DNA from: a virus
Direction: 5' to 3' (one strand)
Virus record (IMG/VR): IMGVR_UViG_3300005095_000547
Location: 1 to 40,175 of that record
DNA: 40,175 bases
Shown: piece after piece, positions 1-40,175 of the stretch
Position numbering within the stretch: the stretch's first letter is position 1
How the letters are laid out: each line of letters starts with the position of its first letter
The notes under the pieces: generated by a model
Database searches by the model: none
Seen by the model: only the letters and a program-made list of their open reading frames with translations
What the model was told of the DNA's origin: nothing
Made by a program: the position numbers and the translations under genes

Positions 1-264
1 GAGGCCAACGAAGACGGCCTAAAGAAGCTGCGGGATTACCTCGGCAGTTTGCTATTCCCCGCAGGTATCGACCCCGAAGTGTTCATGCTCGACCCCGAGG
101 AGCGTGCTCAGTTGCAGGCGGAGAAGGACCCCGAGACCGGGCGTCCTTACGAGATCCCGCTGTTGCTGTCCACCGATCCTCTTTACGTGTTGAAGTACGT
201 TAGTTTTATGCTGTTGAAACGGCGCGCACCAGAAATGTTTCAGGCGCTGGTTAACTGGCAGTAA
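1..264 (+). CDS. 3' end of a hypothetical protein gene (partial)
   Basis: The reading frame is open from the first base of the window to a TAA at 262-264, so only the last 87 residues of a longer protein are seen. A TTG at 49 could serve as a start, but nothing resembling a ribosome site precedes it and the frame continues upstream, so a truncated gene is more likely. The visible part is mixed charged and hydrophobic, with a DPEERAQLQ stretch and a C-terminal hydrophobic patch (LYVLKYVSFMLL) that is probably an amphipathic helix. I do not recognise the family. It lies 26 bases upstream of the first receiver-domain gene and is probably co-transcribed with it. Confidence 0.7.
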   Translation, partial: EANEDGLKKLRDYLGSLLFPAGIDPEVFMLDPEERAQLQAEKDPETGRPYEIPLLLSTDPLYVLKYVSFMLLKRRAPEMFQALVNWQ

Positions 265-290
265 AAGTCGAGAGAAAGAGAGGTCGAGCT

Positions 291-920
291 ATGTTGTTCG
301 AAGGTTTGTTGTCGATCATCGCGCCGCGCGAAGACGAAAACAAGCAACAGCACGTTGCTACGGACGCTTCAAGTGAAGGGGCCGGTTTCGAGGCCGTGGC
401 CGAGGGGGCCGGCCCCCTCCTCGTCGATTACCCCAAGTGGGAAGAAGTGTACGAGCCCCCGCACGAACCGCGTGGGTCCGTCATCTTCGTTGACGACCTG
501 CTGTTCAATCTGGGGTGGTTCGTACGGTTGGTGCGCAAGTGGCTCCCGGACGTTGCGGCTTACGGGACGACCGAGCAGTTCGATCCTGTCAAACTTTACG
601 CTTTGAAAAAGTACGACGTTATCATCGCCGACGTGATTCTGCCCAAACTTCGGGCTACCGCCTGGCTTGAGCCTTACCGCGACTTTTTGCTCGAAAACAA
701 CATCGCTATCGTGTTTACCAGCGCGCTCCCGGAAGACGACTTTTGGACTGTGGCTGCTATGGACGGTTGGGACCCGAGCGAGCTCTGTTACTACATCGAG
801 AAGCCGTGGTCGCGGGAGCGCTTCGTGGAGATCATACGTGAATGCCTCGAAAGGAGCCACCGTCACAATGCACCATCCGAAAGCGATCCTCGTCGTGGAG
901 GACCAGCCGGTTCTCCTTGA
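291..920 (+). CDS. response-regulator receiver (REC) domain protein
   Basis: A 209-residue protein with a CheY-like receiver domain at about residues 62-190 after a 60-residue unrelated N-terminus. The acidic pair is D68-D69 (VIFVDD), the phospho-acceptor is D114 (YDVIIADVILP), the switch residue is T143 or S144 (IVFTSA), and the conserved lysine is K171 followed by proline (EKPW). All residues needed to bind Mg2+ and accept a phosphoryl group are therefore present. No DNA-binding or enzymatic output domain follows. The ATG at 291 is preceded by AGAGAGG. The last 53 bases overlap the next gene, a second receiver protein in the +1 frame. In bacteria such stand-alone receivers act as phosphate sinks or protein-interaction switches; a role in modifying host two-component signalling is inference. 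Confidence 0.8.
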   Translation: MLFEGLLSIIAPREDENKQQHVATDASSEGAGFEAVAEGAGPLLVDYPKWEEVYEPPHEPRGSVIFVDDLLFNLGWFVRLVRKWLPDVAAYGTTEQFDPVKLYALKKYDVIIADVILPKLRATAWLEPYRDFLLENNIAIVFTSALPEDDFWTVAAMDGWDPSELCYYIEKPWSRERFVEIIRECLERSHRHNAPSESDPRRGGPAGSP

Positions 921-1254
921 GGCTTTGGTTGAAGCTCTCAATCAGATGTATCCCAAAACCCTCGTTGTCGGTGCTGCTACCCCAGACGATGCCGAACGCG
1001 TCCTCGACACTCTACAATTCGACGTGCTCATTCTCGACTTTCGTCTCGGTGACGAAACCATCGAGACGCGCCACACCATCAAACGGGCGTTCACGAGGAC
1101 GCCAACGGTGGTGATTAGCGGGTACGCTACCGATGACGACTTCAGGCGTCTAACGCAAACGACGCACGCGCCTATGCGCGTCATTCGTAAACCTTTCGAC
1201 CGGCATCGGCTCAAATGGGCCATCGCCGAAGTCGTCAAACCGACGATACACTAA
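868..1254 (+). CDS. single-domain response-regulator receiver (CheY-like) protein
   Basis: A 128-residue protein that is almost only a receiver domain: E11-D12 (VVEDQ), phospho-acceptor D57 (LILDFRLGD), switch S84 (VISGYA) and K108-P109 (IRKPF). The open frame extends upstream to 667, but ATG 868 is preferred because AAGGAG lies at 851-856 and the receiver fold begins exactly there. The gene starts inside the upstream receiver gene and overlaps it by 53 bases. The two proteins are only distantly alike, so this is not a recent duplication. It is probably soluble and cytoplasmic in the infected cell. The partner kinase, if any, is not in this window. Confidence 0.85.
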   Translation: MHHPKAILVVEDQPVLLEALVEALNQMYPKTLVVGAATPDDAERVLDTLQFDVLILDFRLGDETIETRHTIKRAFTRTPTVVISGYATDDDFRRLTQTTHAPMRVIRKPFDRHRLKWAIAEVVKPTIH

Positions 1255-1283
1255 TAAACACACCAATTGGGAGGTTAGTTGCA

Positions 1284-1511
1284 ATGGTTGAAGTTGTGAT
1301 ACACGACCTGGGTTTGGCTGCTTTTCTTAGGGCCATCAAAGGTAAGAAGATGCTGGACAACCCGTACCGTGACGAGCACGGGCGGTTTTGCTTCAAGTTC
1401 CAGTTAGACAGCGAAGAGGAAAAGAAGCGGTTGGTGATGGAGTACTTCGATTCAGCGTTCCGCACGTTCGATCAGGAGGTGAAGGCTCTGAAGCGGGCCA
1501 TAACCCAGTAA
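1284..1511 (+). CDS. DUF5659-like small protein
   Basis: A 75-residue protein. ATG 1284 is chosen over earlier in-frame starts because GGGAGGT lies at 1268-1274. The pattern matches the small DUF5659 family known from phages and bacteria: an N-terminal DLGLAAFLRA segment, a short beta hairpin ending FCFKFQL, then a run of acidic and basic residues (SEEEKKRL) and a C-terminal helix (EVKALKRAI). The function of that family is unknown. It sits 29 bases after the receiver gene and 24 bases before the next gene. The family assignment rests on recalled pattern only. Confidence 0.6.
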   Translation: MVEVVIHDLGLAAFLRAIKGKKMLDNPYRDEHGRFCFKFQLDSEEEKKRLVMEYFDSAFRTFDQEVKALKRAITQ

Positions 1512-1535
1512 ACCACAGCAAGGTGGGGTGAAGCG

Positions 1536-2381
1536 ATGTTCATAGTTTACAACCGTTCGCGCGGTCGCGTTAGCCTCGACTCGCTGGGGAAGATCATACA
1601 CCCCGGGCGGTTCGTTGTGCTCGACAACCTCGAATACTCGGATGTCGTCCACGATGTCAAGGACCACCTCGACAGCGGAACCGTCTCGGTCATCTACGTA
1701 CCGCGCGACAACGACGTGATCGACCCCATCGAAATCGTCAAGGACCCGCTCTTCCAGCGGAGCGTGAAGAGTCGGGCCTTCCGCCGTCCGCCTCCGCCCG
1801 AGACGCTCAGGTACCGTGACCGGTTCCTGCTCTTCGAACCGCTCTACGGAGCGTGGGCCGGCCACGACCGCGAAATAGCCGAATGGCGTGACGGGCGTTG
1901 GTACTTCACGCGCCCGCAAGAAGGCATGATCGTTTGGGTGGAGGACGAAGAGAAGCCGTACCGCTTCGAGGCCGGTTCCTGGGAGCCGGCTGACATAACG
2001 TCGGACGCGACCGACGACTCCGCCCTGGCCGTCGTGGAGGTCACCACGCAACAGGAGATACCCCTGCACCGTGTCGTTACCAACGACGGTCGTTTGGCGG
2101 ACGCGTCCGACCCGACGCACGTCCGCAGGGCGCTGGGCGTGTCCCTCGAAGAGGTAACGATAGTCGGCAAACCGGTTCGCGTGCTCATTTCAGGGGCACT
2201 AGAACTGTCCTACGACCTCGACCCGGGGATCAACCTCGGGCCGGTGTTCTTGTGGTTCCAGGGAACCATTCGCGACGTATCCCCGAGCCCGCTCGACGGG
2301 GCCGTGTTCAGCCTGGTCGTGGGGCGGGCCGTGTCGCGCAACAAGATCTTCGTGGACCTGGAGCCCGGAGTTCTGTTCTAA
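1536..2381 (+). CDS. virion-associated protein with DUF2793-like segment
   Basis: A 281-residue protein with GGTGGGG upstream of ATG 1536. Around residues 98-152 there is a tryptophan-rich block with the order GAWAGH, IAEWRDGRWYF, EGMIVWVEDE, YRFEAGSWEP. This closely follows the DUF2793 pattern found in phage tail and gene-transfer-agent proteins. The C-terminal 90 residues are beta-rich (valine, glycine and aspartate turns) and resemble a decoration or fibre-type domain. Together these suggest a structural protein displayed on the virion, perhaps a fibre or head decoration. Its place ahead of the terminase rather than with the tail genes is unusual. The exact role is unknown. Confidence 0.55.
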   Translation: MFIVYNRSRGRVSLDSLGKIIHPGRFVVLDNLEYSDVVHDVKDHLDSGTVSVIYVPRDNDVIDPIEIVKDPLFQRSVKSRAFRRPPPPETLRYRDRFLLFEPLYGAWAGHDREIAEWRDGRWYFTRPQEGMIVWVEDEEKPYRFEAGSWEPADITSDATDDSALAVVEVTTQQEIPLHRVVTNDGRLADASDPTHVRRALGVSLEEVTIVGKPVRVLISGALELSYDLDPGINLGPVFLWFQGTIRDVSPSPLDGAVFSLVVGRAVSRNKIFVDLEPGVLF

Positions 2382-2405
2382 CTTACCACCAGGAGGTTCG
2401 TTACC

Positions 2406-2684
2406 ATGAGCGAAGAAAAGGTTTACCGCAACCCGTTTCGTGGCCGTTTGATTCTCACCACCGAAGAGGGCACCGTGCGCCTCGACCGCACGGCCCCCGA
2501 AGCGCGCTTCGTCACCGGTGACGCGGTGAAGGCCGAAGCCGTCCAGGACGAAGAGGTCAGGGACCTCGTGACGGAAAACGTGGAAGAAGAGGAAGACGTT
2601 CCGATCGTGGAAGAAGTATCCGTAGAGGAAGAGGCGGTAGAAGAGGAAACGGTTGACGAAGAAGACGACGTTGATGAGGAATAG
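2406..2684 (+). CDS. small protein with acidic C-terminal tail
   Basis: A 92-residue protein with AGGAGG at 2390-2395 ahead of ATG 2406. The first 45 residues are a mixed beta-type segment (RGRLILTTEEGTVRLD). The last 45 residues are nearly all glutamate, aspartate and valine, giving a very low isoelectric point. Acidic tails like this occur in head decoration or completion proteins and in DNA-mimic proteins, but no family is recognised. It lies 24 bases after the DUF2793-like gene and 5 bases before the next small gene, so it shares their transcript. Confidence 0.7.
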   Translation: MSEEKVYRNPFRGRLILTTEEGTVRLDRTAPEARFVTGDAVKAEAVQDEEVRDLVTENVEEEEDVPIVEEVSVEEEAVEEETVDEEDDVDEE

Positions 2685-2689
2685 CAGCC

Positions 2690-2896
2690 ATGCTCGGCTT
2701 ACTCATACTTGAAACCACCAGCGGTAGGCCGTACGTCGTCACCCAGGAGGACGGCGACAAGATGTACGCCGTCTCCATCGACGGTAAGCGGCTGCCGCTG
2801 GTCCTCTTTCGGGACGAACGTGGTCGTATAAAAGGCGCCGGTCGTCTCTACTTGATTTTGGGGGTTTCGGAGTTCATTTTGAGGGCAATGGTATGA
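2690..2896 (+). CDS. small hypothetical protein upstream of terminase
   Basis: A 68-residue protein predicted to be mostly beta strands (LLILETTSGRPYVV, KMYAVSIDGKRLPLVLF) with a hydrophobic C-terminus (LYLILGVSEFILRAMV). Its stop codon overlaps the terminase start by 4 bases (ATGA-type junction, 2893-2896), indicating translational coupling. Its position just before the large terminase subunit is where a small terminase subunit is often encoded, but 68 residues is short for one and no helix-turn-helix is visible. I therefore leave the function open. Confidence 0.65.
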   Translation: MLGLLILETTSGRPYVVTQEDGDKMYAVSIDGKRLPLVLFRDERGRIKGAGRLYLILGVSEFILRAMV

Positions 2897-4899
2897 TGCG
2901 GGAGAAGTCAGATCAACTGTTCAGTCCTGTTCAGCTCATCGAACAGGCGTTGCAAGCCGACCTGGACTTCGACCCGTCGCGGCTGATCGACGACCGCGAC
3001 TTCCCGCTGGCGGCCAACGTGGTCGAGTTCCTAACCGACCCGCGGTTCCTCAACTGGGAGCGTCCGTTCCCGCGCCAGATCCAGGTCGCCATGCACGCGT
3101 TCATGGACTACTGTCCGCTGTGCTCCAACCCGCGCTACGTGGACAACCTCTACGACCAGGACCTCGACGAAATCTTCGACAACATCGTCTTCCTGCGCTA
3201 CGGGATCTGTCCGCGGTGCGGTATGTCGCGGGCGCATCTCGTCGAGGCCGGGCTCTTCAAGGGTTGGATAAACGAGGTGGTGGGCGTGGCCGGGCAACGG
3301 TCCTCTAAGTCGTTCACCGTGGCGGTGCTTAGCCTTTACCTGTTGCACCGCTACCTCAAGTTGCCCACGGCCCCCTACCGCTTCTTCGGGTTGGCGCCGA
3401 CGCTGCTTCACCTCACGTTCGTCGCGCTGACCTACAAGCAGGCGGAGGAGAACCTCTGGGACCCGTTCATAGAGTGCTACTCGCTCTCGCCGTGGTTCCA
3501 GCAGTACAACGAAATGCTCCGCCAGTACGAGGCCAAGTTCGGGCGGAAGCTCGTCGATGTCAAAACGACTTACATTCTCTATCACCACAAGAACTTGACG
3601 GTTTACCCGTCCGGCCCGGACAAACGTAAGTTGCGTGGCCGTACACGCTTCGGCTACGCCATCGACGAGTTCGCCTACTTCGACTCGGCTCCCGATTCCA
3701 AGTCGGTGAAGTTCAGCGCTGAGGAGATCTACCAGGCACTCGAAAACTCGCTCGCCACGGTGCGGGCTGCCGTGGCCGACCGGCGCCGTGAGGGTTACTA
3801 CGACATCCCCGACGCTTACAGTTTTCTCATATCGTCGCCCACGTCAAAGAACGATCGTCTCATGCTCATGCTGCGTGAGGCAGATCGCGTCAAGTCGCGC
3901 TACGCGTTCCACTACGCGACGTGGGAGTTCAACCCGAAGATCAAGTTCGAGCACTTGCAGGAGTACTTCGAGAAGGACCCCATCAAAGCGCGACGCGACT
4001 TCGGGGCCGATCCACCCCTCAACGACACGCCGCTCATTTCCAACGTGTCGGCGATCAAGCGGATCTTCGGCAAGGTCAAGGGCGGTAACCTGTTCCGTCC
4101 GCGTCAGGTGGTCTCGAAGCAGTTCTGCTACGTCAAGGCCACCATCCGGCGACGCATCAACCGGCCCGTCGTCATCGGCATCGACGCCGGTTTGTCGTTC
4201 AACAGCTTCGCCTTGGTCGTGTTGTCCTTGTCCCCGAAGTCGTTCATCTTCGACGGGTTCCTCGAAGTCATCCCTTTGCGGGGTACCCAAGTCAACTTCG
4301 CCAAGATGCAGGCTCTCATCAAGCGGATTTGTGAGGTGCTCAAACCGCACGTGGTCGTAGCCGACCGGTGGAACTCTATCGCCTTGCTCCACGAACTCAT
4401 GGAAGAAGAGCTCGTGGACAACGCTCTGCAACGGTCGCCGACCTACAACCAGCTCCGCAACTTTGCCGGGGCCATTGTCGGTGGGACCGTTCGAGCACCG
4501 GACCTCGAAGACGGTGTTGATTTCCAGAAGCTAATGGACGCCGACTTCGAGTACCCGACATTCTTCTTGAACCGTCCGGTGGCGCATTTCGCCTACCAGC
4601 TCCTCACCGTACGCGACACCGGACGACGCATCGACAAGGGCCTCAACGCGACCGACGACTTGTTCCGGGCAGCGGCCATCGCGTACCTGGAAGCCGTGGA
4701 CTTGCTTGAGTCCAAGGACTTCTCCGAGCTGTTCGCCGGCGACGACACACCGCTCGTGCCGCGTAAGACGGCGCTGGGTACCGTCGTCCCCAAGTCGGCG
4801 TTCAGCGCGACGCGCGGACAGTCGTCCGTTCAACCTTCGACGGTGGTCCAGACGGGCAACAGGCCCCTGGGCATCGTCAAAACCAAGACCGGGAGGTAG
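2893..4899 (+). CDS. terL: terminase large subunit (packaging ATPase/nuclease)
   Basis: A 668-residue protein that pumps DNA into the prohead and cuts concatemers. The ATPase domain has a Walker A-like loop at about 131-140 (GVAGQRSSKS) and a Walker B with catalytic glutamate at D258-E259 (YAIDEF). The C-terminal RNase H-like nuclease has D431 (VIGIDAG), D491 (VVVADRW) and D588-D589 (ATDDLF) as likely metal ligands. An unusual CxxC pair set, C74/C77 and C106/C109, lies before the Walker A loop and probably forms a zinc ribbon. The start overlaps the preceding gene by 4 bases. No GC-rich break or intein is present. The assignment is strong; the packaging strategy cannot be told from the sequence. 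Confidence 0.93.
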   Translation: MMREKSDQLFSPVQLIEQALQADLDFDPSRLIDDRDFPLAANVVEFLTDPRFLNWERPFPRQIQVAMHAFMDYCPLCSNPRYVDNLYDQDLDEIFDNIVFLRYGICPRCGMSRAHLVEAGLFKGWINEVVGVAGQRSSKSFTVAVLSLYLLHRYLKLPTAPYRFFGLAPTLLHLTFVALTYKQAEENLWDPFIECYSLSPWFQQYNEMLRQYEAKFGRKLVDVKTTYILYHHKNLTVYPSGPDKRKLRGRTRFGYAIDEFAYFDSAPDSKSVKFSAEEIYQALENSLATVRAAVADRRREGYYDIPDAYSFLISSPTSKNDRLMLMLREADRVKSRYAFHYATWEFNPKIKFEHLQEYFEKDPIKARRDFGADPPLNDTPLISNVSAIKRIFGKVKGGNLFRPRQVVSKQFCYVKATIRRRINRPVVIGIDAGLSFNSFALVVLSLSPKSFIFDGFLEVIPLRGTQVNFAKMQALIKRICEVLKPHVVVADRWNSIALLHELMEEELVDNALQRSPTYNQLRNFAGAIVGGTVRAPDLEDGVDFQKLMDADFEYPTFFLNRPVAHFAYQLLTVRDTGRRIDKGLNATDDLFRAAAIAYLEAVDLLESKDFSELFAGDDTPLVPRKTALGTVVPKSAFSATRGQSSVQPSTVVQTGNRPLGIVKTKTGR

Positions 4900-4903
4900 T
4901 AGC

Positions 4904-5287
4904 GTGGTCACGATAGCTCACATTTTGAACCGGGCGCACGTGCCCGAACATCTGCGCGATCGGGCGCGCGAGCGCGTCATCATCGGTACGGGTAAGACCA
5001 AATTCGACGCTCACGAGGTCGAGCCTTTGGTCAGCGCCCTGCGCGAGTGGGTGGCGGAAGTCGAAGCCAAGGCCAGCCGCAAGAAGGCGAAAGCGAAGGC
5101 CAAGAAGGCGACCGCCGACGGCAACAAAGTGGCGGCGTCCGTCAAGTTCCGCTACGAGCACAAGCCCCGCGACTTCTTGCATTGCCCTATTTGCAAGCAG
5201 ACTATGGAGCAGGTGTTCTTGCGGGGGAGGCGCCCCGTGCGCTACTGCCCGCACCACCGCGTTGTCTTACCGATACCGGTGGACTAG
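4904..5287 (+). CDS. small basic zinc-finger protein
   Basis: A 127-residue protein. GTG 4904 is used because GGGAGGT lies at 4891-4897 and no ATG is suitably placed; it is 4 bases after the terminase stop. The middle is a lysine/alanine-rich helix (KASRKKAKAKAKKAT), likely to bind nucleic acid. The C-terminus has a CPIC...CPHH metal site, about 20 residues between the halves, typical of a small treble-clef or ribbon zinc finger. Its place between terminase and portal suggests a role in packaging or DNA end handling, but this is inference from context only. Confidence 0.75.
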   Translation: MVTIAHILNRAHVPEHLRDRARERVIIGTGKTKFDAHEVEPLVSALREWVAEVEAKASRKKAKAKAKKATADGNKVAASVKFRYEHKPRDFLHCPICKQTMEQVFLRGRRPVRYCPHHRVVLPIPVD

Positions 5288-5316
5288 AATGACAACAACG
5301 GTAGCGACAATGATGC

Positions 5317-5330
5317 GTTACGTTACGTTC
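5317..5330 (+). promoter_or_regulatory. GTTRCGTTC repeat motif, copy upstream of portal
   Basis: In the 65-base gap before the portal gene the sequence GTTACGTT occurs twice overlapping (5317-5324 and 5322-5330). It is the same 9-mer found ahead of the scaffold-like, capsid, sheath, tube and chaperone genes. It lies about 23-36 bases before ATG 5353 and just ahead of the ribosome site. A promoter element or protein-binding site is inferred from its repetition and intergenic position. Confidence 0.45.
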
Positions 5331-5352
5331 CCTTTAGAGAGGAGGGCCGTCT

Positions 5353-6795
5353 ATGTTCTTTAAATTGAACCGCATGATCTCCGCCGAGGTGGCGCAACAC
5401 GTGCGCGCCAACGTAGCCGACGCGCTGTCGGTTCGTGCCACCGCAACTAGCTACGATATGGTGTCGTTCTCGCGGACGAACGTCACCGAGGTGCGTAAGG
5501 AGGAGTGGGTACCGCGCGACAAGCGCGCCCGCCACGCCCTCTACCGCGAGATCTTCGAGTACGACACCGTAGCCGGTCCGGCGATCGAGCTTATCGCCAA
5601 CCTGCCGTTCTCGGAGTACACGCTAGTTGGTGTTGACGATCCGGCAGTCCTCCGGGTTTACGAGCAGTCGCTCGAAAACCTCAAGATCCTGGAGCTGCTC
5701 CCGGAGATCGTCCGGGAGATGTACATCATCGGCTACGTGGTCGTGTCCCTCATCTTCTCCGACGTGGAGGGCGTCTGGAAGGACGCCGTGGTGCACGACC
5801 CGGACAACATCGAGATAACGCCGCTACCCATCCACGGGTACGACCCGAAGTTCGACTTCGTGATCCCGAAGGAACTCCGGCAGTTCTTAACGTCCAAGGA
5901 CCCGCGTGACGTTGACGCGCGGTCGGTCATTCCGAAGGCGCTCCTCGAAAAGCTGCTCAAGTCGAAGCGGATACCGCTTGAGCCGCTCAACACGCTCTAC
6001 GTACCGCGTAAGGTGCGCCCGAACGACCTCGGCACGTCTTACTTGCGCCGCATCGTGCCCCTCTACATTCTGGAGAAAGAGCTCCTCGTGGGCACGATCG
6101 ACGCGTCCAAGCGGAGACAACGGTCCATCCTCCATATCACCGCCGGTATCCAGGACTACTGGGAACCGACGCCGGAGGAACTGCAAGCTCTGGCGGAGAT
6201 GTTCATACAGGCCGACGCCGATCCGCAGGGCGGCATCGTAGTGACGCGCTACGGTGTCGAGTCCAACGAAGTTCGGACCGCGACGGACTTCTGGCGCGTG
6301 TCCGAAGAGGAAGACTTTCTCGTGTCTGCCAAGTTGCGGTCCCTCGGCATCAACGAGGAGTTCCTATCCGGGTCGGCTACCTACTCCACGATGGAAGTCG
6401 CGCTCTCGGTTTTCATTGAGTTGCTTCGCTCGTTGCGTCAGGACATCACGCAGCGAGTGTTTTACGAGAAGCTCTTCCCCGTTCTGGCCAAGGTGCACGA
6501 GTTCTACGAGCGGTCCGAGGCCGACTTGAAGCACAACATTCGCACCACGAAGGGGCGCAAGCGGCTGTTGATCCCGAAAGTTCATTGGCACAAGCAGTTG
6601 CGGCCCGAGGCCGACACCGAGTACCTCAGCGTGCTCGAAACGGTGTCCGGTAAGGGTGTGCCCATCCCGCTCCGCACGTGGGCGGCGGCTGCCGGTCTCG
6701 ACCTAGACTCGATCCTCAAGAACCTGCCGGAGGACAAGAAGATCCGAGACGAGATCAAGAAGTACATGCCCGAAGAAAGCGGTGGAGGTTGGTAG
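5353..6795 (+). CDS. portal protein
   Basis: A 480-residue protein, a usual size for portals. It follows terminase and a zinc protein, and has the features of a portal: an early ARHALYREIFEYDTVAGPAIELIANL segment of helical wing, a mixed middle part with LNTLYVPRKVRPND and GTSYLRRIVPLYI, then an alternating helix and strand section (RQRSILHITAGIQD, GGIVVTRYGV) like the clip and stem. The C-terminus is charged. Portals form the dodecameric ring that joins head and tail and through which terminase drives DNA. ATG 5353 has GAGAGGAGG upstream. Identification rests on position and general pattern, not on a unique motif. Confidence 0.85.
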   Translation: MFFKLNRMISAEVAQHVRANVADALSVRATATSYDMVSFSRTNVTEVRKEEWVPRDKRARHALYREIFEYDTVAGPAIELIANLPFSEYTLVGVDDPAVLRVYEQSLENLKILELLPEIVREMYIIGYVVVSLIFSDVEGVWKDAVVHDPDNIEITPLPIHGYDPKFDFVIPKELRQFLTSKDPRDVDARSVIPKALLEKLLKSKRIPLEPLNTLYVPRKVRPNDLGTSYLRRIVPLYILEKELLVGTIDASKRRQRSILHITAGIQDYWEPTPEELQALAEMFIQADADPQGGIVVTRYGVESNEVRTATDFWRVSEEEDFLVSAKLRSLGINEEFLSGSATYSTMEVALSVFIELLRSLRQDITQRVFYEKLFPVLAKVHEFYERSEADLKHNIRTTKGRKRLLIPKVHWHKQLRPEADTEYLSVLETVSGKGVPIPLRTWAAAAGLDLDSILKNLPEDKKIRDEIKKYMPEESGGGW

Positions 6796-6797
6796 GC

Positions 6798-7223
6798 ATG
6801 ACGCGGTTGAAGACGGCGGTTATGTTCGCGCTGTTGTGGTTTGCGGTAACGTTGCCGTTTGCGGTGTTCGCGGAACGGGCGCACCGGCACACGGAGCCGT
6901 GGTACTCGCGTCGGTGGTGCGCGGTGCAGGGTGGTCTGGCCGAGTACACCCTGCCCGACGGCACGCGGGCCGATTGCGTCACGCCGTCGCTCGTGGTCGA
7001 GGTCGAGTGGGCGCACAAGTGGGCCGAGGCCGTCGGCCAGGCGCTCTACTACGCGACCTACTTCCCGTCGCGCCTCCCGGCTGTCGTTCTCCTCGTCGAG
7101 GACGACGACCCGGAAGCGGCGCGCCGTTACGAGCGGCGAGCGCGTGTGACCGTGCGGTCCTACAACTTGCCGGTGCAGATCTTAGTCGTTGACCCTTGCA
7201 CCTTGGAGGTGGACGCTCAATGA
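6798..7223 (+). CDS. predicted secreted PD-(D/E)XK nuclease-like protein
   Basis: A 141-residue protein beginning with a signal peptide (positive MTRLK, hydrophobic 8-20, likely cleavage after AVFA at residue 25). The remaining part follows a family of small exported bacterial proteins related to RecB/Holliday-resolvase nucleases: W40-C41 and a GGLAEY block, D59 (RADC), E68-V-E70 (VVEVEW), K74-W-AEAVGQALYYAT, then a hydrophobic strand (AVVLLVEDDD). D59, E68/E70 and K74 are candidate catalytic residues. It starts 2 bases after the portal stop and overlaps the next gene by 4 bases, so it is embedded in the structural operon. Activity is not proven; it may act in the periplasm on host or competitor DNA. 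Confidence 0.65.
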   Translation: MTRLKTAVMFALLWFAVTLPFAVFAERAHRHTEPWYSRRWCAVQGGLAEYTLPDGTRADCVTPSLVVEVEWAHKWAEAVGQALYYATYFPSRLPAVVLLVEDDDPEAARRYERRARVTVRSYNLPVQILVVDPCTLEVDAQ

Positions 7224-8689
7224 GGATACCCTACACCAAGCGGACCTACGAAGAGATCCGCGACGAGCTCATCCGTCAGATACCGGAGCTGTCGGACAAG
7301 TGGACCGACTTCAACCTGTCCGACCCCGGTATTCTCATGCTCGATGCCCTGGCGGCCATCGCCGATCTCTTGAACTTCTCCATCGACCGCAACATGGCGG
7401 AGTTCTTCGTCTCCACCATGACGCGGCGCACGTCCGCCGTGCGGTTGGGGTCGCTGGTCGGCTACCAGCTCCGTCGGCCTACCCCGGCCCTGGTGCTCGT
7501 GCGTTTCTCGGTTGACCAGCCCTGGCCCAACGACATTACCATCGGTCGGTGGACGGCCATCACCGCCGGCAACGTGCCGTTCCTCACGTTGACGGACGCC
7601 ACGTTGACCGCGGGTTCGACTTACGTGGACATCCCCTGCGCGCAACTCGAACGGGTCGTGTTGCGCGCCACGTCCAACGGTCAGCCCAACCAACGGTTCG
7701 AGCTCGGCGGTGACAACGAAGTGGCCGGTGACTTTTCCTGCCACCTCCTCGACCTCGACCTGGAGTTCAGGTCCTCCGAGGTGTACGTGGACGGTGAGCT
7801 GTGGGAGAAGGTTCAGTCGTTCATCGAGAACGCAGAGAACGCCTACATCGAGGAGGACAAGATCGAACGCGTTTACGTCACGTTCGGCGACGGAGTGTTC
7901 GGTCGCATACCGCCCGTCGGGGCCGACATCGAGATTTACTACTACAAGACCCTCGGTGCGGCGGGCAACTTACCGCGGGAGCAGATCGGCGGATCGCTCA
8001 CCTTGCCCGATGTTACCAACCGCCTCGTGGGCGTTCAGTACGCCGCCGTTGAAAACGCCACCGGCGGTGAGGACCGCGAGTCGTTAGAAGAGGCCCGACG
8101 CAACATCCCGAATTGGGTGCGCTACGTGGCCACGCTGACCACGCGCGACTCTTGGCGGGCTGCTATGGAGCAGTTCCCCGGTGTGCTCCTCGCCAACGCG
8201 TGGGGTGAGGAGCTGGAGAACCCGCCGAACTTCCGAATGTACAACGTCGTCAAGTACACGTTCGTTCCGGCCAACCCGGAGTGGACGAAACCGTCAGACG
8301 CGTTGCTCGAAGTCGTTCGCAACGAACTAGAAGCGCGTAAGGAGATCACGCTCCACCTGTTATACGTCGAGCCGGAGTTCGTCGAGCTCGACGTGAAGGT
8401 TGACGTGGTGGCCCTGCGCACGGCCTCCGCTTCCGTGGTGGAGAACGCCGTGCGGTCGCGTTTGCTTCAAATGTTCAAGTGGGGCGCCTACGACTTCAAC
8501 GCCACGGTCCACCACTCCGACATCGTGCGGGTCGTGGAGGAAACTCCGGGCGTCTCGCATTGCTTCGTAGGCATCAAGTGCCCCGCCAAGGGCATCGGTT
8601 TGGAGGATTACGAGTGCGCCGACGTGGCCCTGGACCTCCACGAACTGCCCAAGCTCGGCGAGCTCATCGTCTCCGCCACAACCGCCTAA
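7220..8689 (+). CDS. baseplate wedge protein, T4 gp6 / P2 gpJ-like
   Basis: A 489-residue protein. The N-terminus carries the sequence pattern of baseplate J/gp6-type proteins: a helix ending in a DFNLSDPGI turn, then MLDALAAIADLLNFSIDRN. The middle has VYVTFGDGVFGRIPP, another strongly conserved block of this family, and LGAAGNLP. The C-terminus is alpha/beta and repetitive, as in gp6. Such proteins form the ring of baseplate wedges that reorganise when the sheath contracts. The true start is ATG 7220, overlapping the previous stop by 4 bases. Its position between portal and protease genes is unusual, because the rest of the baseplate is encoded 15 kb downstream. Confidence 0.85.
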   Translation: MRIPYTKRTYEEIRDELIRQIPELSDKWTDFNLSDPGILMLDALAAIADLLNFSIDRNMAEFFVSTMTRRTSAVRLGSLVGYQLRRPTPALVLVRFSVDQPWPNDITIGRWTAITAGNVPFLTLTDATLTAGSTYVDIPCAQLERVVLRATSNGQPNQRFELGGDNEVAGDFSCHLLDLDLEFRSSEVYVDGELWEKVQSFIENAENAYIEEDKIERVYVTFGDGVFGRIPPVGADIEIYYYKTLGAAGNLPREQIGGSLTLPDVTNRLVGVQYAAVENATGGEDRESLEEARRNIPNWVRYVATLTTRDSWRAAMEQFPGVLLANAWGEELENPPNFRMYNVVKYTFVPANPEWTKPSDALLEVVRNELEARKEITLHLLYVEPEFVELDVKVDVVALRTASASVVENAVRSRLLQMFKWGAYDFNATVHHSDIVRVVEETPGVSHCFVGIKCPAKGIGLEDYECADVALDLHELPKLGELIVSATTA

Positions 8690-8714
8690 AACTGCGGCCC
8701 CGCGCCGGTTTCAG

Positions 8715-8772
8715 GCCCTTCTCAACCGCCCCAGCGCAATATTTTTATATGGGAGAAGGGCACAATTGCGCT
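8715..8772 (+). promoter_or_regulatory. interleaved inverted repeats (possible pseudoknot or RNA switch) in protease leader
   Basis: Stem 1 is GCCCTTCTC (8715-8723) with GAGAAGGGC (8753-8761), 9 perfect pairs. Stem 2 is AGCGCAAT (8733-8740) with ATTGCGCT (8765-8772), 8 perfect pairs. The 5' arm of stem 2 lies in the loop of stem 1, so both together would be an H-type pseudoknot, or the two stems may be alternatives. The AT-rich loop (8741-8750) stands out in this GC-rich DNA and could also be a promoter element. The ribosome site AGGAGG follows at 8777-8782. Confidence 0.6.
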
Positions 8773-8790
8773 CACCAGGAGGTTTTTGAC

Positions 8791-9468
8791 ATGAGGTTCG
8801 TGAAAGGAGAGGTGGCCCTGGCCCAACGCCTGCCGCGGAGCCACGTTACCGTGGCCAGCGCGGACTCTTTGCAGGTGGGCCGGAAGCCGCTGGACATTTC
8901 GTGGTTGAAGCTGGCCGCGCCGGCTTACAAGATCTCGCCCGACATCAACGATTACGTGCTGGCGCGCGTGCCCGTGGTTACGTCGGACCTGCCCAACAGG
9001 AATTTGCAGGCTTTCTCCTACGAGGAGCTCGTTTTCTTCTCCCCGATCTTCGGTCGGCCCACGTACAAGACCTTCGTGGGTAAGCCCGTGCACGTTGAGC
9101 ACCAGAACGAGGACCCGACGCAGGCCCGTGGGGTCATCTTCGATGCGGTCATGGTCCCCGTGCCCCGCTACCAGGTTTACAAGGTCGTTATCCTGGTAGG
9201 CGTGGACCGCACCAAGGACCCGGCCCTGGCGCGGGAGGTCGAGCGCGGGGAAAGCGCCTGGTCGATGGGCGCACTCGTCAACAACTTCCAATGCTCGGTG
9301 TGTGGGGCAAACGTGACCCAGTACCTCTGCGACTGTATGAGCAACGTCGGCAAAGGCGGTCTCGTTGACCGTCAGCTCGTTTACGAGCTCTGTGTCGATG
9401 TCAACTACATAGAAGTTTCCGCCGTATCCGACCCCGCCGACGTGACGGCGTGGGGCGATCTCCTCTAA
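8791..9468 (+). CDS. prohead maturation protease
   Basis: A 225-residue protein with AGGAGG at 8777-8782 ahead of ATG 8791. It follows the phage prohead (S78/U9-type) protease pattern: an N-terminal strand region (DYVLARVPVVTSD), then TFVGKPVHVEH with the candidate catalytic histidine (H101 or H104), GVIFDAVMV, the candidate catalytic serine in GESAWSMGALV (S155 or S158), and a C-terminal YIEVSAVSDPA block like the conserved ELSxVxxPA of the family. A CSVC...CDC cluster (C168, C171, C180, C182) is inserted after the serine and may bind zinc, which is unusual. It would cleave scaffold and capsid proteins during head maturation. It lies just upstream of scaffold-like and capsid genes, as expected. 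Confidence 0.78.
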   Translation: MRFVKGEVALAQRLPRSHVTVASADSLQVGRKPLDISWLKLAAPAYKISPDINDYVLARVPVVTSDLPNRNLQAFSYEELVFFSPIFGRPTYKTFVGKPVHVEHQNEDPTQARGVIFDAVMVPVPRYQVYKVVILVGVDRTKDPALAREVERGESAWSMGALVNNFQCSVCGANVTQYLCDCMSNVGKGGLVDRQLVYELCVDVNYIEVSAVSDPADVTAWGDLL

Positions 9469-9490
9469 CGCTCTTTTCTCACCCGAAGAC

Positions 9491-9499
9491 GTTACGTTC
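9491..9499 (+). promoter_or_regulatory. GTTRCGTTC repeat motif upstream of scaffold-like gene
   Basis: Exact GTTACGTTC in the 66-base gap between protease and scaffold-like genes, 44 bases before ATG 9535 and about 22 bases before the GGAGG ribosome site. Same motif as the copies at 5322, 11551, 14450, 17698 and 30431. Confidence 0.45.
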
Positions 9500-9534
9500 C
9501 CGCGAAGAAAGAAAACACTATGGAGGTTAAAACC

Positions 9535-10734
9535 ATGCAGCACTATTACGGCTTGCCCCCAGAGGAGGGGTTCTCCTACGGGCAGTACCTTTGCCCTTCC
9601 TGCGGTCTCCAGTTCATCTCCAATCGTGGGCAGGAAATGTACTGCCCCGTTTGCGCCACCGAGGTGAACTTCGTGCAGGACGTGGCCGAGTCCGAGATCC
9701 CTTCCGGCATTCGTGAGGTAGGAAAGTGCACCGCTTGCACTTCCATTCTCGCTACTTCCGCTCCCGACGTTCCCAACCCCGTGTACTGCCCGCAATGCGG
9801 GTCCACGGTGGACACCTCTGCTGAGGCCGTGTCCCAGCAGAACGAGCCCGCCCCCGAACTCGCTGAGGACCTCGGCGGGGAGGGTTCCCTGTCGGTGGCG
9901 GAGTTCCTCTCCGTGCCGGATGAGGACGTGGCCGGCGCTCCTTCCGAAGCCGAAATCGTGATGACGTTCCACCGTTGCCCCAAGCGCGGTCCGTTCTGGA
10001 ACGTGATCGTGAACGGCCAGCCTATGGGCCGTATCTATCTCCAGGACCAGCCGGCTCCGCAGGAGATCGAGCCGATCTTCGTGTCCGAACAGTACCCGCA
10101 GATGTTCCGCCAGGCCGCGGCCAAGTTCGGACTCAAGCAGGCCCTGGCGTCCGTCAACGCGCGCCTCTACGCCGTTGACGAGAACAAGGTACGGGCTCAC
10201 GTCGAGGAAGAGATCCGCAAGCAGTACGAAGAGAAGTTCCAGAAGCGGGTGCTCCACCTCACCGACGAGTTCAAGGAAGCCGTGGCCATCGCCCTCGAAG
10301 GTATGGCCAAGAACTTCTTCCAGGACGTGGAAAACCCGCTCAAGGCGGCTCTCTTCAACGAGCTCGTGCGGGCCGGTGTCGAAGAGCCTACCCGCTACAT
10401 CGAAGCCGCTTTCGAGCGCGCTGCTCAGCCCTTCTTCGAGAAGGTGCTGGCCAAGGCGTTCGAGCTGATGGCCAAGCCGGAAGAGGTACGTGCGGAGATC
10501 GCGCGCCTCATCAAGGCCGCCGGTCCCGTACCCGTGCAGCCCGCTGCTACCGCGCCGCAGCCGTCCCCGGCTACGGCGTCCGCTGCTGAGGACATCGACA
10601 CCAGCGAACTCAAACAGCGTCTCGTAAAGGGCAACTTCATCCTGGCCACTCCGCAGTCCGAGGCCACGACCGCTTCTGCGCACTCTCCCTCGGACATCAA
10701 GGAGGCCCTGCGTGGTCTCTTCCGTCGCCACTAA
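9535..10734 (+). CDS. zinc-ribbon, helix-rich scaffold-like protein
   Basis: A 399-residue protein. ATG 9535 is preferred to the in-frame ATG 9520 because GGAGGTT lies between them at ribosome-site distance. The N-terminus has two zinc ribbons: CPSC/CPVC in residues 20-42 and CTAC/CPQC in 65-90. A low-complexity acidic linker follows. The rest is alpha-helical and charged (VRAHVEEEIRKQYEEKFQKR, then AFERAAQPFFEKVLAKAFEL), with a proline/alanine linker and a basic C-terminus. Position between protease and capsid genes is the classical place for the head scaffold, and charged helices with a basic C-terminus fit. The double zinc ribbon is not typical of scaffolds, so the role is inferred mainly from context. 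Confidence 0.6.
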   Translation: MQHYYGLPPEEGFSYGQYLCPSCGLQFISNRGQEMYCPVCATEVNFVQDVAESEIPSGIREVGKCTACTSILATSAPDVPNPVYCPQCGSTVDTSAEAVSQQNEPAPELAEDLGGEGSLSVAEFLSVPDEDVAGAPSEAEIVMTFHRCPKRGPFWNVIVNGQPMGRIYLQDQPAPQEIEPIFVSEQYPQMFRQAAAKFGLKQALASVNARLYAVDENKVRAHVEEEIRKQYEEKFQKRVLHLTDEFKEAVAIALEGMAKNFFQDVENPLKAALFNELVRAGVEEPTRYIEAAFERAAQPFFEKVLAKAFELMAKPEEVRAEIARLIKAAGPVPVQPAATAPQPSPATASAAEDIDTSELKQRLVKGNFILATPQSEATTASAHSPSDIKEALRGLFRRH

Positions 10735-10755
10735 ACCGGCACCTAGCGCCACGCT

Positions 10756-10793
10756 GTTGCCGTTCTCAATAACGACACAAACCTTTAGGAGGT
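10756..10793 (+). promoter_or_regulatory. decoration-gene leader with variant motif and extended ribosome site
   Basis: GTTGCCGTTC at 10756-10765 is a one-base-longer variant of the GTTRCGTTC motif. Near the start codon, ACCTTTAGGAGG (10782-10793) matches the extended ribosome-site leaders before the capsid gene (ACCTTCAGAGGAGG, 11575-11588) and first tube gene (ACCTTCAGGAGG, 16646-16657). The shared leader precedes genes for very abundant virion proteins, which suggests selection for strong translation. Confidence 0.4.
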
Positions 10794-10800
10794 AAGACCA

Positions 10801-11487
10801 ATGATAGATCTTTCCAAAGTTATCGCTCCTGTTATCCTCGAAAAGCCGGTGGCTACCGGTTATGCCTGCGACACCGAGGGCGCCGCTCTCGTCTCCGTCC
10901 TCGAAGATGGTGTCGAGAAGGTTAAGCCTTCCGCCGGCGAGTCCGGCGAGAAGTTCGTCGGCTTTTGCATGGTGCGCTCCGCGGCCATCGAGTACGTTCC
11001 CGTAGTCGAAGAGGCCGTGGTTCCTTCCAGCGATCCGTACACCGTGCAGCTCAAGCACAACAACCTCGTTGAGAACGAGATCCGCGTTTACAGCATCGAC
11101 GACGGGTCCGATCTCACCAAGGACTCCGACTACACCGTTGACTTCACCAACGGTATCGTAACCTTCCAGTCCAGCGCTGCTGGTAAGAACGTGCGCATCT
11201 TCTACCGTTACAGCCCCACCGTGGCCGAGGTCAAGGCTACCTACTTTGAGGAAGCCACCGGCACCAACGCCGGTGCTGTGTGGGGCCGCACGGCGGTCAT
11301 CATCCCGCCCTGCGAGATCTACACCACCGAGTACGACGTGACTGTTGACTGGTCCAACGCTTCCGAGATCCGCCTCGGACCCAACGGTCGTCTTACGACC
11401 AGCGGTTCCGGTACGGTCATCCCCGGCGCTCGCGTCATCGCCGTACCGTCCGTTGACAGTCCTTATCTCGGTATCGCCATCAGCTAA
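10801..11487 (+). CDS. putative capsid decoration/cement protein
   Basis: A 228-residue protein immediately upstream of the major capsid gene. The N-terminal 60 residues (VATGYACDTEGAALVSVLEDG, then GFCMVRS) resemble head decoration proteins of the DUF2190/cement type. A central beta domain at about 75-140 has the DSDYTVDFTNGIVTF and RIFYRYSP blocks also seen in the domains inserted in the tail sheath of this phage. The C-terminus is a beta barrel-like segment. It has a strong AGGAGG and its own transcription signals: the leader motif upstream and a hairpin terminator at 11499-11525. The role is inferred from position and pattern. Confidence 0.6.
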   Translation: MIDLSKVIAPVILEKPVATGYACDTEGAALVSVLEDGVEKVKPSAGESGEKFVGFCMVRSAAIEYVPVVEEAVVPSSDPYTVQLKHNNLVENEIRVYSIDDGSDLTKDSDYTVDFTNGIVTFQSSAAGKNVRIFYRYSPTVAEVKATYFEEATGTNAGAVWGRTAVIIPPCEIYTTEYDVTVDWSNASEIRLGPNGRLTTSGSGTVIPGARVIAVPSVDSPYLGIAIS

Positions 11488-11498
11488 ACCGTAGCGTG

Positions 11499-11525
11499 AA
11501 CAACCGGGGCGCGTTCCCGGTTGTT
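11499..11525 (+). terminator. rho-independent-like terminator after decoration gene
   Basis: AACAACCGGG (11499-11508) pairs perfectly with CCCGGTTGTT (11516-11525) around a 7-base loop. It lies 11 bases after the stop codon and is followed by a mixed T-containing stretch (TGCGCTTTC), so termination may be partial. It would separate decoration and capsid transcripts. Confidence 0.65.
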
Positions 11526-11550
11526 TGCGCTTTCCCGTCAACGCCCTGAC

Positions 11551-11559
11551 GTTGCGTTC
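11551..11559 (+). promoter_or_regulatory. GTTRCGTTC repeat motif upstream of major capsid gene
   Basis: Exact GTTGCGTTC, 47 bases before ATG 11598, between the hairpin at 11499-11525 and the extended ribosome site. The order terminator, motif, ribosome site is what a promoter for the capsid gene would require. Confidence 0.5.
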
Positions 11560-11597
11560 CGCGTTCTCGAATTAAACCTTCAGAGGAGGAAACAGAT

Positions 11598-12671
11598 ATG
11601 CTTAACCCCTATGCTGCTCGTTTCGTAACCGCTTCCGGTGAGCCGGTCTCCGAGTTCAAGTACAAAGGCTCCAAGGTTATCGACGAGAAGACGGGCGAGA
11701 TCAATGCCCATGACAAGAAGGAAGCCATTCAGCAGATCGGTCGCCTCATTAGCGCTGCGGCCAGCGGTGAGATCCGCCGTGATCGCGGCGCCGACGAGGC
11801 CAGCGTTCGCGAACTCGTTATCGCTGCTCTCAACGATCCCACCGGCCAGGCCATGAAGGTGGTCGGTGAAGTCATGGCCGAAGAAATCAGCATTGCGATG
11901 GACCGTGAGGGATTCGCCCGTCGCATCCTTGCCATCAAGGACCTCGAACAGGGCGAAGTTCCCCGCATCCCCGTCCGCCGCAAGGACGTGATGGGTTGGA
12001 TGATGACCCAGGATGCCCGTACGCCTGTTTCCATCGTTCGGCAGGCGTACGTGACCCTGGAAGAGTTCTACCTCACCGCCAACATCCAGATCGAGGCGCG
12101 TGAACTCGCCAGCTCTCCGGTGGACCTTCTCGACGAGAAGTACGCCGAGGGCTTGGAGCAGATCATGGTGGCCGAAGACCGCGCCTTCAAGGTGCTCAGC
12201 GACAAGGCCGCCAGCACCTCTAACGAGATCGTGTACTTCAACACCTTCACCCCGGCGGTGTTCGCCGATCTGCGCCAGCAGATCGCCAACTGGAACCTGC
12301 CGGTGGTGGCCGCGGTGATCGCCAGCGACATCTGGAACGACATCATCGCGTCCCCTGACTTTTCCAACTGGTTCGATCCCGTAACCAAGTACAACCTCAT
12401 CCTTGAGGGCAAGCTTGGTTCCATCCTCGGGATCGAGCTCATCACCGACGCGTTCCGCGAGGAGCGCCTCCGGGTGCTCAACCCCGGTGAAGTTTACTTC
12501 TTCACCGCTCCGAAGCACCTCGGTGTGATCGCCCGTCGGCAGGATGTAACCTCCAAGCCGACCGATGGCGCCCAGGAAGGCCGTCCTTACCAAGGGTGGT
12601 ACCTCTACGCCATCGAGGGTATGGCCGTGGTCAACAGCCGCGGTGTTACCAAGGGTCAGCGCATCGCGTAA
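11598..12671 (+). CDS. major capsid protein (HK97-fold type)
   Basis: A 357-residue protein with AGAGGAGG upstream of ATG 11598. The order of segments fits HK97-type capsid proteins of myoviruses: a helical N-arm (IQQIGRLISAAASGEI), an extended loop-like region with basic residues (PRIPVRRKDVMGW), a spine helix (DLLDEKYAEGLEQIMVAEDR), a P-domain strand and helix (FADLRQQIANWNLPVVAAVI, DIWNDIIA), then GILGIEL-like and VYFFTAPKHLGVIARRQDV strands near the C-terminus. The gene follows protease and scaffold-like genes, is bounded by hairpins on both sides, and almost lacks rare codons, as expected for the most abundant virion protein. The N-terminal 60 residues could be removed by the protease; no cleavage site can be stated. 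Confidence 0.85.
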   Translation: MLNPYAARFVTASGEPVSEFKYKGSKVIDEKTGEINAHDKKEAIQQIGRLISAAASGEIRRDRGADEASVRELVIAALNDPTGQAMKVVGEVMAEEISIAMDREGFARRILAIKDLEQGEVPRIPVRRKDVMGWMMTQDARTPVSIVRQAYVTLEEFYLTANIQIEARELASSPVDLLDEKYAEGLEQIMVAEDRAFKVLSDKAASTSNEIVYFNTFTPAVFADLRQQIANWNLPVVAAVIASDIWNDIIASPDFSNWFDPVTKYNLILEGKLGSILGIELITDAFREERLRVLNPGEVYFFTAPKHLGVIARRQDVTSKPTDGAQEGRPYQGWYLYAIEGMAVVNSRGVTKGQRIA

Positions 12672-12696
12672 GCGGTAGTTCTCCTAATTGAAGTGG

Positions 12697-12719
12697 CGGC
12701 GGGGCTCGGCGCCCCGCCG
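12697..12719 (+). terminator. GC-rich hairpin after major capsid gene
   Basis: CGGCGGGGC (12697-12705) pairs with GCCCCGCCG (12711-12719) around TCGGC, 9 perfect pairs. It starts 26 bases after the capsid stop. It is followed by ATTAAAATATC rather than a T-run, so it may act as an attenuator or protect the 3' end of the capsid mRNA instead of terminating fully. Confidence 0.55.
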
Positions 12720-12745
12720 ATTAAAATATCGTGGAGGTTACACGT

Positions 12746-13462
12746 ATGGATAAGAAAACGATTCTTGAGCGGTTCGAGCTGGCCGCTTCCCTTTATAAGA
12801 GGGGCTACAAGGCCATCGCTTCTTCGCTCGTACTCGGCTCTCTCGAAGAGGCCGTACAGGGCGGAGAGGCCGATGACGACTCCAAGACCGCCCCTCAGCG
12901 CGGTGCCGAGAAGAAAGAAGGCGCCGACGTAATCGAGACCGTGGCCTCGCTCCTGAAGGAGCGCGGTTTTGACGACCTCGCCCGTGAGCTCGAAGCCGTC
13001 GCCGCTGCCGAAGGTGAAGGCAAAGAGGGCGACACCGGTAGCGACGATGACGAAGAGTTCGACATCGACATTGATGTCTCCCTCGATGACGAGGACGAGG
13101 ACGACCTCGACCTCGGCGACGAGGAAGAAGAGGGTGAGGGCGAAGAAGATGAGGACCTCGACCTCGGCGACGAGGAAGAGGAGGAAGAAGAGGACATGAG
13201 CGGCGAAGGCGAAGGCGACGAGGGTGAGGGCGAAGAGGAGGAAGACATCAGCCTCGACGACCTCCTCGACGAAGAGGAAGAGGAGGGCGAAGAGGACGAA
13301 GGCGGCGAGGAGGAAGACGAAGAAGAGGACATCCTCCCCGAGGACGTGAAAGCGTCCGTCGCCCGCCGTCTCCGTGGCCTCGCCAACCGTCTCGCCTCTT
13401 ATAACGACCCCAAACTGCGGAAACACGGTCGGCGCATTCTCGCGTTGGCCAAGACCCTTTAG
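12746..13462 (+). CDS. highly acidic Asp/Glu-repeat protein
   Basis: A 238-residue protein; ATG 12746 is chosen over GTG 12731 because GGAGG lies at 12733-12737. Residues 1-90 are helical (ERFELAASLYKRGYKAIASSL; VIETVASLLKERGFDDLARELEAVAA). Residues 100-200 are almost only aspartate, glutamate and glycine with imperfect repeats of DLDLGDEEEE. The C-terminus is a basic helix (ASVARRLRGLANRLA; RKHGRRILALAKTL). A charged, helical protein beside the capsid gene might be an internal head protein, a second scaffold or a DNA mimic. It has its own hairpin terminator. No family is recognised. Confidence 0.75.
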   Translation: MDKKTILERFELAASLYKRGYKAIASSLVLGSLEEAVQGGEADDDSKTAPQRGAEKKEGADVIETVASLLKERGFDDLARELEAVAAAEGEGKEGDTGSDDDEEFDIDIDVSLDDEDEDDLDLGDEEEEGEGEEDEDLDLGDEEEEEEEDMSGEGEGDEGEGEEEEDISLDDLLDEEEEEGEEDEGGEEEDEEEDILPEDVKASVARRLRGLANRLASYNDPKLRKHGRRILALAKTL

Positions 13463-13481
13463 GGCGAGTAATGAGGAGTGG

Positions 13482-13503
13482 GCCGGGCGGTAACCCGCCC
13501 GGC
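13482..13503 (+). terminator. rho-independent-like terminator after acidic gene
   Basis: GCCGGGCGG (13482-13490) pairs with CCGCCCGGC (13495-13503) around a TAAC tetraloop, 9 perfect pairs, 19 bases after the stop. The next bases (TTCACTTGTTTGCTCTTT) are T-rich. Confidence 0.7.
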
Positions 13504-13547
13504 TTCACTTGTTTGCTCTTTAAGTTAGAAGGTGGGGTGTTGCCGTT

Positions 13548-14213
13548 ATGATGGAAATTTACTCCGGTTTTGTGATTGACTGGACCCGGAAGACTTTGGA
13601 GGCGGCGTTACCGCCAGATGTTTACAAGCGGTGTCCGGTTGTTTACAGTCACTCTCAGTCCCTCGACAGCAAGATCGTCAAGGAACGGTACCAGTCGCCC
13701 GAGGAAGAGCACAAGCGTCCGTTGATCCCCTTCGCCGCCGTTCAGCAAACCCCGCCACCCACACTCTTACCACGTGCACAGCCAAACCAGCCGGGATTCA
13801 TTCTAGCCAAGCGCTACAAAGAAGAGGGCAAGTTTACCGGCGCTCCGGCGGTGTTCGCTGCCATCCCCTACCAGATCCGGTTTTACCTGGAGAGCGAGCC
13901 CCAGCGTTTCGGTGTAGTCGAGACCATTCTTCTCAACACACCGCATCAGGGTTCGTACGGGTCGGTGCGCGTTTGGTTCCTAGAAGACATGGCCGTCGTG
14001 GTTGGGTACACGATCGAATCTATCGACTACCCACGCGAACTCGACTCCGGGACCGTAGAAGAAATGCAAGTGCACCAGCTTTTAGTCACTTTGCGTCTTG
14101 AGGCGCCGGTCATCGGCAAACCGTTCCCCGGTGTTCTCATGACACGACCGGTCATTGTTTACGAAGCGGGTGGGATCATCGAGGACATCCGCATTGAATA
14201 TGAGGGAGGTTAA
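13548..14213 (+). CDS. putative neck or tail terminator protein
   Basis: A 221-residue protein between the acidic gene and the sheath. It has a proline-rich middle (VQQTPPPTLLPRAQPNQPG) and a beta-rich C-terminal half (YGSVRVWFLEDMAVVVGY, VHQLLVTLRLEAPVIG). In contractile phages the genes between capsid and sheath usually encode head completion, neck and tail terminator proteins, and the size fits. No diagnostic motif is visible, so the assignment is by position. It starts at ATG 13548, with a second ATG at once after it, after AAGGTGGGG. The next gene follows after 5 bases. Confidence 0.5.
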   Translation: MMEIYSGFVIDWTRKTLEAALPPDVYKRCPVVYSHSQSLDSKIVKERYQSPEEEHKRPLIPFAAVQQTPPPTLLPRAQPNQPGFILAKRYKEEGKFTGAPAVFAAIPYQIRFYLESEPQRFGVVETILLNTPHQGSYGSVRVWFLEDMAVVVGYTIESIDYPRELDSGTVEEMQVHQLLVTLRLEAPVIGKPFPGVLMTRPVIVYEAGGIIEDIRIEYEGG

Positions 14214-14218
14214 CGACT

Positions 14219-14401
14219 ATGGCCACCATCCGTTACAAGAACGTGTCAAAGCAGGCCATACAAGTCATGACGGTGCAGAACCGCAAGCGTGAGCTCATCC
14301 TTGTGCCGTCTGACCAGGAATTTACCAGCGAGCGTGAAACGGCTCACATCAAGAACATGCTCGCCGCGAAGATGGTCAAGCGTATCTCTGACCAGCAGTA
14401 G
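14219..14401 (+). CDS. small basic hypothetical protein
   Basis: A 60-residue protein with GGGAGG ahead of ATG 14219. It has beta-strand character at the start (ATIRYKNVSKQAIQVMTVQN) and a helical end (TAHIKNMLAAKMVKRI). It lies between the neck candidate and the sheath, where small neck or tail completion proteins are often found. I do not recognise it. Confidence 0.7.
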   Translation: MATIRYKNVSKQAIQVMTVQNRKRELILVPSDQEFTSERETAHIKNMLAAKMVKRISDQQ

Positions 14402-14449
14402 CAAAACGCGTGACCGTCCTCCTGTTTGACCCCGCGCCGTTCCGTTGGT

Positions 14450-14458
14450 GTTGCGTTC
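14450..14458 (+). promoter_or_regulatory. GTTRCGTTC repeat motif upstream of tail sheath gene
   Basis: Exact GTTGCGTTC in the 82-base gap before the sheath, 34 bases before ATG 14484. Near-copies CCGTTCCGTT lie just upstream at 14437-14446. Confidence 0.45.
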
Positions 14459-14483
14459 GTACTCCCTTCGCAGGAGGATAAAT

Positions 14484-16559
14484 ATGTTTCCTGTATCTCC
14501 CGGTGTTTATTGGAGAGAGAAAGATCTGTCCCAGTACGTGCCCGCGTTAGCTACTACGACTGCGGCCTTCGTTATCACCGCGACCAAGGGTCCGGTGAAC
14601 GAGCGCCGTTACATCTCCACCGCTGAAGAGTTCGTAACGGTGTTCGGGCCACCGCACCCTGACCATATCGGCACCTACGCGTGCCTCCAGTACCTCCGCG
14701 ACGGTAAGTCGCTTTGGGTGGTTCGTGTCGAAAGCGGCATGAACCCCGCTACCACGGCGACTGCCGTGCTCAACGACAACTCCGGTACGCCGGTGTTCAA
14801 CGTGGAATCCGTTGATCCCGGCTCTTTCTACAACAACGTGAGCATCGAAGTCGAGCGCGAGCAGCCCAAGGTGGTCTCCGATGCCACCGCCGTCGAGAAC
14901 GTCGATCCCGTGGACATGGGTCCCGAAACCGTAGGCACCGCCGACGGCGTGGCTCGCGTGTTCGACTACACCGTTGCCGCCGGTCACGCGATCCCCGGTA
15001 CGGTGACCGTGAGCACTAGTAGCGTTTCCTTGACCGACGACGGGGCCGGCAACCTGACCGGTTCCGGCGGTAGCGGTACCGTGGACTACGCCACCGGTAA
15101 CATCCACGTGGAGTTCGATTCTTCCCCGGACGACGGGGACGACCCCCAGGTTACTTACCAGGCCAACCCGAACAGCGTGGACTTTGCGCTGCCGCAAAAG
15201 CCTGTGGTTCCGCAGTCGGTCATATTGGAAGTTGACGTGAACGGCGGGACGTTGGTGCAGGTGAAGGACGACGGTAACGGTAACCTCTCCGACGCCGACG
15301 GCATCGTCACCGGCGTCATCGACTACGATACCGGAACCGGAACGATAAGCACCACGTACCCGAACTACATAACCGCCGGGACTGCGGTGTGGGCTGACTT
15401 CTCCTACTACATGTCGTTCGCCATCTACGTGTGGTACCGCAACCCGGCCAAGAACTCCGAGATCACGCTCGAAGGGTTCCACAACTTGTCGATGGACCCC
15501 GAGAGCCCGTACTACGCGAAGAAGATAGTCAACACCAGCTCGAAGCACATCCGCATCGAGGAGACCGGTAACCCCAACACGCCGGCCAACGGTCGCGTGG
15601 CGCTCGCCGGTGGTTCCGACGGCCTCGACGGCATCAACGCCAGCGACTACGTGGGTACCGTGATCGGCAACGTGAAGACCGGTCTCCAGCTCTTCCGCAA
15701 CTCCGAAGAGCTCGACCTCAACATCCTGGCCGTGCCCGGGATCACCTACCCCGGCGTCACGTTCGAGCTCGTGGACATCGTGCACGAGCGTCGTGACTGC
15801 ATGTGCCTGCCGGACACCCCGCAGGCGTTGTCCAAGGAGATGGTGATCGACTGGATCAACGGTACGGGGCTGTGGGAGGAGTACCCGGGCCTCAACACCA
15901 GCTACGCTGCGGTTTACTGGCCTTGGGTCAAGATCCTCGACCCCTACAACCCGTTGCCTGACGGCCAGGATCGTTACGTGTTCATCCCGCCCAGCGGTTG
16001 CGCGGCGGGCATCTACGCCCGCAACGATATGATGGCGGAAGTCTGGTACGGTCCGGCGGGTTCCAACCGCGGTATCATTTACAACGCGGAGGGCACCGAG
16101 GTCCCCGTGTCGCAGGGCGACCGTGACCTCATCTACCCGAACCGTATCAACCCGATCGTGGACTTCCCCAAGGAAGGCGTGATGATCTACGGTGAGCGCA
16201 CCACGCAGGTCGCGCCTTCCGCCCTCGATCGGGTCAACGTCCGTCGTCTTCTCATCTACATCGAGAAGGCGATTTCGACGGCCTGTCGCCCGTTGCTGTT
16301 CGAGCCGAACACGCCGACGTTGTGGCGTCGGTTCAACATGATCGTTGATCCGATCCTGCGGTCCCTCAAGGCGCGTGAAGCGCTCTACGATTACCGGGTG
16401 GTTTGCGACGAGTCCACCAACACCCCGGATGTCATTGACCGCAACGAGATGCGGGCGACGATCATGCTCAAGCCCGTGAAGACCGCGGAGGCCATCGTAC
16501 TCACGTTCGCGTTGCTCCCGACCGGAGCGAACTTCGACGAGTACGTTGGCACCATCTAA
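14484..16559 (+). CDS. tail sheath protein
   Basis: A 691-residue protein. ATG 14484 is preferred to the in-frame upstream start because AGGAGG lies at 14472-14477 and the sheath family begins with VSPGVYWREKDLS. It has the typical N-terminal pattern (TAAFVITATKGPVNE, EEFVTVFGPP, LQYLRDGKSLWVVRV) and the C-terminal domain (VNVRRLLIYIEKAI, FEPNTPTLWRRF, VIDRNEMRATIMLKPVKTAEAIVLTF). It polymerises around the tube and contracts on infection. Residues about 172-308 hold two inserted, mutually similar beta domains (DDGAGNLTG and DDGNGNLSD blocks, each followed by a GT/GV-x-DYxTG turn), likely on the outside of the sheath. It is followed by a hairpin. Confidence 0.92.
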   Translation: MFPVSPGVYWREKDLSQYVPALATTTAAFVITATKGPVNERRYISTAEEFVTVFGPPHPDHIGTYACLQYLRDGKSLWVVRVESGMNPATTATAVLNDNSGTPVFNVESVDPGSFYNNVSIEVEREQPKVVSDATAVENVDPVDMGPETVGTADGVARVFDYTVAAGHAIPGTVTVSTSSVSLTDDGAGNLTGSGGSGTVDYATGNIHVEFDSSPDDGDDPQVTYQANPNSVDFALPQKPVVPQSVILEVDVNGGTLVQVKDDGNGNLSDADGIVTGVIDYDTGTGTISTTYPNYITAGTAVWADFSYYMSFAIYVWYRNPAKNSEITLEGFHNLSMDPESPYYAKKIVNTSSKHIRIEETGNPNTPANGRVALAGGSDGLDGINASDYVGTVIGNVKTGLQLFRNSEELDLNILAVPGITYPGVTFELVDIVHERRDCMCLPDTPQALSKEMVIDWINGTGLWEEYPGLNTSYAAVYWPWVKILDPYNPLPDGQDRYVFIPPSGCAAGIYARNDMMAEVWYGPAGSNRGIIYNAEGTEVPVSQGDRDLIYPNRINPIVDFPKEGVMIYGERTTQVAPSALDRVNVRRLLIYIEKAISTACRPLLFEPNTPTLWRRFNMIVDPILRSLKAREALYDYRVVCDESTNTPDVIDRNEMRATIMLKPVKTAEAIVLTFALLPTGANFDEYVGTI

Positions 16560-16572
16560 TAAGACTGAACCG

Positions 16573-16597
16573 GCGGGGCGCCACCGCGGAGCCCCGC
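16573..16597 (+). terminator. GC-rich hairpin after tail sheath gene
   Basis: GCGGGGC (16573-16579) pairs with GCCCCGC (16591-16597) around an 11-base loop, 13 bases after the sheath stop. No T-run follows. It matches the habit of placing a hairpin after single structural genes in this genome. Confidence 0.5.
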
Positions 16598-16621
16598 TCG
16601 TAGTCACACCCCTGCCGTTCT

Positions 16622-16630
16622 GTTGCGTTG
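16622..16630 (+). promoter_or_regulatory. GTTRCGTT motif (last base G) upstream of first tail tube gene
   Basis: GTTGCGTTG, one mismatch to the consensus, 42 bases before ATG 16664 and between the sheath hairpin and the extended ribosome site ACCTTCAGGAGG. Confidence 0.4.
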
Positions 16631-16663
16631 TGTTCACACCCTTAGACCTTCAGGAGGTGTGAC

Positions 16664-17167
16664 ATGCCTCAGATGCAATACGAGTCCTACCTCAGCGTGG
16701 GGAACAACGTCGGTGAGTTCGTGCGTTCTAACACCTTCGAGGTGTACATTGAGGGCGAGCTCAACGACATCTGCCCGTTGCACGTGGTGAGCTGTTCGCT
16801 CCCGCTCCCCAACGTTGAGCCCATCGAAGTGCCGCACTTCAACGTGACCAACAAGGTCGCAGGCAAGCCCACGTTCGACAACGTGGAGCTGGTCGTGCGG
16901 CAGACTTTCCAGCCCAACGCTATTCACCAGCTTTGGAACTGGATGCGCAAGGTCTTCGACCCGGAGACCGGCCAGGTCGGCTACGCTGCCGACTACAAGC
17001 GCACGGGCACGCTCAACCAATACGACCAAAAGGGCGTGCTCATCGCGTCTTGGACGCTGTACGGCATTTGGCCGTCCAACGTCTCCGGCATCGACCACAA
17101 CTACGATGGAGCGGAACCCATCCAGGTAACCATCTCCATGTCCGTTGATTACGCGAAGATGGGGTAA
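16664..17167 (+). CDS. tail tube protein 1 (T4 gp19-like)
   Basis: A 167-residue protein directly after the sheath gene, the normal position and size of the tube subunit of contractile tails. The pattern fits gp19-type tubes: an N-terminal strand pair (NTFEVYIEGEL), VPHFNVTNKVAGKPTFDNVELVVRQTF cut by a loop, then LWNWMRKVFDPETGQVGYA, DYKRTGTL, and C-terminal LYGIWPSNVSGI and VTISMSVDYAKM. It forms the rigid inner tube through which DNA passes. It shares most of these blocks with the next gene. Confidence 0.87.
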   Translation: MPQMQYESYLSVGNNVGEFVRSNTFEVYIEGELNDICPLHVVSCSLPLPNVEPIEVPHFNVTNKVAGKPTFDNVELVVRQTFQPNAIHQLWNWMRKVFDPETGQVGYAADYKRTGTLNQYDQKGVLIASWTLYGIWPSNVSGIDHNYDGAEPIQVTISMSVDYAKMG

Positions 17168-17174
17168 ACAAACA

Positions 17175-17681
17175 ATGGCTAAGTTGACCTACGAGCTCAG
17201 CGCCTACGATGAGCTCCACTACGGACGGACGAACATGTTCTCCGTCTGGATCGAGCGTATCCCGGAGGCGGAGATCGCCGTGGTCTCCGTCTCCGGTCTC
17301 CTGGGCTACCAGCTCGGGGTACTGACCGTTAACAACTACAACGAACCGGCCAAACTGGCCGAGAAGCCGGAGCTCAACGAGGTTAGCTTGGTTCTCCACG
17401 ACAACCTTTCGAAGAAGACCGTGGAGGACCTGTGGCGCTGGTTCACGCAGGTGTACGACCCGGAGACCCGTCGCATGGGGGTCCCTCGCGACTACAAGTG
17501 CGACGGTGAGCTCAAGGTGTACACCACCAAGGGTGAACTAGTCAGATCGTTCAAGCTTCAGGGCCTTTGGCCTTCGGCTGTGGATCTCGGCGAATACTCC
17601 TACGAAAACGCCGAGCTTACGCAGGTCACCGCCACGCTCCAGGTTGATCGCGTCATCCTGGGCAAGGGCGGTGGTCATTAA
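17175..17681 (+). CDS. tail tube protein 2 (paralogue of tube 1)
   Basis: A 168-residue protein starting at ATG 17175, 8 bases after the stop of tube 1, with only a weak GGGGT ribosome site. It repeats the tube pattern in the same order: NMFSVWIERI, VNNYNEPAKLAEKPELNEVSL, LWRWFTQVYDPETRRMG, DYKCDGEL, LQGLWPSAVDL and AELTQVTATLQVD. The two proteins are clearly homologous but diverged, so both are kept by selection. One may form the tube and the other a cap, a tube-initiation ring or a minor ring; which does what cannot be told. Confidence 0.82.
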   Translation: MAKLTYELSAYDELHYGRTNMFSVWIERIPEAEIAVVSVSGLLGYQLGVLTVNNYNEPAKLAEKPELNEVSLVLHDNLSKKTVEDLWRWFTQVYDPETRRMGVPRDYKCDGELKVYTTKGELVRSFKLQGLWPSAVDLGEYSYENAELTQVTATLQVDRVILGKGGGH

Positions 17682-17697
17682 AACCAACACCAAAAAC

Positions 17698-17706
17698 GTT
17701 ACGTTC
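17698..17706 (+). promoter_or_regulatory. GTTRCGTTC repeat motif upstream of tail assembly chaperone gene
   Basis: Exact GTTACGTTC, only 25 bases before ATG 17723 and directly next to the GGGGG ribosome site. The spacing to the start codon is shorter than at the other copies. Confidence 0.4.
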
Positions 17707-17722
17707 AAGGGGGTAAGTCTAT

Positions 17723-18484
17723 ATGGCTACGTTGCAGCTTAAAGACAGCGTTCTTGTTCTTCCTTCCAGAGGTCTCCTTTACGAGGGTAAGGTTCCCGAT
17801 GGTACCGTCACTCTCAAAGTGATGACCGCCAACGAAATCAAACTCCTGGCCGGAGCCCGTGGTTCCGGTTTCCAGGTCATCAACAACATCCTGCGACGCC
17901 TCGTCGTCAACCCGCCCATGCCTATCGAGGATTTCCTCTCCTCTGACCGCCTCGCCATGCTTTACGCCATCCGTGCTCTTGCTTACGGTCCTGAGTACAA
18001 GTTCGAGTGGAAGTGCCGCTCCTGTGACACGCAGTACGCCGACACGGTGAACATCAACGAACTCGACGTGAAGTACGCCGACGACGATTTCATGGAGCCG
18101 TTCACCGAAGAGATCGACGGTAGCGAAGTTGTCTTCGTGCTTCCCCGCGGTTACATGGAGAAGATCGCCGAGCAAAGGGCGGAAGCCATCCGCCGTGAAC
18201 GCGGCGCGCAGGAGGGTGACCCTTACCAGCTCTTCATGATGGCACAATGCCTCAAGAAGTGGGGCGAGGAAGAGTTTCCTACCTACATCAAAGCGTACCA
18301 CTTCCTTGAGAACCTTCCGGCCCGAACCTACTGGGAGTTCTTCGACGTGCTCGAAGACACGGATGTCGGTCTTCCGCGCACCATAACCACGACGTGCCCC
18401 GCGTGCGGTTTCATGGACGACGTGCCTCTGCCGATCTCGGCGGAGTTTTTTCGTCCCCGGACAAAAAGAGCTCGAAGACATTAG
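17723..18484 (+). CDS. tail assembly chaperone, shorter product (T4 gp26-like)
   Basis: A 253-residue protein between tube and tape measure genes, where contractile and long-tailed phages encode the tail assembly chaperone. The N-terminus (LVLPSRGLLYEG, VTLKVMTANEIKLLAGA, INNILRRLV, LAMLYAIRALAYGPEY) matches the T4 gp26-type hub/chaperone family. Two CxxC pairs, C98/C101 (KCRSC) and C225/C228 (CPAC), probably form a split zinc ribbon around a helical insert. The frame ends in an atypical basic tail (RPRTKRARRH) just after a T6 run, and a +1 shift there joins it to the downstream short frame. The protein is thought to wrap the tape measure protein during tail assembly. Confidence 0.78.
   Translation: MATLQLKDSVLVLPSRGLLYEGKVPDGTVTLKVMTANEIKLLAGARGSGFQVINNILRRLVVNPPMPIEDFLSSDRLAMLYAIRALAYGPEYKFEWKCRSCDTQYADTVNINELDVKYADDDFMEPFTEEIDGSEVVFVLPRGYMEKIAEQRAEAIRRERGAQEGDPYQLFMMAQCLKKWGEEEFPTYIKAYHFLENLPARTYWEFFDVLEDTDVGLPRTITTTCPACGFMDDVPLPISAEFFRPRTKRARRH
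18446..18458 (+). other. probable +1 programmed frameshift site
   Basis: In the chaperone frame the codons are GAG TTT TTT CGT CCC CGG. At the second TTT (18449-18451) the Phe tRNA can move +1 onto TTC, a perfect re-pairing; at CCC (18455-18457) the Pro tRNA can move +1 onto CCC. Either event enters the frame of the short gene ending at 18647, giving a product of about 307 residues. Frameshifting between two chaperone frames before the tape measure gene is a conserved phage strategy. Which of the two sites is used is unknown. Confidence 0.65.
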
Positions 18485-18488
18485 GGAG

Positions 18489-18647
18489 ATGCAGTTCCAG
18501 CTCATCTACCACGGTCGTTTTGACTACTTCGCCGTCGAGTACCTCATGACCGTGGCCGAGCTGCAATGGTTTTACTTCCGCCTCGTCGATGAGAAGAAGC
18601 GCGAGGAGGCGGAAATGCGTAAAGCCATGCAAAAGAAGCGCTACTAA
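18489..18647 (+). CDS. tail assembly chaperone frameshift extension (gp51/T-like)
   Basis: A 52-residue frame from ATG 18489, open upstream in its own frame through the T6/C4 run at 18446-18458. It is too short to be listed as an independent gene by length, but its content (QLIYHGRFDYFAVEYL, VAELQWFYFRLVDEKKREEAE) is the usual helical C-terminal part of frameshifted tail assembly chaperones. Just before the ATG the same frame gives FFVPGQKELEDIRE, which continues smoothly from SAEFF of the upstream protein. It could be made as a fusion by a +1 shift, and perhaps also alone from AGGGAG at 18483-18488, although that site is almost touching the start codon. It ends 22 bases before the tape measure start. 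Confidence 0.7.
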   Translation: MQFQLIYHGRFDYFAVEYLMTVAELQWFYFRLVDEKKREEAEMRKAMQKKRY

Positions 18648-18669
18648 ATAAAGAGAGGAGGTGAGGCTC

Positions 18670-21600
18670 TTGGCCATCGCTGCAATGTCCAACCTGGCCC
18701 GCGCGTCGGTTGACGTGGGGGCTATGGTTGCTCCTGAGAGCGTTAGCCAGGTTTACTTGGCTACCCGTGCGGTCAGGAGCCTCGGCTACGAACTGGCCCG
18801 CACCAACCGCAACGTTTTGGGCCTCGTTAGCGGCTTCCAGAACTTCGGTAGCGCTTTGGGTATCGTCGGTGCGTTGACCGACAAAATGCGCAACCTCGCG
18901 CAATCGACGAGGCAATGGCTCGATGACCTGTTCGTCGTCTCAGCCGGCGCCCTCGCGGCGCAGTACGAAGAGGCGCTGTGGGACGTAAGGGCGGAGGCGA
19001 TGGACGTTTTCGATGATCTGGAACGAGAAACGATCATCATCCAAACTCGCCTCATGGTGGACGACGAACAGGTCCGCCAAGCCCTGCAACCGCTCGCCGC
19101 GATCAACGTACCGCTTGAGTCCATCAAGTCGTGGGCCAAGTGGTCGTTGAAGGTGTCGCAGGCCACCGGAGCTGCCGCTGCTGACGTTGCGGCGATGGCC
19201 GGAGACCTCATCACCTTCAACGTGCGGGCCAAGACGGCTTACCGCGCGATGGACAAGATCGTCGGCGCGGCGCACTCGGGGTACATGTCCATTCAGGAAT
19301 CAGTCGAAACTTTGAAGGAAGCCGTTGAGCTCATGGGGACCCTCGGGCGCTTCGGCGACGAAGCGTTCGACGGGTTCGTTGAGGGCTTGACCTTGGCGCG
19401 GGCGGCCCTCAACACGATGGGCATACCCAACTGGCGCGTTAGCTACGACCAGTTCAAACAGTCCATTCAGAACATCGCCGACATAACGAGCGAAGAAGGC
19501 CAGCGCCTCGTGGCCGTGCTTGCCCAGATAACGGGCAAGTCAATCGAAGAAGTGCGCAACATGGCCTTCAAGAACACCCGTGAGCTGTTCAAGACGACGG
19601 TGCAGGCCACGATGGACGTGACCCGCCAACTGGTCGATCAGTTCGGCGGGATAGCGTCGGTGACGCGTGACCAATGGAAGAAGATGCACATCGCCAAGAT
19701 CATCCAGGAGAACTACGCGTTGCCGGCTGACGTGGCCAAGCGCGTCATGGGCGACCTCGAAACGGCGTTCAAGAAGTACACCGATATGGGCTTGAGCGCT
19801 GCCGAGGCGCAACGGCGCGCGTGGGACGACGTTACCAAGTCCCTCAAGGGCACCATTGAGGAGACCGAGCGCCAGATGCAAACTTCGCGCAAGTTCTCCA
19901 AGCTGTGGCGCGAGTTCAAGTCGCAGATCTCCGAAACGATGGCGGCGTTCAAGGAGCTCGGTCACACGTTCATGGTGTCCTTCGGTACTCCGCTCTTGTT
20001 CATCGGTAAGGCTATTCTCAAGCTATTCTTGACCCCGTTGCGGGAGGTCGTGACGCTCTTCATCGTGCTCAACGAACGCACGCACGGCCTCATCTCGTAC
20101 CTGACGACGTTGACCATTGCGCTGTTGACGATCCGTCAAGTTATGTTTATGACCAACGCGGTCGTCTGGGCGCGCACCATCAAACGTGTCGGTGCGGCGA
20201 TCGACGAGACCACCCAGGCGTCCAGCCGTTTTGGTACGGTCATAGCGACCCTGCGGGAGCGGTCACGCGTCTTCGACCTCTTGGCCGGCAAAGTCGAGGC
20301 GGTGTACCTGGCTATAAAGCAGAAGCTGATACCGGCTACGGTCGAAGCAGCCTCGACGACGGTCAAGTCCGGTGCGGCAGCCGTGACGGCGCAGAGCAAG
20401 TTCATCAAGTACGCCGCCGGCAGCATCTTATGGTTCTCGAAGGCGCTGGACGAGATGATGCTCTTGCAGAGCCGGGCGATGACCGCGCTGCTCAAAGTGC
20501 TGTCCGTGACGCTCTCGCGGGCGATGGTGTTGCTCACCAACCCGTACGTCCTCATCGGCACGGCGCTGGTCGTCGGCCTGAACTACTTCTCCAAGTACAA
20601 GCAGGAAATCCTCGACTGGTTGGAGGACTTCCCCAACAAAGTTGAGAGCTTCGTGAAGGACGGCCTGGTCCAGACGGTCCAGGACTTCGTAGGCATCGTC
20701 CCGGAACTCACGGAGGCCATCGTTAAGGCCATCGTGGTGGCTCTTCGGGAGTTGCCTTCAGCCATACCGACCTTGGGGTTGGCTGTGGCGAAAGCCTTCG
20801 TCAAGGGGTTCATAGCCGGCATCAAGGGCCTCGCTGAGAGCTTTCAGGAGAACTTCTGGAGCGCCCTGTTCACGACGGCCTCGATCGTCATGGCCGTGCG
20901 CCTGTTCGTGGCCCCGAAGCTCGCAGCGGCCCTGTTACGCTACCTGCCCGGACCGGTGACCAGGGCTCTGTCCACCGTGTTCGCTACGGCGGGGTCCAAG
21001 AGCGTGGCGGTGCTGTCGCGCATTCCGTTCATGGACCCGATCATCCGTAGCGTGTCGCACCTGTACTACGCGTTCGAATCGGTCAGTCAGCGCATCCTCC
21101 GCTCGTGGGCCTCCTTCGACTGGAAGAAGGCCCTGAAGGCCGGCGAGCTCAACCTGCTCGTCGATAAGGTCATCCAGACCATGCGCGTGGCCTTCGACGA
21201 GCTGGCTCAGCAGGCCAAGTTGCTCTGGTCGTCGATGCGCACCGCGCTGATGCGCAGCCGCATCGGCAGCGCCTTCGTCACCATGATGGAAGGCGCCTTC
21301 GCGCGCGTGGCCGTGCTGTTCAAGGCGAGCATGGCCCCCATCCGCCAGGCCCTCAGCAGCCTGGGTAGCGTCGTCGTGGGTAGCTTGATGCGGGCGTTGC
21401 CCGGAATATCGGCGTTCGCCACTCAGGCGATGGCGATGTTGGCGCCGCTGCTCACCAACCCGTACGTGTTGGTCGGCGTGGCGGTGGTGGCCGCCGTCGC
21501 GTTGCTCTGGAAGTACCGTAAGAAGCTGGTCGAGTGGGGTAGGTCCGTGGTTGACTGGCTGCGCGGTCTGTTCGACCGCGTGGTTGGTTGGGTCACGAAA

Positions 21601-22530
21601 GCGGCGAAGATCGCTTTCTACCTCACGCCGGCTGGCATGATTACGTTCCTCATAAAGACCATGTTCCCCGAGTTGTGGGACAAAGCCGTCAGCGGCTTCA
21701 AAGGGCTGGCCGGGCGCATCGCCGGCGCCATCGGCGACGCGTTCTCCGGCCTGTTCGATTGGGTCGTTGGCAGAGTCAAAGAGTTGCCCGGGAAGCTGTT
21801 CGACATCCTCGGCGACGTGTTCTCGTGGGCGCGCGACAAGGTGCTGTCCTGGGTACGGGCCATCGTCGATAAGGTGAAGCCCGTAGCGGACGTGTTCCTG
21901 GCCCCGTTCAAGGTGGTCATGAGGTACGTCGATCGCCTGTGGCAACTGTTGCGCCCCGTGTTCGCTCTCATCCAGAGAGCGACGAGCGTGGTAGTCAACA
22001 AGGCCGCCGTCGTGGCCAAGGGCCTCAAGGTGGCCCTGGCCCCGGTAATGGCGATGGCCGACAAGGTTAAGTGGATTACGAGCAAGCTCGGTAAGATCAA
22101 GGGGTGGTTCTCGCGCGATAAGAAGCCCAAACCGGAGGACATCGCGCCGAAGACTACCCCGAAGATCGACCGCTACACCGCGCAAATGTACGCGCAGAAC
22201 ATACCGTCCGTCGTCGGGTCGTTGCCCATGCCCTCGCTCGACATGGCGCGTCCGCCGGTGGCCACGATCACGCGACCGGTACTCACGGCGACGGCGCGTC
22301 CGGGTGTGGTGCGGCCCATACCGACGACGATCCTCCAGGGAGAGGCCGTGGATCAGGTCGCCATCGGCGACATCGCCGACAACACGGAGGTCATGGTTGA
22401 CCTCCTGCGTCGGATCGAAGCCAACACCCGCCGGAAGCCGGGTCCGCGTCGCCAGCAGGTGGCGTGGATGCCGCCCGGCGAGAAGAAAGAGGGCCTCCTC
22501 GAACGGCTTCTCTCCCTGGGGCGGTTGTAG
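18670..22530 (+). CDS. tape measure protein
   Basis: A 1286-residue protein, by far the longest in the tail operon, which sets tail length. TTG 18670 is chosen because AGGAGG (18656-18661) lies 8 bases upstream; GTG 18661 overlaps that site and ATG 18685 is a later alternative. The first 480 residues are amphipathic helices (ATGAAAADVAAMAGDLITF, EEVRNMAFKNTRELFKTT). The middle has several hydrophobic segments (VTLFIVLNE, LTIALLTIRQVMFM, LIGTALVVGLNYF, VLVGVAVVAAVALLW) and long alanine/leucine/lysine helices, usual in tape measures that later help to cross the inner membrane. An internal repeat is listed separately. The C-terminus is proline-rich, then a helix (MVDLLRRIEANT). Confidence 0.88.
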   Translation: MAIAAMSNLARASVDVGAMVAPESVSQVYLATRAVRSLGYELARTNRNVLGLVSGFQNFGSALGIVGALTDKMRNLAQSTRQWLDDLFVVSAGALAAQYEEALWDVRAEAMDVFDDLERETIIIQTRLMVDDEQVRQALQPLAAINVPLESIKSWAKWSLKVSQATGAAAADVAAMAGDLITFNVRAKTAYRAMDKIVGAAHSGYMSIQESVETLKEAVELMGTLGRFGDEAFDGFVEGLTLARAALNTMGIPNWRVSYDQFKQSIQNIADITSEEGQRLVAVLAQITGKSIEEVRNMAFKNTRELFKTTVQATMDVTRQLVDQFGGIASVTRDQWKKMHIAKIIQENYALPADVAKRVMGDLETAFKKYTDMGLSAAEAQRRAWDDVTKSLKGTIEETERQMQTSRKFSKLWREFKSQISETMAAFKELGHTFMVSFGTPLLFIGKAILKLFLTPLREVVTLFIVLNERTHGLISYLTTLTIALLTIRQVMFMTNAVVWARTIKRVGAAIDETTQASSRFGTVIATLRERSRVFDLLAGKVEAVYLAIKQKLIPATVEAASTTVKSGAAAVTAQSKFIKYAAGSILWFSKALDEMMLLQSRAMTALLKVLSVTLSRAMVLLTNPYVLIGTALVVGLNYFSKYKQEILDWLEDFPNKVESFVKDGLVQTVQDFVGIVPELTEAIVKAIVVALRELPSAIPTLGLAVAKAFVKGFIAGIKGLAESFQENFWSALFTTASIVMAVRLFVAPKLAAALLRYLPGPVTRALSTVFATAGSKSVAVLSRIPFMDPIIRSVSHLYYAFESVSQRILRSWASFDWKKALKAGELNLLVDKVIQTMRVAFDELAQQAKLLWSSMRTALMRSRIGSAFVTMMEGAFARVAVLFKASMAPIRQALSSLGSVVVGSLMRALPGISAFATQAMAMLAPLLTNPYVLVGVAVVAAVALLWKYRKKLVEWGRSVVDWLRGLFDRVVGWVTKAAKIAFYLTPAGMITFLIKTMFPELWDKAVSGFKGLAGRIAGAIGDAFSGLFDWVVGRVKELPGKLFDILGDVFSWARDKVLSWVRAIVDKVKPVADVFLAPFKVVMRYVDRLWQLLRPVFALIQRATSVVVNKAAVVAKGLKVALAPVMAMADKVKWITSKLGKIKGWFSRDKKPKPEDIAPKTTPKIDRYTAQMYAQNIPSVVGSLPMPSLDMARPPVATITRPVLTATARPGVVRPIPTTILQGEAVDQVAIGDIADNTEVMVDLLRRIEANTRRKPGPRRQQVAWMPPGEKKEGLLERLLSLGRL
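20530..21503 (+). repeat. internal duplicated segment of tape measure gene
   Basis: The block LLTNPYVL[IV]G followed by a hydrophobic stretch and K-Y-(K/R) then a D/E-W helix occurs twice, near 20530 and near 21448. The first 17 bases of each copy (CTCACCAACCCGTACGT) are identical. Copies are about 0.9 kb apart. This suggests that the gene grew by an internal duplication of a membrane-like module. Confidence 0.6.
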
Positions 22531-22568
22531 CGCGAACGTGAACGACAACACACGATAGGAGGGAGAGC

Positions 22569-23078
22569 GTGAACCGCATCGCTGTTCATTTAGTTTTGAA
22601 GCAGTTCGGTAGAAGCATCATCACCGAACTCATACCCGGCTCGCTCAGCGAGGCGAAGTCTGCGGTTTACGACCAGCACACCGTGCGGGGCCGGTCGGTA
22701 CCCATCTACGGCTACTCGCACTCGGAGACGCGCACGGTGGACCTCTCCCTCCTCCTAACTTGCATCGACGGGGCGGGGATCGCTTCGACGGAACCGCCCC
22801 TCACCACAGGCAAAGACGTAGCGATGGTGGTCAACTGGCTCAAGGCTGCGGCGTACCCCATCTACGGGGGTGCACCCATACGCCCACCCACGACGGTTTA
22901 CCTCAAGGTCGGGTCCTTCCTTGAGGTACCGGACGGTGTGATAACCGGTGTAAGCATCACCTGGGGTGACACCTACGACGAGGCCGGTTACCCGCTCAAG
23001 GCCGAAGTGGCCTTGACCATCGAAGAGGTGCAAGCCTACCCGTCCTCGGCCCACGAAGTACTGGAGAGGGGGTGGTAA
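22569..23078 (+). CDS. baseplate or tail-tube initiator-like protein
   Basis: A 169-residue protein starting at GTG 22569, 7 bases after the GGAGGG ribosome site (22558-22563). It lies directly after the tape measure gene, where contractile phages encode a small protein that joins tube to baseplate hub (position of the LysM/XkdP or gp48/gp54 type). It is beta-rich, with a TVRGRSVPIYGYSHSETRTV block followed by hydrophobic strand LSLLL, as in proteins of this group, and a C-terminal VPDGVITGVSITW strand. No clear LysM is visible. Its function is inferred from order and strand pattern. Confidence 0.55.
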   Translation: MNRIAVHLVLKQFGRSIITELIPGSLSEAKSAVYDQHTVRGRSVPIYGYSHSETRTVDLSLLLTCIDGAGIASTEPPLTTGKDVAMVVNWLKAAAYPIYGGAPIRPPTTVYLKVGSFLEVPDGVITGVSITWGDTYDEAGYPLKAEVALTIEEVQAYPSSAHEVLERGW

Positions 23079-23081
23079 GCC

Positions 23082-23486
23082 GTGACGTGGATCTCCGAGG
23101 AAGCCTTCACTTTCGAGGAAAAGGAAATGCCGGACAAGGTGCGCCGGCAGTACTACGACCGCATGCGCACCGCGGTATTCGTGCACGACCCTGAGAACCG
23201 GGAGCCCGACTTCGCGGTGTGCGAAAAATGGTCCGTGCCCCGCACGGAGATGGACCAGTTTTACGAGGTCAAGATGGGCTTACAGCGCCTCGACCTCATT
23301 TCGCACCGGTACTACGGGACGCCCTTCCTCTACTGGTTGATCGCCCTGGCTAACGACATACAGGAGCCGTGGGAGGAGTTGCCGATCGGGACGCTCTTGC
23401 GCATTCCGAATCTCGAACACCTCCACGCCATAGGGTTCTTCGACGAGTCCGGGGAGGGGGCGACGACTCCGGTCACCAACGAGTAA
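23082..23486 (+). CDS. baseplate protein, T4 gp53-like / LysM-like
   Basis: A 134-residue protein from GTG 23082, 3 bases after the previous stop. Residues about 62-115 follow the gp53-type pattern: LQRLDLISHRYYGTPFLYW, LIALANDIQEPWEELPIG, TLLRIPN. This pattern of a D-x-I/L-x-x-x-Y-Y-G helix, an ALAN-D-I helix and a final L-R-I-P strand is a LysM-related fold found in baseplate wedge or hub proteins. It probably ties the hub to the wedges. The C-terminal tail is short and acidic. Confidence 0.75.
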   Translation: MTWISEEAFTFEEKEMPDKVRRQYYDRMRTAVFVHDPENREPDFAVCEKWSVPRTEMDQFYEVKMGLQRLDLISHRYYGTPFLYWLIALANDIQEPWEELPIGTLLRIPNLEHLHAIGFFDESGEGATTPVTNE

Positions 23487-23504
23487 AACAGGAGGTAACA
23501 CCGC

Positions 23505-24770
23505 ATGGCCGTCATTGCTCCTCAACCTTACTACGCCTGGTTGAGAATCTTCATAAACGACATAGACTTCGTGCTCGACGCTACCGGACGGCCACAGCAC
23601 CTCATTTCTTTCCGTCACGAGCTTACTACCAGCGAAACCGGAACGTTCGAGCTGGAGGTATTCGATCCCACGTTCCACGGACTAGAAATGGTTTTGTGGT
23701 CCTCGTACCAGGCCGAGAACCCCGACTCGCTCAAGGTACGGTTCCAGTACGGGTTCTCTTCACCAGCCGGTGAAGTCGTTGCCAGCCCGCTGTTCTTCGC
23801 TCACCTGCTCAAGTACTCCCCGCATTGGACCTACAACGGTGTTACCATCACCCTTTCCGGGAACGTCCTAAGCGCCAAGAACGTACGCGTCATAGACCGG
23901 TCCTACCGCTACATGCGCATTTCCGACATCGTGCGGGACGTGGCCAAGCAGGCCGGGTGGAAGTTGGGCCGTATCGAGGACACACGTCCCATCTACGTTC
24001 CCGACGACATCGAAACGTCTATACCCACTCACAAGACGTTTCAGGCGTGCCGCAAACCGCCCTTCACCTTCATCGTTGAGGACCTTTGCCCCTACGCTCA
24101 GCGTGAGGACGGCAAGTTCGGCTACGTAGCGGTGCTCGACGACAAAGAGGACCCACCCGTGCTCCACTTTTACGTGCCGGAGAAGAAGGACAAGCTCCAG
24201 CCGACCGTCCGCACGTTCACCATTCGACGCTCCCCGGACGAAGAGTGGGTCGATTTTTCGTACAACATCGACCTTACCGTGGGCGAATTGAAGGGCCTCT
24301 TCGAGTGGACCTACGCCGACTACGACCCCACCACGGGCGAGTTCGTCGTCGAGAAGTACAACGTGGACAAGGACCGCGACAAGATCGCGTTCACGGACCA
24401 GGACCCGCTCGTGGCGTCGGGGACGCACGGCCAACCGAATACGGCCCAGCGCCGTGACCTCCACGCCGTGCGCTACGCGCAGGAACGCCGTCACGCCGGC
24501 ATGTCTCGTCTCGTGGCCCTCTACCGCGGGACGTTCAAAGCGACGCTCGTCACCGTCGGCGATCCGACCATCAAGGTCCACCCGACGCAGTTCATCAAGA
24601 TCCTCAACTACCTGCCGGACGGTACCGAGCATTACAGCAGCGGCGTGTACTTCGTGGATAAGGTAGTAAATGAGATCCAGGGTGGGCAGATGACCACGAC
24701 TTACGAGCTCACGCGCAACTCCGTGCCGTTGCGGCCTACTCACAAGACCAAACCGAAGGAAACGGGGTAA
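23505..24770 (+). CDS. baseplate hub protein (gp27 / gpD-like)
   Basis: A 421-residue protein with AGGAGG ahead of ATG 23505. The order of beta-rich and mixed domains resembles hub proteins of the gp27/gpD family: an N-terminal barrel (LRIFINDIDFVLD, HELTTSETGTFELEVFDP), a second domain with YNGVTITLSGNVLS, a helix YMRISDIVRDVAKQAGWKLG, then TFQACRKPPFTFIVEDLCPYAQ with a middle strand pair, and a C-terminal barrel (FKATLVTVGDPTIKVHPTQFIKIL with SGVYFVDKVV). It forms the trimeric ring under the tube end and carries the spike encoded by the next gene. The assignment is supported by gene order. Confidence 0.75.
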   Translation: MAVIAPQPYYAWLRIFINDIDFVLDATGRPQHLISFRHELTTSETGTFELEVFDPTFHGLEMVLWSSYQAENPDSLKVRFQYGFSSPAGEVVASPLFFAHLLKYSPHWTYNGVTITLSGNVLSAKNVRVIDRSYRYMRISDIVRDVAKQAGWKLGRIEDTRPIYVPDDIETSIPTHKTFQACRKPPFTFIVEDLCPYAQREDGKFGYVAVLDDKEDPPVLHFYVPEKKDKLQPTVRTFTIRRSPDEEWVDFSYNIDLTVGELKGLFEWTYADYDPTTGEFVVEKYNVDKDRDKIAFTDQDPLVASGTHGQPNTAQRRDLHAVRYAQERRHAGMSRLVALYRGTFKATLVTVGDPTIKVHPTQFIKILNYLPDGTEHYSSGVYFVDKVVNEIQGGQMTTTYELTRNSVPLRPTHKTKPKETG

Positions 24771-24776
24771 ACGCAC

Positions 24777-25859
24777 ATGAGACCTTCCGTTGACGTTGTG
24801 GAACTCATACATAAGACGATCACGCGCCGGTACGCTTTCGGCGTCTATCGCGGGCGTGTTGAGTACAACCAGGACCCGCTCAAGCTCGGTCGCATCAAGG
24901 TGCGCGTTCCCCTGCTGCACGGTGAATACGACAACACGCCCCTCGACAAGATCCGCTGGGCGTGGCCGGCGTTCCCCATCGAGTCCTATCAGGTGCCCGA
25001 AGTCGGGGACTACGTGTGGGTCGCCTTCGAAGGTGGCGACCCCGACTACCCGGTTTACTTCGGGCAATGGTACCCCGTTCACCCGCAACCGGCCCTCTAC
25101 GGGCGGGCCGTGGGGCGGCGCGACTTGGAGAACAAGGAGGACGAATGGTACCCGCGCCCGGACCGTTTGCGGTCCCTGCCCGACGGTTACGAGCGCACCG
25201 GGCTCTGGCCGCCTGAGCTCCACCTCAGCCAGGACCTCGACAACCCGCGCGAGCGCATCGTAGCGCGCACCCCGAAGGGCAAGTCGATCTACTTGTCGGA
25301 GCAGGACGGTCACGAAGCGATCAAGATCCTCGACCACGTAGGGCAGGGTATCGTCATCGAGGCCCCGGACGCCCGTAAAGGCAAGGCCGGGGACACCGGA
25401 CGCCAGTTGGAAGACGCGTTCGAGCCCTACCACGTCGAACGGCCCCAGGACGAAGAGGCCGACATGGACTACGAGCCGGCCAACAACCGGCCCGTGCGCA
25501 TCGCTCTCAAGACCCTGGGGCGGTTCATGATGGAAATGCGCTGCGACCCCCGCGACGCCAACCAGGACACCATCCTCATCGGCAAGAAGATGGGCCGGTG
25601 GTTGTCCTCTCAGGGTGGCGACGCTTACCTCGAACTGCACGAGGAGAAGGGAACCATCAGCATCGTGATGGACCAGATCGAGCTGCTGCTCAACTTCCAC
25701 AAGGGGACGCTTTCCATACGCACCCCCAAGCTCGAAATAGAGACCGAAGAGCTCGTGCTCGACGGTAACCTGCGCGTCATGGGCGACCTGTTCTTGTGGG
25801 GCATCCTGCGCCACTTCGGACCGACCGAAACCATCGAAGAGGACAAGACGGAAGAGTAA
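24777..25859 (+). CDS. baseplate spike protein (gp5 / gpV-like, OB fold)
   Basis: A 360-residue protein. Residues 18-110 are an OB-fold domain typical of gp5/gpV: GRVEYNQDPLKLGRIKVRVP, then WAWPAFPIESYQVPEVGDYVWVAFEGGDPDYPVYFGQWYP split by loops. The middle part is loop-like and charged. The C-terminal 100 residues alternate short strands with charged turns (TISIVMDQIELLLNFHKGTLSIRTPKLEIETEELVLDG), as in the triple-stranded beta-helix needle of membrane-puncturing spikes. No lysozyme domain is inserted, unlike T4 gp5. It would lie at the tip of the tube below the hub. Confidence 0.85.
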   Translation: MRPSVDVVELIHKTITRRYAFGVYRGRVEYNQDPLKLGRIKVRVPLLHGEYDNTPLDKIRWAWPAFPIESYQVPEVGDYVWVAFEGGDPDYPVYFGQWYPVHPQPALYGRAVGRRDLENKEDEWYPRPDRLRSLPDGYERTGLWPPELHLSQDLDNPRERIVARTPKGKSIYLSEQDGHEAIKILDHVGQGIVIEAPDARKGKAGDTGRQLEDAFEPYHVERPQDEEADMDYEPANNRPVRIALKTLGRFMMEMRCDPRDANQDTILIGKKMGRWLSSQGGDAYLELHEEKGTISIVMDQIELLLNFHKGTLSIRTPKLEIETEELVLDGNLRVMGDLFLWGILRHFGPTETIEEDKTEE

Positions 25860-25879
25860 AAAGGGAGAGGTGAAAAGAG

Positions 25880-28800
25880 GTGGATACGCCGTTCGTAGGT
25901 TACGCCAACATCAACGAAGCCATCAAACACCACCTTGAGTTCGAGAACCTCCGCGTGCGTACGGCCTCCTTGCGCGATCTGGCCGGGGAGTTCGAAATGC
26001 CCGAAGCGTTCGACCTCCGCCTCACCAACTGCAAACCGCAGGGGGCCGTGCTCAACGACCGTAGCGTCCTCTTCATGGGCACCGGTTGCGAAGTCACCGG
26101 TCGCTACACCGGCGGGCGCCGGGCTCTCGTTTACGCGCGAAACATCGCCAAGATGGAAAACGTGACGTTCGACGGGTTCGTGGACAGCCGCATCGTGCTC
26201 ATGGACATCCTTCCCGGCGACGGCCAGGACGCCATCCGCCAGCTCACGTTCACGAACCTCAAGAGGACGACGGTAGAGATCGTCACGTTCGGGCCGTGGA
26301 AGAACGAAGGGCTACCGCTCATTTCCAACTGTCAGGCGTGTGAGTTCAAACTTTACAACATCGCGTCGCTCTTTTCGACGACGCACCTCTTCGACAACAT
26401 CGCGCGGTCGTTCTTCGACCTGCGCAACATCGGGTTCGTCGATACCAAGGAAAGCATCTTCCACAAGTGCACGGATTGCACCGGGGCCGCCGAGTTCGGT
26501 CTCATCGGCACGTGGACCGATTGGGTCATGAAGGAGACCCTCGGCGGTAAGTGGTGGTTCCGCATCGACGAGTCCGTGCCCCGTCACGGGTTCATGGCTA
26601 CGAACTCTTCCCTGGAGTTCAGCCAATGTTCAAAGATGGCCCTCGGCGGTAAGGGCTTCTCGCTCGTTGACTGCGACGTGGCCTTCGACCGGTGTGAAGA
26701 GGTCGAAGGCGACTTGCTGTTCATAATGTGCGACAACGTGCGTGTCAACGCCCGTGCGTCCAAGCTGGAAGCTTCGACCGCCGTGTTCACGCAGAGCCAG
26801 AACATGAACGTCCGGCTCTCAGACTCGCAAATAATGACCGCCAACGTGGTCGGTAGCCAGATCACGGAGTCGGCGTTCACGTTCCTGCGTAGCAAGATCG
26901 AATCCGCGCAGTCCGTCTGGACCGACTGCAACCGCGTGCGCGTGCGCCAGGACGACACGCAGGTTCAGGCCGGAACGTCCATCGCTACCAGCTCCACGGC
27001 GCTCGAACTGCGCTACGAGAACGTGCAGGAGCAGGCCGGGTCAACGGCCTACGATGGCGTCAACGGCCTTAGCCACAAGTGGCGCAACTACCAGTTGCAG
27101 GCCGGTGCCGACGGTATCAAGGCCAGCAACGTGCGCGGGTTCTGGGAGAACGTCAACCTCAACACCGGGGCCGATGGCGTCAACGTGCAGGAAGTGTCGC
27201 GCTGGTTCATTTACTCCAGCGCGATACAGTCCGGCGGTGAAAGCTTCAAGGCCACCGGTGGTCAGGGTTACTACAACCTGAACAAGAACTCGTTTCAAAA
27301 GGAGTTCACCATCGAAGACGCACAATACGTGCGCATGCGCGACAACTCCTTCCAGAAACAGGTCAAAGTGCGCAAGGTTGACGAGATTTCCACCTGGCGC
27401 AACACGCACGAAGAGGAGGCCACCTACCAGGAGCTCGGTTCCTTCGAGACCAAGGAGGACGAGTTCCAGAAGGACGTGACCTTCTCCGACATCAAGCGCT
27501 TGACCTGGATCAAGACCGAGACGCAGAAGAAGCTCACCGTCAACAAGGTCGAGTGGGCGCACGTTCAGAACGCGTCTTGGCAGGATGCTCTGCTCTCCGA
27601 CCTCGGCGAGACGCTCATCCTCCACTCCAACGTCGAGGCCCCGGAGATTGTCTCCATAGAGAAGGTTCACCACCTCAAGTTGGAGGGCTTCACGGTCAAC
27701 ACCAAGAACTTCAACCTGGCCCAAATCGCGCACCTGCACTCGTCTTGGTCCGAGTTGCAGGCCGCCGAGCGCATGACCTGGGACAAGGTTTCGTCTGACC
27801 GTATTCGTTACTCGAACTTCCGGGCGCAACAGCTCTCCATCACCGGCGAGCGTCTCGTGGCCCTCGACTCCACGTTCGAGGCGTCCGAGGTGCTGTCGCT
27901 CACCGACCTCGAACTGGACCTCAAAGACGTTACCTGGCAGGCCCCGTCGGTCGTGGCGTCGTCTTGTCAGGGCGACACGCTGCGGCTCACGGTCAACGCC
28001 GACAACCAGACCTATTCCGACGTGGTGTGGCGGTGGAACGACGCCATTGTGCAGGGCGAGTCCTTGACCATCACCGATTCGAGGTTCCTGGTCAAGAACT
28101 CTCAGGGCACCTTCGCGCACACCACGTTGCGGTCCAACCCGCAACTGGAGTGGCGCGACGTGACCTGGAACAGCGACCTGACGAGCGAGGACAACAACTT
28201 CCTCCTCGTACGTTCTCACTTGGAAGGGTCGTCCGCGACCTTCACCCGCGACCACCTTGGTGTGTCGGCCACCGACCTGCGTTTCGGCTACCTGGCGTTC
28301 ATCGACCTCAAGGACTTCAAGGGCCGTCAGGTCTCCTGGTCCGATGAGGCCCGGTTGACCGGGACCCAGGCCGTCGATCTCGTGCAGGTCATCGGTAAGA
28401 GTGTGGTCTTTGAAGAGTGCTCCGGGCGTCTGGCCCGCATGACCGCCGAGTCGCTCACCGTCGAGCGGTCGGGCCGGTTGAACTTCGACCACCTCTTCGT
28501 TACGGAGAACTTCTCCATGACCGACGTGGACGAGGGGCGCATTCTGGCCGTGAACGTGTCCGGCAACGCGTCTCTCACCAACTGTCGTAACGTCCTGTGG
28601 CGCTACGGCGAGATCGGCGGGACCCTCAGCCTCTACAACTGCCAGGACGTTGGCGTGGCCGACGTGCAAGCCGACACCGTGGTCGTGGAAAGCGTATCCG
28701 AGGCGCGTTGCGGGTTGGTCAAAGCCAACACCGTTACCGTGACGCAGACGACCGGGTTCTTCACCGCCTTGGAGGCCAGCACGGTGACCCTGATCGACTG

Positions 28801-29488
28801 CCCCGTGGTGGCCGTGCACGGTGGCCGCGTGGATACGCTCACCGCGAGTCGGGGGTCGCTTGCCCTGGAGAACATGGAGATCAATTCCGGCAACTTCAGC
28901 GACATGGCCGGGCTGCGCACGTTCGCCGTGCAAGCGTCGTCGTTCGACGTGAGCTCGGCCTTCTGGATCGGGTTCGGCGGTAGCATCAACAGCATCGACC
29001 TCGATGACGTGGCCGTCGAGCTGTGCGGTGTGGAGACCGGTAAGATCGACGCCAAGAACAGCGGCCTCAACTTGGTGTCCGTATCCGGCTCCGATCTCGA
29101 CCTGGACGACAGCGGGGCTCTGCTCACGCGGTCGTCGTTCGGGTCGGCGTTGCTGTCGTCTGCCGGGTTGATGATCGTGCAGGGTGGTGTGGGCTCCGTT
29201 GACTGCGACTTGCAGTCCGCCGTTCACTCCATCAGCGGTAACGCTTCCATCGAGTTCCCGTTCCGCACCTTCGACGCGTCCCGGGGTAAAGCCATCATCG
29301 CTGCCGGGGGCCGTCTCGGGTTCTGCGGTGGCGGCATGGACGGCTATTTGCAGGGGTCCTGGGACCTCGAAGTCGAGGGTGACGTGGTGTGGAACTCTAC
29401 CAATGAATACCGCATCGAGAGCGCCAACGGCGGGTCGTGGACCGGTGGCTGCGTCCGCATACCGCGCCTCGATGCCGATGAGTGTTAG
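25880..29488 (+). CDS. giant beta-solenoid virion protein (fibre or spike)
   Basis: A 1202-residue protein from GTG 25880 (GGGAGAGG upstream, no in-frame ATG nearby). It is almost free of long helices and shows short strands with turns of about 19-24 residues, as in right-handed beta-helix proteins. Six exact-length 19-residue rungs at residues 470-583 are listed separately; rungs of about 21 residues precede them. Cysteines are scattered through the strands (for example FKLYNI, NCQACEFKL). It follows the spike gene, so it could be a tail fibre, a receptor-binding or wall-degrading protein, or a baseplate attachment. No catalytic motif is recognisable. It has a strong bias for GC-ending codons like the other structural genes. 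Confidence 0.7.
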   Translation: MDTPFVGYANINEAIKHHLEFENLRVRTASLRDLAGEFEMPEAFDLRLTNCKPQGAVLNDRSVLFMGTGCEVTGRYTGGRRALVYARNIAKMENVTFDGFVDSRIVLMDILPGDGQDAIRQLTFTNLKRTTVEIVTFGPWKNEGLPLISNCQACEFKLYNIASLFSTTHLFDNIARSFFDLRNIGFVDTKESIFHKCTDCTGAAEFGLIGTWTDWVMKETLGGKWWFRIDESVPRHGFMATNSSLEFSQCSKMALGGKGFSLVDCDVAFDRCEEVEGDLLFIMCDNVRVNARASKLEASTAVFTQSQNMNVRLSDSQIMTANVVGSQITESAFTFLRSKIESAQSVWTDCNRVRVRQDDTQVQAGTSIATSSTALELRYENVQEQAGSTAYDGVNGLSHKWRNYQLQAGADGIKASNVRGFWENVNLNTGADGVNVQEVSRWFIYSSAIQSGGESFKATGGQGYYNLNKNSFQKEFTIEDAQYVRMRDNSFQKQVKVRKVDEISTWRNTHEEEATYQELGSFETKEDEFQKDVTFSDIKRLTWIKTETQKKLTVNKVEWAHVQNASWQDALLSDLGETLILHSNVEAPEIVSIEKVHHLKLEGFTVNTKNFNLAQIAHLHSSWSELQAAERMTWDKVSSDRIRYSNFRAQQLSITGERLVALDSTFEASEVLSLTDLELDLKDVTWQAPSVVASSCQGDTLRLTVNADNQTYSDVVWRWNDAIVQGESLTITDSRFLVKNSQGTFAHTTLRSNPQLEWRDVTWNSDLTSEDNNFLLVRSHLEGSSATFTRDHLGVSATDLRFGYLAFIDLKDFKGRQVSWSDEARLTGTQAVDLVQVIGKSVVFEECSGRLARMTAESLTVERSGRLNFDHLFVTENFSMTDVDEGRILAVNVSGNASLTNCRNVLWRYGEIGGTLSLYNCQDVGVADVQADTVVVESVSEARCGLVKANTVTVTQTTGFFTALEASTVTLIDCPVVAVHGGRVDTLTASRGSLALENMEINSGNFSDMAGLRTFAVQASSFDVSSAFWIGFGGSINSIDLDDVAVELCGVETGKIDAKNSGLNLVSVSGSDLDLDDSGALLTRSSFGSALLSSAGLMIVQGGVGSVDCDLQSAVHSISGNASIEFPFRTFDASRGKAIIAAGGRLGFCGGGMDGYLQGSWDLEVEGDVVWNSTNEYRIESANGGSWTGGCVRIPRLDADEC
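27287..27628 (+). repeat. six 19-residue rungs in beta-solenoid gene
   Basis: Residues 470-583 divide into exactly six units of 19 residues beginning NSFQKEF, NSFQKQV, NTHEEEA, DEFQKDV, TETQKKL and ASWQDAL. Each continues with alternating hydrophobic residues and ends near R/K/N-D/E. The nucleotide copies have diverged, so this is an old amplification kept at protein level. One rung per 19 residues fits a beta-solenoid coil. Confidence 0.75.
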
Positions 29489-29510
29489 TTATCCGTAGGA
29501 GGTTGTGTCC

Positions 29511-29831
29511 ATGAAGGTTAAGTTCAGCGATGCTGTTCCAAAGACTTACCGTTTTCAGTTGGCCTGGGTCATCTCCAACTATTTCCAGGGTAAGCTGGAC
29601 TCCCCCGCGGAGGTGACGGAGACGGCCCGGCGTCGCGGTCTCCCGGTTACCGGAGCGTGGGCGAAGAACGACAACCTGTACATCGCTTTGGACGGTGGCG
29701 AGCGTAAGCTGTACTTGCGCTGCCAACCGGACGAACTGCCCGACGAAAACGGAAAGAACATCGAGGAGGTCGAAGACGATGGCGAAGAAGAAGTGCAAGA
29801 AAAAGAAGCAACAGAAGCGGAAGAAGGCTAA
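29511..29831 (+). CDS. small protein with acidic C-terminal tail
   Basis: A 106-residue protein; ATG 29511 is preferred to GTG 29505 because AGGAGG lies at 29497-29502, 8 bases from the ATG. It has a helix-strand N-terminus (VPKTYRFQLAWVISNYFQGK), a GAWAKNDNLYIALDGGERKLYLRC strand part, and an acidic tail (NIEEVEDDGEEEVQEKEATE). The last 53 bases also encode the basic N-terminus of the next protein in the +1 frame. No family is recognised. Confidence 0.75.
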   Translation: MKVKFSDAVPKTYRFQLAWVISNYFQGKLDSPAEVTETARRRGLPVTGAWAKNDNLYIALDGGERKLYLRCQPDELPDENGKNIEEVEDDGEEEVQEKEATEAEEG

Positions 29832-30405
29832 AGCTTCCGTTGAGGGTTGCCGTTGCCGCGGCGCCCTCCGCGTGTACGACAACATCCTGCGCGACCTTGA
29901 GAGTCGCCCCCAACTCACCGAAGCCGAAGTTGCGTTCCTGACCGAAGTCCTCACTCCTGCCATCGAGGACCCTTACTCCGATCCGGTTGAAGTGCTGGCG
30001 AAGTACTACGAGCTCCGTCGTCCGCTCATCATCATCGCCACCGGTGGTGAAGACGACGCCATCCGGTCGGTCCAAGGCAAGGTCCGCTTCGTTACCCAGG
30101 ACGGGTTGAAGGGCGAAGGGGAGATCAAAGCCATCACCCTCGACGGTGTTATGGTGTCCTGCCCTAAGCTCGATTGCGGAGACCTGAACCCAGATGACAG
30201 GGTTGATCTCGTTGCAGCCATCAAGGCTATGGGTGAGAAGATCGTGCTCAAGGGCAGGGCTGCCGTGCATCGCGTTAAGTGCGGCGCGAGCAAGTGCGCC
30301 ACCGGATTTCAATGGGTAAAGCTCGGTAAGAAATACCGCGACCGTTTGGCCGAAGTGGTGTCCCTCATAACCCTGGCCGAACTGCCTGATTCTTACTGGC
30401 GTTAA
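29779..30405 (+). CDS. PilZ-like domain protein with polylysine N-terminus
   Basis: A 208-residue protein. ATG 29779 is chosen because GAGGAGG lies at 29763-29769 and the upstream frame is only noise. Residues 1-19 are nearly all lysine, arginine and glutamine. Residues about 80-198 resemble PilZ: R80-R81, a GEIKAITLDGVMVSCP strand-turn region in place of D/NxSxxG, then DRVDLVAAI, GRAAVHRVKCG, TGFQWVKL and RDRLAEVVSLI. PilZ domains bind cyclic di-GMP; the critical NxSxxG is here TLDGV, so binding is uncertain. Four cysteines at 128-173 (SCPKLDC, KCGASKC) may hold zinc. It begins inside the previous gene. Confidence 0.55.
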   Translation: MAKKKCKKKKQQKRKKAKASVEGCRCRGALRVYDNILRDLESRPQLTEAEVAFLTEVLTPAIEDPYSDPVEVLAKYYELRRPLIIIATGGEDDAIRSVQGKVRFVTQDGLKGEGEIKAITLDGVMVSCPKLDCGDLNPDDRVDLVAAIKAMGEKIVLKGRAAVHRVKCGASKCATGFQWVKLGKKYRDRLAEVVSLITLAELPDSYWR

Positions 30406-30430
30406 AGAGAAGGAAAGAAAGGAACAGGAG

Positions 30431-30439
30431 GTTACGTTC
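30431..30439 (+). promoter_or_regulatory. GTTRCGTTC motif between ribosome site and start codon
   Basis: Exact GTTACGTTC directly after AGGAG (30426-30430) and one base before ATG 30441. At this copy the motif lies in the 5' end of the mRNA rather than upstream of it, unless the transcript is almost leaderless. It is an informative exception for testing whether the motif is a promoter. Confidence 0.35.
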
Positions 30440-30440
30440 A

Positions 30441-30935
30441 ATGCCTAGGAACAAGTGTTGGTGCAAGCATCAACTGCGCAAAGCCGTCGGGATGTTACTG
30501 TTCGTCATGTTGGTCTTTTTGTGGGCCATGTTCGCGTCCGGGTCGGACAACGCGACCACCACGTGCCTTGGTTCGAAGGAAACCTTCACCGGCAAGCTGC
30601 CGGACGGTAGCGGTACGTGCACCGTGTCCGACTTCAAGGCCGACGGGTTCGGTCCGGGCGTTACCGGCACCGTGCTCCTCGACTGCACGGTCAACGGTCA
30701 ATGGGTCCACTTCCGCATTCCGGCGGCTTGCCAGGACGGCAAGCTCTACATCGCCGGGTTCCCGTGTGACCGCACGGACCGTGGTCTCAAGTGTCTGCTC
30801 ACCTCGATTGAGGGCATGAACTGCTACGAAGTCCACGGTCGCACGTACTGCTTCAAGGAGCCCGTAGCCGTCATGACCCTCGAAGAAGGTGGTAACAGCG
30901 ATGACAACGCAACCGGAGAAAGCGGTAACGAGTAG
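30441..30935 (+). CDS. cysteine-rich membrane-anchored protein
   Basis: A 164-residue protein with AGGAGG ahead of ATG 30441. Residues 16-33 form one strong transmembrane segment (VGMLLFVMLVFLWAMFA) after a basic, cysteine-containing N-terminus (NKCWCKHQLRK), so the N-terminus should stay in the cytoplasm and the rest be exported. Eight more cysteines are spread over residues 40-140 (for example TTTCLG, SGTCTV, LDCTV, GFPCDR), suggesting disulfides in the periplasm. The C-terminus is acidic. It precedes a holin-like gene, so it may belong to lysis or exclusion, but no family is recognised. The last 35 bases overlap the next gene. Confidence 0.65.
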   Translation: MPRNKCWCKHQLRKAVGMLLFVMLVFLWAMFASGSDNATTTCLGSKETFTGKLPDGSGTCTVSDFKADGFGPGVTGTVLLDCTVNGQWVHFRIPAACQDGKLYIAGFPCDRTDRGLKCLLTSIEGMNCYEVHGRTYCFKEPVAVMTLEEGGNSDDNATGESGNE

Positions 30936-31152
30936 CGGGTTGCGGCGCTTTATCCACGACGCCGGGGGCCGCAAGTTCTTGCTTGCGGTCCTCGTCGTCA
31001 TCTTGGCCTTCGTCATGTCCATGTTCGGCCCGGACAGCGAAGTGATCGTGACCAAGTGGAACGATATGGCCCTAATTGTGGTAGGGTTTTACTTTGGCTA
31101 CAAAGCGGCTGAGATCAAGCCGCCGTCATCCCCGGGAGGACCGTCGAAATGA
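30901..31152 (+). CDS. small two-helix membrane protein, holin-like
   Basis: An 83-residue protein; ATG 30901 is used (GGTGG upstream) rather than GTG 30889. It has two predicted membrane helices (KFLLAVLVVILAFVMSMF and MALIVVGFYFGYKAAEI) with a short loop (GPDSEVIVTKWND) and a proline/glycine tail. Small phage membrane proteins ending in VGFYFG...AE are common beside lysis genes and are often called holins. No endolysin is recognised nearby, so the role is unproven. It overlaps the preceding gene by 35 bases and the following gene by 4 bases (ATGA at 31149-31152). Confidence 0.6.
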   Translation: MTTQPEKAVTSSGLRRFIHDAGGRKFLLAVLVVILAFVMSMFGPDSEVIVTKWNDMALIVVGFYFGYKAAEIKPPSSPGGPSK

Positions 31153-32351
31153 GTCTTTCATGGCGTGAGTTGGAGCGTGCTAGTCCCGCGAAAGTGCGAG
31201 ACCTGTTGTCTCGCTACTTTCACGACGAAGACGCGTTGGAGAAGTGGATCGAGACTCATGAGGACTTACTCAAGGAAAACGACACCGTGTGGCCGGTGGT
31301 GGTCGAGCGGTGGGCTTGGCTATCCAGGCAGCAGTTCCCTTACCCGATAAGAGAACTCGTTGAAGAACACCCCGAAAAGGTCCCGATGCACCTTGCTCTC
31401 TGGACCGTTTCGCCTCAGCGCTTGGCCGAGGTACACGGTTACGACCGCAACGTCTTCTACGACAACCTGACCGACTTGTTGATAAACGCTAGAGGCCAGG
31501 TCCCTGGACTGCTAGAAGCGTTCGGGGTGTCGATCGAGGAGGCCCTCACAGAGAAGCCCTTGAGGACCGACGCCCTGGAGGCGCCGGAGTGGGACACTTT
31601 GGCCGTCGAGAGGTCCAAAGGGGAATCTGTGTTTGTGGACATAAAGTCCGACACTTACCCGTTGGTGGGGTTCGCGAAACTGGCCGGTAAGTACCCCGTC
31701 GCGGCGTTCATTAACGAGAGCGCTGTTGTCGTGGTTCCGCTGAAGGGCGACGTTCCCGGTCGTGGACCGGACTTCGAAAGGGACAGGTTTTACGTTACCG
31801 AGACGGAAGACAAATACGCCTCCGACGAACGCTACGTCGTGCGCGCCACCGTTCACGGCCTCAAGACGGACCCACCACTCAGCGGCTACTTCAAATTGAA
31901 AAGCGTACTCCCTCCGACCATCGAAGACATACTGCGGGCCGATCGCGTTCCGCCCAACGTCACGCAACTGGCGACCGCTAAGTACCGTTTCCGCGACGCC
32001 GAGGAGGCCGTCAGGGTCCTGTGGCGGTTCAGACTGCCCGTACGCGGGGCGACCGTCACCGCTAAACGCTACGTTGTGAGGCCGGTACCGTCACGGGTTA
32101 CACTCGATTCCCGCGGGTTGTGGAAGAACGCTCACTTCGGGGACGCGTTCACCGTCATGGAGCGCGTGGGCGAGCAGATGTTCAACGTGTTCCCTCTCGT
32201 CGTGCGCAAGGACGGGTCGGTCATCAACGTCGAAGACGGTGGAGCCCGAACCCCCATCCCAGAACACGCCTTGAAAGAGTTGCTGTTTCCGAGTAAAGGA
32301 CGTAAGATGTACAAGGTTCCTTGTCTTGTAAGCAAATCGTTCTTCGTGTAG
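31149..32351 (+). CDS. accessory protein, C-terminal VSKSFFV tag family, member 1
   Basis: A 400-residue protein with GGGAGGA upstream and a 4-base overlap with the holin-like gene. The N-terminal 130 residues are helical with conserved tryptophans (NDTVWPVVVERWAWL, LALWTVSPQRL). The middle has a beta block of the family: VVVVPLKGDVPGRGPDFERDRFYV followed by ATVHGLKTDPPL. The last residues are VSKSFFV-COOH, shared in form by six other genes downstream. Two stop codons (TAG TAG) end the gene. No enzyme motif is seen. Soluble and probably made early or packaged; both are inference. Confidence 0.75.
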   Translation: MSLSWRELERASPAKVRDLLSRYFHDEDALEKWIETHEDLLKENDTVWPVVVERWAWLSRQQFPYPIRELVEEHPEKVPMHLALWTVSPQRLAEVHGYDRNVFYDNLTDLLINARGQVPGLLEAFGVSIEEALTEKPLRTDALEAPEWDTLAVERSKGESVFVDIKSDTYPLVGFAKLAGKYPVAAFINESAVVVVPLKGDVPGRGPDFERDRFYVTETEDKYASDERYVVRATVHGLKTDPPLSGYFKLKSVLPPTIEDILRADRVPPNVTQLATAKYRFRDAEEAVRVLWRFRLPVRGATVTAKRYVVRPVPSRVTLDSRGLWKNAHFGDAFTVMERVGEQMFNVFPLVVRKDGSVINVEDGGARTPIPEHALKELLFPSKGRKMYKVPCLVSKSFFV

Positions 32352-32366
32352 TAGCGGGGGCGTAGA

Positions 32367-32885
32367 ATGGCTGATCCCGGTCTCAATCATGAGCTGAAGC
32401 AGGTTCTCCAACAAATACACACAGCGGACGATCTGTAGCAACTCATAGCCCAGTACAAAGACTACCTCACCTCCGACGATACGCTGTGGTCCGCCGTGGC
32501 CGAGCGCTGGGTTCAAGTTACCCAGCAACCGTTCCCTCTCTTCCTGAGAGACCTCGTGGTAGAGATCGGCCCGAGCTCCGTGACCTTCGTCCCTCTTTCC
32601 GAGGAAGGGTTGCCGGGCCGCAAGCCGAACTTCGAGCGCAGCGTAGCGTACCGACCTCCAGACACGTTGGGGGCTGGTTCGTTTCACAAACTCATCTTCA
32701 CCGTCTTTCGGGTTGAACAGAAGAACCAAGAAGACATCGCTTACAGAGCGCAACCAGTCCTTTTCGATGATAGAGGCTCAACCGTCACGTTGGGACCGGT
32801 GCCGGTGGAAGCCCTGCGACTGGTGCTGTTCTCATCGAAACCGGATAAGCCGGCGATCTTCGTTAGCGAAGCGTTCATGGTCTAA
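32367..32885 (+). pseudogene. tag-family member 2, interrupted by an in-frame amber codon
   Basis: From ATG 32367 the frame reads 23 codons to TAG at 32436-32438 and then continues open to TAA 32885. Before and after the stop the protein aligns with member 1: TADDL-stop-QLIAQYKDYLTSDDTLWSAVAERW corresponds to DEDALEKWIETHEDLLKENDTVWPVVVERW, so the stop sits at a glutamate position. It then lacks about 170 residues of member 1 but keeps GLPGRKPNFER and the tag VSEAFMV. Other genes here end in TAG, so the stop is probably real: a decayed copy, read-through (context TAG CAA), or restart at GTG 32496 without a ribosome site. Confidence 0.6.
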
Positions 32886-32912
32886 GGGGAGGAAGAAGGA
32901 GGAGGAACGCTA

Positions 32913-33662
32913 ATGCACGACCTTTACAAAGCCACGTGGTACGGGGCGTCGTCCGATAAACCGACGACCTTTTACACCGACGAGCGCTTCTTTTGCCGCA
33001 ACACCCAAGGCGATTGCGTTCGCGCCGAGACAAACATCCTGTTCCTCCGAGGCGAATATGAGGGTGAATATGCGGTTTACGTCAACGAGGAGGACTCCAA
33101 CTGCCAAATGACGGTCGTGCTCAACCAGCTCGTCGTGCACGATCCCGAGCGCACCGACCCGCCGGCGTGGTTCCTCTACCGTTGTCCGAAGGACGACGGG
33201 TTCGAAGCCGCGTTCATGTCACACGAGGTATATTCTAAACTCACCAAGCAGTTGGAGGAATCTGACACCAGCGTCCTCGACGAAATATTAGAAGAGTCTG
33301 TTGAAGCCGATTTAGTGAAAAAGGACCTCGCCAGAATCTACGACTCGGGCAAAGTCAAGTGGCCCGTGTTCCTGGAGGCCGTGGCGCGAGAGTTGAACAT
33401 AGACCTGCGCGAGAGGTTCATCGAGGTGGGGTACACGATGGCTGTGGCCAGCGGCAGTACGGTGGCCGTTACCGGGCGCACCTTCAACTTCGACGCGCAC
33501 GACATCGCCGAGTTCGTCGAGGCCGTCATCGACGAGGTTCTAGAGGACCGCAAACGAGAAGTGATGGACCTCATCCTCTCCGGCAAGGTCCCCGTGCGGG
33601 TGTCGGAATTGGTTAAGTATTTTAAGCAGACGAACTTCGTGTCCGCCGCCTTTTACGTTTAG
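32913..33662 (+). CDS. accessory protein ending VSAAFYV, tag-family member 3
   Basis: A 249-residue protein with GGAGGAGG ahead of ATG 32913. The N-terminal 80 residues contain several cysteines and acidic turns (DERFFCRNTQGDCVRAE, EYAVYVNEEDSNC), a style shared weakly with the N-terminus of member 5. The C-terminal half is helical and charged (ESVEADLVKKDLARIY, HDIAEFVEAVIDEVLEDRKREVMDLILSG). It ends TNFVSAAFYV, the family tag with alanine at the variable third place. It lacks the GRxxDYxRDRF block, so the tag is shared without the body. The function is unknown. Confidence 0.75.
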   Translation: MHDLYKATWYGASSDKPTTFYTDERFFCRNTQGDCVRAETNILFLRGEYEGEYAVYVNEEDSNCQMTVVLNQLVVHDPERTDPPAWFLYRCPKDDGFEAAFMSHEVYSKLTKQLEESDTSVLDEILEESVEADLVKKDLARIYDSGKVKWPVFLEAVARELNIDLRERFIEVGYTMAVASGSTVAVTGRTFNFDAHDIAEFVEAVIDEVLEDRKREVMDLILSGKVPVRVSELVKYFKQTNFVSAAFYV

Positions 33663-33671
33663 CAGGAGGAC

Positions 33672-34754
33672 ATGATGGGAGGAGACAACGCGGGCCTGCT
33701 GACAGAGGAGCTGTGGGAAAGCTGGCCTTTTGAAGAGAAGCTAAAGTTCGTAAAGACCTTTGATGGCGACCCCACTTCTATCCCCGACTTCGTGTACGCT
33801 TGGCTTATAGCGAAGTCGATCGACGACCTGCTTGTAGTGTGGTCGCGGCGGGAAGTCGGAGAGTTCCTGAACCGGGTCTTGAGCGACGAGGAGGCCAGAA
33901 GGAAAGCCTTAGCCTTACGCCCGCTCAAGAACGAGAAGGTAGCAAAGTTTTTGGCGGAACCCGAGTTTCAAACGGTGTCCCTCAAACCGGGGCAATACGT
34001 GGAGATACCCGTTAAAAGGAGCGTTCTTGACGAGGTGGGGGCGGAGGGAGGTCTTACCGTGCTCGGCGGGCGCACGGACCCCGTAGCGGTCGTGTACGTG
34101 TTCAAGCAGCGCGGCCAGTTGGTGGTATTGGCGCTGAACGACATCCCCGGACGCCCTGTTGACTACGACAGAGACCGGTTCCACGTTGGCGAGGTGAAGG
34201 GAGAACAGAGGATAATAGCCACCGTACACGGCCTCTTACAGGACCCGCCCGTGCATCCTTATTTAGACCTGCTCCAGGTTGTCCTGCCTGATTTGCGGGA
34301 CCTGTACCGTTACGCGGAGGTTCACTTTTCTCTCCCACCGAACACCACCAAGATCCAGTCGCGGTCTTACCCTTCAACCGCTGATCTGTCTGAGGAAGAA
34401 TGGGCCATACTGGCGTCGGTGGTAAATCAAACGATGTTCACTCCACGGAGGCCCGTCTTGCCGGCACCTTACATGCCCCTTTCAATAGGCAAAGAGGTAT
34501 TCATAGGAAGGTCAGAGCTTTTCTCCAACGACTTCGTGGTGAACTTTGCCGGTGGAGAGTCGCCCTATCACAGCCTTGAGCTAATAATCAACACGAAAAC
34601 AGAGCAGGTAGAGCCAGCCGTTCTCTGGGACCCCGAGCGCCAGCGCCCCGTGCTGAACAAGAAAGCCGCGAAGATCGGGCGGGGCTTGGAAGCGGTGCGC
34701 AATTTGATGCAGGGTACGGCGTTGATAGTCGTATCGGAAGCATTCTTTGTGTGA
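33672..34754 (+). CDS. accessory protein ending VSEAFFV, tag-family member 4
   Basis: A 360-residue protein. AGGAGG ends 2 bases before ATG 33672 and 5 bases before the next ATG at 33675, so 33675 may be the true start. Its whole length aligns with the second half of member 5: ELWESWPFEEKLKFVKTF, LPLKN-type helix RKALALRPLKN, FLAEPEFQTV, LTVLGGRTD, the core block DIPGRPVDYDRDRFHV, ATVHGLLQDPPVHPYLD and DLRDLYRYA, then LPPNTTK. It uses more AGA, AGG, ATA and TTA codons than the structural genes. The end is VVSEAFFV-COOH. It is predicted soluble, with helices first and beta strands later. Confidence 0.8.
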   Translation: MMGGDNAGLLTEELWESWPFEEKLKFVKTFDGDPTSIPDFVYAWLIAKSIDDLLVVWSRREVGEFLNRVLSDEEARRKALALRPLKNEKVAKFLAEPEFQTVSLKPGQYVEIPVKRSVLDEVGAEGGLTVLGGRTDPVAVVYVFKQRGQLVVLALNDIPGRPVDYDRDRFHVGEVKGEQRIIATVHGLLQDPPVHPYLDLLQVVLPDLRDLYRYAEVHFSLPPNTTKIQSRSYPSTADLSEEEWAILASVVNQTMFTPRRPVLPAPYMPLSIGKEVFIGRSELFSNDFVVNFAGGESPYHSLELIINTKTEQVEPAVLWDPERQRPVLNKKAAKIGRGLEAVRNLMQGTALIVVSEAFFV

Positions 34755-34769
34755 GGGAGGAGCAGCAAT

Positions 34770-36443
34770 ATGGCCACTTTGGCGAGTGACGTGGTGCTCG
34801 TTAACGGCGAAGAGTACGTGATCCTGCATTACGACGAGGATGACTTCGAAAGCAAAGAGGCGTTCTTAGACTGCGTTGAGGAAACTTACGGGGGCCTCTG
34901 TACCGTTTACGAAGACGAGGTGGAAGTTGACGATCTCGGCGAATACTGGATAAAGGGCGATAGTTGCAACGCGTACCACATTCGCGGTTCACACGAAGAT
35001 GCGGTCTTCGTCCGCAAGTCGCTCTACGACCAGGTGAACTCGCAGCACCTGTCGCCTCTGTACTGCCCGGAAGTCGTGGCCTGGAAAGCGACCGAAGAGT
35101 TCGACGTGGATTCCGATCTTATCAGGGAGGCCGTCAAGGAGCTGGGTTACGGGACGCTCCACGAAGTCCGCGAGAACCGCGATGAGGTTCTGTACCAGGC
35201 GCTCAAGAAAGCCACAGACCCCGAAGACGTTGAGAACATCCTCTCCGAACTGAGCATGCTGGACAGCACCTTGTTCACTAGCGCGGTGACCAAGGACGTG
35301 TGGAGCAATTGGCCCTGGGACGCCAAGATTGCGTTTCTCGAAACCATCCCGTTCGACGACCTCGACATTCCCGATTACATAACGCGGTGGGTCGAAGACA
35401 ACGTGCCCGAGGTCCCGGTAGAAATCGCGTTGTCCTACCTAACCAGCGGCGACGAAGACAAGGACGCCGAGACCGTCGATAAACTTCTCGCCATCTACCC
35501 GCTGGAGAAGGTCGTAGCGGCTATACCGAAACTGGTCGGGATGTGGCCGGCGAGCGACGTGGGCTCCATCACGGCAAGGGCGCTGGACAGCGAGGAGAAG
35601 CGTCGCAAGGCCCTTGAGATCCTCCCGCTAAAGAACGCAACCATTAAGGAGTTTTTGGAGGAGCCTGAGTTCCAAACGGTACGAGCACAGGCCGGGGCCA
35701 CGATTTCGATGGCCATGCGGGAGGACATCAGCGAGTCGTTTTCCAAGGAGCAGTTCGGGATCACTACGCTCGGTGGGTCATCCGACACCAACTTTTTGGT
35801 GTACGCGTATAGAAAAGGCGGCAACTACGTGGAACTCTTGCCTCTCGTTGACATCAAGGGGCGCAAGGTTGACTACAACAGGGACCGGTTCTTCTGTAAC
35901 GAGAGCTCCGTTTCCTTGGCGGCTACGGTTTACGGGCTCCTCCAAGACCCGCCCGTGCATCCGTACTTGGACGTAAGCTCTCTCCTCGATCCCGACTTGC
36001 GGGACCTTTACCGTTACGCGGTAAAGCACAAGTCCCTGCCGCCGCATTTTTCGAAGCTGGTCTTCCGCGCGCACGACGCCAACGAGATCTCGCCGGGGAA
36101 GCTTGCCGTCCTTGCTGCGGTCGTTGAACGGGTCACTTACAACCGCGTGGACGCGACCGAGCGGGGCAAATACCGCATGTTGCTGCCCGGAGAGACCGTA
36201 ACCTTCGGTACCGTTCCTGGTGCCAGTAGCGGCATCATCCTAACCATTTCAGGACCGAAGCTAGACGGCAAGGGCCTCGTCTTGCGACGGAAGGACGACA
36301 AGGCCGTCCCAAGCGTTCTGTGGGACCCTAACGAGGGGACCGTGGTGCCGAACTGGGAGGCCATCGCCCACGGGTACCGGGTACCGCACGATCTCTTGAA
36401 GAGCTACAACGTAATAACCGTCTCGAAGGCGTTCTTCGTCTAA
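34770..36443 (+). CDS. accessory protein ending VSKAFFV, tag-family member 5 (longest)
   Basis: A 557-residue protein with GGGAGGAG ahead of ATG 34770. An extra N-terminal domain (about 1-95) has acidic turns and paired cysteines (LDCVEETYGGLCTVYEDE, GDSCNAYHIRG) with an EDAVF segment. A helical region with tryptophans follows, then the region homologous to member 4: FLEEPEFQTV, ITTLGGSSD, DIKGRKVDYNRDRFFC, ATVYGLLQDPPVHPYLD, DLRDLYRYA, LPPHFSK. Short DNA runs in this region are identical to member 4 (for example GACCCGCCCGTGCATCC), showing a fairly recent duplication. The end is VSKAFFV-COOH. No catalytic motif is seen. Confidence 0.8.
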   Translation: MATLASDVVLVNGEEYVILHYDEDDFESKEAFLDCVEETYGGLCTVYEDEVEVDDLGEYWIKGDSCNAYHIRGSHEDAVFVRKSLYDQVNSQHLSPLYCPEVVAWKATEEFDVDSDLIREAVKELGYGTLHEVRENRDEVLYQALKKATDPEDVENILSELSMLDSTLFTSAVTKDVWSNWPWDAKIAFLETIPFDDLDIPDYITRWVEDNVPEVPVEIALSYLTSGDEDKDAETVDKLLAIYPLEKVVAAIPKLVGMWPASDVGSITARALDSEEKRRKALEILPLKNATIKEFLEEPEFQTVRAQAGATISMAMREDISESFSKEQFGITTLGGSSDTNFLVYAYRKGGNYVELLPLVDIKGRKVDYNRDRFFCNESSVSLAATVYGLLQDPPVHPYLDVSSLLDPDLRDLYRYAVKHKSLPPHFSKLVFRAHDANEISPGKLAVLAAVVERVTYNRVDATERGKYRMLLPGETVTFGTVPGASSGIILTISGPKLDGKGLVLRRKDDKAVPSVLWDPNEGTVVPNWEAIAHGYRVPHDLLKSYNVITVSKAFFV

Positions 36444-36461
36444 CGTGAGGGAGGTTGAACC

Positions 36462-36731
36462 GTGACAGTTGAAGCGTTGGGGTTGCGTTGGAGGAGGTGG
36501 CACGGTCGGTACCGCGCGGTAGTCGGTGACGGGGAGGTCCTTCGCCACGTGTGGTTGGCGCCTACCGTCACCGGGCGCAAGTTGGTCGTGTTCACCGACG
36601 ACGGTGAGTACTACCGGGCCGTTGCTGCGTCCACCGACCCGGTGTCGTTCATTAACGCCGCGTCGCGCAAGGACACCGCGTCTTGGCAAAAGCTACGCGC
36701 GTGGTTTGAGGAAAGAGACAACGAAGACTGA
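36462..36731 (+). CDS. small hypothetical protein
   Basis: An 89-residue protein from GTG 36462 with GGGAGG upstream. It is basic at the start (LRWRRWHGRYRAVVG) with a beta strand (RKLVVFTDDGEYYRAV) and a helical, charged end (WQKLRAWFEERDN). Tryptophans are frequent. It lacks the C-terminal tag of its neighbours. The next gene starts 15 bases after its TGA. I do not recognise it; it may be an interaction module for the NHL-like protein that follows. Confidence 0.65.
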   Translation: MTVEALGLRWRRWHGRYRAVVGDGEVLRHVWLAPTVTGRKLVVFTDDGEYYRAVAASTDPVSFINAASRKDTASWQKLRAWFEERDNED

Positions 36732-36745
36732 GGAGGCTTGGCGCT

Positions 36746-38080
36746 ATGCGCGGATTGGAATGGCTCAAAGAGCTGATGTCGCAACTCAAAGAGGACGAAC
36801 ATCTCAGGTCCCGTCTTGGTCCCGGGGCCACCATGCTCGACAAGGCCGTCGAGGAGCTTGAGCAGTTGTCCACGGAAACCACTACCCGGGACTACCAGGT
36901 ATTCGGGTTGGCCGATAAAGACTACGGCGCGTTCCGGGTTATCAACGGTGAGATACAATGGCCCTACCCCATCGGAACGCGCGTCTCGTACTCGAAGACC
37001 AACCTCATCTACAACCCCATCGACATGCGCTACGACGCCGAAACCGATACCGTGTTCGTCACGTCGTGGAACTGGGGCGTACGTCTCTTCGACCGCAACT
37101 TTTCCTACAAGGGCGGGTTCTCGAAGAACCTGGGTTACTGCTGGGGCATCGACGTTAACGGCGAAATCGTGGTCGTCTCCGACAACTACGGCCACCGCGT
37201 GCGGTGCCTCGACCGCAAGGGGACCCTGCTGTGGACCCTGGGCGACGGAGTGGCCGGTGCCCTCGTGGACGGTCACCTCTACCGTCCGACGGGCGTGGCC
37301 ATCCTGCCCAACGGTAACATCATGGTGGCTTGTAACTACGGTCGCGAAACGTCTTCCGACCCGACCTACGGAACCATTTCCGAACACGACCGTAACACAG
37401 GTGAACTGGTCAAGGTTCACCTCAAGTATCAGGGCAACGGCCAGGCGTGGAACAACGAAGTTTACCGGCCCACGTTCATGCGTGTGGTTTACCCGCCCAA
37501 CTCCGACCCCGAGCTTTGGTTCAGCATGGAACGCGACTACGTGGCCGTGTTCACCATCGACCCGAACACCGGCGACCTCACCTACAAGCGCGTGTACGGG
37601 CGGAGCGACCGTTTCTCGCTGTTCTCCATGACCGTGCGCGGTCTGGCCGTATCGACCGACTACCGGCGTCTCTACGTAGCCGTGGCCGGGCCGCAGGTCG
37701 TCGGCGTGCTCGACATCGACTCCGGCGACGTGCTCGGCTTCGTCGGGCACCAGGGCTTCGAGAACGCCAAGGACCTCCCGGAAACGCCCGGCGTGTTCCT
37801 CGACGTTCAGGGCGTTGAGCTCATCGAGGACCAAGAGCTCCTGGTTGCCGACTCCAGCAACCACCGCATCCAGGGGTTCCCGACCGGCGTTCTTGAGGTT
37901 CCGGGGTTCGTGCTCTCCTACTCCCTGCTCGACGGTGCGGATCAGCTCGACGACGTGCTCTACACCAGCGACGACAAGTTCGACCTCAGCACGCTGACGC
38001 GTATCGTAGCTACGCGTGATCTCATCACGTGTAGCTTCCCGAAGAAGGTTCTGCTCTGTGGCCGACGCCATATCTGCTAA
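36746..38080 (+). CDS. NHL-repeat-like beta-propeller protein
   Basis: A 444-residue protein with GAGGAGG ahead of ATG 36746. After a 50-residue helical N-terminus it shows repeats of NHL/propeller type: IDMRYDAETDTVFVTSWNWGVRLFD, WGIDVNGEIVVVSDNYGHRVRCLD split by loops, PTGVAILPNGNIMVACNYG, and near the end VQGVELIEDQELLVADSSNHRIQGF. Such propellers bind proteins or sugars; in phages they are found in receptor-binding proteins. Its codons are those of the structural genes (few TTA, CTA or TCA), unlike its neighbours, which hints that it is a highly made virion protein. It lacks the C-terminal tag and ends RRHIC. Confidence 0.75.
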   Translation: MRGLEWLKELMSQLKEDEHLRSRLGPGATMLDKAVEELEQLSTETTTRDYQVFGLADKDYGAFRVINGEIQWPYPIGTRVSYSKTNLIYNPIDMRYDAETDTVFVTSWNWGVRLFDRNFSYKGGFSKNLGYCWGIDVNGEIVVVSDNYGHRVRCLDRKGTLLWTLGDGVAGALVDGHLYRPTGVAILPNGNIMVACNYGRETSSDPTYGTISEHDRNTGELVKVHLKYQGNGQAWNNEVYRPTFMRVVYPPNSDPELWFSMERDYVAVFTIDPNTGDLTYKRVYGRSDRFSLFSMTVRGLAVSTDYRRLYVAVAGPQVVGVLDIDSGDVLGFVGHQGFENAKDLPETPGVFLDVQGVELIEDQELLVADSSNHRIQGFPTGVLEVPGFVLSYSLLDGADQLDDVLYTSDDKFDLSTLTRIVATRDLITCSFPKKVLLCGRRHIC

Positions 38081-38100
38081 TGCTTTGAGGGGAGACTTGC

Positions 38101-39060
38101 ATGGAGATATTCGAATCGGTTTCTCCGTTCCAGGAGATAGAGTGTCCGAGCAACAAGCAGAAGATCGAGTTACCGATAATCTACCCGTCGGAGTACAAAA
38201 AGCGCTTCCCGGAGATCGTCGAGGCGTGTGACTGGCCACGGCCCGACGGCGCCCTCCGGGAAGCGTTGCAACTGTCGGCCTTCACGCACGCGGCCCCGAT
38301 CCTCCGTCACCGAGACGGGGCGAAGCTCCTCTACAACGTCATCGCCGACGAGCTCTCCGACCTCTTGTACACCCGTAAGCACCTCATACTGGCCGAGGAG
38401 TGGGCCGGTGGGTTCGACGTGATAGTGTTCAAGCGCGTCTTTCGTCGCATCTCTTTGCGCGACAACGGCGTCGAGCCGGTTACGCCCGTTCCGAACCTTG
38501 AAATGGACCGCAAGCGCCTCGGTTATTACAGCCCTGAAGTCATTCTGGACCTCGTGAACAGTCAACTGAGTATCGACGACCTTATCGACCTGGCCAAAAC
38601 GAACGACCTGCCACAAGATGCCCCGCTGGTAATAGAAACAACAATCCCGTCCGAAGGGCACAGCCTAGAGGATGCGGAACGGTTGTTGGCCGAAGGCTTG
38701 GTCGAGCTGTTGACCGTGAGCGTTGAGGGGCAGATCTTAAAGGTGCTGCCGGGCGAGGTTAAGTGGAAGCGCGAGAAGAAACGGTTCTCCGTGAACGAAA
38801 ACGACCTGTGGGGTTTGCGCCAATTCATCTTGGCTTACCCCGACGGCACGGGCTTCTTTCCGATCGAGTTGAGACTGGTCAGGGACTACACTAAAGACAA
38901 GGACGACGGACTACTTCACTATCGCCTTGAGGACATTAACGTCTTGCGCCCGCTGGAACCGAAACATACGACGAAGCTTCGGGAGGCGCTGGGGACACGT
39001 TTGCTAAAACGCTTCGTCTTCGATATGGTAGGTCTTGTCAGTCGAACCTTCTACGTTTAA
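38101..39060 (+). CDS. accessory protein ending VSRTFYV, tag-family member 6
   Basis: A 319-residue protein with GAGGGGA ahead of ATG 38101. The body is mixed helix and strand (LLYTRKHLILAEEWAGGFDVIVFKRVF, IDDLIDLAKTNDL) and has no clear similarity to members 1, 4 and 5 except a weak KVLPGEVKWKREKKRFSVNE segment in place of the GRxxDYxRDRF block. The end is GLVSRTFYV-COOH, the family tag. No cysteine cluster, signal peptide or membrane segment is visible. Function unknown. Confidence 0.75.
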   Translation: MEIFESVSPFQEIECPSNKQKIELPIIYPSEYKKRFPEIVEACDWPRPDGALREALQLSAFTHAAPILRHRDGAKLLYNVIADELSDLLYTRKHLILAEEWAGGFDVIVFKRVFRRISLRDNGVEPVTPVPNLEMDRKRLGYYSPEVILDLVNSQLSIDDLIDLAKTNDLPQDAPLVIETTIPSEGHSLEDAERLLAEGLVELLTVSVEGQILKVLPGEVKWKREKKRFSVNENDLWGLRQFILAYPDGTGFFPIELRLVRDYTKDKDDGLLHYRLEDINVLRPLEPKHTTKLREALGTRLLKRFVFDMVGLVSRTFYV

Positions 39061-39086
39061 GAGCACCAGAGAGAGAGGCTAACGTT

Positions 39087-40175
39087 ATGCCGAACATACC
39101 AGACTACCCCTACGACGATCTCGACCTCATATTCTTCCTCTTGACGCTCTGTCCAGGTGGGTGGAACGTCATCAAGGAGGCGTTCGAGAGCAAGGAAGGG
39201 GTCGAGAACGTAGAGCTCGAACTGCACGAAGAGTGGTTCGGGTACTACGACCTCGACATCACCATGCCCATTGGAGACGTGCCGATCAAGTGGGAAGGTA
39301 AACTCAGCCGCGACCCATTCGGGGAAGAGTGCTACGAGGTCGCCGAGGTTCAGGAAGACGAATACGGTGAGCAGGAAGTGGCCGGTGTTGAACGGTTTGA
39401 GTTCTTCATGACGATCTCCTTCACTTACGACGGTCGCAGGCTAAAGATTAGGTACTTGAACCTTTACTACGACGAAGCTGAGGGCTCGTGCGACGCCACC
39501 ACGACGACGCACCTGCCGACGAAGTTGCCCCTGGCCCCGCATTCGGTCGAGCAGGACATCCGCAACCACCTCGTCCGGTTCGAGGTTGATCCGGCCCTAA
39601 CGATCCTCAACGAGGAGGAGTTCAACCACGAGGCCCGGATCAACGGGTGCCTGGAGGCACGTGTAGAACTGTACACCGACCTCTGCCAGTTCTTGTCGTT
39701 GGCGACGACGGTCCCGTCCGACATCAAGCGTGTCATGGCGAAAGTCTTCGAGCGGGTTGGGGACTTCGACGCTGTTAAGGCGTTCCACCGAACAGGCGAG
39801 TTCCTCTTCGTTCTCGACGGGTGCCCCGAACCGGTAACCGTGCGCGAGCTGGTGTACCAGGGACGATGCCTCGACTCCTGGCCGGAGTTGGCGGAGAAGT
39901 ACCCGCATTTGGCCAACGCTGTCGTGCGCAGTAAACAGCGCACGTTCCTGCATCTCGGCACCCTGGAGAACGAGCGGGAGATAATGCAATACGCCTTGCA
40001 GGTTGCCAAGGAGCACAAACTTCCCGTGTCCGTCAAGACGGACGTATCCGGCTTGCGGCTCGTATCGTTCCGCGACGAGCCATTGCTGAAGGCCCTGAAG
40101 TTGATGGCGCGTCGCTACCCGCACCTCTTGAAGCACGCCACGAGGCCCCTCATAAGCAAAGCCTTCTACGTGTAA
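39087..40175 (+). CDS. accessory protein ending ISKAFYV, tag-family member 7
   Basis: A 362-residue protein starting at ATG 39087 after GAGAGAGG; its stop codon is the last codon of the window. The first 150 residues are acidic and beta-rich (NVELELHEEWFGYYDLDITM, FFMTISFTYDGRRLKIRYLNLYYDE), the rest helical with repeated motifs (LDSWPELAEKYPHLANAV and LKLMARRYPHLLKHA). It has no GRxxDYxRDRF block. The end is PLISKAFYV-COOH. Its body is not obviously related to the other members, which strengthens the view that the tag itself is what is conserved. Confidence 0.75.
   Translation: MPNIPDYPYDDLDLIFFLLTLCPGGWNVIKEAFESKEGVENVELELHEEWFGYYDLDITMPIGDVPIKWEGKLSRDPFGEECYEVAEVQEDEYGEQEVAGVERFEFFMTISFTYDGRRLKIRYLNLYYDEAEGSCDATTTTHLPTKLPLAPHSVEQDIRNHLVRFEVDPALTILNEEEFNHEARINGCLEARVELYTDLCQFLSLATTVPSDIKRVMAKVFERVGDFDAVKAFHRTGEFLFVLDGCPEPVTVRELVYQGRCLDSWPELAEKYPHLANAVVRSKQRTFLHLGTLENEREIMQYALQVAKEHKLPVSVKTDVSGLRLVSFRDEPLLKALKLMARRYPHLLKHATRPLISKAFYV

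Follow-up and report, generated by a model that had tools for sequence, protein, structure and literature searches.

The gap in front of the prohead protease gene of this virus carries two perfect inverted repeats that interlock. Our preferred reading, in which we have modest confidence, is that they belong to an mRNA hairpin between cistrons, which might also fold into a loose pseudoknot; predicted structure is frequent in the gaps of this module. We infer that transcription passes through the gap between the baseplate J-like gene and the protease gene, and that the transcript is structured there. The first repeat (S1) would close a hairpin whose large loop is rich in A and U, and pairing of the second (S2) may turn it into a loose pseudoknot without coaxial stacking. 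The structure would most likely serve to set the protease ribosome site apart from the cistron before it and to protect or delimit a segment of the transcript, as hairpins in other gaps of the module may do.

Two interlocking inverted repeats in the protease gene leader

The window, as we use the term, is the whole stretch of DNA analysed, a virus record of 40,175 bases. On its + strand, the baseplate J-like gene (7220–8689; PF04865, E = 2.3e-13; phrog_219, baseplate wedge) is followed by the gap that forms the leader of the protease gene (8690–8790), extending from the stop at 8689 to the ATG at 8791. The arms of S1, GCCCTTCTC (8715–8723) and GAGAAGGGC (8753–8761), are perfectly complementary over 9 bp and close a loop of 29 nt. 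The 5′ arm of S2, AGCGCAAT (8733–8740), lies within this loop and is the perfect complement of ATTGCGCT (8765–8772), giving 8 bp. The preliminary description had therefore been exact in claiming perfect, interlocked stems of 9 and 8 pairs, and its AT-rich loop is equally real: AATATTTTTATAT (8738–8750) is the longest A/T run in the window and the only one of 13 bases. The two stems leave loops of 9 nt (8724–8732), 12 nt (8741–8752) and 3 nt (8762–8764). After the end of S2 come CACC (8773–8776) and then the Shine-Dalgarno sequence (SD) AGGAGG (8777–8782), just where a ribosome site had been proposed, 4 bases beyond the stems. The SD thus lies outside both S1 and S2, in agreement with the hairpin reading, and the ATG follows the end of the would-be knot at a distance of 18 nt. 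The product of the gene itself (8791–9468, + strand, 225 aa) has no Pfam match, and its similarity to head maturation proteases (phrog_18299, E = 4.2e-54) bears out its earlier naming as a prohead protease. On the − strand, a 939-aa open frame (8722–11541) lies opposite the genes for the protease, the scaffold and the decoration protein; it probably just shadows the GC-rich coding sequence of the other strand.

Expectation by chance and fold stability

Chance is a conceivable if rather doubtful explanation: in a GC-rich phage window searched for oddities, two inverted repeats under no selection might interlock by accident. Among 100,000 dinucleotide shuffles of 8690–8790, any 9-bp stem arose in 1,230 and interlocked stems of 9 and 8 bp in 13, which speaks against chance and for the hairpin reading. 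At the scale of the whole window, however, such an interlocked pair appeared somewhere in 6 of 60 second-order Markov windows, a frequency that argues the other way on both counts. Short-range inverted repeats of 9 bp are also abundant across the window in general (35 vs a Markov mean of 13). The interlocked stems are unusual for one gap of such composition, less so for a 40-kb window. Against chance, the repeats adjoin a ribosome site, and the 58 other sources that we compared yielded a single second case, which derives from a direct-repeat tract in L027 (59 sources and 515 kb with the window included; duplicates L001, L014 and L015 excluded).

Folding of the whole gap favours chance over the hairpin reading, since the 101-nt gap is not stabler than its shuffles (z −0.08), and neither is the 111-nt leader in a plain nested fold (z +0.89 vs its own shuffles). 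The S1 hairpin alone, with a trimming chosen post hoc, reaches z −2.51. Within the nested ensemble S1 is predicted to dominate, with a cost of 0.09 kcal/mol for forcing S1 and 2.9 for forcing S2, as the hairpin reading would have it.

Feasibility of a pseudoknot

A pseudoknot, proposed earlier as a possibility, appears possible by both geometry and rough energy. In a rigid-helix model with idealised A-form helices (6 Å per step; all placements begun within 26 Å of the lower end of S1), 392,485 of 1,103,386 placements passed the steric test and closed all three loops, and S2 could be accommodated at the lower end of S1 or next to it. In the classical form, with S2 stacked on S1, a distance of about 26 Å or more would have to be bridged by the third loop, whose reach is 24 Å. 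The doubt raised in the preliminary description over the 3-base loop is thus justified for the coaxial form, which is not closable in this model, but does not extend to a non-coaxial knot. Stacking summed over both helices amounts to −34.3 kcal/mol vs −17.7 for the nested fold of 8715–8772; by this rough estimate, which is not a pseudoknot calculation, the knot would be favoured over the nested fold if the total loop penalty stayed below 16.6 kcal/mol. S2 could accordingly add to S1, in line with the hairpin reading.

Predicted structure in other gaps of the module

Among 12 gaps of the window that were folded, four others were structured below z −2.5, namely those before the MCP gene (−2.57), 12746 (−2.85), 13548 (−3.29) and 16664, the tube gene (−2.76). 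Those before MCP, 12746 and 13548 hold perfect hairpins with loops of 4–7 nt. By these predictions structure between genes is common in the module, which favours the hairpin reading; S1 may therefore be the form that it takes in the protease gap, albeit with a far larger loop, a disparity that counts against the same reading.

Two further features of the module deserve mention. Tandem genes at 16664–17164 and 17145–17678 both belong to tail tube families (phrog_45, E = 1.6e-27 and 6.5e-13). The sequence GTT[A/G]CGTT(C) recurs in + strand gene leaders (5317–5330, 9491, 11551, 14450, 17698 and 30431); all five exact copies of GTTACGTT fall inside 60-nt upstream regions (22 starts tested), and two of these copies overlap in front of the portal gene. 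Judged from this placement, it is possibly a regulatory or promoter motif of the phage.

Relatives and conservation

No close relatives were found in phage, viral contig or genome contig searches, and the records nearest to the window may be absent from them. A blastn search with 8400–9700 against phages gave no match, and viral contig searches with the protease and with the terminase returned no relatives. Viral contigs yielded three loci with MCP (the same three with an MCP alignment), two with a protease alignment and one, L061, with the baseplate gene, which is itself the only one of 10 tested genes to match there. The protease alignment also retrieved one locus among genome contigs, L016, which ends about 0.1 kb short of the gene, and a plasmid search gave one weak match.

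The nearest relatives, L002 and L003, have proteases that are 50% and 49% identical to that of the window. In L002 a gap of 70 nt separates the portal gene from the protease gene behind it; in L003 the portal gene is followed by an extra small gene and then, after 2 nt, by the protease gene. Sequence alignment with these two remote loci shows S2 to be largely missing from both. Of the 9 pairs of S1, 5 and 6 survive in the respective pairwise alignments; as 9 of 60 shuffles do equally well for each locus, the apparent retention of S1 is no better than chance. Both observations favour chance and weigh against the hairpin reading. In the alignment of all three sequences, four pairs of S1 and S2 are changed on both sides; as 32 of 500 shuffles match this, we do not count the changes as covariation.

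L002 and L003 do share a conserved noncoding segment of 52 columns directly after the portal gene (L002 3801–3870, L003 3678–3740), whose score of 50 was reached by none of 3000 shuffles. Its fold has z −3.52 in L003 and +0.67 in L002, and RNAalifold found no shared pairs between the two. The AT run of the window was considered as its counterpart, and the match was not significant; a seven-pair consensus obtained after adding the window was dropped, resting as it did on U runs set against A/G runs. Best local matches of the window to the gaps of L002 and L003 were not significant either (p 0.18 and 0.40), with 148 and 289 of 3206 window tiles scoring just as well. The two loci also show strong conservation of the gap before MCP (L002 7847–8000, L003 7900–8000), in which 9-nt repeats of the AGTCTTAC type stand in tandem. 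Their portal genes (L003 294–3677, L002 48–3800) contain intein and LAGLIDADG domains (PF14890, PF14528); the PF14890 match is below the curated cut-off in L003 and comprises two stretches in L002.

Phages with a related protease mostly leave little room for such a leader. Among 15 annotated phages picked from 305 records with a match, 14 have a gap of at most 53 nt before the protease gene as annotated, and in three of these 14 the protease gene overlaps the preceding one; a leader like this one is therefore not a general trait of such proteases. In Vibrio phage GR11A, 326 nt precede the protease gene and hold no interlocked 9+8 pair. Portal regions in which no protease showed were kept out of this count. 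Rfam gave no match at gathering score in the window; its four matches within 8600–8900, at E up to 5, all score far below their gathering scores. DNA pattern searches returned nine stretches for S1 with a gap of 25–35 and 26 for GAGAAGGGC near ATTGCGCT. None of these 35 stretches combines S1 with the S2 3′ arm, and none encodes relatives of the window's head proteins; four of them (L005–L008) encode a remote relative of the tail sheath.

Possible control of the ribosome site

The preliminary description had suggested an RNA switch acting on protease translation, and this suggestion found no support. The stems leave the SD uncovered, and they barely change its accessibility: its predicted mean unpaired probability is 0.41 in the free leader, 0.38 with S1 and 0.33 with S2, and it rises to 0.64 in the knot. 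In these predictions no two states were found of which one opens the SD and the other hides it. Among the 15 gene starts compared, a set in which the sheath start was placed 3 nt off, only two are more open than the SD region of the protease gene (0.44). As modelled, the ribosome site is clearly hidden in no state and would be exposed by the knot; S1 and S2 are, on this evidence, not a self-contained switch that hides it, and any repression would need a bound protein. Nor is a homologous leader conserved, and relatives of the protease mostly lack room for one. In a scan of 28 gene starts for upstream complements of the SD region, three were positive, each with a perfect 8-nt complement: those of the sheath gene (14417–14424/14471–14478, loop 46 nt, shuffle p 0.004), the tube gene (16603–16610/16656–16663, loop 45 nt, shuffle p 0.014) and the gene at 22569 (22510–22517/22560–22567, loop 42 nt, p 0.012). 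These resemble ribosome-site locks more closely than the protease leader does.

A pseudoknot operator, to which a phage protein (the protease, the scaffold or another) would bind and so block ribosome entry in the manner of T4 gene 32, whose own product binds its operator and represses translation, seems unlikely. The topology, geometry and rough energy described above would allow the knot, and its end only 4 nt before the SD would suit such a role; however, the knot alone would free the SD rather than hide it, no conservation was seen, no Rfam family matches, and the short gaps in 14 of the 15 annotated relatives hardly accommodate an operator of this kind.

Quite improbable is a promoter with the AT run as a −10-like element and the repeats flanking it as a palindromic operator, as had alternatively been proposed: the run is the sole one of its length and the protease gap lacks the GTT[A/G]CGTT of several other gaps, so that the gene might start differently, but a scan of 1–20000 for sigma-70-type promoters (two hexamers, at least 9/12) found no such site there, the arms form no paired sites elsewhere in the window (the S1 arm has no exact recurrence, the S2 arm one lone copy at 20116), and the matches to the L002 and L003 gaps, equalled by many window tiles, are not significant.

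Comparison with known systems

The translational operator of T4-type gene 32 is a pseudoknot in the leader mRNA (PMC3014915). Its stems stack coaxially, as seen by NMR for phage T2; they lie 67 nt before the start, and downstream of them an unstructured, A+U-rich tract covers the ribosome site (PMC3014915). The protease leader shares with it a pair of interlocked stems that precede a phage gene's start codon. It differs in three respects: coaxial stacking of S2 on S1 is not closable in our model, the knot would end 18 nt before the ATG, and no A+U-rich tract extends from the knot to the SD. It is very unlikely, in our estimate, that a non-coaxial pseudoknot serves here as the operator through which a head protein times prohead protease synthesis, a second kind besides gene 32. 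If the knot did work as an operator, it would illustrate how a phage can delay its protease until prohead assembly is done. In the literature searches, no title retrieved pointed to a prohead protease gene with a structured leader. The case shows that a striking repeat can be real, with a function that becomes testable once close relatives or transcripts exist.

Phage structural operons can carry intercistronic hairpins, and the hairpin reading places the protease gap among them. Unlike the gaps before MCP, 12746, 13548 and 16664, that gap is not stabler than its shuffles, and whereas three of these four use hairpins with loops of 4–7 nt, its S1 closes 29 nt. Like them, it would place RNA structure between structural genes.

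Follow-up and report, generated by a model that had tools for sequence, protein, structure and literature searches.

We demonstrate here that seven open reading frames (ORFs) situated between positions 31149 and 40175 of a virus record terminate in the same heptapeptide, [VI]-S-x-[AST]-F-[FYM]-V, with the stop codon immediately behind it, and that this agreement lies far beyond chance. The observation, first made in an earlier note, is confirmed: the shared C-terminal tag is real, unusual and well delimited. With the residue that precedes it, the sequence hydrophobic-[VI]-S-x-[AST]-F-[FYM]-V-COOH probably constitutes a common C-terminal short linear docking motif. The reading as a whole, namely a docking motif read by one partner, with probable virion loading of accessory proteins, is more tentative and in our estimation falls somewhat short of an even chance.

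A C-terminal tag shared by seven ORFs

The window analysed here is the entire virus record (40,175 bases), whose + strand carries the main genes. The tagged cluster occupies its 3' end and comprises the following features, in which each C-terminus reads as the earlier note had written it and is confirmed from the ORFs:

31149..32351, + strand: tagged protein, 400 aa, family A, ending VSKSFFV (ORF with Shine-Dalgarno sequence; paralogue of 33672 and 34770)
32328..32351, + strand: tag codons VSKSFFV and stop TAG (sequence)
32367..32885, + strand: shortened family A copy ending VSEAFMV; TAG at 32436; ORF from GTG 32496, 129 aa
32862..32885, + strand: tag codons VSEAFMV and stop TAA (sequence)
32913..33662, + strand: tagged protein, 249 aa, dissimilar body, ending VSAAFYV (ORF, blastp, profile comparison)
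33639..33662, + strand: tag codons VSAAFYV and stop TAG (sequence)
33672..34754, + strand: tagged protein, 360 aa, family A, ending VSEAFFV (ORF, paralogy)
34731..34754, + strand: tag codons VSEAFFV and stop TGA (sequence)
34770..36443, + strand: tagged protein, 557 aa, family A with extra N-terminal region, ending VSKAFFV
36420..36443, + strand: tag codons VSKAFFV and stop TAA (sequence)
36462..36731, + strand: untagged ORF of 89 aa within the cluster (ORF)
36746..38080, + strand: untagged NHL-repeat propeller within the cluster (Pfam NHL, 4.4e-15; PDB NHL matches)
38101..39060, + strand: tagged protein, 319 aa, dissimilar body, ending VSRTFYV (ORF, blastp, profile comparison)
39037..39060, + strand: tag codons VSRTFYV and stop TAA (sequence)
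39087..40175, + strand: tagged protein, 362 aa, dissimilar body, ending ISKAFYV at the last base of the record
40152..40175, + strand: tag codons ISKAFYV and stop TAA (sequence)

Phenylalanine at position -3 and valine at -1 are found in all seven tags. The residue between them is tyrosine in three (the F-Y-V ends) and phenylalanine or methionine in the other four, and a glutamate is present only in VSEAFFV and VSEAFMV, the same position being K, A or R in the rest. The serine is written AGC, AGT, TCC or TCG, as the earlier note had claimed, with a switch between AGY and TCN codons. The stop codon follows the tag immediately in every carrier, and TAA, TAG and TGA all occur. A recoding of TAG was considered and rejected, since all three stops are in use and 11 of the 40 listed ORFs end in TAG. 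Among the ORFs of the window the motif is unique to these seven, with no further terminal or internal occurrence; the scan used a non-overlapping ORF set, from which 38101 was displaced by a longer overlapping antisense ORF, and its tag was verified separately.

The agreement does not depend on the motif as we wrote it. When C-terminal 7-mers were compared without reference to any motif, pairs of these ends came first, with BLOSUM62 scores of 30, 29 and 29, whereas internal 7-mers from the same ORFs, which served as the control, had a mean best of 14.6. A degenerate DNA pattern recovers six of the seven tags (0.01 expected in shuffles), and the motif count is zero in 3,632 ORFs (994,000 residues) from related phages. 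On the amino-acid frequencies of the window, the probability that the motif ends four of about 34 genes independently is near 1e-20, a figure which is optimistic because the definition of the motif is post hoc.

About four occurrences, rather than seven, is the appropriate count. The proteins encoded at 33672 and 34770 align across 390 residues (E 3e-68), the latter carrying some 160 additional residues at its N-terminal side; 31149 belongs to the same group (E 2e-17 and 2e-11), and 32496 shares with 31149 three short matching blocks in the same order. These four carriers are paralogues (family A), so the seven proteins amount to about four independent carrier types, which weakens any picture of seven unrelated proteins. 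The bodies of 32913, 38101 and 39087, described in that note as dissimilar, indeed have no convincing similarity to family A or to each other by blastp or by profile comparison, the latter being based on single sequences and hence weak for deep ancestry. The best profile match between types is the tail itself (residues 344-360 of 33672 with 346-362 of 39087). Comparison of the carrier N-termini revealed no motif common to all.

The ORF at 32496 is doubtful as a gene. It starts at a GTG without a Shine-Dalgarno sequence, and its frame extends upstream to an ATG at 32367, where a family-like N-terminus is broken by the TAG at 32436; relative to 31149, this longer frame contains internal deletions. 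The ORF probably belongs to the frame from 32367, as a decaying or shortened copy that has kept its tag. All other carriers have their own Shine-Dalgarno-like sequence and the codon-position GC bias of their neighbours.

Protein-level conservation and rival explanations

The conserved stretch is restricted to the last seven to nine residues: a hydrophobic residue, [VI], S, any residue, [AST], F, [FYM] and V. Pairs of paralogues are identical at five to six of the seven tag positions, as against zero to seven of the preceding 30 columns. The proportion of differing third codon positions is 0.61 within the tag and hardly different, 0.60, over the 21 preceding bases, whereas at first and second positions it is 0.29 within the tag and 0.70 before it. 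Third positions are thus saturated while divergence at the first two is low, which indicates a constraint on the amino acids and no recent DNA copy; a recent copying of 3' ends as DNA was accordingly rejected. On this codon-position evidence, selection has kept the amino acids of the tag in place, or has led to them, while the underlying DNA has drifted as far as saturation.

The same comparisons bear on the possibility that the carriers derive from a common ancestor or share a small C-terminal domain, their bodies having diverged, and that the heptapeptide is simply the last core strand and no recognition signal. Four of the seven carriers are clear paralogues, the hydrophobicity of the motif would suffice for a strand, and stop codons are all that interrupts a single reading frame through the first five carriers (31149-36443). 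This last arrangement, only mildly unusual given the short intergenic gaps, would fit tandem duplication. However, a core strand is normally accompanied by conserved neighbours, and the residues just before the tag are unconserved even among clear paralogues. Between types, the segments upstream of the tag are no more alike than random segments, with one borderline exception, and the single-sequence profile comparison, weak as it is, detects no clear similarity there either. Visual inspection had suggested an extended helix-plus-strand module ahead of the tag, but its similarity was not above chance. The AlphaFold2 models are poor (mean pLDDT 41.8 for 33672 and 46.6 for 32913); for what such low-confidence models are worth, neither has a strand in its last ten residues, and in 32913 the tag is an unordered tail following a helix. 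We consider the shared-fold explanation unlikely.

A second alternative is that a host machine reads the tag. This could be a tail-specific protease, a protease or chaperone of the PDZ type or, if the host is archaeal or actinobacterial, the 20S proteasome (HbYX tails), and the carriers would be degraded or trimmed or would interfere with the machine. The F-x-V-COOH end fits the class II PDZ ligand rule X-Phi-X-Phi-COOH in all seven tags (PMC7138185), and the three F-Y-V carriers fit the hydrophobic-Tyr-X rule for the extreme C-terminus (PMC12352868). The four carriers without tyrosine nevertheless place the set as a whole outside HbYX, and the residues kept at -7 (V/I), -6 (S) and -4 (A/S/T) go beyond either rule. 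The tag is longer than PDZ ligands or HbYX tails, with conserved S and A, and is common to one gene cluster; moreover, the scan of proteins from the window turned up no PDZ domain. A host reader therefore appears distinctly improbable. Somewhat lower still do we place a self-association element, in which an edge strand or steric zipper would join the carriers to each other: the terminal sequence is strongly hydrophobic, aromatic and extended-looking and several carriers are co-encoded, but self-association alone would not require that the serine and the terminal valine be invariant.

Hydrophobic C-terminal residues also occur in type I secretion C-termini and in the beta-signal recognized by BAM. 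A secretion or outer-membrane signal is nonetheless very hard to credit here: the carriers have no N-terminal signal peptide (no hydrophobic N-terminus on inspection), no RTX repeats and no beta-barrel or other repeat family, and the last residue of the beta-signal is aromatic, not valine.

The docking reading, by contrast, is what we favour. The earlier note had inferred a targeting, docking or processing signal; this stands insofar as the tag is short, exactly terminal and conserved at the protein level on dissimilar, late-looking proteins, and is weakened insofar as four of its seven carriers form one family. Where dissimilar proteins encoded together carry a short motif under selection at their exact end, one receptor that reads this end would be the best explanation. 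Such a partner, probably phage-encoded, would bind the last seven to eight residues of the carriers, presumably recognising the free carboxylate, and would gather otherwise different accessory proteins on itself.

Phage context and possible loading into the virion

Judged from its encoded proteins, the head-tail module of the window is that of a PaBG/NCTB-like myovirus, and the phage is an uncultured, large, tailed one. Along the + strand the terminase gene is followed by those for the portal, the baseplate J protein, the head maturation protease and the HK97-type capsid protein, then by those for the sheath, two tubes, the tape measure, the baseplate hub and spike and a protein of 1,202 aa, and finally by the tagged cluster, so that the head and tail genes all lie 5' of the cluster on the same strand. 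A search for relatives of the 1,202-aa protein found none. The terminase and capsid protein share 33-39% identity with their counterparts in jumbo myoviruses (e.g. PaBG, NCTB, Yoloswag), and the capsid protein is 46-47% identical to its nearest IMG/VR relatives. The terminase, portal, capsid, sheath and maturation protease families are shared with PaBG, NCTB and Yoloswag; unlike in these phages, the gene order is different, and the tagged cluster was not found in the related records searched. The record is probably a fragment, and the cluster may extend past its end, since the record stops exactly at the last stop codon (40175).

The use to which the tag is put is more conjectural. Since the tagged genes lie behind the structural genes for head and tail, on one strand with them, and are tightly packed, orphan and in part duplicated, virion loading would be their most likely use, on the model of T4 internal proteins and encapsulin cargo; we hold loading of the carriers into or onto the virion to be a possibility well below even. 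The carriers would be brought to the capsid interior or to a neck or tail site. Candidate partners are the major capsid protein (11598-12671), which is related to the solved capsid protein 6wkk and encoded about 20 kb upstream of the cluster, the putative scaffold (12731) and the NHL propeller (36746-38080). The last is a candidate receptor because propellers often bind short peptides. The ORF at 12731 follows the capsid gene, is acidic and may be a scaffold. The carriers themselves are mostly acidic (pI 4.6-6.3), which speaks against the reading as a whole, and a location after baseplate genes is by itself no sign of presence in the virion. The most specific version, a loading code in which one virion partner reads hydrophobic-[VI]-S-x-[AST]-F-[FY]-V-COOH and packages a swappable effector or accessory set, is rather doubtful.

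Relatives of the carriers were sought widely. No homologue of 31149, 32913, 33672, 38101 or 39087 was found in 50,697 phage records, family A peptide patterns retrieved none from IMG/VR, and comparison of the carriers with Pfam, PHROGs, NCBIfam, PADLOC and PDB sequences gave chance-level matches only. A DNA search of IMG/VR with two codings of the tag returned 26 and 2 matches, none with a second tag; three stand at the end of open frames of 48-67 aa and one at the end of a 34-aa frame opposite other ORFs, and these matches were judged to be chance. Relatives collected through the capsid protein and terminase amounted to 117 loci, and 50 of their records, many of them incomplete, were scanned. 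With positive controls run, neither the tag nor family A was detected in these 50, of which none is close (best capsid identity 47%); a loose tag pattern gave six isolated matches, as against three with the reversed control, and none reads the motif. A search of a genome collection with the capsid protein found no relative. In 2.44 Mb, made up of the window plus 21 related sequences, a common C-terminus was not found in any other cluster of at least three non-homologous proteins. The nearest case is a pair in one related record, a DnaB helicase and a 295-aa protein, both ending GELELSS[VL]V. The earlier note had supposed the tag to be undescribed; consistently, it was not found in the related phages searched, nor was a shared C-terminal tag on phage proteins described in the open-access papers searched. 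Its uniqueness to a single record is provisional, since the records searched may lack those nearest to the window. A conserved tagging system would be expected to recur in relatives, and the restriction of the motif to one record counts against the docking reading.

Comparison with known terminal signals

To our knowledge, terminal address labels that act on several different phage proteins are rare; the best-known phage label is that of T4, which is N-terminal. If the tag routes proteins into the virion, phage-delivered proteins would become predictable from sequence alone, a seven-residue handle would be available to load chosen cargo in a large capsid, and a series of orphan genes could be interpreted as a set. 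Even as an assembly dock on the outside of the particle, the tag would mark a functional set among genes without known relatives.

The T4 capsid-targeting sequence (CTS) and the propeptides of giant phages stand at the N-terminus, and their cleavage site follows a glutamate, that of A-x-E in SPN3US (PMC5694885). As with the T4 CTS and the SPN3US/phiKZ ejection propeptides, a short terminal peptide is found here across different phage proteins, and a maturation protease is encoded. In contrast to the CTS, however, the tag is C-terminal in all seven carriers, these are only putative virion proteins, and the tags have no common glutamate at which a maturation protease would cleave. Because two defining features of the CTS, the N-terminal position and the glutamate cleavage motif, are absent, we claim no membership of that class.

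Nor do we assign the tag to the cargo-loading peptides of encapsulins, which consist of about ten conserved C-terminal residues on different cargo proteins encoded beside the gene of an HK97-fold shell and are sufficient for loading (PMC7355545). The likeness lies in a short terminal peptide carried by different proteins. The shell here would be the phage capsid, its gene is about 20 kb away from those of the presumed cargo, and binding to the shell is proposed by analogy. The tag sequence also differs, in that we know of no encapsulin loading peptide that resembles it. Were the loading code nevertheless true, it would be for a phage what cargo loading is for encapsulins, and the mirror image of the N-terminal T4 signal.

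Organization and extent of the tagged cluster

Five consecutive ORFs carrying the C-terminal heptapeptide tag ([VI]-S-x-[AST]-F-[FYM]-V) share one reading frame over 31149-36443, with nothing but stop codons between them (TAG TAG, TAG, TAA, TAG, TGA). The paralogue of 31149 at 32367-32885 is shortened: it has lost internal stretches, and a TAG interrupts its frame at 32436. It has nevertheless kept the tag at its C-terminus; it may be a decaying copy, or the TAG may be read through. The last base of the record is also the last base of the final tagged gene's stop codon (40152-40175); because the record stops exactly there, further tagged genes may lie past 40175, and the cluster may thus be larger than the part recovered here.

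Untagged genes of the window

An NHL-repeat propeller (36746-38080) is located within the phage late gene cluster and had no match among 50,697 phage records. Adjoining the baseplate spike gene is a 1,202-aa protein (25880-29488), repetitive in sequence and solenoid-looking, for which relatives were found neither in phage records nor in the 50 related records reached through capsid protein or terminase. At the start of the window, ORFs 291-920 and 667-1254 adjoin each other; the latter encodes a response-regulator receiver domain (Pfam, 8.5e-12). The former looks receiver-like by eye but has no match in Pfam.

Shared C-termini in related phages

In record G045, two proteins from sequence L104 (1827-2714 and 4201-5685) both end in GELELSS[VL]V after a basic linker, possibly a replisome docking motif; one is a DnaB-like helicase, and the other, with no detectable similarity, is 295 aa long. 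In record G003 (sequences L197 and L198; about 14-22 kb), adjacent paralogues of a single family all end in WRP[VI]LE[LV], and here the common C-terminus is accounted for by homologous bodies.
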